From NCBI RefSeq assembly GCF_029978005.1, contig NZ_JARKOZ010000002.1:1-64000 (forward strand): a stretch of 64,000 nucleotides of DNA. Direction: 5' to 3'. The translations under genes were made by a program, and so were the position numbers. The notes below the pieces were generated by a model. That model saw only the letters and a list, made by a program, of their open reading frames with translations, was not told where the DNA came from and ran no database searches. This DNA is from Solidesulfovibrio sp. Lineage in GTDB: Bacteria > Desulfobacterota > Desulfovibrionia > Desulfovibrionales > Desulfovibrionaceae. Numbering within the stretch: the first letter of the stretch is position 1; each line of letters opens with the position of its first letter. Shown piece after piece: positions 1 through 64,000 of the stretch.

Positions 1-112
1 GCAGTTGCAGCACCACAGAGTTGGTGACGCCGGTCGCATTGCAGTAGGCTTTGATGCTGCGATGGGGGGCCTGGATGGCGGCCCGCAACGCCTCGCGCTA
101 GGCCAGATCCAT
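1..112 (-). pseudogene. Partial small phage gene with in-frame amber codon 5
   Basis: Reading minus from an ATG at 112-110, the frame gives MDLA, then TAG (100-98), then an open frame to the window edge beginning REALRAAIQAPHRSIKAYC. The ATG follows the stop of the gp16 gene by only a few bases, as expected for the next operon member. A single C-to-T change (CAG to TAG) would explain the stop. Alternatives are a start at the downstream TTG (88-86) or no gene at all. The product is not recognised; the visible stretch could be a small helix-turn-helix protein. Confidence 0.35.
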
Positions 113-115
113 GCG

Positions 116-679
116 TCATCTTGCCATGGCCGTGGCATGCCGTGTGCCGCCGGCCTCGGCCGGATCAGGGTCGATGCCGGCCTTGCGACAACGGCTCCAC
201 AGGTCCTTGGCCAGGGTGGCCAGGGCGACCGGATCGGCCAACCAGGCGAACCGCTCTACACCAAACTGCTTGGAGACCCGGACATCCAGCCCCTTGGGCT
301 CGTAGCCGAGCAGGCACCACAGCATGAGGACGTACCGTTTCTGCCGGGCCAGCGGGCCGGCCGGGATGTCCAGGCGCTCGTAGCCGTCGGCAGCGTCGCC
401 CTTGCGCCAGTCGCGCAGGCGTTTCGGCAGGAGCGGGATGTCGATGGCCGCATGCTCGGGCAGCCACCGCGTGGCCAGGGCGTCGAGCACCTGGTTGCGC
501 TGGCCAAGGGTCAGCTTGGACCAGGACGGGGCCTCGCCGCCGAGGATACGGCCGAAGATCTCGACGAGCTGATCCTTGTCAGCTTCGTACCGAAACGGCG
601 AGGCCGGCAGGATGCTGCCGAAAAAAACCTTGGACTGCATGCTGTAGATGGCGGCGCAAGAGACAATCTGCTTTGCCAT
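116..679 (-). CDS. Mu gp16/GemA-family protein (DUF1018)
   Basis: About 187 residues if started at ATG 679-677, which has a GGGAG ribosome site a few bases upstream; a longer frame to 775 would overlap the preceding gene and is not preferred. The C-terminal half has the family pattern: an RYVLMLWCLLGY segment, then VSKQFGVERFAWL and LATLAKDLWSRCRK. Members sit in the early region of Mu-like phages between the transposition genes and the late-activator region. In Mu, GemA affects host supercoiling and gene expression; the role here is by family only. It follows a small Cys-rich gene with a 1-nt gap, so it is translated from the same early mRNA. Confidence 0.75.
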   Translation of the reverse strand: MAKQIVSCAAIYSMQSKVFFGSILPASPFRYEADKDQLVEIFGRILGGEAPSWSKLTLGQRNQVLDALATRWLPEHAAIDIPLLPKRLRDWRKGDAADGYERLDIPAGPLARQKRYVLMLWCLLGYEPKGLDVRVSKQFGVERFAWLADPVALATLAKDLWSRCRKAGIDPDPAEAGGTRHATAMAR

Positions 680-680
680 A

Positions 681-1004
681 TTATTTACTCCCGATTTTCC
701 TTCCGAGGGCAGACGGGCACGATTCACAACCGCCACCGCAAAGACTAAGACCAATGCAAGGTGGCGGAGTAACATTCACTTTTTTCATGACGACAAGCCG
801 ATCATCGTGGGTGACGCCGGCTGTCTCCGGGATGCGGCATCGCCGCCCGCAGCCAGGACAGCACAAGCCGTCCGCGAACTTCCGGGCGATATACATACCC
901 GGACGCTTGCAGGGTTTGTAGCCGGATTCCGCCTCCACATAGACATGCCCGTGGGCGCGTCCCACCACAGTGAGCCAGTAGGTGCATTCTCGAGATTTAC
1001 CCAT
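681..1004 (-). CDS. Small Cys-rich phage protein
   Basis: A 107-residue protein, ending one base before the ATG chosen for the gp16 gene, which fits a polycistronic early operon. It contains CPGCGRRC near the middle and further Cys pairs at the C-terminus (CGGGCESC), suggesting metal binding, probably a zinc ribbon. No catalytic motif was seen and the family is not recognised. The position in the operon and tight spacing are the main support. Confidence 0.55.
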   Translation of the reverse strand: MGKSRECTYWLTVVGRAHGHVYVEAESGYKPCKRPGMYIARKFADGLCCPGCGRRCRIPETAGVTHDDRLVVMKKVNVTPPPCIGLSLCGGGCESCPSALGRKIGSK

Positions 1005-1016
1005 GGCGACCCTCCC

Positions 1017-1556
1017 CTACAGCGCGACCGATCCGCTGAAGTCGTCTTCGGTATGGCCGCCCCCTTCCGGGAACGCGTGATCCGGGCAGCGACGCCAAAA
1101 CCCCGGAGGCAGGAGGCAGCCGCAAACGACGCAGTACCGTTTCTGCGCGCGCTTCGGCCCTGTCTTGCGACAGACGGGGCACACGCGCTCATCGCCCTGT
1201 GGCGCAAAATCCTGCAAACAAGTGATGCACCGACGTTTCGCCTGCGGCTTGGCAGCAACGGACGGTTGCGGACGCTCCGGCGATGCGACAGGCGCGGTCG
1301 CGGCATTGCCTTCCCGGGCCTGGCGCAGGGCCTTTTCCAGCTCCGCGACACGCGCTCGCAGACAAGCCACTTCCTCCGGGGCTGGGTAGGCCCGCGCCAC
1401 GAGTTCCGACGCCTGCACGCGGCAGCAAGAGCCGTTGACGTACAGTTGGTAGCCGCTCCCCTTGCGCGTTAGCCTGTGCTTTGTGCTCCGGGAGCGGACA
1501 TAACCGCTATGGCTTACTTCGTAGGTCTCAAATCCGGGGATGGTGCGCCATTCCAT
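1017..1556 (-). CDS. NUMOD4-like N-terminus fused to Cys-rich zinc modules
   Basis: 179 residues. The N-terminus (EWRTIPGFETYEVSHSGYVR, residues 2-21) matches the NUMOD4 motif normally found in front of an HNH homing-endonuclease domain. No HNH nuclease follows. Instead there is a helical, probably coiled-coil segment (around residues 60-85) and a C-terminal run of Cys pairs: CITC, CPVC, CVVC and CPDH. The protein may bind DNA through NUMOD4 and zinc ribbons without cleaving it. It is the operon neighbour of the small genes at 681 and 1559. Confidence 0.6.
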   Translation of the reverse strand: MEWRTIPGFETYEVSHSGYVRSRSTKHRLTRKGSGYQLYVNGSCCRVQASELVARAYPAPEEVACLRARVAELEKALRQAREGNAATAPVASPERPQPSVAAKPQAKRRCITCLQDFAPQGDERVCPVCRKTGPKRAQKRYCVVCGCLLPPGFWRRCPDHAFPEGGGHTEDDFSGSVAL

Positions 1557-1558
1557 GG

Positions 1559-1906
1559 CTATTCCTCGCTCATTCCTCTTGATGATACTGACTTTGATAT
1601 GCTATTTTTCTTGCCTCTCGCGAGGCGGGATATCTTGATTTTAATTTTAGCAAGCCGAGACTCGAGATATTCCATTATGGCTGTCGCTCTTTCTCCGAGT
1701 TCAACGTCGCCGGATTTGATTTCAACAAATAATTTATCAATCCCTTCTTTCTCTTGCGTCAAACGTGCAAGTTTTACAGCATTCTGCAATTCATCCATTT
1801 TTTTCTTGAGTTTTGGCGAAATGGGGCCAGACAGCATCAGTATGCATGATGCCAGGGTGTACTTGTCATATTTGAGAAGTGCCTTGAATTCAGCAGTATA
1901 ACTCAT
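1559..1906 (-). CDS. Hypothetical helical phage protein
   Basis: 115 residues from ATG 1906-1904, preceded by a GGAGGGGG ribosome site. It is noticeably AT-richer than its neighbours, with many Lys and Ile codons, and is predicted largely alpha-helical with charged repeats. No family was recognised. The base composition suggests a more recent addition to the early operon (a moron-type gene). Confidence 0.55.
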   Translation of the reverse strand: MSYTAEFKALLKYDKYTLASCILMLSGPISPKLKKKMDELQNAVKLARLTQEKEGIDKLFVEIKSGDVELGERATAIMEYLESRLAKIKIKISRLARGKKNSISKSVSSRGMSEE

Positions 1907-1989
1907 TGCCCCCTCCCGGCTGCTCATCAGGCCCGGACGCGCCACCGTCCGACGACCGCCCCGCATGCAGGGCGGTTTCGCATGGGGTC

Positions 1990-2286
1990 TTATTTCAGTA
2001 CGTCCGTCAGCGCTTTCCCGGGATCGAACGACACCGCCATACGGGCCGAGATTTCGACGGGAGCCCCGGTCCTGGGGTTGCGCCCCATGCGCGCCTTGCG
2101 CTGCTTGGCCTTCAGTTTGCCAAGCCCTGGCAAGGGCACCTCGCCGCCGCTGGCCAGGCTCTCGGCGGCCACCGTACCCAGGGCGTCGAGCACAGCGGCG
2201 ATGACCGTCTTCTCGTGGATGTGCTTGGTGTTGGTGCCGGCCGCCAATTGCCCCTTGATCTTCTCGATGAGTTCCGATTTGGTCAT
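1990..2286 (-). CDS. HU-family nucleoid protein
   Basis: 98 residues with the standard HU/IHF layout: an N-terminal helical dimer region (MTKSELIEKIKGQLA), the VPLPGLGKLKAKQR strand and the GRNPRTG arm (from about residue 69) that enters the DNA minor groove. HU is needed for Mu transpososome assembly, and Mu-like phages often carry their own copy in the early region, which is the context here. An AGGAGGAT ribosome site precedes the ATG. Confidence 0.92.
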   Translation of the reverse strand: MTKSELIEKIKGQLAAGTNTKHIHEKTVIAAVLDALGTVAAESLASGGEVPLPGLGKLKAKQRKARMGRNPRTGAPVEISARMAVSFDPGKALTDVLK

Positions 2287-2303
2287 GGTGCCATCCTCCT
2301 TGG

Positions 2304-2609
2304 TTAGATGATTGTTTGTATCCGCCGGGCTTCATTGACGTAGTCCGCAGCCATGGCCCCGTCCGATGCGGCTCTGGCGATCAGCGACGAGAGCTTTTCC
2401 GCTTTCCCCAGCCAGTAAAGGACCTGGGCTTCGGCGCTCAAAAGCGCTCGCCAAGCCACGAGCCTGCCCCCAGCGGGAGCCGCGCAGGGCTCGATCTCAA
2501 AGGAGCCGCAGCAGGCGCACACCGGAGCCTCGGGTTGCCCCTCGTCAAGCGCCGGCCGGGGGCCCACATGCCCGCAACGCAGACAGTGATGCCAACGGTC
2601 CCCGTTCAT
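2304..2609 (-). CDS. Small zinc-ribbon phage protein
   Basis: 101 residues from ATG 2609-2607, which overlaps the stop of the upstream gene as ATGA, a translational-coupling arrangement that fixes the start. Two Cys pairs (CLRCG and CACCG) form a likely zinc ribbon near the N-terminus; the rest is helical. Function unknown. Confidence 0.6.
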   Translation of the reverse strand: MNGDRWHHCLRCGHVGPRPALDEGQPEAPVCACCGSFEIEPCAAPAGGRLVAWRALLSAEAQVLYWLGKAEKLSSLIARAASDGAMAADYVNEARRIQTII

Positions 2610-2833
2610 GCCGTTCCCTCCGTTGTCAGGCACTCGACCAGCCTGATACTGACGGCAGCGAGTTCCGCCGCTGCCGCGCATGCTTCCGTCGGGCTCCCGG
2701 ACTCACAGCTCTCCAGGAGACGGAGCACGCATTGGGCGGTGCTCCGCCCGAGCACCGGCAAGTCGGCAACCGAGACCAGGGCCGGTCGCCGCTCAAGGGC
2801 CTGGCGCACCTCGATGGGCAGCGCGTCCATCAC
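2606..2833 (-). CDS. Hypothetical phage protein
   Basis: 75 residues, Ala- and Leu-rich and mostly helical, with no recognised domain. It is locked between neighbours by ATGA overlaps at both ends (2830-2833 and 2606-2609), which is the main evidence that it is translated. Confidence 0.55.
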   Translation of the reverse strand: MMDALPIEVRQALERRPALVSVADLPVLGRSTAQCVLRLLESCESGSPTEACAAAAELAAVSIRLVECLTTEGTA

Positions 2834-3447
2834 AGCGCCGCCAGATCGAGGGCGATGGCCTCGTATTTGCCGTCTTCACGCCGCGTATAGACCCTGACGT
2901 AGGCTTTCGTACCCGACACTTGCAGGCTGTCGGACACGGCCTGCATGGCCCGCCGCCAGCGATCGTCGTCGATGGCCAGCCGGCGCAGGCCCAGAACGCG
3001 GCCGGTGTTGATGCTGCCGGTGCTGTCCACCCGGAAGGTGTCGTTAATGAGGGCCTTGAGCTCGTCGCGGCTGCCCTCGGTCCATTCGGTCATGCATTCG
3101 TCTATCAACGACTTCGCGGCCTGGAGGCGCTCGTCGAAGACCAGGGTTTCGGCGACCGCACGCTGCACCTTGAACCGGCCGTCATAGCTGGTCAGGGTGA
3201 CGTTTCCCTTGGTCCCGCCGACCCTGGCGTCATACTGTTCCGCCGAGAGCTGGATAAACGCCGCGACATCGCCGAGGACGTCGTCGCGAAAGCCGCGCAT
3301 GGCCTCGCGCAGGGCAACCGCCTTGCCCGCGATCTCCCGCACGAGCTGGTCGCGTGCTTGGTCGATGGGTTTGACCATCTTGAGGGGCACCAGCCGCCCC
3401 TGGGCATCCTCCATGAAGCCTTCGCGCGCTTGCGGTTCGTCGCTCAT
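2830..3447 (-). CDS. DUF3164 family phage protein
   Basis: 205 residues. The start FMEDAQGRLVPLKMVKPIDQ is typical of DUF3164, a family found in the early region of Mu-like phages. The body is helical, followed by a C-terminal segment with VRVYTRREDGKYEAIALDL. The molecular role is not established. The ATG overlaps the stop of the upstream 60-residue gene. Confidence 0.8.
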   Translation of the reverse strand: MSDEPQAREGFMEDAQGRLVPLKMVKPIDQARDQLVREIAGKAVALREAMRGFRDDVLGDVAAFIQLSAEQYDARVGGTKGNVTLTSYDGRFKVQRAVAETLVFDERLQAAKSLIDECMTEWTEGSRDELKALINDTFRVDSTGSINTGRVLGLRRLAIDDDRWRRAMQAVSDSLQVSGTKAYVRVYTRREDGKYEAIALDLAAL

Positions 3448-3626
3448 GACTTCACCTCCTTGCCTTCGCCGAGGCCGACCACCCTGGCCGTGGGCAGCCC
3501 CATTTGCTGGATCACCTGGCGCAGGTTCGTCCGGGCCGCGACCACGCGCTCCTTGACGGCCTGGGGGTTCGTGAGCCCGTCCACGGCCATGAGGTCGGCA
3601 AGCACCTCCCTAAGCTGTCGCATCAT
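3444..3626 (-). CDS. Small hypothetical phage protein
   Basis: 60 residues, linked to the DUF3164 gene by an ATGA overlap and overlapping the upstream gene by 17 nt. Mostly helical; no recognised motif. Its place in a run of overlapping genes supports it. Confidence 0.5.
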   Translation of the reverse strand: MMRQLREVLADLMAVDGLTNPQAVKERVVAARTNLRQVIQQMGLPTARVVGLGEGKEVKS

Positions 3627-4233
3627 CCTGGTCCTCCTTTTCGAACCGAGCCAGGATGGCCCGGCAGTTCTCGACGATCTTTTTCCGTGTGGCCGGCTGA
3701 TAGGGATCGTGCGTCAGAAAGAGGCGCACGATTTCCAACGTGGCCCGTTTCTCGGTCTCGAACGGGTCGCGGATTTTCCGAGGCGGCCATGGCGTATCCA
3801 CCCTGTCTTTGGCGGCTTCGCTGGCGCGAAACAGGTAAGTCTGGCCGCGTTTGCCATGGCGTTCCAGGAAACCCGCCTCGGCCAACCATTGGCAGTATTT
3901 GCGCACGTGGTCGTAGGAGACGCGTGAGACGGTGGCCAAATCTTGATAGGCAAAACCGGGCTTGGCCGAGCGGACCGCCCGCCAGACGCGCTGATAAAAC
4001 TCGCCGGAGCGCTTTTCTTCGGTATCGGGATTGAACCGGAACACGCCCTCCTCGACACGAAGCAGTTCTCGGCGCTTGACCATCTCGTTGACTTGCTTGC
4101 GAACCCTGGCTTTGGCCGGCTCATCGGAGCAGGCCAAAGCCTCGTAGATAAGGGGGTAGGCTACGGTCTGCTTGCCACCGACGGACAGCCCTTGGATGAC
4201 CAGGCGCAAGCGATCCGCTTCTGGTGTTCTCAT
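3610..4233 (-). CDS. Winged-helix-like regulatory phage protein
   Basis: 207 residues from ATG 4233-4231, which overlaps the MuB-type gene stop as ATGA. Two segments look like winged-helix units: around residues 30-65 (KQVNEMVKRRELLRVEEGVF) and around 85-140 (LATVSRVSYDHVRKYCQWLA followed by a GFLERHGKRGQTYLF wing). The C-terminus is helical and charged. It may regulate early transcription or act with the ATPase upstream; the function is inferred from fold-like patterns and position only. Confidence 0.6.
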   Translation of the reverse strand: MRTPEADRLRLVIQGLSVGGKQTVAYPLIYEALACSDEPAKARVRKQVNEMVKRRELLRVEEGVFRFNPDTEEKRSGEFYQRVWRAVRSAKPGFAYQDLATVSRVSYDHVRKYCQWLAEAGFLERHGKRGQTYLFRASEAAKDRVDTPWPPRKIRDPFETEKRATLEIVRLFLTHDPYQPATRKKIVENCRAILARFEKEDQDDATA

Positions 4234-4952
4234 TCCCGCCTCCAGCTCCGCTGCTTCTGGATCGCCGCCACCATGGCCACGTCGGCGATGTTCGTTTCCC
4301 TGGCCCTGGCCGCCTGCTCGAGGAGCTGCACCATGTTGCGCACCAGCCGCATGTCGCCGTCGGAGGTGGCCCGGACCATGGCGCAGGCCTCGGTGGTGAG
4401 GTCGAGATTGGCCGCCTCCAAAGCAAAAGCGGCGACGTCGGCCTCGTCCACCGGCCCAAAGGGCACCTCCTGGGTCACGCGGGACCAGATGCGACGCTGG
4501 TTCGAGAGCAGGCCGATCAAATCCTCCTCGCCGATCAGGATCACGGGGCAACCGGTCTCATTGTGGATGTCCCGCAGGTCGTTGACGCGGCCGATATGCA
4601 GCCTGTCCGCCTCATCCATGTAGATGGTGACCGCCTGTCCTTGGTCGCGCCGTTTCGCCAGGGTTTCGATGATGCGCACCTTGCAGGCATGGGCGGATCG
4701 AGGTGCGCTGTTCTCTCCTGTGGTCTCCCTGCACAGCCTCCCCAGGAAGGCGGCCTGCGTCATGCCCTCCCAGGCCGAGAGGAAGACACCCCCGCGCTCG
4801 GTGTAGCTGTTGCGGGCTGTGAAGGTCTTGCCCCGACCGGCTTGCCCCCAGGCCACGACGATGCCCGGCTGCCCGCGTTCGGTGTCCTCGACGGTCCGCA
4901 CAGCCCGCCGGAAAGCGGTCACGTTGCCCGTCTCCACAAAAACCGATCTCAT
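4230..4952 (-). CDS. MuB-type transposition ATPase
   Basis: 240 residues of AAA+ type: Walker A GQAGRGKT (residues 36-43), Walker B VTIYMDEAD (108-116) and a sensor region at VILIGEEDL. MuB binds target DNA non-specifically, forms ATP-dependent filaments, recruits the transposase and confers target immunity. It is encoded directly downstream of the transposase with an ATGA overlap, as in Mu. It lacks an obvious long N-terminal HTH extension and is somewhat shorter than Mu gpB (312 aa). Confidence 0.88.
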   Translation of the reverse strand: MRSVFVETGNVTAFRRAVRTVEDTERGQPGIVVAWGQAGRGKTFTARNSYTERGGVFLSAWEGMTQAAFLGRLCRETTGENSAPRSAHACKVRIIETLAKRRDQGQAVTIYMDEADRLHIGRVNDLRDIHNETGCPVILIGEEDLIGLLSNQRRIWSRVTQEVPFGPVDEADVAAFALEAANLDLTTEACAMVRATSDGDMRLVRNMVQLLEQAARARETNIADVAMVAAIQKQRSWRRE

Positions 4953-7063
4953 GCGTTTCCTCCCCCGTTGGCGGCCATGCGGCGGCGCTCGTAGACGGTG
5001 CGCAACCGCGCGTAGCGTCCACTCGCGCAGGCCGCGTATTCCTCGGTTTGCTCGTAGCGGGCCATCCAGGCGGCGTCGGCCTCGCGAAGGGGCACGCCAT
5101 CCCGGACGGACACGTTGAAAAGGTATTCGTAGCGGTCGAGCTCGGTGACGATGGATGCCATCTGCGCCGGCGGCACATAGGCCGGCGCGGCTTCGAGCTT
5201 GGCCCGGGCCGCGGACTTGGCGGCTTCGATGCTCTTGACGTTCGGGGCGGGCGGTTCCGGCAGGGCAGGCGGGGCCGTGGCGGTCTTTTGCTCGGCCACG
5301 AGCTGCATGCGGTGCTGCGTTTCCGGGAGCACCACGTTGGCGAGGAACTCCCTGGCATCCGCTGTGACATGGTTTTCAAGTGCCTTTTTGTAGGCGATCT
5401 CGGCCGCCAGCAGGGCCTTATCTTCGTCCGTGCCCAGGATGCCGGCCGCCGGGTGCACATTGGTCGGCACTGGGGGGGCCTCGCAGATCAGCCGCTTGCC
5501 CGTCTCGTCGTAGACCAGCACCGACCGGCGGTCCTGGTCGTCGTAGCGCACCAGCACCGGATGGCGCAGCGAATGCAAAAATGGGTGGCGGTAATGCCGG
5601 CCGAAGATCTTGACGCCGTTTTGCTCGATTTGCCGAATCGTCTTGGAGAGCATGCACAGCCGCAGCTTCAGCAGCTCGGCATCGGTCAGGCCCGGGCCGG
5701 CTCCCGGCGCGAACACATCAAGGGGGGCCTGGCCTTTCAAGTGGCCACGTTGCGGCCGGTGAACGTACTCGTCGAACCACATGGCCACGGCCGTGTGGGC
5801 CTCTTCCAGGGTCAGCGGCCGGTAGCCTGATGCTTCGTAGAGCTTGCGGTGCAGGTCCTCGCCGCGTTTGAGGCGCGGCGGCTTGGTGGCGATGGAAGAA
5901 CCGACGTAGGAAGGGCACCAGCGTTCCAACTCGCCGAAGGTGCCGAAAAATCGTTCCACGGTTTTGGACTGGCCGTGATAACCCCAAGCAAAAATTGTTT
6001 GGATGCCAAGCTCTTGGAATACGCCGCCCAGGCCGCACTGCGTCAGGTCCACGCCGTTGAAAAACTCCCCCTTGAACGCCTTGCCGTTGTCCAGGTAGGC
6101 GACGCGGGGGAACTTCCCCAGGCGCAGGCAGGCCCGGCGTAGGGCCGAGGCGATGGCCTGCGTGTTTTCCGTAGGCATGATCTCCCAGCCGAGAGGGTAA
6201 GACGACTTCATGTCGTACCAGAGCACCAGCTCCATGCGAGCGCCCTTGCCGGTCTCGGGATCGAGGATTTCGAAATTGAGCTTGTGGCCGTCGGCCACCA
6301 GGATGTCGCCCACCGCGATCTTGGAGTAGTCGCGCACGATGTACGGGCAGCATTCGTCCACCCAGGCTTTCTTGCCCTTTCTGGAGTAAACGAATTGGCC
6401 GTAATTGTTGGCGATCCACTTTTCGATAAACCGGCGAATGGTAATTTCGGAGCACGGCGGCAGACCTGCCGGCTTGAAGGCTTTGAGCGCCTCGCGGCAG
6501 ACTTCGGCGATGTTCGGCGCGTTGGGGTGCCGGACCAGGGCGGTGATGATGGTCTGGTGGCCCACGGTCAGGACCGGTTCGATGCGCACGCCCCCGCGCG
6601 TGTCGGCCAGGGCCAGGGCGGAGCCGGTGCGGCGTAGCTTGAGCTTCCAGCGTTCCAGGGATTGCGCGGATACCGACTCGCCCAGCACTTCCTTGATTTT
6701 CGGCCAGACACCGGCCCGGTAGGCCGACAAAAATTCCTTTTGCGCCACACCCTTGCGCGGGGCCTTGGCCAACGCCTCGGTGTAGAGGCGCACCAGGTCC
6801 GCCCGGGCCAGCGCCCCGCGCCGCTGGTCTTCGGTGAGCAGCGTTTCGTCGTCGGTGACGGCTGGGAGGTTCGCGCCTTCATGGGCGGCCAGGGCGTCCC
6901 GGACCTCGGCAGGGAGGGAGGCCGCCAGATACAGCCGACGGCGGCCGCCACGGCAGGCCTGCTCCTCAAACGTCCAGGATTCCTTGCCGGCCCTGGCATG
7001 AGCTGCCCGCTCCGTGATTTCCATCGCCTGTGCGATCTCTTTTGCCGTGTATGTGTCCTGCAT
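4949..7063 (-). CDS. MuA-type DDE transposase
   Basis: 704 residues, close to Mu gpA (663). It starts with a MerR-like winged helix (YTAKEIAQAMEITERAA) matching the Mu I-alpha/enhancer-binding domain, then end-binding domains. The RNase-H-like core has catalytic D258 (ILVADGHKLNF), D325 (VAYLDNGKAF) and E370 (KTVERFFG), spaced as in MuA (269/336/392). The C-terminal region, which contacts MuB in Mu, ends in a helical tail. The enzyme should nick and join the prophage ends by replicative transposition. All three acidic residues are present, so it looks functional. Confidence 0.93.
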   Translation of the reverse strand: MQDTYTAKEIAQAMEITERAAHARAGKESWTFEEQACRGGRRRLYLAASLPAEVRDALAAHEGANLPAVTDDETLLTEDQRRGALARADLVRLYTEALAKAPRKGVAQKEFLSAYRAGVWPKIKEVLGESVSAQSLERWKLKLRRTGSALALADTRGGVRIEPVLTVGHQTIITALVRHPNAPNIAEVCREALKAFKPAGLPPCSEITIRRFIEKWIANNYGQFVYSRKGKKAWVDECCPYIVRDYSKIAVGDILVADGHKLNFEILDPETGKGARMELVLWYDMKSSYPLGWEIMPTENTQAIASALRRACLRLGKFPRVAYLDNGKAFKGEFFNGVDLTQCGLGGVFQELGIQTIFAWGYHGQSKTVERFFGTFGELERWCPSYVGSSIATKPPRLKRGEDLHRKLYEASGYRPLTLEEAHTAVAMWFDEYVHRPQRGHLKGQAPLDVFAPGAGPGLTDAELLKLRLCMLSKTIRQIEQNGVKIFGRHYRHPFLHSLRHPVLVRYDDQDRRSVLVYDETGKRLICEAPPVPTNVHPAAGILGTDEDKALLAAEIAYKKALENHVTADAREFLANVVLPETQHRMQLVAEQKTATAPPALPEPPAPNVKSIEAAKSAARAKLEAAPAYVPPAQMASIVTELDRYEYLFNVSVRDGVPLREADAAWMARYEQTEEYAACASGRYARLRTVYERRRMAANGGGNA

Positions 7064-7156
7064 CGTGCCGCCGTCCGCTTGATAGAGTTCCGCGCCCCCT
7101 GATAGGGTCTCCGTTACCTGTTCACCTGACCGTCAACCCGCAAAGGAGGCGCGGAA

Positions 7157-7576
7157 ATGCTTTTCGACAACTATGCTGCCGCGAGCCGGGTTCATGTTCA
7201 TGAACTGCTCACCATTCTCTCGGCCGACGAAATCAATGGTCTGCGCGAGACCTGCCGGCGTCTCGGGCAAAAAGGCGTGCAGCAATGGTATGGTGAACAT
7301 TTCGATCTTGTTCTCGACTATGTCCGCGCGACACCCAGCGAAAGAAAACGTAAGAAAGCCTGGCAAGTTCAAGATATAAAAGGGATACTTGTACTCGTAT
7401 CTTCAATACATGCCGCACAAGCCAGGGGGCTTTTAAAGGCCATAACGAACAGGGTCTTTGCTCCTGGATTGTCATACCGGGAAACGACAGCCCTAGCTGG
7501 TGAAATTTATCTCGACGTTCTAATGCAGCCAGTACCTTACTGGCCCTTTGATCCGCCTGATCCTTTTGCAGAGTAG
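7157..7576 (+). CDS. Plus-strand hypothetical gene inside the minus-strand early operon
   Basis: 139 residues with a strong AAAGGAGG ribosome site and ATG at 7157. It lies between the transposase and the small early regulators but on the opposite strand, so early transcription would run through it antisense. Charged and helical; its middle is AT-rich. No family was recognised. Orientation and composition suggest a moron: a cargo gene with its own promoter, possibly expressed from the lysogen. Confidence 0.6.
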   Translation: MLFDNYAAASRVHVHELLTILSADEINGLRETCRRLGQKGVQQWYGEHFDLVLDYVRATPSERKRKKAWQVQDIKGILVLVSSIHAAQARGLLKAITNRVFAPGLSYRETTALAGEIYLDVLMQPVPYWPFDPPDPFAE

Positions 7577-7585
7577 GCATTGTGT

Positions 7586-7801
7586 TCACCACGCTTGTTG
7601 GCTGCTCATTAGGCCGGGAACGTGCTCCATCCGCTTTATGTGCCGGCGGAGTGTCGTCTCCGAGCAATCCGACAAACCGCGTTCCTCAAAGATCATGCGA
7701 GCCCAACGACAGACTACGGCGATGGGCGGTTTGGCTGGATGGTTGGCCAAGGCAAGCAGAATCGAGGCATGGGCATCGGACACGGCCATCCGCTTGTTCA
7801 T
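7586..7801 (-). CDS. Small hypothetical phage regulator
   Basis: 71 residues from ATG 7801-7799, with GGAGGAG 8 nt upstream. The segment SETTLRRHIKRM resembles a recognition helix of a small DNA-binding protein. Not recognised at family level. It opens 4 nt after the next upstream gene, so it belongs to the same early transcript. Confidence 0.5.
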   Translation of the reverse strand: MNKRMAVSDAHASILLALANHPAKPPIAVVCRWARMIFEERGLSDCSETTLRRHIKRMEHVPGLMSSQQAW

Positions 7802-7805
7802 GACG

Positions 7806-8003
7806 CTACTCCTCCACCCCGAGGAAGCGCTTTGTGGTCGCGGATTCAACCCCTGTCCCGCTGTCCCGCAGCATCACGCCGACGCCGCACATGCCCAGCA
7901 GCGCGGCCCGAACCGCCGCTTCGGGAATGTTGTTTTGCCTCAAAACCTGGGCAATCTGCCGCATCTCTTCCGCCTTCCCGGTCATCCGCTTCCGCTTGCT
8001 CAC
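7806..8003 (-). CDS. Small hypothetical phage protein
   Basis: 65 residues from a GTG start (8003-8001) that overlaps the upstream stop as GTGA. The N-terminus is basic (SKRKRMTGKAEEM), then helical with an HTH-like run (IAQVLRQNNIPEAAVRAALL). No annotation beyond early phage protein can be supported. Confidence 0.5.
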   Translation of the reverse strand: MSKRKRMTGKAEEMRQIAQVLRQNNIPEAAVRAALLGMCGVGVMLRDSGTGVESATTKRFLGVEE

Positions 8004-8281
8004 TGCGTCACCCCCAGAAGGGTATGGCCCTGTTCCCGGCACCTGCGGCGCAGGGCGACATGGGCGGCGCGGAAGCCGTCCCGCGTGAGGCAGAAGAACA
8101 CGCCCATCGACGCATCCTCGAACGCGTCGATGTCGAACCGGCCATTCTTCATGAAAGGCTTCTCGTCGGTGGGGGCCGCGACAAGATAGCCAACCAACCC
8201 GCTCGTCGGTTCGGTATGCAACCCGGAGACACCACAAAGACCGGGTTCCACCCGCCACATGTCCATGATCATCTCCATCAC
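8000..8281 (-). CDS. Hypothetical phage protein
   Basis: 93 residues with a clear AGGAGG site before the ATG. Mixed alpha/beta composition, no recognised motif. Coupled to the next gene by a GTGA overlap. Confidence 0.5.
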   Translation of the reverse strand: MMEMIMDMWRVEPGLCGVSGLHTEPTSGLVGYLVAAPTDEKPFMKNGRFDIDAFEDASMGVFFCLTRDGFRAAHVALRRRCREQGHTLLGVTQ

Positions 8282-8383
8282 CTGTCCTCCTGTTTCGGTT
8301 GATATTTTCCGCGCCCCCGGGGGATGGTACTGGCGGTCTGGCCGCTCGGCCCAAACGCCGTGAGGCGCGGAAATTCCTGGCGG

Positions 8384-8590
8384 CTAGGCCGCTTGCTTGT
8401 CTTTTGCTCCCAGGTACTTGGCCGGACAGCCATGTTCCCGCAGCCAACCGAGGATCGCGGGGGAGTTTGTCTTGCGCCCGGCCAGGAAGTGGCTGACGTA
8501 GCTGCGGGACACTCCCGCGCCGGTGGACACGTCCACTCCCTTGATGCCCTTACGGACGAGCCAGACCCTGATTCGTTCAACCTTCACCAT
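8384..8590 (-). CDS. Small HTH protein (Cro/Ner-like)
   Basis: 68 residues from ATG 8590-8588, overlapping the upstream stop by 14 nt. The sequence VDVSTGAGVSRSYVSHFLAG is a good helix-turn-helix, so this is a Cro-like or Ner-like regulator. In Mu the ner gene, first in the early operon, turns down early and repressor transcription; here this is the second gene of the operon. Assignment as the functional Ner is an inference. Confidence 0.65.
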   Translation of the reverse strand: MVKVERIRVWLVRKGIKGVDVSTGAGVSRSYVSHFLAGRKTNSPAILGWLREHGCPAKYLGAKDKQAA

Positions 8591-9032
8591 TGATCCGCTC
8601 CCAAAGTTCCCGCTTCCGTCGGCTGCGCTTTCGTTCTTCGACCACCACCTTGCCCATCTCGTAGATGGCCGCCTCTTCCGGCGAGAGCACGACGTACCCG
8701 GCCGGACAGGCGGCGGCCAAAATCCGGGCATCGCCCAGGATCACGGTCAAAGCGGCCACATATTCCAAAGGAATATGGCGCTCGCCCTTTTTGCTCGCGG
8801 CGGTCCAACTGTTGATGTGGTGCTCGCTCACGTTGGCCCCGGTCAGTCTGGCCAGTTCGTCGGCGATGTACTGTCGGGTGAGGCCGGATGCCTTGATGGC
8901 GGCATCCACCGCTTCGTAGACGGCCTCGAGGCAGCGGAGGCTGCCGGCCGCCATGTGCGTCGTCGGCAGACTGGACAGGGGCAACGTGAGCTGCACCATG
9001 CGACTGTCCAAATTGCGCTGCCTCTTAGCCAT
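8577..9032 (-). CDS. First gene of the early operon, probable DNA-binding protein
   Basis: 151 residues. The middle (around 50-85: LTRQYIADELARLTGANVSE) resembles an HTH, followed by a hydrophobic helix and a very basic tail (KVVVEERKRSRRKRELWERI). It faces the repressor gene across a 162-bp control region with palindromic operators, so it is transcribed from the early promoter. It may be a replication or transcription regulator; the family is not recognised. Confidence 0.6.
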   Translation of the reverse strand: MAKRQRNLDSRMVQLTLPLSSLPTTHMAAGSLRCLEAVYEAVDAAIKASGLTRQYIADELARLTGANVSEHHINSWTAASKKGERHIPLEYVAALTVILGDARILAAACPAGYVVLSPEEAAIYEMGKVVVEERKRSRRKRELWERINGEG

Positions 9033-9070
9033 TGCCCTTCCCAGGTTTCCCGACTAGATTCCGGGCCAAG

Positions 9071-9090
9071 GCGGTCAATTTGTTGACCGC
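9071..9090. promoter_or_regulatory. Perfect 20-bp palindrome, probable repressor operator
   Basis: GCGGTCAA-TTTG-TTGACCGC lies between the divergent repressor and early genes, 39 bp before the early operon start. A related shorter palindrome, GTTGTCAAC, lies at 9119-9127. Their position and symmetry suit operators for the CI-like repressor or the Cro-like protein. Confidence 0.6.
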
Positions 9091-9194
9091 GTAGGAAAGG
9101 TTTAGGCTCGTGAGTAAAAGTTGTCAACGGGTAATAAAGCTACTTCGGGCTTTCGATCCTGTGGGTTCTATATATTTCCAAACAATAGACTGAT

Positions 9195-9815
9195 ATGACT
9201 AGCGAAAATAAAAAACCAGCTACTTCTGACTTAGCTTCGGGCTTTCAAGACGAAAGCCTGAATTCCTTTGATTTTGCCATAAAAAGATTGCGTCTTGCAA
9301 TAAATGTGAATGATATTGGTGAGTTAGCGTCATTTCTTGGAATTAGTCGGCAGGCGATAAACAAAGCTCGCTCGGCGAAAAAAATTCCTCCATCGTGGTT
9401 TATTCAAGTTGGTCAAGGAACAAATGTTTCGATTGATTGGCTTGTTTCCGGCGACGGCCCCATGCGCCGGGGTGAAACCGCCGTGCCCGCGACCACTTCA
9501 GCGCCGCCGACCGCCGATGCCTTCTTGACGGCCCCACAAGAAGAATTTCGAATGTCGGATATGCTGACCAAGACGGCCGAAGTGCTGGAGTCCGACACCA
9601 TTTATCGGACAGCTTTAGCGAGCAATATCAACGCGTTTCATCAAGCGGTGAGGAGCGAGCGGACGCTGGCTCGGCTGGAAGAGCGCATGGGGGAGATCGA
9701 AGCCAAGGCGGATGCCATGGCACGCGAACTAAGCGAATTACGTCGTGAAAACAGGGAATTAAAGGAACGGCTGGAGCCTGCCAGCCAGGACAAGGCGGTG
9801 GGTGCGGCGGGGTAA
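9195..9815 (+). CDS. CI-type phage repressor
   Basis: 206 residues. The N-terminal half (about 25-85) is a phage CI-repressor helix-turn-helix: IGELASFLGISRQAINKARS, then the IPPSWFIQVGQGTNVSIDWL stretch typical of the family. The C-terminus is a coiled coil (RTLARLEERMGEIEAKADAM) and not an S24 peptidase, so SOS-type self-cleavage is not expected. The first 280 nt are AT-rich and the rest GC-rich, which suggests a mosaic of two sources. It is divergent to the early operon and should maintain lysogeny. Confidence 0.82.
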   Translation: MTSENKKPATSDLASGFQDESLNSFDFAIKRLRLAINVNDIGELASFLGISRQAINKARSAKKIPPSWFIQVGQGTNVSIDWLVSGDGPMRRGETAVPATTSAPPTADAFLTAPQEEFRMSDMLTKTAEVLESDTIYRTALASNINAFHQAVRSERTLARLEERMGEIEAKADAMARELSELRRENRELKERLEPASQDKAVGAAG

Positions 9816-10193
9816 GCTGATTATTGTATCAAATTGGGCTATTAGCTCTTTTTTTATGTCCATCGCCTTCGACGATTCGATATTTCTTGGCTCCGTCATG
9901 TAGGCGGCCTTCAAACTTTCTCACTTTGCCTGATATTTTCACCCCCATTTCGGCCCAATTTCTCATCTTGCCTTCCGCCCGCCCCGCGCGTCTGGCCGAC
10001 GCCCGCAAGCCCACGTCCGGCCTATGTTTAGCCCACGTTGAGCCTACCCGATTCAGGCCCCACGCCATTTCTCATTTTGCCTGACTCCCCACACCAAAGG
10101 TCGGCCCGGCCCGCTCTTGTCGCTTCCCGGGGCGTGTGGCCGCTCCCCCATTTAGTGTCGGCCACAAGCCCTGAAAGACAACCAGGACCAGCA
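9816..10193. other. Prophage end and junction, no credible gene
   Basis: This stretch contains the three end repeats and the inferred phage/host junction. The about 100 bp from 10094 to 10193 is host DNA at the tail of the activase gene. Short open frames exist on both strands but run through the repeats and show no protein-like sequence. Confidence 0.6.
9917..10084 (+). repeat. Three copies of a 17-bp motif at the prophage end
   Basis: TTTCTCACTTTGCCTGA (9917-9933), TTTCTCATCTTGCCTTC (9959-9975) and TTTCTCATTTTGCCTGA (10068-10084) share orientation and about 14 of 17 bases. They lie beyond the repressor, where Mu has its MuA sites L1-L3. The outermost copy is followed within 10 bp by a possible phage terminus (minus strand 5'-TGTGGGGAGTC from 10093). 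Start offsets of 42 and 109 bp are uneven, as in Mu. Confidence 0.7.
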
Positions 10194-11087
10194 TCAAACA
10201 ATGATGGTGACCATGAGGTCATGCTTGGCGAACCGGGCGAGCGCCGTCTGCAGTTCCCCCGGCTGGTAAGATCCCATATGCGGCCGAGGAAGATTCAGGG
10301 CGTCGTATTTGCTGTATCCGAAAGTATGGCAGGGCAGCACATCGATTTCATGTCGCCCGTGTTTATGGAGAAACATGGCCATATCCGCGATATTTTTCTC
10401 CGTATCATTGACTCCCGGCATAAGCGGCACGCGAACGCGCACCTCCCTCCCCGATTCGAAAAGCGTATGAAGGTTTTTCAGGATGATCGCGTTGTCGCGG
10501 CCGGTCAGGCGTTTGTGCTCTTCAGGGTCCATATGCTTGCAGTCGAAGAGGAAAAGCTCGGCCCTTCGCATGACTTCCCTGAACCGCTCCGGCTCGCACA
10601 CGCCGCAAGTATCGATGCAGGTATGATACCCTCTCCTGTTGCACGCCGCGAGGAGATCAAGCAGAAAATCACCGGCCGCCGTCGGTTCGCCACCGCCGAT
10701 AGTCACGCCGCCGCCCGAATTGCTGTAAAAGAGGCTGTCGCTATCGCTGATGCGTAAAATGTCCTCCACGGACATACGTTTTCCCGACATTTCCCGCGCC
10801 TTCGCCGGACACACCTCCACGCATGCCCCGCAATCCGTGCAGAGCGTCCGATCACGGTTGTAAACGCCGTCTCTCTTGGTCACTGCGCCCTGAGGACAAA
10901 CTTTCTCGCATTCGCCGCAACCCGTGCAAAGATTTGCGAAAACCATGAGCTGCGGCTTGAAGCTCTGCGATTCCGGATTGCTGCACCAGGGGCAGTGCAA
11001 GGGACAACCTTTGAGAAAAATCGTCGTCCGCAATCCTGGTCCGTCTTTCGTCGACATCCTCTGTATGTTGTACACAATCCCGTCCAC
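10194..11087 (-). CDS. Glycyl-radical-enzyme activase (radical SAM)
   Basis: 297 residues when started at GTG 11087-11085, which has AAGGAG 8 nt upstream and puts the usual GIVYNIQRMSTKDGPGLRT start at the N-terminus; a longer frame to 11180 would cross the promoter. The radical SAM motif is GCPLHCPWC (CxxxCxxC), followed by two ferredoxin-like clusters (CTGCGECEKVCP, CTDCGACVEVCP) and the GGGEPT SAM-binding motif. It should generate the glycyl radical on the enzyme encoded divergently at 11488. The two extra Fe-S clusters place it with activases of non-PFL glycyl-radical enzymes. Confidence 0.93.
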   Translation of the reverse strand: MDGIVYNIQRMSTKDGPGLRTTIFLKGCPLHCPWCSNPESQSFKPQLMVFANLCTGCGECEKVCPQGAVTKRDGVYNRDRTLCTDCGACVEVCPAKAREMSGKRMSVEDILRISDSDSLFYSNSGGGVTIGGGEPTAAGDFLLDLLAACNRRGYHTCIDTCGVCEPERFREVMRRAELFLFDCKHMDPEEHKRLTGRDNAIILKNLHTLFESGREVRVRVPLMPGVNDTEKNIADMAMFLHKHGRHEIDVLPCHTFGYSKYDALNLPRPHMGSYQPGELQTALARFAKHDLMVTIIV

Positions 11088-11163
11088 CAGTCGCACTCCT
11101 TCTATAGAATGTTTGCCCGCCTCGCCTTGAACTCCAAGGTTCCCTTCGACGGGCAGTTTGCAA

Positions 11164-11179
11164 AGCATTTTTGATGCCA
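11164..11179 (-). promoter_or_regulatory. Sigma-54 promoter for the activase
   Basis: On the minus strand TGGCATCAAAAATGCT fits TGGCAC-N5-TTGCW with GG and GC separated by exactly 10 bases. Transcription would start about 77 nt upstream of nothing else than the activase leader, roughly 65 nt before its GTG start. Confidence 0.65.
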
Positions 11180-11263
11180 CTGAAAAACTACAAATAAATC
11201 AGCGTAGTACGCCCCAGAGCGCGCACCTCCAGGACGAATGACGGCGCGATCGTGTGCAAACAG

Positions 11264-11276
11264 GTACAGATTGTAC
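11264..11276. promoter_or_regulatory. GTACA-N3-TGTAC inverted repeat, candidate activator site
   Basis: GTACAGATTGTAC lies midway between the two divergent sigma-54 promoters. Another GGTACAC occurs at 11305-11311. The position about 90-140 bp upstream of both promoters suits an enhancer-binding-protein site serving both; the cognate activator is unknown. Confidence 0.4.
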
Positions 11277-11401
11277 TGGATTACACGAAGGCCACTCTTC
11301 TTTCGGTACACTTCTTCGCAACTCCGGTCGGAAGAACGCAGAGGGCGTCGAGTCCTTGGCAAAAGTTTTTATTTTTCACGCAATTACAGCAAAGAAAAAT
11401 T

Positions 11402-11417
11402 TGGCAAGCCATTTGCA
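11402..11417 (+). promoter_or_regulatory. Sigma-54 promoter for the glycyl-radical enzyme
   Basis: TGGCAAGCCATTTGCA matches TGGCAC-N5-TTGCW with the required GG-N10-GC spacing. The predicted transcription start near 11428 leaves a leader of about 60 nt before the AGGAGG site and ATG at 11488. Confidence 0.75.
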
Positions 11418-11487
11418 ACCAACACGACGCAAAAGAGAGCCGCAGGCTTTCGCCGGACCCCAAAGAAATGATGCGAGGAGGCTTTAC

Positions 11488-13893
11488 ATGGGATACGCAA
11501 TTGATTGGGATACATTGGACCAACGCATTTCCAACCAGAAGGAGACGCTTCTCGACACGTCGCAGAATATGGATCCCGAGCGCCTCAAATTCCTGAGCGA
11601 GGCTTACGATGAGTGCAAGGGAGAAAGCGTATTCATCACTCGCGCCAAGCTTTTTGAAAAAGTGCTGACGAACAAAAAGATCTACCTTGACGGCAACCCT
11701 ATCGTCGGCAGCCTCGCCGGCGGCCGGGCCATGATCTATGCCTACCCGGAATGGCAGTGCAACTGGATCAGGGAGGACCTCGACTCCGAAAAGCTGGCTC
11801 TGTCGTCCCTGGGCGAGGTCCGCTTCTCCGACGACACCAAAGCCGTTCTGAAGAAAGTCTACAAGGACTGGAAGGGCAAGACCACCTACGACCGCGCCAA
11901 CAAGCTCTACAAGGAACTCTACGGCGGCAACGCCGAACTCCTTGTGAAGTGCGGCTGGATCTACCCGGTGAACGACAACTCCACCGGCTCCGGCGTGGCC
12001 GATTATCCCGCCATGCTGAACAAGGGTGTCCGCGGCCTCCTCGAGGAGGTTGACGCCGCCTACAAGGCCCTTCCCAAGCACGCCACCAACTGGTCCAAAA
12101 TCGAATTCTACCGGGCCTGCAAGATCGTCCTCAATGCCGTGATCGCCTACGCGCACCGGTATGCCGACTTGGCCGAGGAGACCGCCAAGACCGAGTCCGA
12201 TCCCAAGAGAAAGGCGGAGCTGCTGGAAATCGCCGAGGTCTGCCGCCGCGTGCCCGAATACCCGGCCCGCAACTTTCGTGAAGCCGTCCAGTCCTTTTGG
12301 TTCGCGCACTGCTGCATCGAAATCGAGCAATGCGGCTGCGGGCACTCACTGGGGCGGTACGGCCAGTACATGTACCCCTTCTACAAAAAAGACATTGAGG
12401 AAGGGAACCTCACGAAGGATCAGGTTCTTTCCCTCTTGAAGTGCCAGTGGGTCAAACACCTTGAGATCGCGGTCTACCAGGGCGACGCGTATGCCAAGGC
12501 GTTTTCGGGCCATACCGGCCAGACCATCTCCCTGGGCGGCTATACCGCCGACGGCGACGACGCGTCCAACGCTCTCGAAGAGCTGCTCATGGATACGCAG
12601 ATCGCCATGCACAACATCCAGCCCACGCTGGCCCTGTTCTACACCCCGAAGATGAAGCAGTCGTACCTTGAGAAGGCTGTGGACGTCGTCCGCCATGGTT
12701 CCGGCCAACCGCAATTCATGAACATGGATGCCGCCATGGCCCGTTCCCTGGTCCGCTTCGCCTCGCGGGGAATCACCCTGGACGAGGCCCGCACGCTTCC
12801 CGTCATCTTCGGCTGCGTCGGCACGGGCATGCAGGGCAAGGGCTCCTACGTCACCTTCGAGGGCCAGCCGAACCTGGCCAAGCTGGTCGAGTTCGCCATG
12901 TACAATGGCCATGATCCGCACACCAACAAACAGGTTTTCCCCGAAGTGAAGCCTGCCGAGGACTGCGGCGACTTCGAGGAATTCTACCAGAGCATGCTCC
13001 AGCACATGGACCATGCCTACGATGCGCAGCGCAAGATCAGCGATCTCGGCAACTGCACTCGTGAGGAAGTCGTTCCGAACATCTTCCGGTCGTGCCTGCT
13101 TGAAGGCTGCATCGAGAGCGGTCTCTGCGAAGAGGCCGGCGGGCCCAAGTATTCCCAGTCGCTGTGCATCACCGCGACCGGCATCGATGCCGTGAACTCG
13201 CTGTATGCCATCAAGCATCTTGTCTACGACACCAAGAAGCTCACCTGGGCCAAGCTCAAGGAAGCTCTGGCCGCCAACTTCGAAGGCTTCGAGGACATCC
13301 AGAAGATTTGCTACGAAGCCCCCAAGCACGGCAACGACATCGAAGACGTGGATCAGCTCACCAGGCGATTCTTCCGCGACGTCGAGCGCACCTACCGCTC
13401 GCATGGCCCGGATTACTTCGGCTACGAAGCCCACATGGATCCTTTCTCCCTGTCCTACCACAACTACTTCGCGCCGATGACCGGCGCCCTTCCCAACGGG
13501 CGCAAGAAGGGCGTCGCCCTGACCGATGCGAGCGTTTCCGCCATGCCGGGCACCGATGTGCACGGCAGCACGGCCCTGATCAAGTCGGCTGCGCAGGCGA
13601 TCGACACTGTCCGCAACAATTGCAACCACATGAACATGAAGTTCCTGCCTTCCGCCTTGGAAGGTCCCAACGGCAGCCGGATGCTGCTTAACCTGGTCAA
13701 GACCTATTTCGACCTCGGCGGCGGTCACATCCAGTTCAACTGCGTGGACGCCGAGACGCTGCACGATGCCCAGGACCGTCCGCAAAACCATAAGGATCTC
13801 GTCGTTCGAGTCGCCGGATTCTCTTCGTACTTCACGCGGCTTTACAAAGGCGTCCAGGACGAGATCATCAAACGCACGGAATACGCGGCCTAA
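11488..13893 (+). CDS. Glycyl-radical enzyme with non-standard CVG active-site loop
   Basis: 801 residues from ATG 11488 (AGGAGG 7 nt upstream). The C-terminal radical motif is VVRVAGFSSYF with Gly777, and the catalytic loop is FGCVGTGMQGKGSYV with Cys443. Many eliminases and decarboxylases (glycerol and choline lyases, hydroxyphenylacetate decarboxylase) have C-x-E here; this protein has Gly445 instead of Glu. That argues against a plain assignment as CutC, glycerol dehydratase or isethionate lyase. The loop's GKxSY...NLAKLVE layout recalls arylacetate decarboxylases, but no small subunit follows. The substrate is unknown. It pairs with the divergent activase and, downstream, with two HesB-like genes. 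Confidence 0.9.
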   Translation: MGYAIDWDTLDQRISNQKETLLDTSQNMDPERLKFLSEAYDECKGESVFITRAKLFEKVLTNKKIYLDGNPIVGSLAGGRAMIYAYPEWQCNWIREDLDSEKLALSSLGEVRFSDDTKAVLKKVYKDWKGKTTYDRANKLYKELYGGNAELLVKCGWIYPVNDNSTGSGVADYPAMLNKGVRGLLEEVDAAYKALPKHATNWSKIEFYRACKIVLNAVIAYAHRYADLAEETAKTESDPKRKAELLEIAEVCRRVPEYPARNFREAVQSFWFAHCCIEIEQCGCGHSLGRYGQYMYPFYKKDIEEGNLTKDQVLSLLKCQWVKHLEIAVYQGDAYAKAFSGHTGQTISLGGYTADGDDASNALEELLMDTQIAMHNIQPTLALFYTPKMKQSYLEKAVDVVRHGSGQPQFMNMDAAMARSLVRFASRGITLDEARTLPVIFGCVGTGMQGKGSYVTFEGQPNLAKLVEFAMYNGHDPHTNKQVFPEVKPAEDCGDFEEFYQSMLQHMDHAYDAQRKISDLGNCTREEVVPNIFRSCLLEGCIESGLCEEAGGPKYSQSLCITATGIDAVNSLYAIKHLVYDTKKLTWAKLKEALAANFEGFEDIQKICYEAPKHGNDIEDVDQLTRRFFRDVERTYRSHGPDYFGYEAHMDPFSLSYHNYFAPMTGALPNGRKKGVALTDASVSAMPGTDVHGSTALIKSAAQAIDTVRNNCNHMNMKFLPSALEGPNGSRMLLNLVKTYFDLGGGHIQFNCVDAETLHDAQDRPQNHKDLVVRVAGFSSYFTRLYKGVQDEIIKRTEYAA

Positions 13894-13903
13894 TCCATGA
13901 CGC

Positions 13904-13946
13904 GAGGCGGGGGCTCTCGCCGCGAGAGAGCCCCCGCCTCTTTGTT
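13904..13946 (+). terminator. Hairpin after the glycyl-radical gene
   Basis: A 15-bp stem (GAGGCGGGGGCTCTC with its complement at 13926-13940), a 7-nt loop, then TTTGTT. It lies 10 nt after the stop codon and 15 nt before the selenoprotein start region, so it would terminate or attenuate transcription into the HesB-like genes. Confidence 0.75.
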
Positions 13947-13960
13947 CCGAGGAAGAGCAC

Positions 13961-14254
13961 ATGCTAGAAATTGCCGTTACGCCTGAGGTTTCCGCCAAGT
14001 TCAAGGAAATCCTGAATGAGGAAGGCGATCCGAACGCCGTTTTTCGAATCTACGAAACAAAAGTCGGAGGCGGCTGAAAAAGTCATCTGGAACTCCGGGT
14101 GAGTCTTGATGAGCGCACGGATGCCGACGAGGAGCAGGAAACCCAGGTGGCAGGCATGCCCTTCGTCGTCGCCAACGAAGTCATAGACGGGTACGGCTCC
14201 AAATATAGCATCGCCGCCACTGAAAATGGCCTGCCCGGCGTAACTGCCGGCTGA
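13961..14254 (+). CDS. HesB/IscA-like probable selenoprotein (TGA = Sec39)
   Basis: 97 residues if TGA at 14075-14077 is read as selenocysteine; without that the frame stops after 38 residues. The frame before the TGA (VFRIYETKVGGG) and after it (KSHLELRVSLDER) aligns without gaps along the full length with the Cys paralog at 14306-14599, which has VGGGCKSH at the same codon. A hairpin (TCATCTGG, loop AACT, CCGGGTGA) starts 5 nt after the TGA, the place of a bacterial SECIS. A GAGGAAGAG ribosome site precedes ATG 13961. A-type Fe-S carriers deliver or hold clusters; this Cys is a family ligand position. HesB-like selenoproteins are known in prokaryotes. Confidence 0.8.
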
Positions 14255-14305
14255 ACGAAGCAACTCCCGCACAAGATAATTTTCAACACTCAAAAAGGAT
14301 ACGCA

Positions 14306-14599
14306 ATGCTGAACATTTCCATTGCCGCTGAAGTCTCCGCCAAGTTCAAGAAACTTTTGGAAGAAGAAAGTGGTCAAAATCCCGTGTTTCGGATTTATGA
14401 ATCCAAGGTCGGCGGCGGCTGTAAAAGCCATATGGAACTTCGCGTGAGCCTTGACGAGCGGTCGGATGTCGACGAGGAGCAGGAAATCCAAGTCGATGGC
14501 ATACCCTTCGTGGTCGGCGACGACGTCATCGATACCTACGGCTCGCAATACAGCATCTTTGCAGCCGAAAACGGCATGCCCGGCGTCAAGGCCGGCTGA
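14306..14599 (+). CDS. HesB/IscA-like protein, Cys paralog
   Basis: 97 residues, the same length as the upstream selenoprotein copy and clearly its tandem duplicate (VSAKFKKLLEEE, VFRIYESKVGGGCKSH, GIPFVVGDDVIDTYGSQYSI, ENGMPGVKAG). Only Cys39 is present; the usual C-terminal CxC of IscA/ErpA is absent, which is typical of the short HesB-like subgroup in sulfate reducers. A role in Fe-S or metal handling for the neighbouring radical enzymes is an inference from context. Confidence 0.85.
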   Translation: MLNISIAAEVSAKFKKLLEEESGQNPVFRIYESKVGGGCKSHMELRVSLDERSDVDEEQEIQVDGIPFVVGDDVIDTYGSQYSIFAAENGMPGVKAG

Positions 14600-14608
14600 A
14601 GCCGAAAG

Positions 14609-14642
14609 GGGCATCCGTGCACGACGGATGCCCTTTTTCTTT
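14609..14642 (+). terminator. Rho-independent terminator after the HesB pair
   Basis: Perfect 9-bp stem GGGCATCCG / CGGATGCCC with a 7-nt loop, followed by TTTTTCTTT. It closes the glycyl-radical / HesB transcript. Confidence 0.9.
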
Positions 14643-14673
14643 GCCACGCTGAGGATATTATCGCCAATCGAGT

Positions 14674-14689
14674 TGGCACGACATTTGCG
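14674..14689 (+). promoter_or_regulatory. Sigma-54 promoter for the TPR-DUF4125 pair
   Basis: TGGCACGACATTTGCG is a near-consensus -24/-12 element with correct spacing. The start would be near 14700, giving a leader of about 245 nt before ATG 14945. The rest of the interval 14690-14944 is AT-rich and shows no gene. Confidence 0.72.
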
Positions 14690-14944
14690 GAAAATTTCAG
14701 AATTTGAGTACAAAAAAAGACGAATCCCGGTTTTCGTACCCGGAAGGGAGGACGAGGCGGACAGGACGAGGCCATCCATGAGCCTCGGCTCGGATTCAGC
14801 AAAGACAATGCAAGTACTCAGATGTTGATGTGTTGCGAAGTGCTTTTTGCAGTTGACCATGTTTTTCTTGAGCCCAAAGGCGAATCTTCAACTCTGTAAA
14901 TCGTGACGGACAGGAAAAACCGATTCCGTCCACTTCTTCAACGT

Positions 14945-15775
14945 ATGAATATCCTAGAGCAAATTGCCGCGACCGAGCAACTCTTCTCAAAGGGCAAGAT
15001 CGAAGAAGCGATGCTTGTATATGATGACATGTCCCGAATGGAGCACCTTACGGCGCAGGAAAAAGGCTTGGTTCTTTTTGGCCTTGGGGCCTGCCATCTC
15101 GTTCAAAACGACTATGAAAACGCCTGCTCGAGACTGAAAGAGAGCTGGGAACTGCTTTTATCCGCCTTGGGCGCAAAAAATCCGAGCACAACGCGTACGA
15201 TGGTCCTTCTCTCTCGAGCGTTGATCGCTGTCGGCAGTCTGGAATCCGGCATGGAGATCGGCCGCGGCGCTTTGGAAAATCTTGTCGCACTGTATGGGCC
15301 AGAGGATGCGCAAACAGCCACCGCGGCTTTTTTCCTGTCCGCTGGAGCCTACAAGTTCGGACGCCTGGCCGAGGCGGAAAGCCTGACGCTTCAAGCGATG
15401 GGCGCCTGGGAAAAAAAACACGGGCACGATTCGCTCCAAGTGGCGACCTGCCTCGATGCGCTCGGCAAGCTCCGGGATGTTTGCGGAGAGAAGCGGGAAG
15501 GCGTGCGGTTTCACCGGCAGGCCCTGGACATAAAATTGAAGATCCTCGGCGATCACGAGACCACGGCGGCTTCGCTCGGGCATGCCGGCGTCGCCCTAGC
15601 GGAGCTGGGCGACTGGAAGGAGGCGGCGACGCTCTTGACCCGGGCGCTTGAGACTTTCCGGCGTATCGGCGCAGCCGAGGACGCCGCAGGCACGGCTCTT
15701 TTTCGTGAAAAACTCGCCCTATGCCGGCAAATGCTTTCCAAGGAGATCCGCGATGGACAAGAAACTGCTCACTGA
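14945..15775 (+). CDS. TPR-repeat protein
   Basis: 276 residues from ATG 14945 (a GTG at 14903 in frame is possible; neither has a strong ribosome site). It is built of helical repeats of TPR/NPHP3 type, e.g. LVLFGLGACHLVQNDYENAC, TAAFFLSAGAYKFGRLAEAE and AASLGHAGVALAELGDWKEA. It should act as a protein-interaction scaffold in the cytoplasm; no signal peptide. Its last 23 nt overlap the DUF4125 gene, so the two are co-translated, and both lie downstream of a sigma-54 promoter next to the glycyl-radical module. Confidence 0.8.
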   Translation: MNILEQIAATEQLFSKGKIEEAMLVYDDMSRMEHLTAQEKGLVLFGLGACHLVQNDYENACSRLKESWELLLSALGAKNPSTTRTMVLLSRALIAVGSLESGMEIGRGALENLVALYGPEDAQTATAAFFLSAGAYKFGRLAEAESLTLQAMGAWEKKHGHDSLQVATCLDALGKLRDVCGEKREGVRFHRQALDIKLKILGDHETTAASLGHAGVALAELGDWKEAATLLTRALETFRRIGAAEDAAGTALFREKLALCRQMLSKEIRDGQETAH

Positions 15776-16373
15776 TGCAATCGTCGACATCGAATGGGAT
15801 ATGTTCCGCAGCGTAAACAACAAAGGCGGAAAAGCCGCCTGCCAGATGGACCACGCCACGTTTCTCATCATGCGCAACAGCCAATTCGCCTCTTGGGACG
15901 ACGCCCTGCTCGCAAGCTATCTGAATGATCTTGCATCCGCCCAGGGGCAGGGACGAAACCTCATGAGCGAAAAGTATGCACGCATGATGGAGTCCACCTT
16001 CCCGGAGGAATATGCCCAGCTTGCGGACCGCCTTCCGTCGATCGATCCCGTCGCTGCCCAACAAATCGAGGAGATCGTTTCCATCCATGTGCAGTGGAAG
16101 GAAGTGCTCGACAAACGCTATCCCCACCTGAGCGATCGATCGCGCCCTGTGCGCAGCCGGGACGACAGCGTCGGGCTGGCCTCTTTGGAGACATACACGC
16201 GCGCGGAGCTCAAGACCTATTCGCCAAAAACCATATCGCTGTACCATGCGGCCACGATAAAACGTATCGAACGCGGCGAAAGCGAAGCCGAGCAGAACAT
16301 GTTGCATCAAGTCAGACAATACGGCTTCGAGAATCCCGACGAAGCCGACAACTATTTCAGCACCCATGCGTAG
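15753..16373 (+). CDS. DUF4125 family protein
   Basis: 206 residues from ATG 15753 (AAGGAG at proper distance, inside the end of the TPR gene). The N-terminal pattern is that of DUF4125: DIEWDMFRSVNNKGGKAACQ, then HATFLIMRNSQFASW and GRNLMSEKYARMMESTFPEE. The biochemical role of the family is not known to me. Co-translation with the TPR protein and closeness to the glycyl-radical genes suggest a shared pathway. Confidence 0.82.
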   Translation: MDKKLLTDAIVDIEWDMFRSVNNKGGKAACQMDHATFLIMRNSQFASWDDALLASYLNDLASAQGQGRNLMSEKYARMMESTFPEEYAQLADRLPSIDPVAAQQIEEIVSIHVQWKEVLDKRYPHLSDRSRPVRSRDDSVGLASLETYTRAELKTYSPKTISLYHAATIKRIERGESEAEQNMLHQVRQYGFENPDEADNYFSTHA

Positions 16374-16379
16374 CGACCA

Positions 16380-16409
16380 CGGGCAGCCCGAAAGTCTTCG
16401 GGCTGCCCG
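16380..16409 (+). terminator. Hairpin after DUF4125 gene
   Basis: A 13-bp perfect stem (CGGGCAGCCCGAA with its complement) around a 4-nt loop, 7 nt after the stop codon. No T-run follows, so termination may be partial. Confidence 0.65.
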
Positions 16410-16830
16410 CGTGTTCGATTCTCTGCTCTTGCAGTATGCTCTTTGCCATGCCTTCTTTGAAGAGATTGCGGCATGGATACTGGCACTGAACATCTTTTGG
16501 TTGCGAATACCATCTTGAACTGCCCGAAACGTATCTTCGACAGCACTTGTCCGTGGACATCATATGGCAGCAGAGCCTCGTTCTGAAGAGGCCTTATATC
16601 ACTCGAAACGAACCATTCATCGTGGACAGGCATTCTTGATTTCTATCAATCACTGGAATCTCACGGAACACCATCATGCCAATTAATTCCTGCACTTATA
16701 TCTACCTAAAATTTTACGATTTACCACAATCGCAACGATCCATATGCCTGACTCTCCTCTCCTGTGCACGGCAGGAGACAGCCGCCCTGTATTGAATCAA
16801 CTTTGAACCATACGGAACCATGGAGTCGTC
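16410..16830. other. Intergenic, 420 bp, no gene seen
   Basis: AT-rich DNA ahead of the DUF169 gene. Short open frames look random. I found no -24/-12 element with correct spacing on either strand. Confidence 0.5.
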
Positions 16831-17589
16831 ATGTCCCTCAGCTACCGCGAAATCGAAGACGTGTTGATGCAAGGGCTTCGCCTGTACCATCATCCGATTG
16901 CAGTAACTTTTTTTTCGACCGACGAGGAGGTGAGTTATTTCAAACAAGTGACTCGCCATGTCGTGCCGGCGAAACCTTTAACCTTCTGTCAGTGGGAAAT
17001 CGCGGCGAGGATGGAAGGCAAAACGGTCGTCGCTGAAAAGAAGCGTTTGGGATGCTGCCCCGCGAAGATCAGTTTCGGGTGGGAGGACATCGGAGAAGAC
17101 GACATCAATTTCCTGACGGATGCCTATACGGATTTTGAAGCAGCCAAAATGATCATGAATTCCAAGCCGCGGCTCCCCCTCGATTCCATAAAGGCTATTT
17201 CGGTGGGTCCTCTGGGAAAAGCAGTCATCCCTCCACAGGTCATCCACCTGTACTGCGACAACATGCAATCACACTCTCTTGCCGTCGCGTATATGAAAGC
17301 CATGAAGATCCATCCGTTGCGTCCAATGGTCTGCGAGAGTTCGTCGGCTTGCGGCGGAAGCGTCTTTTGCCATCAAGAACAGACCTTCAATTTGTCGCCC
17401 TGTTGCAAAGGAAGTTACAATTCTGGCAAAACAGAGCGCGGTGAAGTGAACGTCTTTATACCAGCTACGCATCTGGAGTCGACGGTCAACTGTCTCGTCG
17501 ATACCGTCCTGAACAATGAAGAAGAGACATTCCCCGGGCCAGACATCTGTAAAAACTGTGCGCTCATCACCTTTCATGAGCAAAGCTAG
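16831..17589 (+). CDS. DUF169 family protein
   Basis: 252 residues from ATG 16831 with a GGAG ribosome site. The family signature is visible: LRLYHHPIAVTFF near the start, KPLTFCQWEIAARMEG, then CPAKISFGWED and a Cys-rich middle (CESSSACGGSVFCHQ, SPCCKGSYNSG) and a C-terminal CKNCALITF. DUF169 proteins are common in anaerobes and their function is unsettled; the many conserved Cys suggest metal or cofactor binding. It is a single gene with its own short flanks. Confidence 0.82.
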   Translation: MSLSYREIEDVLMQGLRLYHHPIAVTFFSTDEEVSYFKQVTRHVVPAKPLTFCQWEIAARMEGKTVVAEKKRLGCCPAKISFGWEDIGEDDINFLTDAYTDFEAAKMIMNSKPRLPLDSIKAISVGPLGKAVIPPQVIHLYCDNMQSHSLAVAYMKAMKIHPLRPMVCESSSACGGSVFCHQEQTFNLSPCCKGSYNSGKTERGEVNVFIPATHLESTVNCLVDTVLNNEEETFPGPDICKNCALITFHEQS

Positions 17590-17749
17590 CTCTACGGTTT
17601 TCGAAAGAGTCTTCGCCTGACAAGGCTTTTCGAAGCGCTATTGTCGGATGAATTCTTTTTCTGCATCTAACAAAAACAGAATTAATTGCTCCAGCTTCCT
17701 TGTTGATCCGTTCCGGCAGACTTCTTGAGCACGACATAAGGAGGGCGTT

Positions 17750-20077
17750 ATGCGGAAGTGCGGCATCAACGGAGTCATCACCCTTTTCGTCGTCTTGTCG
17801 GTTGTAGCGGGCATCGGCGCGCTCATCGCCTACGTCTCGGCCTCCACCTACGACAACACCAAGGCCCTGCAGGAGGAATCCCTCACCCAGACGGCGAACA
17901 TCACCACCAAGGTGCTCGGCCTTTTCGTCGAGAACGCCGAGCGAACGGCCGCCAACCTGGCCACCCAGCCGGCCACCGTGGCGGCCCTGCGCAGCGAACC
18001 GAGCGACGTGGGGGCCATCATCGAAAGCGCCCTGGAAGTCTCTCCGGAGCTGCTCTCGATCTTTTTCTTCGACACCAAGGGCAACCTCGTGGTCGCCCGC
18101 AGCCGACAGGGCGGGGTGACCAAGAGCTACGCCGACCAGGAATACTGCAAGGCGATCCTCTCCGGCCAAAAAACCTATGTCAGCCGTTCCATCCTGCGCG
18201 ACAAGAACACCTCGGACATGATCTTCGTCGCCTCGAGCGCCGTGCTCGGCCCGGATGGCAAAATCCTTGGCGGTGTGGCCGTGTCGACCATGTGGGAGGC
18301 CATCACCAAGGAATACATCGATCCCATCCGGTTCGGGAAGCGGGGTTACGCCTTCATGCTCGACGAGGCCGGCGTCTCCATCGCCCACGCCATGAACAAG
18401 GACCAACTGCTGCACGACACCACGGACCAGGACTATGTGCGCCAGGCCTTGAAGCTGCCCAAGGGCCTCGTCCGCTACACGCTCGGCGGCGAGGTCAAGC
18501 AGATGGCCGTGGCCCAGGTTCCGGCCACGGGCTGGCTCGTATGCATGTCCGAATACGAGGACGAACTCATGGCCGGGGCGACGCGCCAGCGCACGGTGCT
18601 TCTCGGCCTGGGCGCCCTCGTGGCGGCGGCGGTGGTGGCCGTCATCACCGTGGCCAACCGGCGGCTGGTCTTCGGGCCCCTGCGCACTATCGACGCCTTC
18701 ACTTCCCATGTGGCCACGGGCGACTTCAACGTGACCCTGACAGGGCGGTTCCGGTTCGAACTGGCCATGCTGGCGGACAACCTCAGGCGCATGGTCGGAG
18801 AACTCAAGACGCGGCTCGGCTTCGCGCAGGGCGTGGTCAACGGCATTCCCACCCCCTGCGCGATCATCGGGCCCGACTGCAAGATGTCCTGGGTCAACCA
18901 GCCCATGTGCGACCTGATCGAGAAGCCCGGCCCGCCCGAGAGCTACGTGGGCCAGTCGGCCGGGATCTTTTACTACGGAGACGCCGACCGGTCGACCAAT
19001 TCCGAGAAAGCCCTGCAAGAGCGGCACATGATCACGGCCGAGCGCACCCATGTCACGCCTTCCGGCAACACCCTGGAAGTCGTCATCATCACCACGCCGT
19101 TCTACGACATGGACGGCAACCTGCTCGGCACCATCGCCTTTTGGAGCGACCAGACGGAGGTCCGAACCCAGCAGCAGCAGATCGCATCCCAGAACACCCT
19201 CATGCTGGACACGGCCCGGAAGGCCTCCGCCGCGTCGGACAATATGGCCGCCGCGGCGCAGCAGCTCTCGGCCCAGATCGGGCAGGCCAACCAGGGGGCC
19301 CAGGAGCAAAGCAGCCGCGTGCAGGATACGGTGTGCGCCGTGGAGCAGATGAACGCCACCATCCTGGAGGTGGCCAGGAATGCCGCCGAAACCGCCAAAA
19401 ACGCCGACATGGCCGGGAAGAAGGCCCGGGAGGGCGAACAGCTCGTCAGCCGGGTCATGACCTCCGTGGACTCGGTGCGCCAAGCCGCCGGCCAGCTCCG
19501 GACCTCCATCCGCGACCTGGGCGAGCGCGCCCGAGGCATCGGCAGCGTGCTCAACGTCATAAGCGACATCGCCGACCAGACGAACCTGCTGGCCCTCAAT
19601 GCCGCCATCGAAGCGGCCCGGGCCGGCGAGGCCGGCCGGGGCTTCGCCGTCGTCGCCGACGAGGTGCGAAAGCTCGCCGAAAAAACCATGAACGCCACCA
19701 AGGAGGTCGGCGAGGCCATCACCGGCATCCAAAGCGGCACCACCGACACCGTGGACATGGTGGATCTGGCGGTGGAAGCCGTGGCCGAGGCCACGCACCT
19801 GGCCGAAGACTCGGGGTCGGCCCTGAGCGAGATCGTCGCCGTGGTCGAAGCCGCCGGGGACCAAGTCCGGGCCATCGCCACCGCTTCCGAAGAACAATCC
19901 TCCACTTCGGAGGAAATCACCCGCGCCGTGGAATCCATCAGCCGCATCGCCTCGGAAACGGCCAATGCGATGGCCCAGTCCTCGGACGCGGTCGCCAGTT
20001 TGGCCGACCAGGCGCAAAGCCTCAACGCGCTGGTGGCCGGCATTCGGGGAAACGCAGCCCAACCCGCCCTCTCCTGA
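17750..20077 (+). CDS. Methyl-accepting chemotaxis protein with Cache and PAS domains
   Basis: 775 residues. TM1 near residues 8-32, a periplasmic dCache sensor (about 35-280, with [17 protein letters not shown] and [18 protein letters not shown]), TM2 near 283-305, HAMP, a cytoplasmic PAS (around 360-470: [20 protein letters not shown]) and the signalling domain with the conserved hairpin [20 protein letters not shown]. It will transmit ligand binding to CheA/CheW. The dCache type typically senses small organic acids or amines; the ligand here is unknown, but the TRAP transporter downstream handles such compounds. Confidence 0.93.
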
Positions 20078-20103
20078 CCTGGGGCAATGCCCACCTGCCC
20101 AAC

Positions 20104-20146
20104 GCGCCGGCGTGGAAAGACGCTCCTCCCGCGCCGGCGCTTCTTT
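20104..20146 (+). terminator. Hairpin terminator after the chemoreceptor
   Basis: GCGCCGGCG (20104-20112) pairs with CGCCGGCGC (20132-20140), followed by TTCTTTCT. The loop is long (19 nt), so strength is uncertain. Confidence 0.55.
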
Positions 20147-20345
20147 CTACTCTGACAGCACGCGAAGTAAATTCGACGCAGCGGTGGCTTTGACCCGCAG
20201 CCGTACCGATGAGGGACCGGCTGCGGCGTGTTGCACGCCGTTCTCAACTGAGCCGTCGGCCAGCCTGTTCCATCGACAGAGGCCTTTCAGTTTAAGCAAC
20301 ATCTCGGCGTATCTATTTTGTTGTGTTCGGATTCTCTGGAATGCC

Positions 20346-20367
20346 GGTGTACTCCTTTCGGTACACC
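20346..20367. promoter_or_regulatory. GGTGTAC-N8-GTACACC inverted repeat
   Basis: A perfect 7-bp inverted repeat with an 8-nt spacer. It lies about 154 bp upstream of a sigma-54-type promoter at 20521, the usual distance for an enhancer site. Confidence 0.5.
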
Positions 20368-20520
20368 AGAGTGATTGTTGCTTTTAATAAATTAATTCAG
20401 CATATTGCATGGCAATGCAGCCGGGTTGTACCCAAATGCGAACACTCTGAAAGGCCGTGAACGTGCCGCAGGGATCCTAATTTATACTAATAAATCAATA
20501 CATTAAGAGATTGACACGCA

Positions 20521-20536
20521 TGGTACAAACATTGCT
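20521..20536 (+). promoter_or_regulatory. Sigma-54 promoter with no nearby gene
   Basis: TGGTACAAACATTGCT fits the -24/-12 consensus with exact spacing. The next convincing gene on this strand is the TRAP binding protein 930 nt further on, so the element either makes a long leader, a non-coding RNA, or has lost its original gene. Confidence 0.55.
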
Positions 20537-21467
20537 TTGAGAACAGTATCAAATGCATTCTTCTTTGTGATTTTTGTAACAAGACGCTTCTGGATTTTAT
20601 GCCGGAGAGCCGGCGCGCCCATTGCGAAGCGGACGGGAGCGTTCGACCGAAATGCGAAAGGACGGTCGACTGCAGACGCTTCCGCAAGACTGGAGCCGCC
20701 GATGGATGGCGTGTTTTCACATGACGAAATAGTTTCGCAAAAGTCTATGGAGACGCTTTGATGTATGCAGCGCATGTCCGGCATGTGCAAACTGGATCGT
20801 AAAATAGTTTCTTGAATCTGCTTTTCCGTCGCTGTCGGACAGCGAGGCTGAGCAGCAGGGAATTCTCGTAAAATGAGATTTTTGAAGAGTCCTGCCCGAT
20901 CCAAAACCGTTGGAGCAACGTCGGTCGTTTTGGGGCAAAGGGGCAAATCGGCGATCAGTGTGTCGGGAATGCCGCCCATGCCAGAGCTAGGAAGTCAGGT
21001 CTTCCGGTTGCGCGAGCAGGGCCACAGCCGGCCGGAACACGGATGCGGCCATGCAGATGCGCCGGCTGGCCTCGAGGTTTGCGCGGCACGGCTTCGCCGG
21101 AGCGGCCGGCGCGAACGGGATGGCTTCGAGGCTGCCCCGGTCCGGGGGGCAGAGGCACGGGACGTCCGCAGGCGTCCCCAGGAGACAAGCGTTCCCCGAC
21201 GGAGTTTCCAGGCAACCACCGTCCGCAGAAACTATAAATCACCATCTGGAGAGAATGTCGCGGCATTTTCTTCGAAACAAAAGGAGGGAGTTTGTCGTCA
21301 TACAGAACAATGGGCAATCAGTGGCGTCGCCGGAGAGCGTTTCGGCGACCGAGTTTTCCATCAGGTACTGTCTGATGTCATTCCGTCTGCCCTGCGCAGA
21401 ACGGAAACTGTTGACGGTATGCTGACGATTCTCACTGCGATATTGTATAAAGCAGAACGGAGACAAC
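20537..21467. other. 930-bp non-coding or decayed region before the TRAP operon
   Basis: Open frames up to about 200 codons exist, but none gives a protein-like sequence or has a ribosome site. Base composition changes from AT-rich (to 20900) to GC-rich (20940-21230) and back. A weak -24/-12-like sequence, TGGGCAATCAGTGGCG at 21311-21326, lies 142 bp before the TRAP start and is an alternative promoter for it. Confidence 0.5.
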
Positions 21468-22766
21468 ATGAAAAGGATGTATGAAGGCTACTCCCCAATG
21501 TCGCGACGCACGTTCCTGAAGGGGTCTGCCGTCACGCTTGCAGCTTTTTCCATGGGCGGGGCGATGATGCCACGCTTTGCTTCCGCAGCTGAAGTTTCGC
21601 CGGGAAACGCTCCGTATATTACGCAGATAACGCCGGAATTGATCAAGGACAACGACACCGGGTGGATTTATTACGGCGCGGAGGCCAAAGACCGGCCGCT
21701 GACGCCCAATGACAAGGCGCAGATGAAGCCCGAAGATTTCCAAAAGGATGCCCTCACGCTCAAGTGCTCCTGCTACTACCCGAACAGCGGCGACATCGGT
21801 CACGGCATCCACTGGGAGACCTTCAGCTTCCTGGAATACAAATTCGGCGGCCGGGTGAAATTCGACCGGTATTTCGGCCAGTCCCTGCACAGCCTCGTCG
21901 ACGGTTGGAAATCGCTGCGCGCCGGCCTCGTGGACATCACGCAGATCTACCACATCCACAACCAGGGCGCTTTCAACCTGTTCATGGCCGACGGCCTGCC
22001 CTTCCTCTCCAACAGCGTGGTCGTGGCCACCCAGATCATGGAGGAGATGTACCCCAAGTATTTCAAAAAGGAAGTCGAGGCCCAGCAGGTCCATCTCGGC
22101 TGGATCCCCCACTTCGACGTGCAGGGCCTCATCTGCACCACGCCCATCCGCAAGATGGAAGACCTCAAGGGCAAGCGGATCATGGGCTTTGGCGGCGAGG
22201 TCATGCGCAACACCCTGATCGGTCTGGGCGCGACCCCTGTGGCCATCCCCACCCCGGACGTCTTCATCGGCCTGCAGCGCGGCGTCGTCGACGGCGTGGC
22301 CTGGGCGGTCGGCAGCATGATCCCCTGGCGTTTCCACGAAGTCGCCAAATACGTCACGGTCACCGGCATGTCCAACACCGCCATCAGCTACGGCATCAAC
22401 AGGAAGACGTTCGCCAGCCTTTCCCCGGAAATGCAGAAGGAACTGTATTTCAATTGCCGATTGGCCGGCAATCATATGTCGGAAGGCTACACCAAACTGG
22501 AGGACCGCGGCCTCAAGGGCCTCAAGGAGGCGGGCGTCGAGATCATCACCCTTGACCCCGAGGAAAAGAAGCGCTGGGTCCAGGTCGGCGACACCATCTG
22601 GGACAAGTTCATTGCCGAAAACGAGAAGAAGGGCTTGCCTGCCAAGGAATTCGCCAAGGACTTCCGGGATTGCGCCGCGAAATTCAACGCCATGACCATC
22701 CGGCAGATCCGGGAATACGTCGAGGACCCCAAGAACACGATCCATGGCATCATTGACGGTTTTTAA
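21468..22766 (+). CDS. TRAP transporter substrate-binding protein (DctP family, Tat signal)
   Basis: 432 residues with GGAG upstream of ATG 21468. A twin-arginine signal (SRRTFLKGSAVTLAAFSMGG, residues 12-31) shows export of the folded protein. The mature part has the DctP pattern, with VPTPDVFIGLQRG-like segment AIPTPDVFIGLQRGVVDGVA, which includes the residue region that binds the substrate carboxylate in the family. It captures an organic acid in the periplasm and hands it to DctQM. The ligand cannot be told from sequence. It is the first gene of the three-gene TRAP unit. Confidence 0.93.
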   Translation: MKRMYEGYSPMSRRTFLKGSAVTLAAFSMGGAMMPRFASAAEVSPGNAPYITQITPELIKDNDTGWIYYGAEAKDRPLTPNDKAQMKPEDFQKDALTLKCSCYYPNSGDIGHGIHWETFSFLEYKFGGRVKFDRYFGQSLHSLVDGWKSLRAGLVDITQIYHIHNQGAFNLFMADGLPFLSNSVVVATQIMEEMYPKYFKKEVEAQQVHLGWIPHFDVQGLICTTPIRKMEDLKGKRIMGFGGEVMRNTLIGLGATPVAIPTPDVFIGLQRGVVDGVAWAVGSMIPWRFHEVAKYVTVTGMSNTAISYGINRKTFASLSPEMQKELYFNCRLAGNHMSEGYTKLEDRGLKGLKEAGVEIITLDPEEKKRWVQVGDTIWDKFIAENEKKGLPAKEFAKDFRDCAAKFNAMTIRQIREYVEDPKNTIHGIIDGF

Positions 22767-22795
22767 ACGCACCGTCTGCACTGCAGTTCCAAAGT

Positions 22796-22827
22796 CTGGA
22801 CTCCGGAATCGCGGTTCCGGAGTCCAG
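22796..22827 (+). terminator. Strong intercistronic hairpin in the TRAP operon
   Basis: CTGGACTCCGGAA pairs perfectly over 13 bp with 22815-22827 around a 6-nt loop. There is no T-run. Such hairpins stabilise the 5' mRNA or limit read-through, giving more binding protein than membrane subunits. Confidence 0.7.
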
Positions 22828-22859
22828 CTGGGTATTTTCGCACCGACAAGGAGCTTCCT

Positions 22860-23486
22860 ATGCTGAAAGACGACACGGAACCCAGCGGTGGAGCCGGCTG
22901 GGCTGAGCTGGCGATCGATGATCTTGATGTGGCGGGGAAATGCGGTCCTTGCGTTCCCGTAAAAGAGGAGGTCGAAGACCTGCCCAAAGTCGGCTGGATG
23001 AAGGCCCTGGACAAAGTGGCCGACCTTTGCCTCATAGGCAGCATGTATGTGCTCTATCCCGCCATTTTGGTGGTCATCTGCACGGACGTCATTGGCCGCA
23101 ACTTCTTCGGAACGCCCCTGTCCTGGGCCATCGAAGGCAGTGGCTTGTTCCTCATCGGCGGCATCTTTCTTGCCGTTTCCCGAGTGGAACTGGACAACGA
23201 CCACATATTGCTCGACATCCTCTATGCGAATTATTCGAAGAAAAAGAAACTGATCTGCGACATGGTGACCAGGTCCATCGCTTTCTTGTGGATGCTGGCC
23301 GCGACCATCCGCAGCTCCTTCGAGATCCCCACCTCCATCGTTTTAAAGGAGAGCGGGACCGACTTCCGTTATCCCTTCTGGCCCATGCGCGTGATCATGA
23401 CGTTCGGCTTCCTCGTACTTACGCTGGCCCTGCTCGCCAATGCCGTCCACGCGTATCAGCAACTTCGCAACGGAGGAAGAAAGTAA
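22860..23486 (+). CDS. TRAP transporter small membrane subunit (DctQ)
   Basis: 208 residues. An N-terminal hydrophilic extension of about 50 residues precedes four hydrophobic helices, first at SMYVLYPAILVVICTDV. The DctQ core GRNFFGTPLSWAIEGSGLFL is present. It forms the membrane complex with the DctM subunit, whose ATG overlaps this stop (TAATG). The long N-terminus is unusual for the family. Confidence 0.9.
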   Translation: MLKDDTEPSGGAGWAELAIDDLDVAGKCGPCVPVKEEVEDLPKVGWMKALDKVADLCLIGSMYVLYPAILVVICTDVIGRNFFGTPLSWAIEGSGLFLIGGIFLAVSRVELDNDHILLDILYANYSKKKKLICDMVTRSIAFLWMLAATIRSSFEIPTSIVLKESGTDFRYPFWPMRVIMTFGFLVLTLALLANAVHAYQQLRNGGRK

Positions 23487-24808
23487 TGCATTTCGATCCA
23501 GTCATGCTGGGATATGCCGGCATCGTCGTGATGCTCGCCCTATCCGTAGCGGGCATGCCCATGGCCTATGCCATGTGCGCCGTGGCCAGCATCGGGCTTT
23601 GCTTCACGTTGGGAGTCGTCAATGCCTCGACCCAGACCATGTTCGTGGCCTGGGAACAGGCGAGCAACTTTTCCCTGATGAGTATCCCGTTGTTCATCTT
23701 CATGGGGTCCATAGCCTACCATACCGGCATTGTCGGCGACCTCTTCGTGGCCTTCCGACGATGGATAGGCTTTCTGCCCGGCGGCCTGACCGCCGCGGGC
23801 ATCTTCGCCGCGGCCTGCTTCGGCGCGGTGACCGGTTCCACGGCGGCGGCTTCCGCCACCATGGCCTCGACCGTCATCCCGGAGCTGGAAAAAGCCGGTT
23901 ACGACCAGAAGCTGGCCGCGGGCGCCATTGCCGCCTCGGGCGGCCTGGCGGCCATCATTCCGCCCAGCGTGTTCGTGATCATCTACGCGGTGCTCACGGA
24001 CCAGTCGGCGGGCGAGATGTTCATCGCCATTCTCGGCCCCGGCCTGCTCACCACGGCCCTGTTCGCCCTGTACTGCATCGTCCGCTGCTGCATCACCCCG
24101 TCCATGGGGCCGAAGCAGCCCAGCTGCACCTGGAAGGAACGCTTCCAGTGCCTGCCCGCCGCCATTCCCATCATGGTGACCTTCGCCATCGTCGTGGGCG
24201 GCATCTACGGCGGCCTGGCCACCCCCACCGAGGCTGCCGCCATGGGCGTGGTGGGCGTCATCATCATCGCGGCCTGCATGGGGCGGCTGACCAAAAAACT
24301 GCTCGTCCCGGCCTTCCGGGAAGGGGCCAAGATGAGCGCGGCCATCTTCTTCCTGTTCATCGGCGGCTGGCTGATGGCGCGCTTCATGGTCACCACCGGC
24401 ACCACGCACCACATGGTGGACATGTTCGTCGGCATGAAAATGTCTTACAACATGCTTATTTTCTTGATGTTCGTTCTTTTCCTGATCCTGGGCTGCATCC
24501 TGGAGTCCACGTCCATCCTGGTCCTGACCATGCCCTTCATGTTCCCCATCACCCAGCAGTACGGCGTCAACCCGGTCTGGTTCGGCGTGTTCGTGACGGT
24601 CATGATGGTGCTGGCCGGCATTTCTCCCCCGGTCGGCCTCAACGTGTTCGTGGTGCGCGGCGTCTGCCAGCACATATCGGTGATGAACATCTACAAGGGG
24701 GCGGCGCCGTTCCTGTTCATCCTCATGATCACCGTCCTTGTGATGTGCATCTGGCCGGATCTTGTCCTGGGTCCTGTGCACCACATGATGAGCAGTTCCC
24801 ATCCCTGA
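23486..24808 (+). CDS. TRAP transporter large permease (DctM)
   Basis: 440 residues from ATG 23486, overlapping the DctQ stop. About 12 membrane segments, with family motifs SIPLFIFMGSIAYHTGI, FAAACFGAVTGSTAAASATM and GGLAAIIPPSVFVIIYA. It is the Na+-driven transport channel. Length and motifs are complete. The three proteins together import the substrate delivered by the Tat-exported binding protein. Confidence 0.95.
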   Translation: MHFDPVMLGYAGIVVMLALSVAGMPMAYAMCAVASIGLCFTLGVVNASTQTMFVAWEQASNFSLMSIPLFIFMGSIAYHTGIVGDLFVAFRRWIGFLPGGLTAAGIFAAACFGAVTGSTAAASATMASTVIPELEKAGYDQKLAAGAIAASGGLAAIIPPSVFVIIYAVLTDQSAGEMFIAILGPGLLTTALFALYCIVRCCITPSMGPKQPSCTWKERFQCLPAAIPIMVTFAIVVGGIYGGLATPTEAAAMGVVGVIIIAACMGRLTKKLLVPAFREGAKMSAAIFFLFIGGWLMARFMVTTGTTHHMVDMFVGMKMSYNMLIFLMFVLFLILGCILESTSILVLTMPFMFPITQQYGVNPVWFGVFVTVMMVLAGISPPVGLNVFVVRGVCQHISVMNIYKGAAPFLFILMITVLVMCIWPDLVLGPVHHMMSSSHP

Positions 24809-24865
24809 CGGTTCCTAAGTCCTGACATGGCAAAATGCGCAGCCCGGTTTTGCATATGGGCTGGC

Positions 24866-24901
24866 AAGGCCGGGGAAAGGCGACAGCCTTTTCCCGGCCT
24901 T
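24866..24901 (+). terminator. Terminator-like hairpin after the TRAP operon
   Basis: AAGGCCGGGGAAAGGC (24866-24881) pairs with 24886-24901 around GACA, with one mismatch. It separates the TRAP genes from the MFS gene. Confidence 0.65.
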
Positions 24902-24964
24902 CGTCGTGCAATGGGCCGGAATTCACGCCCGGCGGGATTCCCCCCTCAAGACTGCGAGGCGAGT

Positions 24965-26245
24965 ATGTCTGATGCATCCGGGGCCCGCGCGGCTGCGCCC
25001 GGCCTGCCCCTTCCCGCGTACGGCATGTGGACGAGCGTTTTTCTCGCGGGCTTCATCCTCATGGTCGCGTACGGCGTGCGCCTGACCGTGGGCCTGTTCG
25101 TCCATCCGATCATCATGGACAAGGGCCTGACCATCGCCGAAGTGAGCATGGCGCTGGCCATAGGGCAGATATCCTGGGGCCTGTTCCAGCCGCTCTTCGG
25201 GGCCTGGGTGGACAAAGGCCACGCGTTCGCCGCCCTTGCCGTGGGGGCGTTTTGCATCGCGGCCGGCCAGTTCCTGACCATGGCCTCGGACGACGTCTGG
25301 ATCCTCGTCCTGGCCCAGGGGCTCTTTTCCCCGGCCGGGATCGCGGCCGGCAGCTTCGCCATCCTCATCGGGATCGTGGGCGGCCGCATCCCCGCAGACA
25401 AGCGCTCGGTGGCCAGCGGCATCATCAATTCGGGCGGATCGCTGGGGCAGTTCGTCTTCGCGCCCATCGTCCAGTTCTGCATCCAACTGCGCGGTTACTC
25501 CACCAGCCTGGCGGTCCTGGCCGCAGTCGCGCTGGCGGCCGTCTATCCGGCCTGGGCGCTTTGCCGGCGCAATCCGCCCGTGCCCAGGTCCGAACGCCAT
25601 CCGGACGTGTTCAGGCCGGAAACGCCGCTGGCGCGCGAGGGCCTAAGCGAGCAAATCCGTACCGCCCTGCGCGACCCGAGCTTCCTTTTTCTCAATGCCG
25701 GATTTTTCACCTGTGGTTTTCACGTGGCCTTTCTCGTCACGCACCTTCCCGGCGAAGTGACCGCCTGCGGGCACACCGCCGCGGTGTCCGCGGCCAGCAT
25801 TTCCTTGATCGGCCTGTGCAATATCGCCGGCTGCATCGGTGCCGGCATTCTCGGCAAGTATTACCGCATGAAAAACGTGCTGGCCACCACGTATGCCGCG
25901 CGGGCCGTGATGATCATGCTGTTCATCTTCTCCTCGAAGTCGGAACTGGCCTTCTATGTTTTTTCCGCGGCCACGGGCTTTACCTGGCTCGCGACCGTGC
26001 CCCCGACGGCCGGCATCGTGGGAAAGCTGTTCGGCCAGCGCTACGTGGCGACCTTGTTCGGGCTGACCTTCTTCACGCACCAGATCGGCGGCTTTTTCGG
26101 GGCCTGGCTTGGCGGCGTGGCCATGGAGACCTCGGGGAACCTGTTGTGGGTCTGGTGGGTGGACGTCGCCCTGGCGAGCATGGCCGCCCTGGTGAACCTG
26201 CCGATCAAGGAAGAGGCCCCTCGGTGGCGCAAGGTCGCCGCTTGA
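24965..26245 (+). CDS. MFS transporter (oxalate/formate-antiporter-like)
   Basis: 426 residues from ATG 24965. Twelve hydrophobic segments are visible, with an MFS loop-2/3-like GAWVDKGHAFAALAVGA and the second-half start TALRDPSFLFLNAGFFTCGF, which resembles monocarboxylate/oxalate-formate family carriers. It may import or export a small organic acid and could work with the upstream TRAP transporter. Start chosen from a GAGG site; a longer frame to 24827 would cross the terminator hairpin. Confidence 0.85.
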   Translation: MSDASGARAAAPGLPLPAYGMWTSVFLAGFILMVAYGVRLTVGLFVHPIIMDKGLTIAEVSMALAIGQISWGLFQPLFGAWVDKGHAFAALAVGAFCIAAGQFLTMASDDVWILVLAQGLFSPAGIAAGSFAILIGIVGGRIPADKRSVASGIINSGGSLGQFVFAPIVQFCIQLRGYSTSLAVLAAVALAAVYPAWALCRRNPPVPRSERHPDVFRPETPLAREGLSEQIRTALRDPSFLFLNAGFFTCGFHVAFLVTHLPGEVTACGHTAAVSAASISLIGLCNIAGCIGAGILGKYYRMKNVLATTYAARAVMIMLFIFSSKSELAFYVFSAATGFTWLATVPPTAGIVGKLFGQRYVATLFGLTFFTHQIGGFFGAWLGGVAMETSGNLLWVWWVDVALASMAALVNLPIKEEAPRWRKVAA

Positions 26246-26651
26246 TCGCCAATGGCCTCGGAGAGCCTGACGGCGCTGCGCCGGCGGCATAGCGGGGCAG
26301 CGTCCGGAAGCCCGGCAAGCCCTTTTGCTTCGCGCCGGGGCCGGCGGCATAGGATACTGCGCCATCGCGAGCGGATGGGGAGCGCCGAAGCGCGGGGCGG
26401 CGTTTGCGGCGGCGACTCCCCGGCGGCGAAGCGGCGCGGGGACACGGCGAAGCAGCGGGCCGGGGATGCCCCCGGCCGTGGGAACGGTGTCCGTGCCGCG
26501 GCATGAGCCGGCAGGCCTGGTCGCCTCGATCTGCAGACCGGCGGCCCTGGGCCCGCTTGCGCAGGCGACAGGGCCGCATCGTCAGGATCGGTAGGCGCTC
26601 GGCCGGGGGGCCCGGGAGCCGACGCCCCGCCCCGAGCTTGCCCGGTCCGGC
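26246..26651. other. 406-bp GC-rich intergenic region
   Basis: Between two convergent genes. It contains a direct repeat GCCGGCGGCATAG (near 26281 and 26341) and several G/C hairpins, but no convincing gene on either strand although frames are open by base composition. Confidence 0.5.
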
Positions 26652-28073
26652 CTAGAAGAACACCCAGGTGAGGAGCAGGAACAGGGGGATCAGAATGCCC
26701 ACGGACCAAGCCATGTAGCCGAAAAAGCTCGGCATGCGCACGCCCTGGTTTTCCGCGATGGACCGGACCATGAAGTTGGGCGCGTTGCCGATGTAGGTGT
26801 TGGCGCCCATGAAGACCGCGCCGGCCGAAATGGCGGCCAGGGTGGCGGGGGCGTTGTGCATGAGGTGCATGGGATCGCCGCCCGCGGTATTGAAAAAGAC
26901 CACATAGGTCGGAGCATTGTCCAGGAAACTCGACAACATGCCCGTGAGCCACAGGTACATGGCGTTGTCGGGCTGGCCGTTGTGGGTCACGAGTTGGATG
27001 AGTCCGGAAAGCGCGCCATCGCTCCCGGCTTTCAAAATGGCGATGGCCGGAATCATGCTGATGAAGATGCCCAGGAAAAGTTTGGCCACCTCCTGAATGG
27101 GCGCCCAGGAAAAGCAGTTCAACTCGCGGCACGTGCCGTCGGTGCAGCGCAGGGACAGCCAGGCGATGCCCAGCAGCAACACGTCGCGCAGCAGGTTCTG
27201 CCCCTCGATGGGGATGCCGTAGATCGTCGTGACGACGCCCAGCGGGGAGAGGCCGGTGACCAGAACCACCGCCACCACGCCCAGCAGAAAGAGCAGGTTG
27301 ATCTTCCCGTCTATGCCGAGCTTCTCCGGCGCCTCCTGGCCGTCCGACGACTGCAGGGGCTTGCCTTCCTTGGCGTAGAGGACGGAATCGATCGTCAGGT
27401 AAATCAGCAGCAAGGCCACCACCATCATCAGGGTCTTGGGGAAAAGGTTGGTCGTGACCCAAAAAAAGCTGACGCCTTTCAAAAAGCCCAAGAACAGCGG
27501 CGGATCGCCCAAGGGCGTCAACGAACCTCCGATATTGGCGACCAGGAAAATAAAGAAGATGATGCTGTGCACCTTGTAGCGGCGATGGGCGTTGGCCTGC
27601 AGCAACGGACGGATGAGTATCATGGCCGCGCCGGTGGTGCCCATCCAGCTTGCGAGCACAGTGCCGATGGCCAGCAGGCTGGTATTGACCAAGGGAGTCC
27701 CGGTGAGCGACCCTTTGAGCCGCACGCCCCCGGCGACGGTAAAGAGCGTAAAAAGCAAGATGATGAAAGGAATGTAGTCCAGCAAAATGATATGCAGGAA
27801 CTCGTAGAAGGCGACGGAGAACCCGTACGCCAACGCGCAGGGAACCAGGAAGGCCATCGCCCAGAAGACGGAAATCTTGCCGAAATGGTGCTCCCAGAAT
27901 TGCGGCGCGAACAACGGTATCAAGGCGATGGAAAGCAACATGCACGCAAATGGGATGGCCCAGTAGATCGTCAGTTGCGCACCAGGAACGGAGAGGTGCT
28001 GGTCGGCCAGGGCCGTAGCGGGAATGCCTAGCAGAGCCGAAAACATGGCGAGAAGAATCATGAACGTCGGCAT
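26652..28073 (-). CDS. NhaD-type sodium:proton antiporter (ion-transporter superfamily)
   Basis: 473 residues with 11-13 hydrophobic segments. Family segments include WMGTTGAAMILIRPLLQANA, VANIGGSLTPLGDPPLFLGF and SSFLDNAPTYVVFFNTAGG, typical of the NhaD/ArsB-like antiporter group. It would exchange Na+ for H+ at the inner membrane. The first residues (FSALLGIPATALA) could be a cleavable signal. It is a single minus-strand gene facing the MFS gene. Confidence 0.88.
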   Translation of the reverse strand: MPTFMILLAMFSALLGIPATALADQHLSVPGAQLTIYWAIPFACMLLSIALIPLFAPQFWEHHFGKISVFWAMAFLVPCALAYGFSVAFYEFLHIILLDYIPFIILLFTLFTVAGGVRLKGSLTGTPLVNTSLLAIGTVLASWMGTTGAAMILIRPLLQANAHRRYKVHSIIFFIFLVANIGGSLTPLGDPPLFLGFLKGVSFFWVTTNLFPKTLMMVVALLLIYLTIDSVLYAKEGKPLQSSDGQEAPEKLGIDGKINLLFLLGVVAVVLVTGLSPLGVVTTIYGIPIEGQNLLRDVLLLGIAWLSLRCTDGTCRELNCFSWAPIQEVAKLFLGIFISMIPAIAILKAGSDGALSGLIQLVTHNGQPDNAMYLWLTGMLSSFLDNAPTYVVFFNTAGGDPMHLMHNAPATLAAISAGAVFMGANTYIGNAPNFMVRSIAENQGVRMPSFFGYMAWSVGILIPLFLLLTWVFF

Positions 28074-29139
28074 GGCTACTCCAAGTAATCTAACGTGTAG
28101 AGGCGTTAATCTTCAATACTATTTCCATCTCCAAAAAGGACATCCCCGATTGTCCGCATCATTCGAGATGCAGTAGATTTTCTCCAGGCCTGCGCTGGCC
28201 TCTCCGGCTCGCATTTTCAAGAACAAGGCCTTCCTTTCGGCTCATGCCCTCTTCCACCGCATAGAATCATCTTCCATCCGAACTCGTTCGCCGCACCGGC
28301 TGCTTTTTTCATATCGTCAGGGCAACATTTCTTTGCTGCATCCTCGCGCATTTCCGTCAAAGCACTGGCCCCTTCTGAAATGACCTTGACCTTTGTTCGT
28401 ATTGTTTCTTTAAAATGATGGCGTGCCCCCTTCCAGCGAGGCACCTATTGGCGCGGCCCGATACGAATGTCGCAGTCGGCCTTGTTAGTTTGAGAGATCG
28501 AAGCAAACCTCGCGAGTTGCCCAATGCGTTTCCCAATGCCCCCGCTTTCCGGCGCAAACGCCCCCGAAAAACACCCCGCGGCGCTGCCCGCCCCCCCATG
28601 TGCCTGGAGCCGTCGACATCGGACGGCCTTTGCATATCTAGCAAGGCCCATACCAAAAAATATTTATAATAATTTCAAAATATTATATTTAACAGGAGAC
28701 CTTCCGCGCCTACGGCCGAGACAAAAATCATAGCGCCTTGTCGCCGCGCCGACCGCACTCAATCCAACATACTGAATTTACTGCATTTAACAACAGACGG
28801 TCGCCTTCATATATGTGCTGTTTGTCACGAAATCGGTACACCCATGAACAACCGCGTCGTATATTCCCCAAAAAAATCATTCAAAAAAAGACAGTTAGAA
28901 TAGTTGCATGACATTCTCTGGCCTGAAGGCTGCAGCGGAAAAGTTGACTACAGGGACAGGACTGTTGGAGATGAGCGCATGTCCGTCTTGGGCCTATTGA
29001 CGGCGGCGACTTTCCTCACTAATGTTGAAAAAAAAATTGAATTTAACTGTTCCCATTTTGGTCCTCAAGCGATCTTTCTGCCTTTTCGACAATGGCGGGG
29101 GCCAATTGGGCTTTTATGCAGCCAATACAGGACCATCGT
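28074..29139. other. 1.07-kb gene-poor region
   Basis: No convincing gene. A 75-codon minus-strand frame (28217-28444) ends in a Cys/Lys-rich tail but lacks supporting context. From 28650 to 28900 the DNA is AT-rich. A GGTACACC half-site occurs at 28835-28842, similar to the inverted repeat at 20346. Confidence 0.45.
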
Positions 29140-30605
29140 ATGCCCAGTCACAATTTTGCTACGCCCGAAGCGCTCGCGAAACTTGCCGAGAGCCCGTACT
29201 CCGGGGTCTTTGAATTGCTGCACACCGGCATAGCCATTTTGTCCGCGACCGGCGACTTCCTCTATGCCAATAAGACATATTTGGAAATGTACAACCTCCC
29301 GGCGGACATTGTCGGCAAGCACGTCTCTGAGCTTTTTCTCACCGCCGAGCAGGGGGTTATGACGACAATTCGCACCCGAAAACTCACGCTCTGTTCGAGC
29401 GTCACCAAGGACAACGCCCAGGGGGTTTCCTTCCGCTACCCTGTTCTGGATGCGAAAGGAGAACTGGTAGGCGTCACCATCGAAAGCGTTTCCCCCAACA
29501 TCAGCAAGGATAAACTTCTTTCGCTGCTGGAGATGGTACGAAACCTTGAGATGCAGGCGCATTACTACGAGCGCAAGACGCAAAAGAAACACGGGATGCT
29601 CCATACCTTTGAGAGCATTGTCGGAGAATCCGAGGCCATGCAGGCCATGAAAAAGCGCGGCAGGCGTTTTGCCAAGAGCAGAGAACCCATTCTGCTTATC
29701 GGCGAGAGCGGTACGGGCAAAGAATTGATTGCCCAGGCTCTGCACTCGGCCAGCGATCGCGCTTCAAAGCCTTTTGTCACTGTAAACTGTGCGGCATTGC
29801 CCCATGAACTGATGGAGTCGGAACTCTTTGGTTATGAAGCTGGAGCATTCACCGGCGCCAAGTCCGGAGGGTTGAAGGGGAAATTTGAACAGGCGGACAA
29901 AGGCACGATTTTTCTTGATGAAATCGGCGAGCTACCCATGCCCCTGCAGGCGAAGCTCTTGCGCGTTCTGGAAAGCGGCGAGATACAGAAGATTGCCCAT
30001 TCCGGCAGCCTGCATTCGGACTTCCGCCTTATCGCCGCGACCAATAGAAATCTCGCCGAATTGGTAAAAAACAGAAATTTCCGGGAAGATCTCTACCACA
30101 GGCTGAATATTCTCGAAGGGAAATCACGATCTCCAATGAACTCTACCGCGTTTTCAGCCTCTACTCCTGGCGCGGCAACATCCGCGAACTCAAAAACATC
30201 CTGACCTTCGCGCTGTACAGCCTTGAGGATGACGGCGATGTCCTGACCATCGATCACTTGCCGGATCGATTCCTGCGTGAGATGCGCAATGAACGGCCCA
30301 AGCCCGCCGAAAATTTCCAGGTGGAAGAACAGAATCTCGCCAAGGCCGGAGCCGAAGCCGAGCGCAAGGTGCTGGCGGCCGTGCTGGCCAGCACGGAATA
30401 CAACAAAACCCTGGCCGCCCGCGTCCTAGGCATTTCCCGCAACAAACTCTACAAGAAAATGCGGGATCTCGGACTGCACAGCGCGACGGATGGGTCCGCT
30501 CTCGCAAAAAAAGCGTCAGATGACGCCCGTAGGGGCCGGGAATTGCTGCACCCCGTGCAACCACCCACAAAACGTTTGCATTCCCGCCATAGGAACACTG
30601 GCTGA
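29140..30605 (+). pseudogene. Broken PAS / sigma-54 activator (deletion and frameshift)
   Basis: The first frame, from ATG 29140, encodes a PAS domain ([21 protein letters not shown]) and most of an AAA+ domain: Walker [15 protein letters not shown] loop, Walker [11 protein letters not shown], up to [14 protein letters not shown] near 30117. The sequence resumes in another frame at [20 protein letters not shown] and runs through the Fis-type HTH (AARVLGISRNKLYKKMRDLG) to 30605. About 60 codons, including the PPLRER region, are missing and the frame is shifted. Unless this is an assembly error, the activator is dead. Its targets may have been the nearby sigma-54 promoters. Confidence 0.8.
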
Positions 30606-30819
30606 GCACATTTTTCTTGTCGGTTCCTGGTCAGGACGGTTCCCTAATCAGCAGCAGTAGCATCGGGGCCCGATCTATCGGCCTGTGCGGGAGGATCGCT
30701 ATCCAAGCTGATACAAAAACGGATTTGGCTCATTTGTGGATGAATGAAGGCGAGTCCTACGCCCATAGAGGGGATCCGAAGCAACGTCTGTTTGTAAATG
30801 GTTCCGCTTCACTTCCGGA

Positions 30820-31059
30820 TCAATATCCCCGACGCTGACGCTGAAACCTGACGTTGCACGGTTTCGCGTTTGCGCATCTGCTCGACGGAATGCGCCATCC
30901 ACCCTCGCAAATATTTCGACAGCGACTTACCTCTCTTTCGGCCTGTTCTCGGATCACATCCATTATTTCAGTTTCACATCGAAATTGGACATACTCAATT
31001 CCCGTTTTGCGGTCGCGTTTTCGCATCGCGTCCTGACGGTCTGTCGACGTATAATCCAT
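30820..31059 (-). CDS. Possible small ribbon-helix-helix-like protein
   Basis: 79 residues. The middle, IEYVQFRCETEIMDVIREQA, has the strand-then-helix look of a ribbon-helix-helix repressor, after a basic N-terminus. The C-terminal half is not family-like, and the only ribosome site is a run of G. It may be a remnant or a chance frame. Confidence 0.3.
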   Translation of the reverse strand: MDYTSTDRQDAMRKRDRKTGIEYVQFRCETEIMDVIREQAEREVSRCRNICEGGWRIPSSRCANAKPCNVRFQRQRRGY

Positions 31060-31120
31060 GTGCCCCCCCCCGGCATTATATATGACACCGGAAAAATAAC
31101 CTGTTAATATATGCTCTACG

Positions 31121-31160
31121 CCGTCCCATGTGGTGCTCTGTCAACCGTCACATGGGACGG
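31121..31160. repeat. 12-bp perfect inverted repeat in the nif upstream region
   Basis: CCGTCCCATGTG (31121-31132) and CACATGGGACGG (31149-31160) flank a 16-nt spacer. A related direct repeat, ACCGTnACATG, occurs at 31145 and 31169. It could be an operator or the stem of an RNA hairpin. Confidence 0.6.
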
Positions 31161-31188
31161 CAATTCTACCGTTACATGCAACGGTTTC

Positions 31189-31211
31189 TTGTCCGACACT
31201 TGTCCGACAGT
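31189..31211 (+). repeat. Tandem CTTGTCCGACA repeat
   Basis: Two adjacent copies of an 11-12-bp unit (CTTGTCCGACA) lie 30 bp after the inverted repeat. Together they suggest a compound protein-binding region of unknown target. Confidence 0.5.
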
Positions 31212-31607
31212 ATATTGCAAGGCTTTTTCTCCAGCCGGTCCGCGTCATGGCCCGGGTCAGGCAAGGGGCAATGCCGGAAGGCATGCCCTTGCCTTCTGTT
31301 GCGCCCCATCCCGCCCCGTCTTCGCCCGTCCGTCGCGGCGATGGCTCGCTCTCGCCGGCCATCCCGTCACCCCCTGCGCGCGAAGGTCCCGTGCTGTCGC
31401 CTCGGCGCCAACCGGACCGCTCCCTGCTGCGCAACGCCGAATGCCCCATGCCCCGCCACGGTGACCCGGCCGACGCACGGGCGGAAAGCGTCCCGTGCCC
31501 ATGCCCCCGGGCCGGGGACTGGCCTCCAACCGGCATGCCCGGCCCCACGAAGAAGCCGGCCGGCAGACGATCCCATTTTTTATCATTTATAACTGCATGA
31601 TACGAAA

Positions 31608-31627
31608 ATTGTTCGAATCAGAACAAT
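31608..31627. promoter_or_regulatory. NifA-type upstream activator sequence
   Basis: ATTGTTCGAATCAGAACAAT is a 7-6-7 inverted repeat and contains a perfect TGT-N10-ACA (31610-31625), the NifA-binding consensus. It lies about 325 bp before the nifD -24 element, further than the usual 80-200 bp. Confidence 0.65.
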
Positions 31628-31950
31628 CCCGCGCCACGAAGGAACACATCAACGCCCTGTCTCGGCCATCCTCAGGCAATATATTAGTATAATTAATTTT
31701 TATTTGAATACAGTCGCCCACGACCGGCAACGGGGAGGCCGCCGACGCTTTCGGGCCTGGGCATCCGGCCGCTCCTCGCCGTTCCCCCGTGAACACATGC
31801 CCCGCCCGTCCCTGCCTTCTCCTCCCGCCGCAGGAGCAAGCAAGCGAGAGAAAGGAGACATAGTAACAATATGTTTTTACGTGATTTTTTTCCGATAGCC
31901 ACGTCCCGGGGCGTGTCTCGGTGAAGCCCTCCCGTCCGCCCTCGATGTGC

Positions 31951-31966
31951 TGGCACGCATTTCGCT
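31951..31966 (+). promoter_or_regulatory. Sigma-54 promoter of the nifDKXEN operon
   Basis: TGGCACGCATTTCGCT has a consensus -24 element and exact 10-base spacing to GC at -12. Predicted start near 31977; the leader to nifD is about 185 nt. Confidence 0.75.
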
Positions 31967-32163
31967 ATTCTTCGGAAAATTCAAAAAACAGTCTTTGATA
32001 ACAAAGTATTGAATATCTCTTAACGTGCTGCGCATCATCCGTGTCGAGGGAACCCGGCATGAGAAACCAGTCTTTGTGGATTCCGTTCGGGACAAGACGA
32101 GGGAGAACCGGCCTTCGGCCCTCGTTTGAAGATTCAGCAACCATCGCACTGTAGGGGTAAAGC

Positions 32164-33783
32164 ATGCTCGACATAGCCGTCATGAAGGAAGAGGTCACCA
32201 AGATACTGGACCACTACAAGGGCAAGACCTACAAAAGCCGGAAGGATCACGTCCTGGTCGTGGATTCCAGCGAAGCGCCCCAGGAAATCGTCGCCGACTG
32301 CCGGACGGTTCCCGGCATCATCACGGAGCGCGGCTGCTGCTACGCCGGCTGCAAGGGCGTGGTCGTGGGGCCTCTCAAGGACACGGTGGCCCTGACCCAC
32401 GGGCCCATAGGCTGCGGCTACTACAGCTGGCTCACCCGGCGCAACAAGGCCCGCATGAACGAAGGGGACAAGCACAACTACCTCCCCTACTGCTTTTCCA
32501 CGGACATGCAGGAGACAGACGTCGTCTTCGGCGGCGAGAAGAAGCTGCGCCAGGCCATCACCGAGATCGTGGACATCTTCAACCCGCCGAGCATCATGAT
32601 CTGCTCGACCTGCCCGGTGGGGCTCATTGGCGACGACATCCAGGCCGTGGCCCGCTGGTCCCAGGAGCAGTTCGGCATCCAGACCATCGCCTACGGCTGC
32701 GAGGGCTACAAGGGCGTGAGCCAGTCGGCCGGACACCACATCGCCAACAACGGCCTGTACAAGAACGTCATCGGAACGGGCACCGATCCTTCCGTCAAGA
32801 AGAAGTATTCCGTCAACATCCTCGGCGAATACAACATCGGCGGCGACGGCTGGGAAATCGAACGGATGCTCCACAGCCTCGGCTACACCATCCTTTCGAT
32901 CATGTCCGGCGACGGCTCCGTCGCACGCCTGCGAAACGCCCATTTCGCCGACCTTAACCTGGTGCAGTGCCACCGCTCGACGAACTACAACGCCGAGCTG
33001 CTGCGCGAGACCTACGGCACGGACTGGATCAAGGTAAACTTCCTCGGCGTGCGCGCCACCATCAAGGCCCTGCGCGACATGGCCCTGTATTTCGGCGATC
33101 CGGAACTCATCACCAGGACCGAGGAGTTCATCTACGGGGAACTGGAGGCGATCGAGCCCGAGATCGAGAAGTACAAGGCCGTTTGCCAGGGCAAGACCGT
33201 GGCGCTTTTCGTCGGCGGCTCCCGGGCCAACCACTTTCAAGGCCTGTTCGAGGAGATCGGCATGGAGACCGTGCTGGCCGGCTTCGAATTCGCCCACCGC
33301 GACGACTACGAAGGCCGCGAAGTCATCCCCTTCATCAAGGAAAACGCCGACAACAAGAACATCGAGAACATCACCGGCCAGCCCGACGAGAAGATGTACC
33401 GCCTCCTTTTGTCCAAGGAAAAGTTCGAGGAGCTCAACAAGGAAATGGAAATCAACTATTTCAAAGGGATGATCAAGATCATGACCGACGGCAGCGTGGT
33501 GGTGGACGACATCAACCACTACGAGATGGAGTCGTTCATGAAGGTCCTCAAGCCCGACCTGTTCGGCTCCGGCATCAAGGAGAAGTACGTCATCCACAAG
33601 ATGGGGACGCTCTCCAAGCAGATCCACTCCTACGACTACAGCGGCCCCTTCGCCGGCTTCAAGGGCGCGGTCGTCTTCGCCCACGACGTGGCCATGGGGC
33701 TGACCACCCCGGTGTGGAAGCTGATCAAACCGAAATGGAGGCGCGACGCCGCGCCCGAACGCACGCTGGCGGAGGTGCTGTAG
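32164..33783 (+). CDS. nifD: Nitrogenase MoFe-protein alpha chain (group III NifD)
   Basis: 539 residues. All key residues of Azotobacter NifD can be placed: P-cluster Cys58, Cys84 and Cys150 (Av 62/88/154), cofactor ligands Cys269 (Av 275) and His488 (Av 442), and active-site Arg92, Gln187 and His191 (Av 96/191/195). An extra segment around residues 385-440 is typical of the anaerobe/methanogen type (group III). It forms the catalytic heterotetramer with NifK and reduces N2 using electrons from NifH. The sequence is unlike VnfD or AnfD. Unusually, no nifH or nifI genes precede it. Confidence 0.95.
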   Translation: MLDIAVMKEEVTKILDHYKGKTYKSRKDHVLVVDSSEAPQEIVADCRTVPGIITERGCCYAGCKGVVVGPLKDTVALTHGPIGCGYYSWLTRRNKARMNEGDKHNYLPYCFSTDMQETDVVFGGEKKLRQAITEIVDIFNPPSIMICSTCPVGLIGDDIQAVARWSQEQFGIQTIAYGCEGYKGVSQSAGHHIANNGLYKNVIGTGTDPSVKKKYSVNILGEYNIGGDGWEIERMLHSLGYTILSIMSGDGSVARLRNAHFADLNLVQCHRSTNYNAELLRETYGTDWIKVNFLGVRATIKALRDMALYFGDPELITRTEEFIYGELEAIEPEIEKYKAVCQGKTVALFVGGSRANHFQGLFEEIGMETVLAGFEFAHRDDYEGREVIPFIKENADNKNIENITGQPDEKMYRLLLSKEKFEELNKEMEINYFKGMIKIMTDGSVVVDDINHYEMESFMKVLKPDLFGSGIKEKYVIHKMGTLSKQIHSYDYSGPFAGFKGAVVFAHDVAMGLTTPVWKLIKPKWRRDAAPERTLAEVL

Positions 33784-33785
33784 CC

Positions 33786-35147
33786 ATGCTCGACCATACC
33801 CCCAAGGAAATCAAGGAACGCAAGGCCGTGGTCATCAACCCGGCCAAGACCTGCCAGCCCCTGGGCGCGACCTACGCCGCCCTGGGCATCCACCGCTGCC
33901 TGCCCCACAGCCACGGCTCCCAGGGCTGCCAGATGTACTTCCGGGGCCATCTCAACCGGCACTTCCGGGAACCGGCCGAGGCCTCGACCAGCTCCTTCAC
34001 CGAGGGCGCGAGCGTCTTCGGCGGCATGGCCAACCTCAAGACGGCCATCAACAACGTCTTCCACATCTACGACCCGGACATGATCGCCATCCACACCACC
34101 TGCCTCTCGGAGACGATCGGGGACGACCTGCCGACGATCATCCGGTCCTCGGAAAAGCCGGAAGGGAAATACATCATCCACGCCAACACGCCGAGCTACG
34201 TCGGCTCCCACATCCTCGGCTTCGCCAACATGACCGCGGCGGCCATCCGCTACCTCAGCGCGAAAACCGGCGCCCCCAACGGCAAGATCCTGCTCGTCCC
34301 GGGCTTCGTGAACCCCGGCGACATGCGCGAGATCAAGCGCATCATGAAGGCCATGGGCGTGGACTACACCATGCTGCCCGACACCACCGGCGTCATGGAC
34401 GCGCCCCTGACCGGCAACTACCACATCTTTCCCGACGGCGGCACGCGCATCGAGGACATCATCGACGCCGGCAACTGCCTGGCCACGGTCGCCCTGGGCC
34501 AGTTCGCCTCCGGCGCCGCCGCCAGGGAACTGGAAAACAGGTGCGGCGTCGCGCCGCACATCATGGACACGCCCATGAGCATCGACGTCATGGACGATTT
34601 CCTGATGCTGCTGTCGCGCCTCACGGGCAGGGAAATCCCGGCGGAACTCGAGGAGGAGCGCGGCCAGATCATCGACATCATGGCCGACCTGCACCAGCAC
34701 TACTTCGGCAAGCGGGTGGCCCTGTTCGGCGATCCGGACATCATGATCGGCCTGACCGGCTTTTTGCTCGAACTGGGCATGATCCCCGCCTTCGTCCTGA
34801 CCGGAAGCCCGTCCAACGATTTCGAGAAACGCGTCAACGCCCTGCTGGCCAAGGCCGGCGTGGCAGGCAGGGCCAAGGCGGCCGGCGACCTGTTCGCCCT
34901 GCACCAGTGGATCAAAAACGAGCCCGTGGACCTGCTCATCGGCAACACCTACGGGAAATACATCGCCCGCGCCGAGGACATTCCCTTTGTCCGGGTCGGC
35001 TTCCCCATCATGGACAGGGGCGTGCATTCCTACCAGCCCGTCGTGGGCTACCGGGGGCTCATGCGCCTGCTGGAGCTCATGGGCAACGCCCTGCTCGAAC
35101 GCCAGGAGCGGGACGCCAAGGACGAGGACATCGAGCTGATCATGTAG
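33786..35147 (+). CDS. nifK: Nitrogenase MoFe-protein beta chain (NifK)
   Basis: 453 residues, the short form lacking the about 50-residue N-terminal extension of Azotobacter NifK. P-cluster Cys23 (KTCQPLGA), Cys48 (GSQGCQMYFRGHLNRHF) and Cys106 (TTCLSETIGDD) are conserved. It starts 2 nt after nifD with GGAGG inside the nifD end, so the two are translated in equal amounts. Partner of NifD in the alpha2-beta2 protein. Confidence 0.95.
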   Translation: MLDHTPKEIKERKAVVINPAKTCQPLGATYAALGIHRCLPHSHGSQGCQMYFRGHLNRHFREPAEASTSSFTEGASVFGGMANLKTAINNVFHIYDPDMIAIHTTCLSETIGDDLPTIIRSSEKPEGKYIIHANTPSYVGSHILGFANMTAAAIRYLSAKTGAPNGKILLVPGFVNPGDMREIKRIMKAMGVDYTMLPDTTGVMDAPLTGNYHIFPDGGTRIEDIIDAGNCLATVALGQFASGAAARELENRCGVAPHIMDTPMSIDVMDDFLMLLSRLTGREIPAELEEERGQIIDIMADLHQHYFGKRVALFGDPDIMIGLTGFLLELGMIPAFVLTGSPSNDFEKRVNALLAKAGVAGRAKAAGDLFALHQWIKNEPVDLLIGNTYGKYIARAEDIPFVRVGFPIMDRGVHSYQPVVGYRGLMRLLELMGNALLERQERDAKDEDIELIM

Positions 35148-35151
35148 CGCG

Positions 35152-35185
35152 GCGCCGGCCCGCCTCCCGCGAGGCGGGCCGGCGC
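35152..35185 (+). terminator. 15-bp hairpin between nifK and nifX
   Basis: GCGCCGGCCCGCCTC pairs perfectly with 35171-35185 around CCGC, 4 nt after the nifK stop. No T-run. It probably stabilises nifDK mRNA or reduces expression of the downstream cofactor genes. Confidence 0.65.
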
Positions 35186-35286
35186 GCCCTCGTGCCGGTC
35201 CCGCCGGCGCGGCCGGACAGCGCGGCCGCGCGTTCCGGGTCGGGCCGGTCCTGGACCGCCCCTTCGCGCTGCCAAAGGAGATTCCC

Positions 35287-35694
35287 ATGCAAGTCGTGGT
35301 CGCCACGCAAGACAAGCAGACGCTCAACGGGCACTTCGCCCTGGCCAGGTATTTCCTGTTCTACGACGTCACCGAGGCGGGCTGGGCCTTGCTCCGGGAA
35401 GTCGAGTTCACCCCCGGGGACGACGACGGCCCCGTCTCCAGGATCAGCGGCAAGAAGCCGTTTCGCATCGACGAACGGATCGACGCCATCCGCGGGGCCG
35501 ATCTCCTGTTCATCTCCGGCATCGGCGGCCCCATCGCGGACAAGGTCATCGCGGCCAAGGTCTACCCCATCGAGATGAACGCGCCGGAGGCCATCGACGC
35601 CTCCCTGGACAAGCTGCAGGCGCTCATGAAGGGCAAGCAGCCGCTGTGGCTCCAGAGGATTCTGAAGCACGACTTCCTGTTCGAAGGCGAGTGA
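35287..35694 (+). CDS. nifX: NifX-family cofactor carrier
   Basis: 135 residues with AAAGGAG before ATG 35287. It is a stand-alone dinitrogenase Fe-Mo cofactor-binding domain: QVVVATQDKQTLNGHFALA at the start, LLFISGIGGPIADKVIAAKV in the middle. Proteins of this family bind and shuttle NifB-cofactor or FeMo-co precursors between NifB, NifEN and NifDK. Placement between nifK and nifE supports this role. Confidence 0.85.
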   Translation: MQVVVATQDKQTLNGHFALARYFLFYDVTEAGWALLREVEFTPGDDDGPVSRISGKKPFRIDERIDAIRGADLLFISGIGGPIADKVIAAKVYPIEMNAPEAIDASLDKLQALMKGKQPLWLQRILKHDFLFEGE

Positions 35695-35696
35695 TC

Positions 35697-35720
35697 GGCG
35701 CGCCCGGGTCCGGGCGCGCC
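35697..35720 (+). terminator. GC hairpin between nifX and nifE
   Basis: GGCGCGCCC (35697-35705) and GGGCGCGCC (35712-35720) form a perfect stem with a 6-nt loop just after the nifX stop. It probably tunes expression rather than ends the operon. Confidence 0.5.
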
Positions 35721-35737
35721 GCCCTTGGAGGATGCCC

Positions 35738-37114
35738 ATGGAAGGACCGGCCGAGTCCCTTTTCGACGTCAGGGACATTCTGGAAGAACGCAAATCGCAT
35801 ATCATGATCAAGGACTCCGGGTGCGGCGGCGGCATCCGGTGCGAGAAGGAAACCATCGCCGGCTCCATCAGCCAGCGGGCCTGCGTCTACTGCGGGGCCC
35901 GGGTCGTGCTCAACCCCATCACCGACGCGGTGCACCTGGTGCACGGCCCCATCGGCTGCGCCAGCTACACCTGGGACCTGCGCGGCAGCCTGACGAGCGG
36001 ATCGAGCCTGTTTCGCAACAGCTTCTCCACCGACCTGCGCGAGAAGGACGTCATCTTCGGCGGCGAGAAGAAGCTGGCCGCGGCCATCGACGAGATCGTC
36101 GCGCAGTACACGCCCACGCCCCGGCTCGTCTTCGTCTACGCCACCTGCGTGGTCGGGGTCATCGGCGACGACATCGAGGCGGTGTGCCGCAAGAAGGAGG
36201 CCCAGCACGGCATCCGGGTCATCCCGGTCAAGTCCAGCGGCTTCGTCGGGGCCAAGCCCATGGGCTACAAGCTGGCCTGCGCGGCGCTTCTGGAGCTCAT
36301 GGGCGACGCGCCCCGGGAAAAGCGGCCCGGCGTGAACATCCTCGGGGACTACAACCACGGCGGCGAGATCTGGATCATCGAGGGCTACCTGCGCAAGATC
36401 GGCGTCGAGGTCGTGGCGCGCGTCACCGGCGACGCCTCCTGCGAGCGGCTCATGCAGGCCCCGAGCGCCACGCTCAACATCGTGGAGTGCTCGGGCTCCA
36501 TGGCCTACCTGAGCCAGCAGATGGAGAAGCGCTTCGGCATCCCCGCCCTCAAGGTCCGCTTCATCGGCTTTAACGACATCAAGACCTCCCTGGTCCAGAT
36601 CGCCGAGCGCCTCGGCGGGGGGGCGCTGGTGGAAAAGGCCCTGGCCCTGGTCGCGGCGGAAGAGGCCCATGTGGGGCCCATCATCGCCGAATACCGCGCC
36701 AGGCTGGTCGGCAAGACCGCCGCCGTGTGCGTGGGCGGGGCCTACAAGGCCATCGCCATGATCCGCCTGCTCAAGGAATTCGGGGTGCGGCCCGTGCTCA
36801 TCGGCACCCAGCACGGCAGCGCCGAGGACTACGCGATCATCCGGGACTTCTCCGTGGACGGGGCCGTCATCATCAACGACACCTCGCCGTCGGAAATCGA
36901 GAAATACGTCCGGGAATACAAGCCCGACCTGTTCGTGGGCAACGTCAAGGAACGCACCCTGGCGCTTAAAATGGGCGTGCCTTTCGTGGATTTCAACCAC
37001 GACCGGAAATACCCCCTGACCACCTACGAAGGCATGATCAACTTCATCAAGGAGCTGGACGTGACGTCAAACAGTCCTGTCTGGAAATGGGCCAGGACGG
37101 AGTTGACGGAGTAG
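35738..37114 (+). CDS. nifE: FeMo-cofactor scaffold NifE
   Basis: 458 residues from ATG 35738 (GGAGG 6 nt upstream; an ATG at 35732 abuts the ribosome site). NifD-like fold with the scaffold Cys49 (QRACVYCGA), Cys74 (GPIGCASYTWD) and YATCVVGVIGDD. The cofactor His of NifD is absent, as in NifE. With NifN it converts NifB-cofactor to FeMo-co before transfer to NifDK. Confidence 0.92.
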   Translation: MEGPAESLFDVRDILEERKSHIMIKDSGCGGGIRCEKETIAGSISQRACVYCGARVVLNPITDAVHLVHGPIGCASYTWDLRGSLTSGSSLFRNSFSTDLREKDVIFGGEKKLAAAIDEIVAQYTPTPRLVFVYATCVVGVIGDDIEAVCRKKEAQHGIRVIPVKSSGFVGAKPMGYKLACAALLELMGDAPREKRPGVNILGDYNHGGEIWIIEGYLRKIGVEVVARVTGDASCERLMQAPSATLNIVECSGSMAYLSQQMEKRFGIPALKVRFIGFNDIKTSLVQIAERLGGGALVEKALALVAAEEAHVGPIIAEYRARLVGKTAAVCVGGAYKAIAMIRLLKEFGVRPVLIGTQHGSAEDYAIIRDFSVDGAVIINDTSPSEIEKYVREYKPDLFVGNVKERTLALKMGVPFVDFNHDRKYPLTTYEGMINFIKELDVTSNSPVWKWARTELTE

Positions 37115-37151
37115 ACGCGGCCTTGGGACTGCTTTGAGAAGAAGGGACGAC

Positions 37152-38594
37152 ATGAAAAAGCGCAATTTCGTCAACTTGAACATCAATCCGTGCAAGATGT
37201 GCATGCCCATGGGGGCGGCCATCGCGCTGCGCGGCATCGAAAACAGCATGATGATGCTGCACGGCTCCCAGGGATGCAACGCCTACCTGCGCACCCACCT
37301 GACCACGCATTTCTCGGAGCCCATGGACATCGCCTCCTCGTCCCTGCACGAGAACGCCACCATCCACGGCGGCGGAGGGAACCTCAAGAAGGGCCTCAAG
37401 AACCTGATCCAGCTCTACCGGCCGACCTTCATCGGCGTGGCCACCACCTGCCTGGCCGAGACCATCGGCGAGGATGTCGTGCGCATCGTCAAGGAATTCA
37501 AGGCTGAAAACGACATCGGCCAGGTCAGCGTCATCGCCACCAACACGCCCGGCTACGGCGGCACCCTCTACGAAGGCTACTTCCGGACCCTGCGCGACGT
37601 CGCGCGCCACGTGGCCCGGGAAACGCCCCGCCACGAGCGGATAAACGTGGTCATGGCCCACGTGAGCCCAGGCGACGTGCGCAACATCAAGGCCATGCTG
37701 CGCGCCTTCGGCCTGGACGCCGTCGTCTTCCCGGACATCTCCGCCACCTTCGACGCCCCCTTCTCCCGGGAGTTCCACCGCATCCCCAAGGGGGGCACGC
37801 CCCACGCGGACATCGCGGCCATGGCCGGGGCGCGGGCGACGCTGGAAATCGGCGCGACGATCCCCGACCAGATCTCGCCGGGCAAATATCTCGAGGACCA
37901 GTTCGGCGTGCCGCTTTCCCGCTGCCCGATCCCCATCGGGCTGGCCAACTGCGACGCCTTCATGCGCGCCCTGGCGCGGCTCGCCGGCCGTCCGGTCCCG
38001 ACGGAGTTCCACGAGGACCGCGGCCGGCTGCTCGACGGCATGATCGACATGCACAAGGTCAGCGGCGAGATCCGGGCGCTGGTCTACGGCGACCCCGACC
38101 TGGTCTCCGCAGTGGCGAGCCTGTGCGCGGAAAACGGCATCGCGCCGGCCGTCCTGAGCACCGGCGCGGAGAGCCCGCTGTTTCGCGCCCTGATGCGCGA
38201 ACTGCTCAAGGAGTCGTACGAGGCGTCCATCGTCCTCGACGACACCGACTTCGAGACCATCGAACACCATGCGCTGCGAAGCGGCGTCAACCTCGCCATC
38301 GGCAATTCCGCCGGCAAACAGCTGACCGAGAAGCACGGCATCCCCCCGGTGCGCATAGGCTTTCCCATCAACGACCGCTACGGCGGACAGCGGCTGGTCT
38401 ACACCGGCTACGCCGGCTCGCTCAAGCTCCTCGACGACGTCGTCAACGCCAGGCTGGCGAAAAAGTTCGGCATGCACCGCGTGGTCATGCGCGAGCGCTA
38501 CCATCGACCGGACGATGCCTCCGGCCGGGACAGGGCCGGGGACGGTCCGATCGCGGCCGGAGGCCCGATTGCGGACCCTGTTCGCGCCTCCTGA
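37152..38594 (+). CDS. nifN: FeMo-cofactor scaffold NifN
   Basis: 480 residues from ATG 37152 (AAGGGA upstream). NifK-like, with NPCKMCMPMGA, GSQGCNAYLRTHLTTHF and TTCLAETIGED. It is the partner of NifE. The last 30 residues (after YHRPDDASGRD) are low-complexity and not family-like, perhaps a recent read-through extension. A terminator follows at 38647. Confidence 0.9.
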   Translation: MKKRNFVNLNINPCKMCMPMGAAIALRGIENSMMMLHGSQGCNAYLRTHLTTHFSEPMDIASSSLHENATIHGGGGNLKKGLKNLIQLYRPTFIGVATTCLAETIGEDVVRIVKEFKAENDIGQVSVIATNTPGYGGTLYEGYFRTLRDVARHVARETPRHERINVVMAHVSPGDVRNIKAMLRAFGLDAVVFPDISATFDAPFSREFHRIPKGGTPHADIAAMAGARATLEIGATIPDQISPGKYLEDQFGVPLSRCPIPIGLANCDAFMRALARLAGRPVPTEFHEDRGRLLDGMIDMHKVSGEIRALVYGDPDLVSAVASLCAENGIAPAVLSTGAESPLFRALMRELLKESYEASIVLDDTDFETIEHHALRSGVNLAIGNSAGKQLTEKHGIPPVRIGFPINDRYGGQRLVYTGYAGSLKLLDDVVNARLAKKFGMHRVVMRERYHRPDDASGRDRAGDGPIAAGGPIADPVRAS

Positions 38595-38646
38595 CGCCCT
38601 CCCCGTCGCAAGGGGCGACGGGGAAATCCGGAGCCCGGGCGGACGC

Positions 38647-38677
38647 GGCGACGCCCCCCCCCCCGGCGTCGCCTTTT
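38647..38677 (+). terminator. Terminator of the nif operon
   Basis: GGCGACGCC and GGCGTCGCC form a 9-bp stem around nine C residues, followed by TTTT. A further GC hairpin with CCCCGTCGC lies at 38601-38622. Confidence 0.7.
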
Positions 38678-38696
38678 CCCGCCCAGGCGGCACGGC

Positions 38697-38730
38697 GCAA
38701 AAAAGGCCCGGACGGCGACGTCCGGGCCTT
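38697..38730 (-). terminator. Terminator of the activator gene (minus)
   Basis: AAGGCCCGGACG (38703-38714) pairs with 38719-38730. On the minus strand the stem is followed by a run of T (A-run at 38699-38704), so it ends minus-strand transcription facing the nif operon. Confidence 0.75.
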
Positions 38731-38760
38731 GCGCTTTTCCGCGTGCCGGCCGGGCCCGGC

Positions 38761-40416
38761 TCACTCCTCGCCGCGCCGGAACGCCTTGTAGGCCAGGTTG
38801 TACTTCTTCATGCGCAGCGTCAGGGTCCGGCGGGTCAGGTGCAGCTCCTTGGCGGCCTTGGTCAGGTTGCCGCCGTGCAGGCGCAGCGCCTCCACGAGCA
38901 TCTCGTATTCCACGGCCGCCAGCCGGGCCTCCAGGCCCTGCCGGTCCTCCCCGTCGGCAAATACCGCCGACTGCACGGAAAGCGGCAGGTCGTGGCCGTG
39001 AACGGCGTCGTCCTCGGTCAGGATCACCGCCCGCTCGATGACGTTCTCCAGCTCGCGGACGTTGCCCGGCCAGTGGTAGCCGAGCAGCATCTTGAGGGCC
39101 GAGGTCGTGATCCTGTCGACCTGCTTGCCGTTTTCCAGGGAGAACTTCGAGGCGAAGTATTCGGAGAGGGCGACCACGTCGTCGCCGCGCTCCCGCAGGG
39201 GCGGGATGACGAGGGGAAACACGTTGAGGCGGAAATAGAGGTCCTGGCGGAAGGCGCCGCTTCGCACCATCTCGGCCAGGTCCCGGTTGGTGGCGGCCAG
39301 GACCCGGATGTCCACGTTCACGGCCCTTCCTCCGCCCACGCGCTCGAAGGTCCGTTCCTGGAGCACGCGCAGCAGCTTGGCCTGGGCCCCGAGCGAAAGC
39401 TCGCCCACCTCGTCGAGGAAGATCGTGCCGCCGTCCGCCTCCTCGAACCGTCCCTTGCGCAGTTGCGAAGCGCCGGTGAACGCGCCCTTCTCGTGGCCGA
39501 ACAGTTCGCTTTCCAGGATGCTCTCCGGCAGGGCCGCGCAATTGAACGTCACCATGGGGCCGTCGGCGCAGGGGCTTGCCGCGTGGATGGCGTTGGCGAT
39601 CATCTCCTTGCCCACGCCGCTTTCCCCGAGCACGAGCACGGTGGTCCTGGTGCCGGCGACCTTGTGGAGCATGGCGAAGACGTCCAGCATGGCCTTGGAC
39701 GCACCGATGATGTTGGCGGGCTTGAGCAGGTCGCGGCGTTCGTGGCTCGGTTCGCGGCGTCGCCGCTCGAAATCGCACCTGTCCCGGCCGGCGGCGAGAT
39801 GGAGGTCCATGGCCTGGGCCAGAAGACAGCAGACGACCTCCAGGGCCTCGACATGGTTGCGCATGACGTCGTCGTCGTCGTAGCGCCGGATGGCGCTGAC
39901 GCTGCCCAGCACCTTCGGGCCGCGGACGATGGGCACGCTGAAAAAGGCGCTTGCCTGGTCCCCGGCGTCGAGCAGGCTCCTTTTGCGATTCGTGAACGAC
40001 GGGTCGTCGCAGATCCTCGGGATGACGATCGATTTGGGCAAGCGAAACGTTTTTTCGATGGCCCAGTCGCTCAGGCAGTGCAAGCCCCTGTCCTGTTCTT
40101 CCTCCGTTGCCCCGAAACGTTCGTAGACGAGGATTTCGCCGGCTTCCTGACGAAAGAGGCTGATGATCGACCGATTGATGTCCATGTCGTGGCGCATGTA
40201 CTCGAGAAGCCCCTCGAGGACGCGGGACAGGCCGCTCCTTTCGGATATCGCCCGCTTGATGGCCGACAGCACGGGCACGATCCTGTCGCGACAGGCGGCG
40301 GAACGGCATTCCCGCAAGCGCGGTTCGTTTCCGTCGCGCGTCGGCGCGTGCGACCCTTTCAACGCGAATTCATTCCTAAGCATAAGATGCGATGCCCCGT
40401 CGTACGCGATACACAT
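38761..40416 (-). CDS. nifA: NifA/AnfA-type sigma-54 activator
   Basis: Up to 551 residues (the exact start is uncertain; no strong ribosome site). A GAF domain (about 45-205) is followed by an AAA+ domain with Walker A GESGVGKE (264-271), GAFTGA (311-316) and Walker B TIFLDEVGEL (331-340), and a C-terminal Fis-type HTH (GGNLTKAAKELHLTRRTLTL). The architecture is that of NifA, VnfA and AnfA. It probably activates the sigma-54 promoters at 31951 (nifD) and 43821 (anfO-like). There is no Cys-rich interdomain linker of the oxygen-sensing type. Confidence 0.88.
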   Translation of the reverse strand: MCIAYDGASHLMLRNEFALKGSHAPTRDGNEPRLRECRSAACRDRIVPVLSAIKRAISERSGLSRVLEGLLEYMRHDMDINRSIISLFRQEAGEILVYERFGATEEEQDRGLHCLSDWAIEKTFRLPKSIVIPRICDDPSFTNRKRSLLDAGDQASAFFSVPIVRGPKVLGSVSAIRRYDDDDVMRNHVEALEVVCCLLAQAMDLHLAAGRDRCDFERRRREPSHERRDLLKPANIIGASKAMLDVFAMLHKVAGTRTTVLVLGESGVGKEMIANAIHAASPCADGPMVTFNCAALPESILESELFGHEKGAFTGASQLRKGRFEEADGGTIFLDEVGELSLGAQAKLLRVLQERTFERVGGGRAVNVDIRVLAATNRDLAEMVRSGAFRQDLYFRLNVFPLVIPPLRERGDDVVALSEYFASKFSLENGKQVDRITTSALKMLLGYHWPGNVRELENVIERAVILTEDDAVHGHDLPLSVQSAVFADGEDRQGLEARLAAVEYEMLVEALRLHGGNLTKAAKELHLTRRTLTLRMKKYNLAYKAFRRGEE

Positions 40417-40504
40417 TTCAAGACTGCCGCCGCGAGGGCGTGCGCATCGGGAAGAAAGCCTCTTCCCGCCGTCCGTTCGGCGTCCGGCGTTCGTGGCGCG
40501 ACGC

Positions 40505-41245
40505 CTATTCCCAATGCACGACCCTGGCCTGCAGCGCCGCGCAAAGCTTGTTGATGGCCAGTCCGGCCAGGCCGACGACGATGATGTCGCAATAGAGTTC
40601 GGGCGTGTCGTAAGCGATCTGCGCGGCGGTGACGCGGCCCCCGAGACCGAAGCGCGCGCCTACGAGCATCTCCGTGACCACGGCGATGATGACGGCCATG
40701 GACAGGGCCACCCGCGTGCCGACGAAGATGCTCGGCAGAGCGCCCGGCACGATGACGCTCCAGAAAAGCCGCAGCCTGCCCGCGCCCATGCACCGGGCCA
40801 CGTCGCGGCGCAGGCGCGGCCCAGAACGCACCCCGGCGGCCACGGTGACGAGCAGGATGGGCAGGCAGCCGAAGGCCACCACGGCGATGCGCGACGCCTC
40901 GCCGATGCCGAACAGCAGCAGGGCCAGGGGAAAGGCGACGACCGGCGGAATGGACCGGAAATAATCGATGGGCAGCTCGAAACAGGCGAAGAGTTTTTCG
41001 CTGGCCCCGACGACAAGCCCGCCCGGCGCACCGAGACAGAAGGCCAGACCGAAACCGGCCAGGGCCCGCCACAAGGTGGCGGCCACATCCCCGAGAAAAC
41101 GGCCTTCCCGCGAAAGATGCCGCGCCTTGTCCCACACCTCGGCGGGCGACGGCAGGAACATGGGATTGACCAGCCCCAGGAGGGCGACGGCCTGCCAGAG
41201 CACGACGAGAACCAGCAGCAGGCAAAGCGGACGCACGTGACGCAT
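40505..41245 (-). CDS. ABC importer permease, NitT/TauT (SsuC-like) family
   Basis: 246 residues from ATG 41245-41243. Six membrane segments and the binding-protein-dependent transport loop (GAGRLRLFWSVIVPGALPSI with the EAA-type pattern). It belongs to the nitrate/taurine/sulfonate/bicarbonate permease group. It is encoded between a NifA-like activator and its own ATPase in a nitrogenase island, which suggests import of something used for or instead of nitrogen fixation; the solute is unknown. Confidence 0.88.
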   Translation of the reverse strand: MRHVRPLCLLLVLVVLWQAVALLGLVNPMFLPSPAEVWDKARHLSREGRFLGDVAATLWRALAGFGLAFCLGAPGGLVVGASEKLFACFELPIDYFRSIPPVVAFPLALLLFGIGEASRIAVVAFGCLPILLVTVAAGVRSGPRLRRDVARCMGAGRLRLFWSVIVPGALPSIFVGTRVALSMAVIIAVVTEMLVGARFGLGGRVTAAQIAYDTPELYCDIIVVGLAGLAINKLCAALQARVVHWE

Positions 41246-41263
41246 AGGCAAACCGGCGCGCCG

Positions 41264-42043
41264 TTACTGCGCGATCCCCGCGTAGGGGCAGTCTTCGCGG
41301 CGCTTGCGCCCGCGCCGCGGCGCGAGGATCTCCCGCGCCACCCTGGCCGGCCTGCCGGACAGCACGCAGACCCGGGCGGCCAGATCGCTGAAATGGGCCA
41401 GATCGTGGGAAACCATGAGCGCCGAAACCCGGCAGGCGGCGAACGCCCGCCGCAGCACCTCGCGCAGCCAGGCCGTGCTGGCCTGATCCAGGGCGGAAAA
41501 CGGCTCGTCCAGGAGCAGCACCGACGGATCGCCGATCAGACCGCGCAGGACGGAAACATACTGCTGCTGCCCGCCGCTGAGCTGGTAGGGGTATTTGTCC
41601 AGGCCAAAGGGGATGTCCACGGTCCGGCGCAGGCGCGTAAGCCGTTCCCGCCGCATTTTCACGGGCATTCCGGCGGCGGCCAGGGGAAAAAGGATGTTGG
41701 TCTCGACGGAAAACCAGGGAAACAAGCTGTTCTTGTAGTCCTGAAACACATAAGCCACGCGCCGCTGCGGCGCGGCGTGCACGATCTCGCCGGCGTCCGG
41801 GCGCAACAGGCCGGCCACCATGTTGAGCAGCGTGGTCTTGCCGCTGCCGTTGGGGCCGAAAAGCCCCACCACCTCGCCCTGCCCCACCCGCAGGCTGAAA
41901 TCCTCGAACACCGCGTCGGCCTTTCCCCTGCGCCCGGGATTGCGCCGGAACACATGCCGGATATCGATGGCCGGCGGCGCATCCCCGGACGGCGGGGAAA
42001 AGGGCTTTGGGGCAAGGGCTTCCATGGCGCATCCCGTATCCAT
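41264..42043 (-). CDS. ABC importer ATPase, NitT/TauT family
   Basis: 259 residues from ATG 42043-42041. Walker A GPNGSGKT, Q-loop YVFQDYKNSLFPW, signature LSGGQQQ, Walker B SVLLLDEPFSALD and switch His in VSHDLAHFSD. The N-terminal 30 residues are extra and Pro-rich. It energises the permease at 40505. The gene lies 18 nt upstream of the permease start. Confidence 0.93.
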   Translation of the reverse strand: MDTGCAMEALAPKPFSPPSGDAPPAIDIRHVFRRNPGRRGKADAVFEDFSLRVGQGEVVGLFGPNGSGKTTLLNMVAGLLRPDAGEIVHAAPQRRVAYVFQDYKNSLFPWFSVETNILFPLAAAGMPVKMRRERLTRLRRTVDIPFGLDKYPYQLSGGQQQYVSVLRGLIGDPSVLLLDEPFSALDQASTAWLREVLRRAFAACRVSALMVSHDLAHFSDLAARVCVLSGRPARVAREILAPRRGRKRREDCPYAGIAQ

Positions 42044-42108
42044 GACTTCGGTCCTTCGGGCCGGGAGGCGACGCGGGCCGCCTCCCGTGCGCGCAAGCGC
42101 GGCCGGCC

Positions 42109-43086
42109 CTATTTCTTGGCCGACAGGGCCATGTCCTTGAGTTCCAACTTGGCCGGGATCATCTTGAGGGCGAGATAGCGCTCCATGACCGCCTCGAGAT
42201 CGGCCCCGGAGAATTGGGCGCTCGGGAGGTAGAACGGGTCGGAATAGAAGGGCACGAAGGGTTTTTCCGTGTCCTTGACGAACTTTTCCATGGACCGCTT
42301 GGCCTTGGCCGGATCGGCGTCGATGCGCGCGATGGCCTCGTCCAGGGATTTGACGATCTTGGCCACCACGGCCGGATGGGCGTCGGCGTAGGCCTTGGCG
42401 ATGTTGAAGCTGGCGAAGGGAAAGGGCGAGCCGAGGAACTCGGGCACCACCGCGCCGGTCACGAGCTCCCTGCCAAGGCCCGACTTGAGCACGGCGGCGG
42501 CGGCCGGGTCGTTGGTGAAAAGCGCGTCCACGGTTCCCGACTCCAGGGCCGAGGCCGACAGGGGCGGGGCCACGTTCTGCAGGGTCACGTCCGCCGGATC
42601 GACGCCGTTTTCGGCCAGGATGGCCTCCATCCAGAGCTTGTAGGCGATGGTGGGCAGGATGCCGACGCGCTTGCCCTTGAGCTCCGCGATGCTCCCTACG
42701 GGCGAGTCCTTCTTGACCAGCAGCTTGCTGATGGGGTGCTTGGCGTCTTCCACCAGACTCGTCAGGTAATAGAGGTCCTTTTTCGCCCGCAGCGAGGCGT
42801 TCATGGTGATGGCGTAGGCGGTGTAGCCGGCCACGTCGATCTTGCCCGAGACCAGGGCGTCCATGAGGGGCTGGGCGGTCTCGAATTCCTCCAGGGTCGC
42901 GTCCAGGCCGTTTTGGGCGAAAAGCCCCTGGTCGGCCGCGACGAAGACCGGCAGGCTGATGATGAGCTTGCTGTAGCCGATGGTCACCTTGTCGGCCTGG
43001 GCGAAGGCCGTCGCGGCGGTGAAGGCGAAAAGCAACGCCAGGCAAAACGCCGGCAGGGGAAAACGCGTGCGCAAACGACAAAGCAT
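42109..43086 (-). CDS. ABC importer periplasmic binding protein (SsuA/THI5-like)
   Basis: 325 residues from ATG 43086-43084 (AAGGAG upstream). A Sec signal peptide (FPLPAFCLALLFAFTAATAFA) is followed by an NMT1/SsuA-like domain starting KVTIGYSKLIISLPVFVAAD. It delivers the solute to the permease. No family residue identifies the ligand. Its gene is 27 nt from the anfO-like gene. Confidence 0.9.
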   Translation of the reverse strand: MLCRLRTRFPLPAFCLALLFAFTAATAFAQADKVTIGYSKLIISLPVFVAADQGLFAQNGLDATLEEFETAQPLMDALVSGKIDVAGYTAYAITMNASLRAKKDLYYLTSLVEDAKHPISKLLVKKDSPVGSIAELKGKRVGILPTIAYKLWMEAILAENGVDPADVTLQNVAPPLSASALESGTVDALFTNDPAAAAVLKSGLGRELVTGAVVPEFLGSPFPFASFNIAKAYADAHPAVVAKIVKSLDEAIARIDADPAKAKRSMEKFVKDTEKPFVPFYSDPFYLPSAQFSGADLEAVMERYLALKMIPAKLELKDMALSAKK

Positions 43087-43113
43087 GCAAAAACTCCTTG
43101 TTATCATAGCATG

Positions 43114-43728
43114 TTAAGAGGCAGGACGAAAGACAAGGCGCAACTCGTCGGCATTGACCCACTCCTGGCTGCACGTGAGCCTGCCGCTACGGCAGCGTGC
43201 CTCCATCCAGGGCGGCATGTGGCTGCAGTAGACCTCCAGGCTCTTGAAGGGAGTGGTTTCCAGAAACGATTCCAGGACCTGCTTGGAGGTCAGCCCGCTG
43301 GTCTTGGCCTGGCTGCCCAGGAGCGAGACGGTGTAATGTCCGTCGCCCATGTCCTTGGGCGCGGGCCAGATGCGGTTTCGCTGCTCGACGAGATCTTTTT
43401 CCAGCTCGACCTGCTCCCAGACATAGTCCAGCAGCAGTTCGGGCTCGGTCTCGTATTCCCAGAGATTGACGCCCTTGTTCTGCAACGCGCGCGCGAAGAC
43501 GGAGGGAAGCTTTCCGGACAGGAAGATGGTGCACCTGCCAAGAAACAGCCGCACTTCCGCCGCATTGCGGCGTATGGCGACCAGGCCCCGTTCCAGGTTG
43601 ACGAGCAGGGCGATCTCCCGTGACGGATTCCAGACCTGCCCCTCGAAACGGTAAACCACGACGCGGCCCGGCTCCGTGACATCCCCGGCCTTCCCGTCCT
43701 GGCCCATGTGTACGGCGATTTCCATCAT
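43114..43728 (-). CDS. anfO: AnfO-like nitrogenase accessory protein
   Basis: 204 residues from ATG 43728 with AAGGGA upstream. It resembles AnfO, an accessory protein of Fe-only nitrogenase systems: MEIAVHMGQDGKAG at the start, a WNPSREIAL segment, and the C-terminal LTSKQVLESFLETTPFKSLEVYCSHMPPWMEARC-type region (here about residues 145-180). No anfHDGK genes are in view; the partner is a molybdenum-type NifDK. It leads the minus-strand operon with the ABC importer and probably the activator. The family call is from recognised sequence pattern and has not been searched. Confidence 0.6.
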   Translation of the reverse strand: MMEIAVHMGQDGKAGDVTEPGRVVVYRFEGQVWNPSREIALLVNLERGLVAIRRNAAEVRLFLGRCTIFLSGKLPSVFARALQNKGVNLWEYETEPELLLDYVWEQVELEKDLVEQRNRIWPAPKDMGDGHYTVSLLGSQAKTSGLTSKQVLESFLETTPFKSLEVYCSHMPPWMEARCRSGRLTCSQEWVNADELRLVFRPAS

Positions 43729-43820
43729 GCTCTTTCCCTTCTCGCGGCATGGTTCGATGCCGAAAAGTGTCTGTCGTCACCCAATGTCCGGCGCAAACGC
43801 GGTTGCGTACCGAACTGCTA

Positions 43821-43836
43821 GGCAATTCACGTGCCA
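43821..43836 (-). promoter_or_regulatory. Sigma-54 promoter of the anfO-ABC-nifA unit
   Basis: On the minus strand TGGCACGTGAATTGCC is a consensus -24 element with TTGCC at -12 and exact spacing. Predicted start near 43810, about 80 nt before the anfO-like ATG. Confidence 0.78.
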
Positions 43837-44341
43837 TGAAAAATAAACAAAGCATCATGTAATATTAGACAATTTCGATCACCAATTTCCATAAAAAGAT
43901 GCCTACGATTATGTTCCAAAAACCATAACAACTGCACAAAAGTGTCTCTTTCAAGTCGATAATTCCGTCCAAACAACTTCAGTCTCGAATACTATTAAAA
44001 TCGTGTCGCCAAATCCGATGCCACTCCATCCCCAGCAACGCTGCAACGGCCTTGCTCCTGGAGTATTTTTCCGGGTGCCCATCCGTATCGCTTCCCGGGC
44101 CTCCCGGATGGCCTGGCGTTTTCCTTGGCCCTGCCCTCCTTGCCGCAACATCCTTGCCGGGCATGGCCGGCCGGGACGGCCGGCGTTTCGAGGCCCAAGG
44201 CGCAATCGACATCCGGGCCGCTCGGGTGGAAATGCATCCTCCCCTGGCCGAGGCCGCTGCCACAAGGAGCGCGCCCCTTGACCGGCGCGCCGCAGTGGAG
44301 TCTTCTCCTTGCGGCGACATGACCACCCGCAAAGGAGTTTC
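43837..44341. other. 505-bp divergent intergenic region
   Basis: AT-rich near the sigma-54 promoter (43837-44000), GC-rich towards the aldo-keto reductase. No gene is supported. I found no perfect TGT-N10-ACA here; the nearest partial is TGT-N13-ACA near 43913. Confidence 0.5.
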
Positions 44342-45343
44342 ATGATGCGTTACAAGCTGCTCGGCAGGACAGGCGTCAAGGTTTCGGAACTGTGCTTCGG
44401 CACCATGACCTTCGGCAAGGAGGCGGACGAGGCCGAATCCGCGCGCCTGTTCCACCTCTGCCGCGAGGCCGGGATCAACTTCTTCGACTGCGCCAACGTC
44501 TACAGCGACGGGGCGGCCGAGACCATTCTCGGCCGGCTCATGAAGGACTGCCGCGACGAACTGGTCGTCACCACCAAGGTGGCGCAAAAGGCCGGCAGCG
44601 ACGTCAACGCCGTGGGCGCGTCCCGCCGGCACATCATGCAGCAGGTGGAAAAAAGCCTCGCGCGCCTGGGCACGGACAGGATCGACCTGTACTTCATCCA
44701 CCATTTCGATCCGCTCACGCCCATCGAGGAGACGCTTCGCGCCCTGGACGACCTGGTGCGCCAGGGAAAGGTCCTCGCCATCGGGGCGAGCAACTGGGCC
44801 GCCTGGCAGGTCGCCAAGGCCCTCGGCATTTCCGAGGCCAAGGGGCTCGCCCGGTTCGAATGCCTGGAGCCCATGTACAACCTGGTCAAGCGCCAGGCCG
44901 AGGTCGAAATCCTGCCCCTGGCCCAATCCGAGGGATTGGGGGTGATCCCCTACAATCCCCTGGCGGCGGGACTTTTGACCGGCAAGTACTCGGCCAAGGA
45001 CGCCCCGGCGCAGGGGCGCATCGTCGAAAACAAGATGTACGGCACCCGCTACGGCGACCCGGCCTACTACGCCGTGGCCGAGCGCTTCGTCGCCTTCGCC
45101 GCGCAAAACGGCCTGCACCCCGTGAGTCTGGCCGTGCGCTGGGTGGCCTCCCATCCCGGCGTCACCGCGCCCATCATCGGAGCGCGAAACGTCGAGCAGC
45201 TCAAGCCCTCCCTGGCCGCAGCCGACCTGCAGCTCGCCCCGGAGGTCCTCGAGTCCGTCGCCCGCCTTTCCATCCAGCCGGCAACGGCCACGGACAGGCT
45301 CGAAGAGGTCATCGATCCCCGGTACAAGACGCGCAACAGATAG
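44342..45343 (+). CDS. Aldo-keto reductase
   Basis: 333 residues with AAAGGAG before ATG 44342 (an in-frame ATG follows at 44345). TIM-barrel NADPH-dependent reductase: LLGRTGVKVSELCFGTMTFG start, catalytic Asp in FDCANVYSDG with Tyr in VYSDG, Lys in VVTTKVAQKA and His in YFIHHFD, then the cofactor loop APIIGARNVEQL. It reduces carbonyl groups of unknown substrates. Single gene closed by a strong terminator. Confidence 0.92.
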   Translation: MMRYKLLGRTGVKVSELCFGTMTFGKEADEAESARLFHLCREAGINFFDCANVYSDGAAETILGRLMKDCRDELVVTTKVAQKAGSDVNAVGASRRHIMQQVEKSLARLGTDRIDLYFIHHFDPLTPIEETLRALDDLVRQGKVLAIGASNWAAWQVAKALGISEAKGLARFECLEPMYNLVKRQAEVEILPLAQSEGLGVIPYNPLAAGLLTGKYSAKDAPAQGRIVENKMYGTRYGDPAYYAVAERFVAFAAQNGLHPVSLAVRWVASHPGVTAPIIGARNVEQLKPSLAAADLQLAPEVLESVARLSIQPATATDRLEEVIDPRYKTRNR

Positions 45344-45370
45344 GGAGCGCGTCGCCTCCCCTCCAAAACG

Positions 45371-45410
45371 AAAACGCCGCCCCGGCAACAGGTTGCCGGG
45401 GCGGCGTTTT
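45371..45410. terminator. Bidirectional terminator
   Basis: A 19-base arm beginning AAAACGCCGCCCCGGCAAC pairs perfectly with 45392-45410, ending in TTTT on both strands. It serves the aldo-keto reductase and the convergent metallo-hydrolase operon. Confidence 0.93.
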
Positions 45411-45429
45411 TAGGCGCTGGGCCGGACGG

Positions 45430-46170
45430 TCAGGCCGCGTGGTCCTTGGCCCGACAGAGGCGGGCCACGCCGAGGTCGTGCAGGGGAAGCAGCATCGCCC
45501 CCTGGCGGCGCAGGGCGCTCAGGCGCTGGGCCGTGTCGTAGGCGGCGAAGGCGTCGCAGTGCACGCCCGGGCAGACCGCCGGCCCGGAATCGGGGAAGTT
45601 CTCCTGGTTGGAGCACATGCCCGTGATGACCGCCTTGCCGTCCGGGGTGTCCACCAGGACCGTCTGGGTCCCGGGGGTGTGGCCGGGCGTGGCCATGACC
45701 GAAAGCCCGGGCAGGATCTCGGCGTCGCCGTCCAGCGGCACGAGGTCCAGGCCCTCGATGTAGGCGTCGTCGTAGCGGTAATCCAGGGGATGCGGATGGC
45801 GGCAGGCCTCGATCTCGGCGCGTTGCACGAAGAACTTCGCCTGGGGGAACAAGAGGTTGTTGCCGCAGTGGTCGTCGTGCAGATGGGTGTTGACCACCCC
45901 CCAGACGGACTGCGGCGCGACGCCCTGCCCGGCCAGGGCGTCCTCCATGAGCTGGGCGTCGAGACCGGTATCCGCGACGAATTCCGGCGGGGCCACGAAG
46001 TCCTCGAGTCCCGTGTCCACGAGCACGATGCGCCCCTCGGACGCGGTCTCGCGCAGGAGAAACGACCACATGGGCAGCCAGATGCGCTTCCCGTAGCCGC
46101 GCTGGTAGGTCATGATTCCCTGATCGACGTTGCGGACCCCCACGAGCATGGGGGTGATGGTGAAAGGCAT
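45430..46170 (-). CDS. Metallo-beta-lactamase-fold hydrolase (AHL-lactonase-like)
   Basis: 246 residues, AAGGAG before ATG 46170. The zinc motif is NTHLHDDHCGNN (HxHxDH), with further ligands at GHTPGTQ and near PLHDL. The layout resembles N-acyl-homoserine lactonases, but in a sulfide-related operon a thiolester, persulfide or other hydrolytic role is possible. Last gene of the minus-strand operon starting with the SQR-like gene. Confidence 0.85.
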   Translation of the reverse strand: MPFTITPMLVGVRNVDQGIMTYQRGYGKRIWLPMWSFLLRETASEGRIVLVDTGLEDFVAPPEFVADTGLDAQLMEDALAGQGVAPQSVWGVVNTHLHDDHCGNNLLFPQAKFFVQRAEIEACRHPHPLDYRYDDAYIEGLDLVPLDGDAEILPGLSVMATPGHTPGTQTVLVDTPDGKAVITGMCSNQENFPDSGPAVCPGVHCDAFAAYDTAQRLSALRRQGAMLLPLHDLGVARLCRAKDHAA

Positions 46171-46182
46171 GGCGTACGCTCC

Positions 46183-46548
46183 TTAAAACGAGAAGACCTT
46201 GGACGTTTCGGCCATGTCCAGCATGGCCGCGTCGCTTAGGACCGAAAGGTCGCCCGGCAGGGCGGGCATGTGGGCCAAACGCTCCCGGGCGCTGCGCTTG
46301 TCGAGCATGATGCGGGCCCGGGAGCCGCGCAGGGAGGCGAACAGCCGACACGGGTCGTCGGCCGGCCGCGAAGGCGTGCCGAAGGCGCATTTGGGCTGGC
46401 TGCGCGAAACGAGGTCCACGGCCTCGCCCGTGAGGTACAGGCAGACCTCGTGCCCCTTGTGCACGGCGAGTTTCGCCAGGCGCAGGCACTGGCCCACCGG
46501 GGTGCGGTCCTGAGGGCCCCTGGCCAGGACGAACAGATACTTGCTCAC
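46183..46548 (-). CDS. DsrE-like small sulfur-relay-type protein
   Basis: 121 residues from GTG 46548 (GGGGAGG upstream). The start KYLFVLARGPQDRTPVGQCLRLAKLA and VCLYLTGEAV fit the DsrE/DsrF-like fold, which in sulfur metabolism carries persulfide sulfur on a Cys. Cys residues are present (QCLRL, AFGTPS-flanking KCAF, DPCRL), but the canonical active-site position cannot be confirmed. Neighbours support a sulfur role. Confidence 0.75.
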   Translation of the reverse strand: MSKYLFVLARGPQDRTPVGQCLRLAKLAVHKGHEVCLYLTGEAVDLVSRSQPKCAFGTPSRPADDPCRLFASLRGSRARIMLDKRSARERLAHMPALPGDLSVLSDAAMLDMAETSKVFSF

Positions 46549-46551
46549 GGG

Positions 46552-48906
46552 TTACCTCCCCTCTCGCGGCGCGCCGGCATGGCCGGCCACGGGCAGACGG
46601 ATGAAAAAGCTCGCGCCGCCGGTTTCGTTGTTCGAGACATGGATCTCGCCCCCGTACTCCTTGATGATGCCGTAGCTGATGGAAAGCCCCAGGCCCGTGC
46701 CCTTGCCCACCTGCTTGGTGGTGAAGAAAGGCTCGAAGATCCGGTCCGCGATGCAGGCCGGCACGCCGCCGCCCGTGTCGCTGATGCGCACGGTCACGTA
46801 GTCCTTGTTGGCCATGGTGCGCACGGTGATGCGCCTTACGACCTCCTCGCCCTCGCCGGCCTGGGCGGCCTGCTCGGCCCGTTCCTCCACGGCGTCGCGG
46901 GCGTTGAGCAGAAAGTTGATGAACACCTGCTCCAGGCGGTTGGGATCGCCGGGCACGTCCGGCAGCCGCTCGGCCAGCTCCCAGACGAGCTCGATGCCGC
47001 GAAGGGACAGCTGCTGGCCGAAGATGTCGAAGGCCTTGGTCAGCACTTCGTTGACGTTGACCGGCTCCACGTGCAGCGGGGCCTTGCGGCCGAACTCGCG
47101 CATGTGGCTGATGATGCGCGTGGCCCGCTCCACCTGCGCCACCATGAGGGAGGTGGCCCGGGCCAGCAGGGCCGGCTCGGGCTGCTCGCCCCGGTCCACC
47201 CGCCGGCGCAGGAGGTCGACGGAGGTCTGGATGACCGACAGGGGCTGGTTGAGCTCGTGGGCCACGCCTGTCGCCATCTCGCCGAGCGTGGCCATCTTGC
47301 CGGCCTGGATGAGCTGCTGCTCGGTCTCCAGGCGCTTGGTGACGTCGATGGCCGTGACCAAAAGGACCGGCCGGTCGAAAAAGGCCGAAGGCGAGGCGTT
47401 GATGCTGAGGTAATGTTCGCGGCCCTCGGCGTCGCGCCGGCGCACCTGGTTGACCCCGCCGCCCGTGACCAGGGCCTGGGACAGGGAGAGCCGATCCTCG
47501 TTGGGGAAAAAGTCCAGGAAGCTCTTGCCGATGAGCGCCTGCTTGTCCGAGCCGTGCATGGCCACCGCGCCCCGGTTGCAGTCCATGACCGTCAGTTCGC
47601 TGGGGTCGGCGAGGTCGAGCATGAACACGGCGCTTGGGATATTATTGAAAATATCCATATATTTGCGCTCGTTTCGCTTGAGCGATCGCTCCAGCTCCTT
47701 GCGCTCGGTGATGTCCAGACACATCTCCATGGCGGCCACGATCTCGCCCGAGGCGTCGCGGATGGGCGCGGTGTGCACGATCCAGTGGGCCTTCTTGCCG
47801 TCCTTGTAGCAGCCGCTCTCCTCGGTGGAGACGCTCTGGCCGGTCTCGAAGGTGGTCTCCACGGGACAGGGCACGCACTTGCAGTCCCGGTTCTTGTAGG
47901 CCTTGTAGCAGTACTCGCCCTTGGCCGCGGAAAAGCGCTCGCCGAAGGCGTTGTTGAAGCGCAGCAGGCGGTAGTCCTTGTCCTGGACCGTGACCAGGCA
48001 GGGCACGCCCTCGAAGAGGTTGCGGTAGAGGTCCTTTTGCGCCCCGAGCTCGGTGTTTTTGGCGATGAGTTCGTGGCCCATGTCGCGCATGGCCGCGGCC
48101 AGCATGCCGAGCTCGTCGGGCTGGGACACGGGCGGCGCGACCGGCTCCACGCCCTGGGACAGGGCGGCGGCCTCCTTGATCATGCGCGAGACCGGCCGCT
48201 TGATGAGCACGACCACGAGCAGCGACAGCGCCCCGGCGGACAGGAAGAAGAGGATGCCGGCCAGCCACAGCGTCTGGGACATGCTGGCCCCGATGAGCGC
48301 CTGGCTGTCCTCGTTGGAAAAGGCGATGTCCAGGACCCCGAGGATCTTGTCCGACTCCTTGTGGAAGTGGCAGCCGGCGGGTTCGGAGCAGCCCGGTTCG
48401 TTCAAAATGGGGCTGGCCAGGCGCAGGACGTCCGCGCCGGCGTCGGTGCTGCGGCCGTAGAGCCGCCGGGGCAGGCTGGGATTTAAAAGCGGCGGCAGGC
48501 TCGAATGGCAGGCCTGGCACAGGGGGTCGGACTGGGGCACGCGCTTGCCCGTCTCCCCGGCCCGGGTGGAGAACATGATCTCGTTTTGCTTGTTGTAGAT
48601 GCGGATGGCGCGGATGCCGGGCAGGGTGCCGCAGTTTTCCACGATGGCCCGGATGTCGTCCCGGGAGTTGAGCATCATGGCGTAGTGCAGGCCGAGCTTG
48701 ACGGTGTGGGCCACCCGGTCGGCGCTGACGATGAGGTTCTGGCGGGCGAATTCCTGCTGGTGGCGGATGTGGTAGAAGCTCCAGACCAGGATGCACACGA
48801 ACAGGACGATGGACAGGGGAATGGAAAGCTTGAACGTGAGCCGCCCCTGGGCCAGCCGCCAGGCCGCCGCCGGCAGGAAGGCAAGAGCGCGCCAGAAACG
48901 GTTCAC
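46552..48906 (-). CDS. Membrane sensor histidine kinase with CXXCH heme-type sensor
   Basis: 784 residues from a GTG that overlaps the upstream stop (GTGA). TM1 about 28-45, a periplasmic domain with CQACH (130-134) and [10 protein letters not shown] (173-182), TM2 about 213-236, HAMP, a Cys-containing PAS ([16 protein letters not shown]), a second PAS, H-box [14 protein letters not shown] and a full ATPase domain ([15 protein letters not shown]). The periplasmic CXXCH implies covalent heme c, so the kinase may sense redox state, oxygen or a sulfur compound outside the membrane. It lies with the cytoplasmic kinase/receiver proteins of the same operon. Confidence 0.9.
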
Positions 48907-50885
48907 GCCGCCGCCTCCGAGGCCCGCTCGCCCCGGGGCAGGCGCACCAGGATGCGCGTGCCCGCGCCGGGGGCGCTTTCCACCACGATGGACCCGCCGT
49001 GCTGGCGCACGATCTGGTTGGAGATGAAAAGCCCCAGGCCCGTGCCGCGCGTGCCTTTGGAGGAGAAAAAGAGCGTGAACATCTTCTCCCGGGTGTCCTG
49101 GTCCATGCCGATGCCGTCGTCGGCCACGGCGAAGACCAGATCACCCGCCTCGCCGTAGACCGAAAGGGTCACCTTGCGCCCGCCCGGGGCCGCGCCGGCC
49201 TGCTGGTCGGCCTCGGCGCAGGCGTCCACGGCGTTTTCCAGGAAGTTGACCAGGGCCGAGTGCATGGCCGACTCGTCGAGATCGGCCACGCCGGCGCTGT
49301 CGGCCACGGAGAGGGCGAAGCCCACGCCGCGCGAGGCGGCCTTGGGCTCCACGGCCTCGGCCAGGTCGCGGGCGAACACGGCCGCGTCCACGGTTTCGCG
49401 GCGCGTCTCGCGGCTTTTGGCGTAATAGAGGATGTCCATGACCATCTTGCGGATGCGCGCGATCTTGTCGCGCACGATGTTCCAGCCCTCGCGCAGCTTG
49501 GCGTCGTCCCCGCGCGAAAGCCCCAGGTCCACCTTGAACACCCCGCCGTCGAGGGAGGTGAGAAGCCCCTTCACCCCGTGGGACATGGACCCGAGCATGA
49601 GCCCGAGGGAGGCGAGGTGGTCCTGGAGCTGGCGGATCTGCGTGATGTCCGTGGCGATCTCCATGACCTGGTCGATCTCCCCGGATTCGTCGCGGATGGG
49701 CGCGGTCTGGATGAGCACGTTGCGCTGCTCGCCGCTGCGCGTGGTGACCACGGTCTCGTCGTCGTGGGAGACGCCGTCCTCGAAGGTGCGCGACACCGGG
49801 CAGCGCTGGCAGGGGGCGTCGCCGTGGGCGAAGAGCGAAAAGCACTTGTGGGCCCGCTCCGGGCCGAAGTCCTGGCGGAAGCGGCGGTTGGCCTCGACGA
49901 GGCAAAAGTCGCGGTCCACCACGGCGATGGTGGCCGGCACGGCGTCGAACAGGCGCTGGAACTTCTCCCGGGCGGCGCGCAGCTCTTCCTGGAGGCGCTT
50001 GACCTCGGAGATGTCCACGGAAAGCTCGAGCACGAGCTCCACCGCGCCGTCCTTGCTGACGATGGGCGCGGTGTGGACGATGACCGGAATCTCCCGGCCG
50101 TCGATGCCGCGCAGGGATTCCCGGCCGCGCTGGGGCCGGCCGGTCTCGATGGTCTTCCAGACCGGGCAGGCGTTGCCGCTGCCGCTGCGGCCGGCGTAGG
50201 CCTCCCAGGAGTTGTGGCCGACGAGGTCGCCCAGGCGCTCGCGGCTCAAGTGGTTGACGGCCACGATCTCCAGGTACCGGTTGTGGATGGCGATGAAGCA
50301 AGGCAGCTCGTTGAAGTAGCCCGGCCCCTCGTCGCAGGAAGCGGCCAGGTCCTTCATGGCCGTGGACAGGCCCTCCACGGCCTGGCCCACGGCCAGCTGG
50401 CGCTCGAGCTCCACCAGCCGGGCGCTCTTCTCCTTGACGATGCGCTCCAGATTGTGGGTGTGCTCGCGCAGCTGGCGGCGCATGTCGATCTTCTCGCAGG
50501 CCCGCTTGAGGGTGTTGACGAGCAGTTCGTCGCGCACGGGCTTGGTCAGGAAATCCAAGGCCTCGAACTGGAGGCTTTGAATGGCCAGTTCCATATCCCC
50601 GTGCCCGCTGATCATGATGACCTCGACGTCGGGGTCGAGAGCCTTGACCCGGCGCAGGAGTTCGACGCCGTCCATGACGGGCATCTTGATGTCGGTGAGC
50701 ACGATGTCGGGCTTGAAGTCGGAAAAGCGCTCCAGAGCGTCGCGGCCGTCGGCGGCCGTGGCCACGACGTAGCCGAGGTCGGACAGGGACAGTTCGAGAA
50801 CCTCGCGCAGGGCGTCCTCGTCGTCCACAATGAGCACGCGTTTGTCGGGAAGGCCGATGAGCGGCGTGGTCGAGGCTTCGGACAT
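48903..50885 (-). CDS. Receiver-PAS-PAS-histidine kinase
   Basis: 660 residues, no membrane segment. An N-terminal receiver (RVLIVDDEDALREVLELSLS, phospho-Asp in VLTDIKMPVMDG), a coiled coil, two PAS domains with C-terminal CPV motifs (GNACPVWKTIE, CQRCPVSRTFE), a degenerate H-box (GSMSHGVKGLLTSLDGG) and an ATPase domain (ADDGIGMDQ, GTGLGLFIS). It probably receives phosphate from, or passes it to, the membrane kinase encoded next to it. Confidence 0.9.
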   Translation of the reverse strand: MSEASTTPLIGLPDKRVLIVDDEDALREVLELSLSDLGYVVATAADGRDALERFSDFKPDIVLTDIKMPVMDGVELLRRVKALDPDVEVIMISGHGDMELAIQSLQFEALDFLTKPVRDELLVNTLKRACEKIDMRRQLREHTHNLERIVKEKSARLVELERQLAVGQAVEGLSTAMKDLAASCDEGPGYFNELPCFIAIHNRYLEIVAVNHLSRERLGDLVGHNSWEAYAGRSGSGNACPVWKTIETGRPQRGRESLRGIDGREIPVIVHTAPIVSKDGAVELVLELSVDISEVKRLQEELRAAREKFQRLFDAVPATIAVVDRDFCLVEANRRFRQDFGPERAHKCFSLFAHGDAPCQRCPVSRTFEDGVSHDDETVVTTRSGEQRNVLIQTAPIRDESGEIDQVMEIATDITQIRQLQDHLASLGLMLGSMSHGVKGLLTSLDGGVFKVDLGLSRGDDAKLREGWNIVRDKIARIRKMVMDILYYAKSRETRRETVDAAVFARDLAEAVEPKAASRGVGFALSVADSAGVADLDESAMHSALVNFLENAVDACAEADQQAGAAPGGRKVTLSVYGEAGDLVFAVADDGIGMDQDTREKMFTLFFSSKGTRGTGLGLFISNQIVRQHGGSIVVESAPGAGTRILVRLPRGERASEAAA

Positions 50886-51004
50886 GGGCGCACTCCTTGT
50901 GCCCCAATGCCGCGGCGGGGGTGAGGGCGTCCCGCCGCGGCCGGGGCTTCGCCCGGGGAAGGCGCGCGGACCGCGCCGCCGGGCGCACCGAGGTCTTGGT
51001 TCTC

Positions 51005-51037
51005 CCCCGGGAAACGCGGCGGCCGCGTTTCCCGGGG
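51005..51037. terminator. Hairpin in the 209-bp gap inside the signalling operon
   Basis: CCCCGGGAAACGC pairs perfectly with 51025-51037 around a 7-nt loop. No T-run on either strand. It may lower expression of the kinase genes relative to the SQR-like genes. Confidence 0.5.
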
Positions 51038-51094
51038 AACCGGGGGCATCGCCGCCCGCCGGAAAACATCGTCATGTTTTTCGGCTTGGCAAGC

Positions 51095-51451
51095 TCAGTC
51101 GCCGATCATTTCGCTCACGAGCTTGAGGGTCTTTTTGGGGTCCACGGGCTTGGACAGCACGGGCACGTTTTTGGCGATCGCCGGCGGCCGGGGGCCGACG
51201 CCGGAGATGACGATGACCGGGATGTCGGCCAGGGACGGCTCCTGGCGCAGCTTGACGTAGAAAAGCGTCCCGCCGCGCGCCGGCATGTCCATGTCCAGGG
51301 TGATGAGGTCCGGGCGGTGGACCTGCGCCTTTTCCAGGCCTTCCACGCCGTTGACGGCGGTGAAGGTCGTGAATCCCTCGGCGTCGAAGACGTCCTTCAG
51401 GTAGGACACGACATCCGGGTCGTCGTCGATGATAAGGATTTTCTTGGCCAT
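51095..51451 (-). CDS. Stand-alone receiver protein
   Basis: 118 residues from ATG 51451-51449 (AGGAAC before it). A single CheY-like receiver: ILIIDDDPDVVSYLKDVFD, phospho-Asp in LITLDMDMP, Lys in VLSKPVDP. It has no output domain and could shuttle phosphate between the kinases at 46552, 48903 and 55061. Confidence 0.9.
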   Translation of the reverse strand: MAKKILIIDDDPDVVSYLKDVFDAEGFTTFTAVNGVEGLEKAQVHRPDLITLDMDMPARGGTLFYVKLRQEPSLADIPVIVISGVGPRPPAIAKNVPVLSKPVDPKKTLKLVSEMIGD

Positions 51452-51480
51452 AGGTTCCTCGCGGGCAGCGCCCATTTTCT

Positions 51481-52128
51481 TTACTTCAGTTTCTTCAGGG
51501 ATTTGGCCATTTGCAGGCCAACACCCAGCCCTTCGCGCAGATCCGGGTCGCGCAGCGCCGACACCAGGCCCATGATGCCGAGGGGTTGCGCCTTGTCGAG
51601 TTCCATGGCCGCCGGCAGCTCGGTCAGCTTGTCCATCAGGGCCAGGAATTCCGGCGTGGCGATCTTTTTGAGCAGACCGATCATCTCCACGAAGGCGTCG
51701 CTCATCTGCTCGAAGTCCTCGGGCGTGTAGCGGGCGGAGACCTTGGCCCGCATCTCGAGCATGGCCTCGTAGGTACGGAAGACCCCGCGCTGCTCCAGGG
51801 TGCCCAGGTAGCGGATGACGTTGTGCACGCCGGTTTTGAGCAGCGGCTCCATGGTGTGGACCAGTTCGATCATGTTCTCCATCTGGTCCATCATGTAGGC
51901 CATGTTCTTCATGTTGCGAAGGAACCGCTTGAGCAGGACGATGCCGTCCTCAAGCTGGAAGCCGTAGTCCACCTGGCCGAGCTCGCGCAGCACGTTCTGA
52001 AAAGCCGACTTGATCAGCGGATTCAGGTCGTGGGTGAGCTCCTTCATTTCCAGGCGCTTCACCCGCATCTCGGCAAGCTCCGCCTCGATGGCGGTGAGCT
52101 TTTCCAGGATAAGGTCCTCGTTTTTCAT
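51481..52128 (-). CDS. DUF1641 protein
   Basis: 215 residues, almost wholly helical. The family core is visible at GVHNVIRYLGTLEQRGVFRT and LGIMGLVSALRDPDLREGLGVGL. DUF1641 genes are commonly paired with sulfide:quinone-oxidoreductase-like flavoproteins, as here (14-nt gap). The role of the family is unknown; it may be a partner subunit or membrane tether. Confidence 0.88.
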   Translation of the reverse strand: MKNEDLILEKLTAIEAELAEMRVKRLEMKELTHDLNPLIKSAFQNVLRELGQVDYGFQLEDGIVLLKRFLRNMKNMAYMMDQMENMIELVHTMEPLLKTGVHNVIRYLGTLEQRGVFRTYEAMLEMRAKVSARYTPEDFEQMSDAFVEMIGLLKKIATPEFLALMDKLTELPAAMELDKAQPLGIMGLVSALRDPDLREGLGVGLQMAKSLKKLK

Positions 52129-52141
52129 ACGTCAGGACCCC

Positions 52142-53383
52142 CTACAGGCTGCAAACGCCCATGCGTTTCTTGCCGGCCATGAACATCTGGGGTTCAAGCG
52201 GCAGTTCTTTGCCCTTGAGCATGAGGTTGAAATAGACCCACTTGAACATCATCTTGCCGGCGTAGTTCATGAAGGACTCGCCCAGGAGATCCAGGGGTCC
52301 CAGGCCCGGGAAGGGATACTTGCCCGGCAGCGGCTCGACCTTGTAGTTGAAGTCGATGAGCGTGGCCTTCTCGTAGCCGGTGACGATGAAGCAGGTGGAA
52401 TGGCCGTCGAATTCCGGCCGGGCTTCCAGGCCCTCGATCTCGCGGTGCAGGTTCTCGGCCACCACGTCGGACTGGTAGTGGGCCACCGCGCCGGCCTTGG
52501 AGGTGGGCACGTTGGTGGCGTCGCCGATGATGTACATGTTCTCGTAGACCTTGGACTTGAGCGTATGGTGGTCGGTGTCCATGTAGCACATGGGGTCGCC
52601 GATGCCCGAGTCCTCGATGACCTGGGAGCCGAAGTTGGGCGGAATGGACACGAGCAGGTCGTAGTCGACCTCTTCGCCCTTGTGGGACTCGATGACCTTG
52701 CGCTCGACGTCCACGCTGCCGATCTCGAAGTTCGGCGTGATCTTGATGTTCTTCTCCTCGCACAGCTTGCCGAGGATCTCGGCGGCCACGGGCTTGGTGA
52801 AGGCGCCGGTCAGGGGCGTGACCAGCTCGATCTCGATGTTGCAGCGGCTGTCGTTGATCATGAAGAACCAATCGGACATGAACACGAACTCGAGCGGGGC
52901 GACCGGGCACTTGATGGGCATCTCGGCGATGTTGAGCACGAGCTTGCCCTTGTTGAAGTGCTTGAGCTTTTTGGCCAGGGCCATGGCCCCGTCCGGGGTG
53001 TAGAAGTCGAAGATGTCCTTGCGCCAGCCGTCTTCCATGCCGTCGATCTCGCCCGGCATGATGCGGCAGCCCGTGCCGACCACGACCCAGTCGTAGTCGT
53101 GCGTGCCGTTCTTGCAGGTGACCTTCTTGGCCGCCGGGTCGATGGCCACGATCTCGTCCTGCACGAAGTCCACGCCGGACGGGATGAAGTCCATCTGCGG
53201 CTTCACGCAGTCCTCGATGGAATAGATGCCGAAGGGGATGAAGAGCCAGCCGGCCTGGTAGTGGTGCTGCCAGGACCGGTCGATGACGGTGATCTTCCAT
53301 TCTCTCGGATTGAGCACCTTGGCCATTTTGGTGGCCACCATGACGCCGCCGGCGCCGGAACCCAAAATCAGCAGTTTCTTCAT
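52142..53383 (-). CDS. Sulfide:quinone oxidoreductase-like flavoprotein
   Basis: 413 residues from ATG 53383-53381 (GAGGAG upstream). FAD-binding start LLILGSGAGGVMVATKMA, second site VVVGTGCRI, and the C-terminal FAD motif YIIGDATNVPTSKAGAVAHY. Cys residues for the polysulfide site are plausible at IKCPVAP and PMCYMD. It should oxidise sulfide, or act on persulfides, and feed electrons to quinone at the membrane. First gene of the sigma-54-type operon. Confidence 0.87.
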   Translation of the reverse strand: MKKLLILGSGAGGVMVATKMAKVLNPREWKITVIDRSWQHHYQAGWLFIPFGIYSIEDCVKPQMDFIPSGVDFVQDEIVAIDPAAKKVTCKNGTHDYDWVVVGTGCRIMPGEIDGMEDGWRKDIFDFYTPDGAMALAKKLKHFNKGKLVLNIAEMPIKCPVAPLEFVFMSDWFFMINDSRCNIEIELVTPLTGAFTKPVAAEILGKLCEEKNIKITPNFEIGSVDVERKVIESHKGEEVDYDLLVSIPPNFGSQVIEDSGIGDPMCYMDTDHHTLKSKVYENMYIIGDATNVPTSKAGAVAHYQSDVVAENLHREIEGLEARPEFDGHSTCFIVTGYEKATLIDFNYKVEPLPGKYPFPGLGPLDLLGESFMNYAGKMMFKWVYFNLMLKGKELPLEPQMFMAGKKRMGVCSL

Positions 53384-53462
53384 GACGATCACGACTCCTC
53401 GCTAAGATGTCCGCGCCGCGGGCGCGTTGGACGCGGCCGCGTCCGATTTCGGGAGTCGTCAA

Positions 53463-53478
53463 AGCAAGGGCCGGACCA
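53463..53478 (-). promoter_or_regulatory. Sigma-54 promoter of the SQR-like operon
   Basis: On the minus strand TGGTCCGGCCCTTGCT has GG and GC spaced by 10 and an intact TTGCT. The predicted start is about 70 nt before the SQR-like ATG. Confidence 0.7.
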
Positions 53479-53612
53479 AAGCTATTTCGATTGTGAATTC
53501 AGTGTCTTGGTAAGAAATCTCTTGGCCGGCCGGCCGGGGGCGCAACCCGGGTTTACACCTCTTCTGCAACCATTTGACTGGAAATCAAATGATTCAGGCG
53601 TGTTGCAAAAAC

Positions 53613-53646
53613 GTCAACCGGAGTTGACAGGGCAACCGGGGTTGAC
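53613..53646. promoter_or_regulatory. Tandem 16-bp operators for the adjacent response regulator
   Basis: GTCAACCGGAGTTGAC (53613-53628, a perfect 6-4-6 palindrome) and GGCAACCGGGGTTGAC (53631-53646) are two copies 18 bp apart. They lie about 135 bp upstream of the sigma-54 promoter at 53463-53478, and inside the last codons of the regulator gene. Confidence 0.65.
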
Positions 53647-55047
53647 GTCGCGCATGTTGCGGCAGCGCTTGCTGAGCGCCTGGCGGGAAATGCCCAAAAG
53701 TTTCGCGGCCCTGCTCTGGTTGCCGCCGGTGCGGCGCAACGCCTCGGCGATCATGCCTTCGGTCACCCTGGCGGCGGCCTGGCGCAGGGTGGGCAGCTCG
53801 CCCAGGGGGGCGGCCGGCAAGGGGCAGCTGGCCACGCCCACGGAGCCGATCCAGGCCTGCACCGGCTCGAGGGAGAGCGTGGGCTCGCCCGGCGGCAGCA
53901 TGGTCAGGGCGTGGTGCAGCAGGGAGCGCAGCTCGCGCACGTTGCCGGGAAAGGCGTGGCCGGCCAGGACCTCGTAGAACCGCTCCGGGATGTCCGGGCA
54001 GGGCCGGCCCTGCTCGGCCGCGGCCTCGGCCAGGAAATGCGGAGCCAGCACCGTCAGGTCGTCCAGGCGCTCGCGCAGGGGCGGGATGACCACCAGGTGG
54101 GTGCGCAGGCGAAAGAAGAGGTCGCGCCGGAAGACGTCCGGGTTCATGAGTTCGGCCACGGGCCGGTTGGTGGCGGCCACCACCCGGCAGTCCATGGGCC
54201 GGGGCGCGTCCGCGCCCAGGGGATAGAACTCGCGCTCCTGGAGGCAGCGCAGGAGCTTGAGCTGGGAGGCCAGCGACAGGTCGCCGATCTCGTCGAGGAA
54301 AAGCGTGCCCCCGGCCGCCTCCTCCATGAGCCCGCCCCGCTCCGTCTGGGCTCCGGTGAAGGCCCCCTTGCGGTGGCCGAACAGCGTGTCCGTGAGCATG
54401 ACGTCGTCGAGCCCGGCCACGTTGCAGCCGATGAAAGGCCCCTTGCGCCCCACGGCCAGGCCGGCCTCGTGGATGGCCCTGGCGGCCAGCTCCTTGCCCA
54501 CGCCCGTCTCGCCGACCACCAGGGCCGGCTCGCGCGACACGGCCACGGCGGCCAGATCGGCGCGGATGCGGGCCATGACCGGATTGCGGGTCAGGATGCG
54601 CGCCCCGCCCTCGCCGCCCGGGGCGGGCGCGGCCGGCGCAGCCGGCGTCGGGCCGGGCGGGCGGCCTTCCAGGGCTTGCGTCACGGCGGCCAGCAGGCGC
54701 GTGCGGTCCACGGGCTTGACCAGGTAGTCGAAGGAGCCGCCGCGCAGGCAGCGCACCGCGGTTTCCACGTCGTTTTGGCCGGTGATGACGATGGCCGGCA
54801 CGTCCAGGCCCAGGCGGCGCATGTGTTCGAGGATCTGCTCGCCGCCGAGGTGGGGCATGGACAGGTCGAGGATGACCAGGGAGAACTTGCGGCTGGCCAG
54901 CAGGTCCGGGGCCTTGCGGCTGTCGCTGAGGGAGACGGTGTTGTTGAGGCCGGAAAAGCGCAGGTTGAGGGCGTAGCTCGTCAGCGCCTGCTCCTCGTCG
55001 TCGATGAGCAGGATGGGGGCGCGGGGCTTTCGCGAGGAGAGCGTCAC
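53614..55047 (-). CDS. NtrC-type response regulator
   Basis: 477 residues from GTG 55047 (GGAGG upstream). Receiver domain (PILLIDDEEQALTSYALNL, phospho-Asp in LVILDLSMP), AAA+ domain with VGETGVGKE, GAFTGA and TLFLDEIGDL, and a Fis-type HTH at the C-terminus (GGNQSRAAKLLGISRQALSK). It follows its kinase gene by 13 nt. Expected to activate the SQR-like operon from the tandem sites at 53613. Confidence 0.93.
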   Translation of the reverse strand: MTLSSRKPRAPILLIDDEEQALTSYALNLRFSGLNNTVSLSDSRKAPDLLASRKFSLVILDLSMPHLGGEQILEHMRRLGLDVPAIVITGQNDVETAVRCLRGGSFDYLVKPVDRTRLLAAVTQALEGRPPGPTPAAPAAPAPGGEGGARILTRNPVMARIRADLAAVAVSREPALVVGETGVGKELAARAIHEAGLAVGRKGPFIGCNVAGLDDVMLTDTLFGHRKGAFTGAQTERGGLMEEAAGGTLFLDEIGDLSLASQLKLLRCLQEREFYPLGADAPRPMDCRVVAATNRPVAELMNPDVFRRDLFFRLRTHLVVIPPLRERLDDLTVLAPHFLAEAAAEQGRPCPDIPERFYEVLAGHAFPGNVRELRSLLHHALTMLPPGEPTLSLEPVQAWIGSVGVASCPLPAAPLGELPTLRQAAARVTEGMIAEALRRTGGNQSRAAKLLGISRQALSKRCRNMRDVNPGCPVNSG

Positions 55048-55060
55048 GAGGCAGCCTCCG

Positions 55061-56641
55061 TCAGGACAGGGACGGGCCGGCCAGGGCCACGGGCAGCGAG
55101 ACCACGGCCCGTGTGCCGCGCCCGGGCGCGGATTCGATCTCGAGCCTGCCGCCGTGCTCCCGGGCCACGGACAGGGAGATGGAAAGCCCGAGCCCCGTGC
55201 CGCCGTCCACGCCCTTGGTGGAATAGAAAGGCTGTGTGACCAGCGGCAGGGCCTCGGCGGCGATGCCCACGCCCTCGTCGGCGACGCTGATGGTCACGCA
55301 GCCCCGGGCCGGGTCCTGGCGCGTCTCCAGGACGATGCCCTGGGAGATGTGGGTCAGGGCCTGGCAGGCGTTTTGGAGCAGGTTGACCACCACCTGTTCC
55401 AGGCGCTGCCGCCGGCCGCGCACCAGGGGCAGGTTGTAGCCGTAACGGATGGAAAAGCGCTTGGTGGACTTGGAGATCTTCTTCTGCATGAGCGCCGAGG
55501 CGGCCTGGACCACCTCGTTGATGCCGAGCAGCTCGAAGCCGCCGTCCACTTCCTGGCGGCTGTACTGCTTGAGCTCCTTGACGATGCCGCTGATGCGGGT
55601 GGACCCTTCCACGATGCCCTGGATGAGCTGGTGCCCGTGGTTGATGATCTCGGGCATGATGAGCCCGCTCTCGCGGAAGTGCTCGGCCACGGCCTCTTCG
55701 GGCAGCCGCTCCAGCACCGGGGCCAGCCGCCACCAGATGTCCATGAGCAGCGGGGCATTTAGCATGATGAAATTGTTGGGGTTGTTGATCTCGTGGGCGA
55801 CTTCCGAGACGAGGCCCCCCAGAGAGAGCAGCCTGTCGGCATGCATGACCCGGCTCTCGGCCATCTTCTGGTCCGAGATGTCCGCGCCGGCGGCCTGGTA
55901 CTCGCGCACGTGGCCGGTCTTGTAGAAGAATCCCTGAATGACCCAGCGCACCCACATGGGCCGGCCCTCCAGCGCCCCCATGCCGCCGGCGTCGTCCAGG
56001 CGCTGCTCGAACTCGGCCACGGGCTGCTCGGGCGTGATGGCGGCCACGGCGCGGTGGAAGTCGTCGCGCACGGCGGGCGGCAAAAGCAGCGACATATTCT
56101 CGCCCTGGCACTCGTTGCGGCCCCGGCCGAAGCAGCGGCAGCACGAAACGTTGGCGTAGGTGATGGAGAAGTCCGGCAAAAAGCAGCAGATGGGGTCCGG
56201 CCGCTTGTCCAGGATGGACTGGTATTTCTTCTTGCGGTTGAGCAGCGCGTCGATGCAGTCGCGGTACTTGGTCACGTCCTCGACGAGGAGCTGACGCAGC
56301 CTGCGGCCCTCCACCTCGACTTCCGACAGGTGGATGCGCACCCAGCCGTTGCCGCCGTCGGCCCGGGCCACGGCGCGCTCGACGTTGAGCCAGCGGCCGT
56401 GCGGACAGCCGATGTCCAGGCTCGTGGCGCAAAAGCCCAGGCAAAAGACCGACAGCACGTCGTCGAAGGCCATGAACTCCAGGTCGCGGGCGGTGATTTC
56501 GGTGATGGCGTGGAAGGCGGAATTGACGTGGACGATGTCCCCCGCCCCGTCGCCGAGGATGACGCCGAGCGGCAACGCCGCGTAGGCGGCGGCCAGGGCG
56601 TCGGGGAAATAGGGGGCGAGCGGCTGGCAAGCTTGCTGCAT
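55061..56641 (-). CDS. PAS histidine kinase, partner of the NtrC-type regulator
   Basis: 526 residues from ATG 56641-56639 (GGAG upstream), soluble. PAS regions rich in Cys (FCLGFCATSLDIGCPHGRW, SCCRCFGRGRNECQGEN) suggest an Fe-S cluster or thiol-based redox/sulfide sensing. H-box EVAHEINNPNNFIMLNAPLL and ATPase domain ([17 protein letters not shown]). Its gene leads a two-gene unit with the regulator. Confidence 0.9.
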   Translation of the reverse strand: MQQACQPLAPYFPDALAAAYAALPLGVILGDGAGDIVHVNSAFHAITEITARDLEFMAFDDVLSVFCLGFCATSLDIGCPHGRWLNVERAVARADGGNGWVRIHLSEVEVEGRRLRQLLVEDVTKYRDCIDALLNRKKKYQSILDKRPDPICCFLPDFSITYANVSCCRCFGRGRNECQGENMSLLLPPAVRDDFHRAVAAITPEQPVAEFEQRLDDAGGMGALEGRPMWVRWVIQGFFYKTGHVREYQAAGADISDQKMAESRVMHADRLLSLGGLVSEVAHEINNPNNFIMLNAPLLMDIWWRLAPVLERLPEEAVAEHFRESGLIMPEIINHGHQLIQGIVEGSTRISGIVKELKQYSRQEVDGGFELLGINEVVQAASALMQKKISKSTKRFSIRYGYNLPLVRGRRQRLEQVVVNLLQNACQALTHISQGIVLETRQDPARGCVTISVADEGVGIAAEALPLVTQPFYSTKGVDGGTGLGLSISLSVAREHGGRLEIESAPGRGTRAVVSLPVALAGPSLS

Positions 56642-57011
56642 GAGACGTCTCCAAACCCGGTTCGCCGCGCCCCGCGTCCCCTGCCCAGGGAGCGCCGACA
56701 AAACCTTCTTCGGCAGTATGAAATTACTCCGTTACCCCACTCCTTTTCCCTTGGCAAGGGCGCTCGGGCGGCCCCTTTCCAAGCGATCTTCTTCCTTTCT
56801 CCGGCCTTCCGTCAACATCCCCCTGCCGTTGCGCGGGGCAGGTCCGTTCCTTCCCCGGCGCGGATCCTGCGTCTGGGCAACGCCCCGCGGCCACGCTTCC
56901 CGCTTGCCGTCCCGTCCGGGGCCACGAAAAAAGCGCCGCCCGGCGGCAACCGGGGCGGCGCTTGCGTCGCGGCGCCCCGGGATGGACCCGGGGCGGCGCG
57001 GTTGGGTGCGA
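56642..57011. other. 370-bp intergenic region with glnN terminator
   Basis: No gene seen. A hairpin at 56931-56963 (AAGCGCCGCCC with GGGCGGCGCTT) has an A-run on its plus-strand left side, i.e. a T-run for minus-strand transcripts, and is the terminator of glnN. Confidence 0.7.
56927..56963 (-). terminator. glnN: Terminator of glnN
   Basis: An 11-bp stem followed on the minus strand by six T residues, about 50 nt after the glnN stop. Confidence 0.85.
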
Positions 57012-59192
57012 TTAGCGGATGAACAGCATCTCCTGGTAGCTCGGCAGGGACCACAGGTCGTCGGCCACCACGGATTCCAGGGCGTCGGCCACGGCGCGCA
57101 CTTCGCCCATGGCCGGCAGCACGGTGCAGCACATGTGCTTGGCCTCGGCCAGGGAGCCGTCGGCGCTGTGCTCGAGGATCTTCTCGAGGTCGGCCACCTT
57201 GACCTGCAGGTCGCGCAGCTTGGCGGTGACGCACTCCAGGGTGGTCATCTTGAAGTCGTGGCCGATGGCCTTGAGGTCGGCGCAGGTCTTGGCCAGCTCG
57301 CCCTGGTACCGCATGGCGGCCGGGAAGATGATGGTCTTGGCCATGCGCACGACCAGGGCGGCCTCGGTCTGGATGGTCTTGATGTACTGCTCGAGGTAGA
57401 TCTCCTCGCGGGACTTGAGCTCGGCCTCGCTGAAGACGCCGTAGGTGGTGAAGAGCTTGACCACCTCGGGGCTGGTCAGTACCGGCAGGGCGTCGGGCGT
57501 GGTCTTGAGGTTGGGCAGGCCGCGCTTTTCGGCCTCGACGTGCCATTCCTCGGAGTAGCCGTCGCCGTTGAAGACCACGGCGTCGTGCGCCTTGATGATC
57601 TCCTGGATCACGGCCTGGACGGCGGCGTTGAGCTTGCCGGCGTCGCCGGAGGTGGCGGCCTCGAGCTTGGTGGCGATGTAGTCCAGGGACTCGGCCATCA
57701 TGGTGTTGAGCGCCACCTGGGAACCGGCGATGGACTGGCAGGAGCCCACGGCGCGGAACTCGAAGCGGTTGCCGGTGAAGGCGAAGGGGCTGGTGCGGTT
57801 GCGGTCGCCCGGATCCATGGGCAGCGGCGGCAGGGTGTCGACACCGATGTTCATGATGCCCTTCTGCTTGGAGCCTTCGATCTTGCCCTTCTTGATCTGC
57901 TCGAAGACGTCGGTGAGCTGCTCGCCGAGGTACACGGACATGATGGCCGGCGGGGCCTCGTTGGCGCCCAGGCGGTGGTCGTTGGAGGGCGTGGCCACGG
58001 TGGCGCGCATGAGCGCCCCGAACTTGTGCACGGCGCGGATGGCGGCGGCGCAGAAGACCAGGAACTGGGCGTTCTCGTGGGGGGTGTCGCCCGGATCGTA
58101 GAGGCTGCCCAGCTCGGCGTTGCCGATGGAGTAGTTGAGGTGCTTGCCCGAGCCGTTGATGCCGGCGAAGGGCTTCTCGTGCAGCAGGCAGATCAGGCCG
58201 TAGCGCTTGGCCACGGCGCGAAGCACGGTCATGACCATCTGGTTGTGGTCGGTGGCCAGGTTGCCGGCCTCGAAGATCGGGGCGATCTCGAACTGGCTGG
58301 GGGCCACTTCGTTGTGGCGGGTCTTGACCGGGACGCCGAGCTTGTAGAGCTCGCGCTCGACTTCCATCATGAAGGCCAGGACGCGGCGGGGAATGACGCC
58401 GAAGTACTGGTCCTCGAACTCCTGGCCCTTGGCGGACTTGGCGCCGAACAGGGTGCGGCCGGCGATGAGCAGGTCGGGGCGGGAGAACACGAAGTTGCGG
58501 TCGATGAGGAAATATTCCTGCTCGGGGCCGGCGAAGGACACGACCGGGAGCTTGGTGTGCACGCCGAAGAGCTTGAGGATGCGCTGGGCCTGCTTGTTGA
58601 GCGCCTGGTTGGAGCGCAGAAGCGGCGTTTTCTTGTCCAGGGCCTCGCCGGTCCAGGACACGAAGGCCGTGGGGATGCACAGGAACGTGCCGTTGGGGTT
58701 CTCCAGAATGTAGGCCGGGCTGGTCACGTCCCAGGCGGTGTAGCCGCGGGCTTCGAAGGTGGTGCGCAGGCCGCCCGAGGGGAAGGACGAGGCGTCGGGC
58801 TCGCCCTGGATCAGCATCTTGCCGGAGAACTCGGCCACGGCCCCGCCCTTGCCGTCGGGCACCAGGAAGGCGTCGTGCTTTTCGGCGGTCAGGCCCGTCA
58901 GGGGGTAGAACACGTGGGTGAAGTGGGTGGCCCCGCGTTCGATGGCCCAGTCCTTCATGGCGTTGGCCACGGTGTCGGCGATGGACGGATCGAGCTTCTG
59001 GCCGAGCTCCATGGTCTTTTTCAGCGACTTGTAGACGTCCTTGGGCAGGCGCTCGCGCATGACCTTGTCGTTGAAGACATTGCAGCCGAAGACCTCGGTG
59101 GGTTTGGTCTCGCTGAAGTTCAGGGGGGCATGCGCCGGCTTGTAATTGATGATGGCCGAGATCGCGTCCAGCCGAGCCTTGATTCCGCTCAT
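57012..59192 (-). CDS. glnN: Glutamine synthetase type III
   Basis: 726 residues from ATG 59192-59190 (AGAGGA upstream), the length of GSIII. Type III signatures are clear: [66 protein letters not shown] and [20 protein letters not shown]. It makes glutamine from glutamate, ammonia and ATP, the main ammonia-assimilation step. Its position 18 kb from the nif island is consistent with nitrogen metabolism but there is no sigma-54 element with correct spacing upstream. Confidence 0.96.
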
Positions 59193-59704
59193 AGGGTCCT
59201 CTTGCATTGTGTTGAACAGGTTACACGTCGAGGGGCCTGTGCCCCGCCTCGCGCCGCGGGCCTCCGCCGGTTCTTGGCCGGGGAGCGCCGCATATGGCGA
59301 TCCGGCGACGCGGGTCCCCACGCCGTCCGCTTCGGACCCTGACGCATGTCCTTGCACGGTCGGCGGAAAAAAATTCCCCATCTCTCATGCCGTGCGGCCG
59401 AACTCTCTCCACGGCCACCGGCGAAGTCTCAATAATGTAAAATCCACGACACGTCCATAGCCAATGCGCCCCCCGAGCCCTCCCGGGCGGCCGGACACGG
59501 GGGAAAGCCCAGAAACCGGCCCGTCGCGGTGGCGTCACCCGGCCGTCATCCGGACCGGGCCGCCGACCGTCTCCCCCTGTTGCGAAAGGCGTGCGCGGGA
59601 ATCGACATTTTGGGAGGCCACGCCCCTTCCTGAAAAATGGCCGGGGGAGCGGGAGACATGACAATTCGGAAATATAATGCGCCAGGCAAAGCGAAAGGAC
59701 GCCG
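59193..59704. other. 510-bp intergenic region, nothing clear
   Basis: GC-rich DNA between two minus-strand genes. It contains small hairpins but no credible gene. The end near 59660-59690 is AT-rich. Confidence 0.5.
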
Positions 59705-60004
59705 TCAGGCGTCCAGCATCTTCCGGATGGCGGTCAGTTCGTCATGGATCCGCCGCAGCAGCGGCCGCTCGTCTCCGGCTCCGGCCAGGCGGCGGCGCGC
59801 GCCGTCGATGGTGAGCTTCTCTTCGTAGAGCAGGGCCTTGATGCGGGCGATGCGCTCGAGGTGTTCGTCGGTGTAGAGGCGCTGCCCTTTTTTCGTGCGC
59901 ACGGGAGCGAGCTGGGGAAATTCCGTCTCCCAGAAACGCAGCACCGAGGGTTTGAGCCCCATGAGACTGGCGACTTCGCCGATCTTGTAGGTCCTTTGCA
60001 GCAT
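59705..60004 (-). CDS. MerR-family transcriptional regulator
   Basis: 99 residues. Winged HTH of MerR type: [25 protein letters not shown], then [21 protein letters not shown] short C-terminal helix follows the DNA-binding domain and there is no effector domain or metal-binding Cys. Proteins of this short form control housekeeping genes in many delta-proteobacteria; the target is unknown. Confidence 0.88.
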
Positions 60005-60232
60005 CCCCTGGGTTCATGCGCCAAGCCCCGGCCCCGGTCAAGTCCTGGTGCGGCCGAAACCTTCGCCTCCACGCCTTTACAAACCCCTCGGAGGCGTCTA
60101 CCTGAATACGAGTCGGAAACCTTTTCCGGCCCGGCCCCGCCGCCGCGACGCAAGATGCGGCGCGGGAACCGACAACCGCATGAAACGCCGGTCCCCGCCA
60201 AGGGATCAGACGTGCTCCGCAGGAGGACGATC

Positions 60233-61054
60233 ATGGCGAAACTCACGACCAAGGACGGCACGAAGCTGTATTACAATGACTGGGGCGCGGGACGCCCCGT
60301 GGTCTTCAGCCACGGCTGGCCGCTTTCGGCCGAGGCCTTCGAGGACCAGATGTTCTTCCTGGCCTCCAAGGGATACCGCGTCATCGCCCACGACCGCCGG
60401 GGACACGGCCGCTCCAGCCAGCCCTGGCACGGCAACGACCTGGACGCCTACGCCGACGACCTGGCCGAACTGACCAAGGCCCTGGACCTGAAAGACGCCG
60501 TGCACGTGGGCCATTCCACGGGAGGCGGCGAGGTGGTGCGCTACATCGGCCGGCACGGCTCGGCGCGCGTGGGCGGGGTCGTGCTCATCGGCGCGATTCC
60601 GCCGCTCATGCTCAAGACCCCGGCCAACCCGGGCGGGCTGCCCATGGAGGTCTTCGACGGCATCCGGGAAGGGGTCAGGAAGGACCGCTCCCAGTTCTTC
60701 AAGGACCTGACCCTGCCCTTCTACGGCTACAACCGCCCCGGGGCCAAGACGTCCGAGGGGGTGCGCGAGGCCTTCTGGCGGCAGGGCATGCTGGCCGGCT
60801 TTCCGGCCGCCTACTTCTGCATCAAGGCCTTCTCGGAAACGGACCTGACCGAGGACCTGAAAAAGATCGACGTGCCGACGCTGTTCCTGCACGGCGACGA
60901 CGACCAGATCGTGCCCATCGACGCCTCGGCCCGGGCCGCCGTCAAGCTGGTGAAAAACGCCGTGCTCAAGGAATACCCCGGCGGCGCCCACGGCATCTGC
61001 ACCACGGAAAAAGACAAGGTCAACGCGGACCTGCTCGCCTTCCTCAAAGGCTAG
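60233..61054 (+). CDS. Alpha/beta hydrolase (non-heme chloroperoxidase/esterase type)
   Basis: 273 residues, AGGAGGA before ATG 60233. Nucleophile elbow GHSTGGGEV (Ser), acid in [14 protein letters not shown] and His in GGAHGIC. The [20 protein letters not shown] oxyanion region and [13 protein letters not shown] are those of the non-heme chloroperoxidase/arylesterase subgroup. Cytosolic; substrate unknown. Confidence 0.93.
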
Positions 61055-61119
61055 CCGGGCCCGCCGACTTGCGGCCGAGCGTCATGTCCTCGAAAGAAGC
61101 GTAGGCTTTTTCTGGGGAC

Positions 61120-61167
61120 AAAATACTTATGGATTTGTATTTTCTTAAAAAATACTGACGTATTTTA
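61120..61167. repeat. Two tandem AAAATAC/GTATTTT inverted repeats
   Basis: AAAATAC (61120-61126) with GTATTTT (61137-61143), then AAAATAC (61150-61156) with GTATTTT (61161-61167). This AT island lies about 240 bp upstream of the AEC carrier and may be its operator. A GC hairpin, AGGCCCCG with CGGGGCCT, follows near 61185-61212. Confidence 0.55.
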
Positions 61168-61409
61168 TAGGGAACGCAACACCAGGCCCCGGCGCGCCCG
61201 CGTCGGGGCCTTTCGGCGCGCCCCTGGCGGCACGGCGGCAGGGGAATGCCCGCGCCGTTTCCGACACGGCCGAAACCGCCGGCCAGGCCCGGGACCGGGG
61301 AATAGCCCTGGACAGCCGGTCCGCAGGCCAATATTATTGAATTTTTGTCCGGAAGGGACGCTTTCGCCCTTCGCGGACGCTTCCGGCGACATCCAACCCC
61401 GGTCTGGCC

Positions 61410-62378
61410 ATGCTGCTCTCCCTGTACCTCATCCTGCCCGTCTTCCTCGTCATCGCCCTGGGCGTGGCCCTGGACGTCGGCGGCGTGCTGCCCCGGCAAA
61501 CGGGCTCGATCATCGGCAACTACGTCCTCTACGCCGCCCTGCCCATCCTCATGATCCACCTCCTGGCCGGGGCCTCGCCGGAAGCCATCGGCCACGGCCG
61601 GTTCTGGGTCGCCCTCCTGGCCAGCCAGATCGTCATCTACAGCATCGGCTACTGCGGGGAATTCTTCCTGGGCCGGCGCGGCCACGGCCCGGCCGCGGCC
61701 ATCGCCCTGTCGGGCAGCTGCTGCAACGCCGCCTTCATGGGCCTGCCCGTGGTCATGAGCCTCATGCCCGGCAACGAGGAGGCCCTGGTCGTAGCCGGAC
61801 TGGCCGTCATCAGCCCCAACGTGGTCAGCATCCCCTGCCAGGTGCAGCTCGAATACATGCGGCCTTCCGCCAAATGCTCCAAGGGGGCCTTTCCGCGCCT
61901 GGCCAGGGCCGTCTTGCTCAATCCCCTCATGTGCGGCACCTTCGTGGGCCTGGCCCTGGGCTGCACGGGCCTCGGGCTGTGGGGACCGCTGGACCGGGCG
62001 GCGGCCATGGTGGGCGGGACCACCGCGCCGTGCATGCTCCTGGCCCTGGGCCTCGATCTGCGGGAAAAGATTCGCGTCGCCTTTTCCGGCGACCGCCCCA
62101 TGCGCCTCACGCGCCTCGCCGGAGCCGCCTTCCTCAAGCTGGTGGTCAACCCCGCGCTGGCCTGGGCGCTGCTGGATCTTTTCGGCGTGACCGGCACGTG
62201 GCTGGCCGTCGGGGTCATCGTCTCGGGCACGGCCACGGCCCTGGTCAGCTACGTCATCGCCGAGATCTACGGCCAGGTCCCCGAGGAAGTGGCCATGATC
62301 GCCGTGACGACCAACGTGCTCAACCTCGCCAGCCTGACCGTGCTGGCCGGCCTGCTGCGGACGCATGGCCTGTTGTGA
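61410..62378 (+). CDS. AEC-family (auxin efflux carrier-like) transporter
   Basis: 322 residues with about ten hydrophobic segments in two halves. The pattern LPVFLVIALGVALDVGGVLP at the start, SGSCCNAAFMGLPVVMSLMPG in the middle and SGTATALVSYVIAEIYG near the end fit the AEC family, whose bacterial members carry malate, malonate or other organic acids. Substrate not known. The ribosome site is weak. Confidence 0.88.
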   Translation: MLLSLYLILPVFLVIALGVALDVGGVLPRQTGSIIGNYVLYAALPILMIHLLAGASPEAIGHGRFWVALLASQIVIYSIGYCGEFFLGRRGHGPAAAIALSGSCCNAAFMGLPVVMSLMPGNEEALVVAGLAVISPNVVSIPCQVQLEYMRPSAKCSKGAFPRLARAVLLNPLMCGTFVGLALGCTGLGLWGPLDRAAAMVGGTTAPCMLLALGLDLREKIRVAFSGDRPMRLTRLAGAAFLKLVVNPALAWALLDLFGVTGTWLAVGVIVSGTATALVSYVIAEIYGQVPEEVAMIAVTTNVLNLASLTVLAGLLRTHGLL

Positions 62379-62406
62379 CCGCCGGCCGGCGCGCCGGCGC
62401 AAGCGA

Positions 62407-62446
62407 AACGGCCCCGGCCCGGCATCGCGTCCGGACCGGGGCCGTT
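62407..62446 (+). terminator. Hairpin after the AEC gene
   Basis: AACGGCCCCGG (62407-62417) pairs with 62436-62446. No T-run; a moderate terminator at best. Confidence 0.5.
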
Positions 62447-62567
62447 CCCCAAAAGCCTCGCCAATGTCGCGTCCTCGAAAAAGCGCCTGCCTTTCAAGAG
62501 GACTACATGTCAACGGAACGGCTTCCCTTGAAAAATGCGGCCGCATCTTCCAAGGGGGGCTCGCGTG

Positions 62568-63056
62568 CTAGGACTGGTTCTGCTCGATCCAGGCGTCGAG
62601 CTCGTGGACGCGCTGTTCCTTGCGCTCCTTGAACTTCTCCTTGAACTCGGCCTTAAGCGCCTCGCGCTTGGCCCGCTGTTCCGGGGTCAGCACGGCGTCC
62701 ACGGCGGCCTTGACCTTGCCGCGCGCCACGGCCAGCTCCACGCCGGCGTCGGCCATGGCCTTGGCCGCCCCGCGCACGGCGGCCTCGTCGCCGGGGGTCT
62801 TGTCCATGACCTCGCGCAGCTTGGCGAAGGCCGTTTTCATCGCCTCGCGCAGGGGCTTGGTCTGCTCCCGGCCGTTTTTGAGGATGCGCGCCACCTCGTG
62901 CTTCTGCACGGGCGTCAGGTCCAGGCTTTCGAGCATGCGCACGAGGCCCCGGTTATGGCCCGCCTGGGCGGCGTCCTCCGCTCCCTTGGCCAAGGCCGCG
63001 CCCGAAAGGGCCAGCATCATGCACAGCGCCGCGACGGCGGTCAGACGGAGTTTCAT
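62568..63056 (-). CDS. Spy/CpxP-like periplasmic protein
   Basis: 162 residues, GAGGAAG before ATG 63056. Signal peptide (LTAVAALCMMLALSGAALA), then helical with two LTP motifs (LDLTPVQKHEV, VLTPEQRAKREAL), the hallmark of Spy/CpxP/CnrX-like proteins. These bind unfolded proteins or metal in the periplasm. The neighbouring ECF sigma gene hints at an envelope- or metal-stress system. Confidence 0.85.
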   Translation of the reverse strand: MKLRLTAVAALCMMLALSGAALAKGAEDAAQAGHNRGLVRMLESLDLTPVQKHEVARILKNGREQTKPLREAMKTAFAKLREVMDKTPGDEAAVRGAAKAMADAGVELAVARGKVKAAVDAVLTPEQRAKREALKAEFKEKFKERKEQRVHELDAWIEQNQS

Positions 63057-63348
63057 CGGTCTTCCTCACTGGTTGGGGTTGGTTTCGGCGGCCGCGTCAT
63101 TGCGGTCCGCCCGGGCCGCGCCGCCGCCATGCCGCGACGGTCGGTCCTGGGCATGGTACGCACGACCAGCCCCCTCCCCCCGCCAGGGGAGTCCGCGTCC
63201 AAGCGCCCCCGGCGAGGCGGGCGCGGGGGATTTCGCCGCCGGCCGCGTACCAGCAGACAAGGGCGGCGCGCGGCACGGGCCGCGCGGGACGCCCGCCCGG
63301 ACCCATTGACCCCGCGCCCAGGCGGCGCGAAAAGACCTGATGAGGAAC

Positions 63349-63666
63349 ATGCCGATGCAGTTTTTTTCCGTACATCCCGAAAGCGCTCCCCGGGCGCGAA
63401 AGCGCCTGGGCACGGCGGCCATCCTGGCGGCGGCGCTTTTGCTTGGCTACGCCGTCCAGGCGAAGGCCCAGCAGCCGGCCGGGGAGGGTGCCCAGGCCAT
63501 CAAGACGGCCTGCAAAAGCGACTACAAGACCCTGTGCCAGGGCGTGCAGCCGGGCGGCGGCCGCATCGTGGCCTGCCTCAAGCAGAACGCCGACAAGCTC
63601 TCGCCGGCCTGCCGCCAGGCCCTGGACGCGGCCAAGGCGGCCAGGCCGGCTCCGGCCGGCCAGTAG
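63349..63666 (+). CDS. Exported Cys-rich repeat protein
   Basis: 105 residues from ATG 63349 (GAGG upstream; ATG 63340 is an alternative). A signal peptide (GTAAILAAALLLGYAVQAKA) precedes a Cys-rich repeat with Cys at ACKSDYKTLCQGVQPG and ACLKQNADKLSPACRQAL. Four Cys with C-x7-C-x-like spacing suggest two disulfides. Function unknown; it sits before an ECF sigma gene. Confidence 0.75.
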   Translation: MPMQFFSVHPESAPRARKRLGTAAILAAALLLGYAVQAKAQQPAGEGAQAIKTACKSDYKTLCQGVQPGGGRIVACLKQNADKLSPACRQALDAAKAARPAPAGQ

Positions 63667-63837
63667 GCCAGCCCGACCGTCCCGGGACACAGGACGCAAG
63701 AGGCTTCCGCCCCGCCGGTCGGGACCGGCGGGGCGGCGAAGGGAACACGGCAATCGCCCATGGGGTCGCGCACCTTGGAAAGAACCTGGCCTTGCGCCGG
63801 ATGGCGATTTTCCCTCTTCCGCCCGGCCGACGGGGGG

Positions 63838-64000
63838 GTGCGCAACGCGCCCGCCCCCCGGGACTACGCGGACGCGGCCGACGAGGCCCTGGCCGCCTGG
63901 TCGGGCGACGGCGACAGGCGCGCCTTCGACGCCCTGGTCGTGCGCCACGGGGCCTTCGCCTTGCGCGTGGCGACGCGGCTTTTGCAGGACGCCGCCGCCG
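63838..64000 (+). CDS. ECF sigma factor, N-terminal part
   Basis: Cut by the window edge. From GTG 63838 the frame gives 54 residues with the sigma region 2 start: DEALAAWSGDGDRRAFDALV, then HGAFALRVATRLLQDAAA, the helix that precedes the conserved DA(E)D(V/L)Q motif. A G-rich stretch precedes the GTG and may act as ribosome site. It may control the Cys-rich and Spy-like genes nearby. Confidence 0.72.
   Translation, partial: MRNAPAPRDYADAADEALAAWSGDGDRRAFDALVVRHGAFALRVATRLLQDAAA

Follow-up and report, generated by a model that had tools for sequence, protein, structure and literature searches.

We find that a gene at 13961-14254 of the 64,000-nucleotide stretch of Solidesulfovibrio sp. DNA analysed here (the window; features of the locus lie on the forward strand unless noted) very likely encodes a selenoprotein of the IscA/SufA fold, whose TGA codon at 14075-14077 would be decoded as selenocysteine (Sec) with the help of a hairpin just downstream, and which would form, behind a sigma-54 type site, a unit with a cysteine-containing twin and a glycyl-radical enzyme (GRE) that lacks the glutamate of the CxE motif. 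Comparison with the sequences of relatives establishes the conservation of the Sec/Cys site, the hairpin, the linkage to the GRE and the promoter site, together with a fold that is predicted. The first-pass annotation, which had proposed a HesB/IscA-like selenoprotein gene and suggested a glycyl-radical enzyme as its partner, proved largely right.

When the TGA is read as Sec, the frame 13961-14254 gives a 97-residue product, and a single in-frame stop, codon 39, precedes the terminal TGA. Translation thus bears out two earlier claims, that the TGA at 14075-14077 is codon 39 and that the frame runs on, in the same frame, to 97 residues. The Cys paralog reported just downstream is also there: the Cys twin at 14306-14599, likewise of 97 residues, starts 51 nt past the end of the Sec gene, is 71% identical to it without a gap, and carries a TGT at 14420-14422 that aligns exactly to the TGA. 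Sec39, aligned with the first Cys that A-type carriers conserve, is the sole Sec or Cys residue of the product and lies in the motif GGGUKS.

The TGA is a recurrent feature of the family. Searching 348 genomes of the class with a profile, we found IscA-like genes in 70 of them and divided the 116 matches, between E values of 1.2e-6 and 8.9e-5, into 96 stronger and 20 weaker ones. Based on stretches fetched around the stronger matches, the raw codon count at the conserved site was TGA 51, TGC 35, TGT 9 and GAC 4, with GGC, GTC and TCC once each and two matches falling short of the site; in the GTC case a TGA sits one codon on, behind an insertion. After identical stretches were merged, L076, L077, L130, L131 and L113 left out and the site of L080 shifted by one codon owing to an insertion, the loci, including the window gene, comprised 49 TGA and 38 Cys (TGC/TGT) codons. 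Neither TAA nor TAG occurred at this codon in the fetched loci, raw or de-duplicated, so the random stop positions in homologs that had been named as grounds for refutation were not seen. On this comparative evidence the TGA is very probably a Sec codon, in support of the earlier interpretation of a probable selenoprotein with TGA in place of a conserved Cys.

The stretch past the TGA is under selection at the protein level, of the same strength as that ahead of it. Comparing the window Sec gene to its twin gave dN/dS values of 0.13 before the TGA and 0.16 after it, and third-position differences were the most numerous on both sides of the TGA in all six comparisons, though synonymous sites were saturated in several pairs. 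A tree of 80 rows requires a minimum of 14 switches between the Sec and Cys labels, supported branches forcing 6 of them; the tree leaves out matches with E above 1e-20, was built from few columns, and its bootstrap was not yet stable. The window Sec and Cys genes are sisters on it (95/91), indicating that Sec/Cys pairs arose more than once. Counted by eye, 59 loci, some of them at contig ends, divide into 23 with both Sec and Cys genes, 25 with Sec alone and 11 with Cys alone. At L075 and L116 the Sec gene has no adjoining Cys twin but a Cys copy lies elsewhere in the genome. Two loci hold a third IscA-like paralog in which Asp replaces Sec/Cys (L054, 1282-1572; L055, 6405-6692).

The claim of a hairpin 5 nt past the TGA stood only in part. 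Such a hairpin is present, but the minimum-energy helix of the window (14083-14090/14095-14102) is not above chance by itself (z -0.75; 42 of 200 shuffles as good), and the family shares another helix, with which it is mutually exclusive. Because it was not significant, we dropped the single-sequence hairpin as evidence and used the family helix instead. This SECIS-like element, at 14088-14108 in the window, pairs 14088-14095 with 14101-14108 around the loop CGGGU (14096-14100), with 7 of 8 pairs formed. Across the family it spans 11-31 nt past the TGA, with 8 pairs and a five-base loop (alignment columns 14-21/27-34), and so has at family level the features looked for in a SECIS, namely a hairpin shortly past the TGA with a G in the apical loop. 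Among the 45 Sec genes, of which 44 are distinct, pairing held in 93.5% of 352 cells, and 18 double changes were found against a shuffled mean of 4.3 (0 of 500 shuffles reached 18), shuffle tests that relatedness of the sequences can inflate. Sliding the helix by 1-3 bases in the Sec genes lowered pairing to 26-49%, a comparison in which the helix is favoured over the slid controls since it was read off these very sequences.

The Cys genes retain part of this helix. In 33 of them 72.7% of 264 cells were paired, three of the 36 distinct rows (L138:7757, L152:8599 and L155:8125) having been left out as divergent; the other hairpin comparison at family level took in all 36 distinct Cys rows. The covariation score of the helix was 0.295 in Cys genes (reached by 0 of 500 shuffles) and 0.282 in Sec genes, and the Cys genes showed 20 double changes (reached by 4 of 500), so covariation is not specific to the Sec genes. 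Synonymous resampling separated the two groups: the 45 Sec genes folded better than their resampled versions (mean z -1.24, p 4e-10), the 36 Cys genes hardly any better (mean z -0.28, p 0.09). We give most weight, as far as the hairpin is concerned, to this contrast between Sec and Cys genes in pairing and resampling. The residual pairing in Cys genes fits either SECIS remnants or a constraint from the shared protein sequence; SECIS remnants after Sec-to-Cys conversions are reported in PMC1794560. A search of 13700-14700 at E up to 1 returned no selenium-related Rfam family, its four matches all lying below gathering scores.

The earlier assignment as HesB/IscA-like holds for the fold but not for the family. 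The window Sec and Cys proteins score 106.2 and 105.2 bits against NF033940 (ErpA_rel; cut-off 65), as do five Sec/Cys relatives at 85.5-143 bits; three divergent relatives, one of them a TGA gene, stay below the cut-off at 39.8-56.4 bits. The window protein falls short of E 0.01 with TIGR01911 and has no UxGP motif, reaches 19.5 bits with NF038090 (IscA_HesB_Se; cut-off 85), and like its twin misses the PF01521 cut-off. An AlphaFold model of the IscA-fold protein (pLDDT 93.5) finds IscA, DsrR and SufA as its closest solved structures (Z 11.3, 10.8 and 10.4; the IscA match, 1r94, over 90 residues), and predicts the A-type carrier fold, with Z 7.3-11.3 for IscA, SufA and HI1723. In the alignment of the family profile to HI1723 (2apn, E 1.8e-5), the Sec/Cys position falls on a Cys, which we take to be the first of the three carrier cysteines. 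A-type carriers (IscA, SufA and ErpA) have three Cys ligands, including a C-terminal CxC. The window proteins share the fold and the aligned position, but unlike the carriers they have no C-terminal CxC; some relatives have a Cys in the C-terminal tail. According to the model, then, the product of 13961-14254 is an IscA/SufA-fold protein with only the first carrier Cys position, occupied by Sec.

The GRE, at 11488-13893, has a PFL-like domain and a glycine-radical domain, with the glycyl motif RVAGF and with GCVGTG where a CxE motif would stand. It reached none of the characterised GRE families at their own cut-offs. The active-site segment is GCV(G/S/A)TG in 14 relatives; among five solved GREs compared, four have GCVE and the fifth, a CutC entry, GCVA. 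Pyruvate formate-lyases have adjacent Cys-Cys at the active site, and this identity was rejected (TIGR01255, 86.8 bits against a cut-off of 994.2; site GCVGTG), as was that of a CxE eliminase or decarboxylase, there being no Glu two residues past the active-site Cys.

Partnership between the two gene families is strongly supported by their linkage. The GRE subfamily has 63 matches in 55 genomes of the class (E up to 1e-150), a set that includes fragments and one entry with an internal TGA (G315) but lacks one fragment of G267. Class-wide, 57 of these 63 GREs lie no more than 5 kb from an IscA-like gene, counting the second GRE of G116, which shares the neighbour of the first. Four of the six unlinked GREs are on contigs apart from the IscA-like matches of their own genomes, and two are in genomes that have none. 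Conversely, a GRE of this subfamily lies within 5 kb of 82 of the 96 stronger IscA-like matches and of none of the 20 weaker ones; gene and GRE occur together in 53 genomes, the gene alone in 3 and the GRE alone in 2. At the level of gene neighbourhoods this is a partnership, its mechanism being a matter on which linkage does not speak. Genes for TauE/SafE-type exporters were seen near members of the clade with the activase downstream (L119, L121, L133 and L135), beside DUF4125 in L119 and L121; these are a possible pointer to a GRE substrate that is anionic and may contain sulfur.

The usual order in relatives is a divergent sigma-54 activator, the GRE, its activase, and then a Sec gene, a Cys gene or both. 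In the clade of the window the activase is divergent, here a radical-SAM protein (TIGR02494) at 10194-11180 on the minus strand, and genes for TPR, DUF4125 and DUF169 proteins follow downstream (14945-15775, 15753-16373 and 16831-17589). The TPR gene also adjoins the pair in close relatives, and the other two are recurrent neighbours. A -24/-12 type sigma-54 site, TTGGCA-N6-TTGC, lies upstream of the GRE at 11401-11416, and a second at 14673-14688 before the TPR and DUF4125 genes. Such a site precedes the GRE at 47 of 51 loci, compared to 1.8% of stretches in a control of simple letter shuffles; the window has 2 sites against 0.18 expected, a number equalled or exceeded in 2 of 100 shuffles. 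Between the GRE and the Sec gene, a 15-bp stem-loop at 13904-13940 resembling an attenuator or processing element is very stable (z -5.8 for 13894-13950), and 3' of the Cys twin there is a terminator-like hairpin with a T run at 14604-14638, which the pattern scan for hairpins had missed. Together these two structures suggest that the Sec and Cys proteins may be made in amounts below that of the GRE.

The locus was probably acquired by horizontal transfer, as judged from composition and distribution. The GC content of 4 kb blocks is 0.54-0.60 in 8001-24000 and 28001-32000 and 0.63-0.69 elsewhere, and a Mu-like transposase is encoded at 4949-7063 on the minus strand. The window GRE shares 92% identity with its counterpart in G016, a member of another genus, while within the genus the GRE subfamily occurs only in G001 and the window's own genome, and strong IscA-like matches among the other 13 genomes only in G001. 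At 4949-9815 the transposase and a CI-repressor-like gene adjoin the island, perhaps as the end of a Mu-like prophage. Further along the window, genes for TRAP, MFS and citrate transporters, a sigma-54 activator and a nitrogenase-component-1-like protein were noted (21468-26245, 26652-28073, 29092-30204 and 32164-33783).

Having been expected for a selenoprotein, the genes selABCD were found in part. The genome encodes a tRNA-Sec with anticodon tca on another contig and a selD (339 bits) with an in-frame TGA of its own, but selA (two profiles) and selB (one profile) were not found in the assembly of 224 contigs, which is 96.3% complete. This is the main point against decoding in this strain. 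The eight selB matches in the genome are all below the cut-off, and the top one, which follows a fusA-like gene, was read as EF-Tu and set aside. selA is present in 12 of the 13 other genomes of the genus, and in the three congeners inspected (G001, G004 and G010) selA, an M18 aminopeptidase gene and selB lie within 5-7 kb, so that one gap could remove both. Short repeats flank selB in G001, and in the window's assembly no fewer than nine contigs have a copy within about 200 bases of their start, which makes a single assembly gap a likely, if unproven, cause of the missing pair. In the congener locus L064 a dispersed repeat stands in opposite orientations around selB (about 14253-14330 and 16270-16375). 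In a DNA search for the selA-selB block, 40 of 1530 candidates were scored, and the matches, most of them to a dispersed repeat, were no longer than about 125 bases; the block was not in the top contig, C37, nor in twelve other stretches, one of these twelve having been fetched for a second GRE. Most of the thirteen lie at contig starts. That second GRE of the subfamily (L179, G000:C176:1-6000; gene at C176:1789-4140) is 47% identical and has a weak IscA-like neighbour at C176:1516-1713. We infer that this organism inserts Sec at the TGA.

Two alternatives take the missing selA and selB at face value. If the TGA had arisen by decay of a Cys codon into a stop, with the twin having taken over, a neighbouring Cys twin, an assembly with neither selA nor selB and an island that looks transferred would all be in keeping; we regard such a pseudogene as barely credible, given 49 TGA against no TAA or TAG at the codon, purifying selection past it and 25 of the 59 loci counted by eye in which a TGA gene has no adjoining Cys twin. 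It is somewhat less far-fetched, though still very unlikely, that a true Sec gene of other genomes is silent or truncated in this strain, selA and selB being truly absent. The same failure to find the two genes and the same transferred island would suit this, but a retained tRNA-Sec and TGA-bearing selD would hardly be useful without them, selA is present in 12 of 13 congeners, and the incomplete assembly (96.3%, 224 contigs) has the selB-flanking repeats of G001 close to where nine or more of its contigs begin.

Two others accept an IscA-fold protein and differ on its family or on its tie to the GRE. That the window gene belongs to the described HesB-like selenoprotein family (TIGR01911 with UxGP; PMC13188914 and PMC9312934), and so is nothing new, seems improbable to us. 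Both are of the IscA-type superfamily and show Sec/Cys exchange, PMC1794560 lists HesB-like selenoproteins for Desulfovibrio vulgaris and D. desulfuricans, and there is the weak NF038090 match of 19.5 bits. However, that match is far from the cut-off of 85, TIGR01911 has a profile of its own with which the window protein stays below reporting level (E 0.01), three relatives of the G001 locus reach 16.8-26.5 bits against its cut-off of 66.35, and the motif is GGGUKS rather than UxGP. Moreover, none of the 20 weaker matches is near a GRE of this subfamily, and the only one scanned (G022) is a CxGP protein that fits NF038090 best, at 79.9 bits. A general Fe-S carrier that stands beside the GRE by chance has a better claim, albeit a minor one: the fold is that of IscA/SufA, NF033940 is described in NCBIfam as an Fe-S insertion protein related to ErpA, and no canonical A-type carrier was found in the genome by PF01521. 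Chance is at odds with 82 of 96 stronger matches within 5 kb of a GRE of the subfamily and with near-identical genome sets (53 with both, 3 and 2 with one), and a carrier role with the absent CxC pair. The PF01521 search of the window's own genome (G000) was run at E 0.001.

For the selenoprotein and its twin as a unit with the GRE, a role can be proposed. Because they are linked to the GRE, share its regulation and present one Sec/Cys ligand on an IscA fold, the two proteins may serve as accessories dedicated to the GRE or to its radical-SAM activase, an assignment we hold tentatively, at somewhat under even chances; they would handle an Fe-S cluster, iron or redox equivalents via the Sec/Cys side chain. 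A bolder and distinctly less probable proposal is a selenoprotein family of its own that brings a selenol into glycyl-radical catalysis, in which the Sec protein, alone or with its twin, would be the obligate partner of a class of GREs deprived of the CxE glutamate, and would supply or quench a hydrogen atom or radical, repair the radical site, or feed the activase by way of a selenium-ligated cluster. Benzylsuccinate synthase and 4-hydroxyphenylacetate decarboxylase have small metal-binding accessory subunits encoded with the GRE; these have other folds and no Sec, and the likeness is one of analogy. DsrR of Allochromatium vinosum (2k4z) resembles the window protein in fold (Z 10.8). It is an IscA-like protein without cluster-binding Cys residues, a regulator of sulfur oxidation with neither Sec nor a GRE.

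A published operon may belong to the same group. DVU2272-DVU2269 of D. vulgaris, with the regulator DVU2275, is described in PMC4641369 as a pyruvate formate-lyase operon and resembles many relatives of the window locus in having, in the same order, a divergent sigma-54 activator, a GRE, an activase and two further genes; judging from gene order only, DVU2270 and DVU2269 would be the IscA-fold pair. A literature search, mostly outside subscription journals, recognised no paper in which a Sec protein is the partner of a GRE, nor did it find a separate IscA-fold Sec family tied to a GRE subfamily, which is what appears new here, HesB-like selenoproteins being already known.

Sec marks residues whose chemistry is worth the expense. 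The GRE is an oxygen-sensitive, uncharacterised enzyme, and the Sec gene and its Cys twin are its partners across a bacterial family. A Sec/Cys protein associated with a single GRE subfamily offers a direct way into this radical enzyme of sulfate reducers. If the identity suggested by gene order is true, the same radical enzyme would be the D. vulgaris 'pyruvate formate-lyase' of PMC4641369. The exchange of Sec and Cys that recurs in tandem twins, with at least six forced changes, amounts to a natural experiment on the benefit of selenium.
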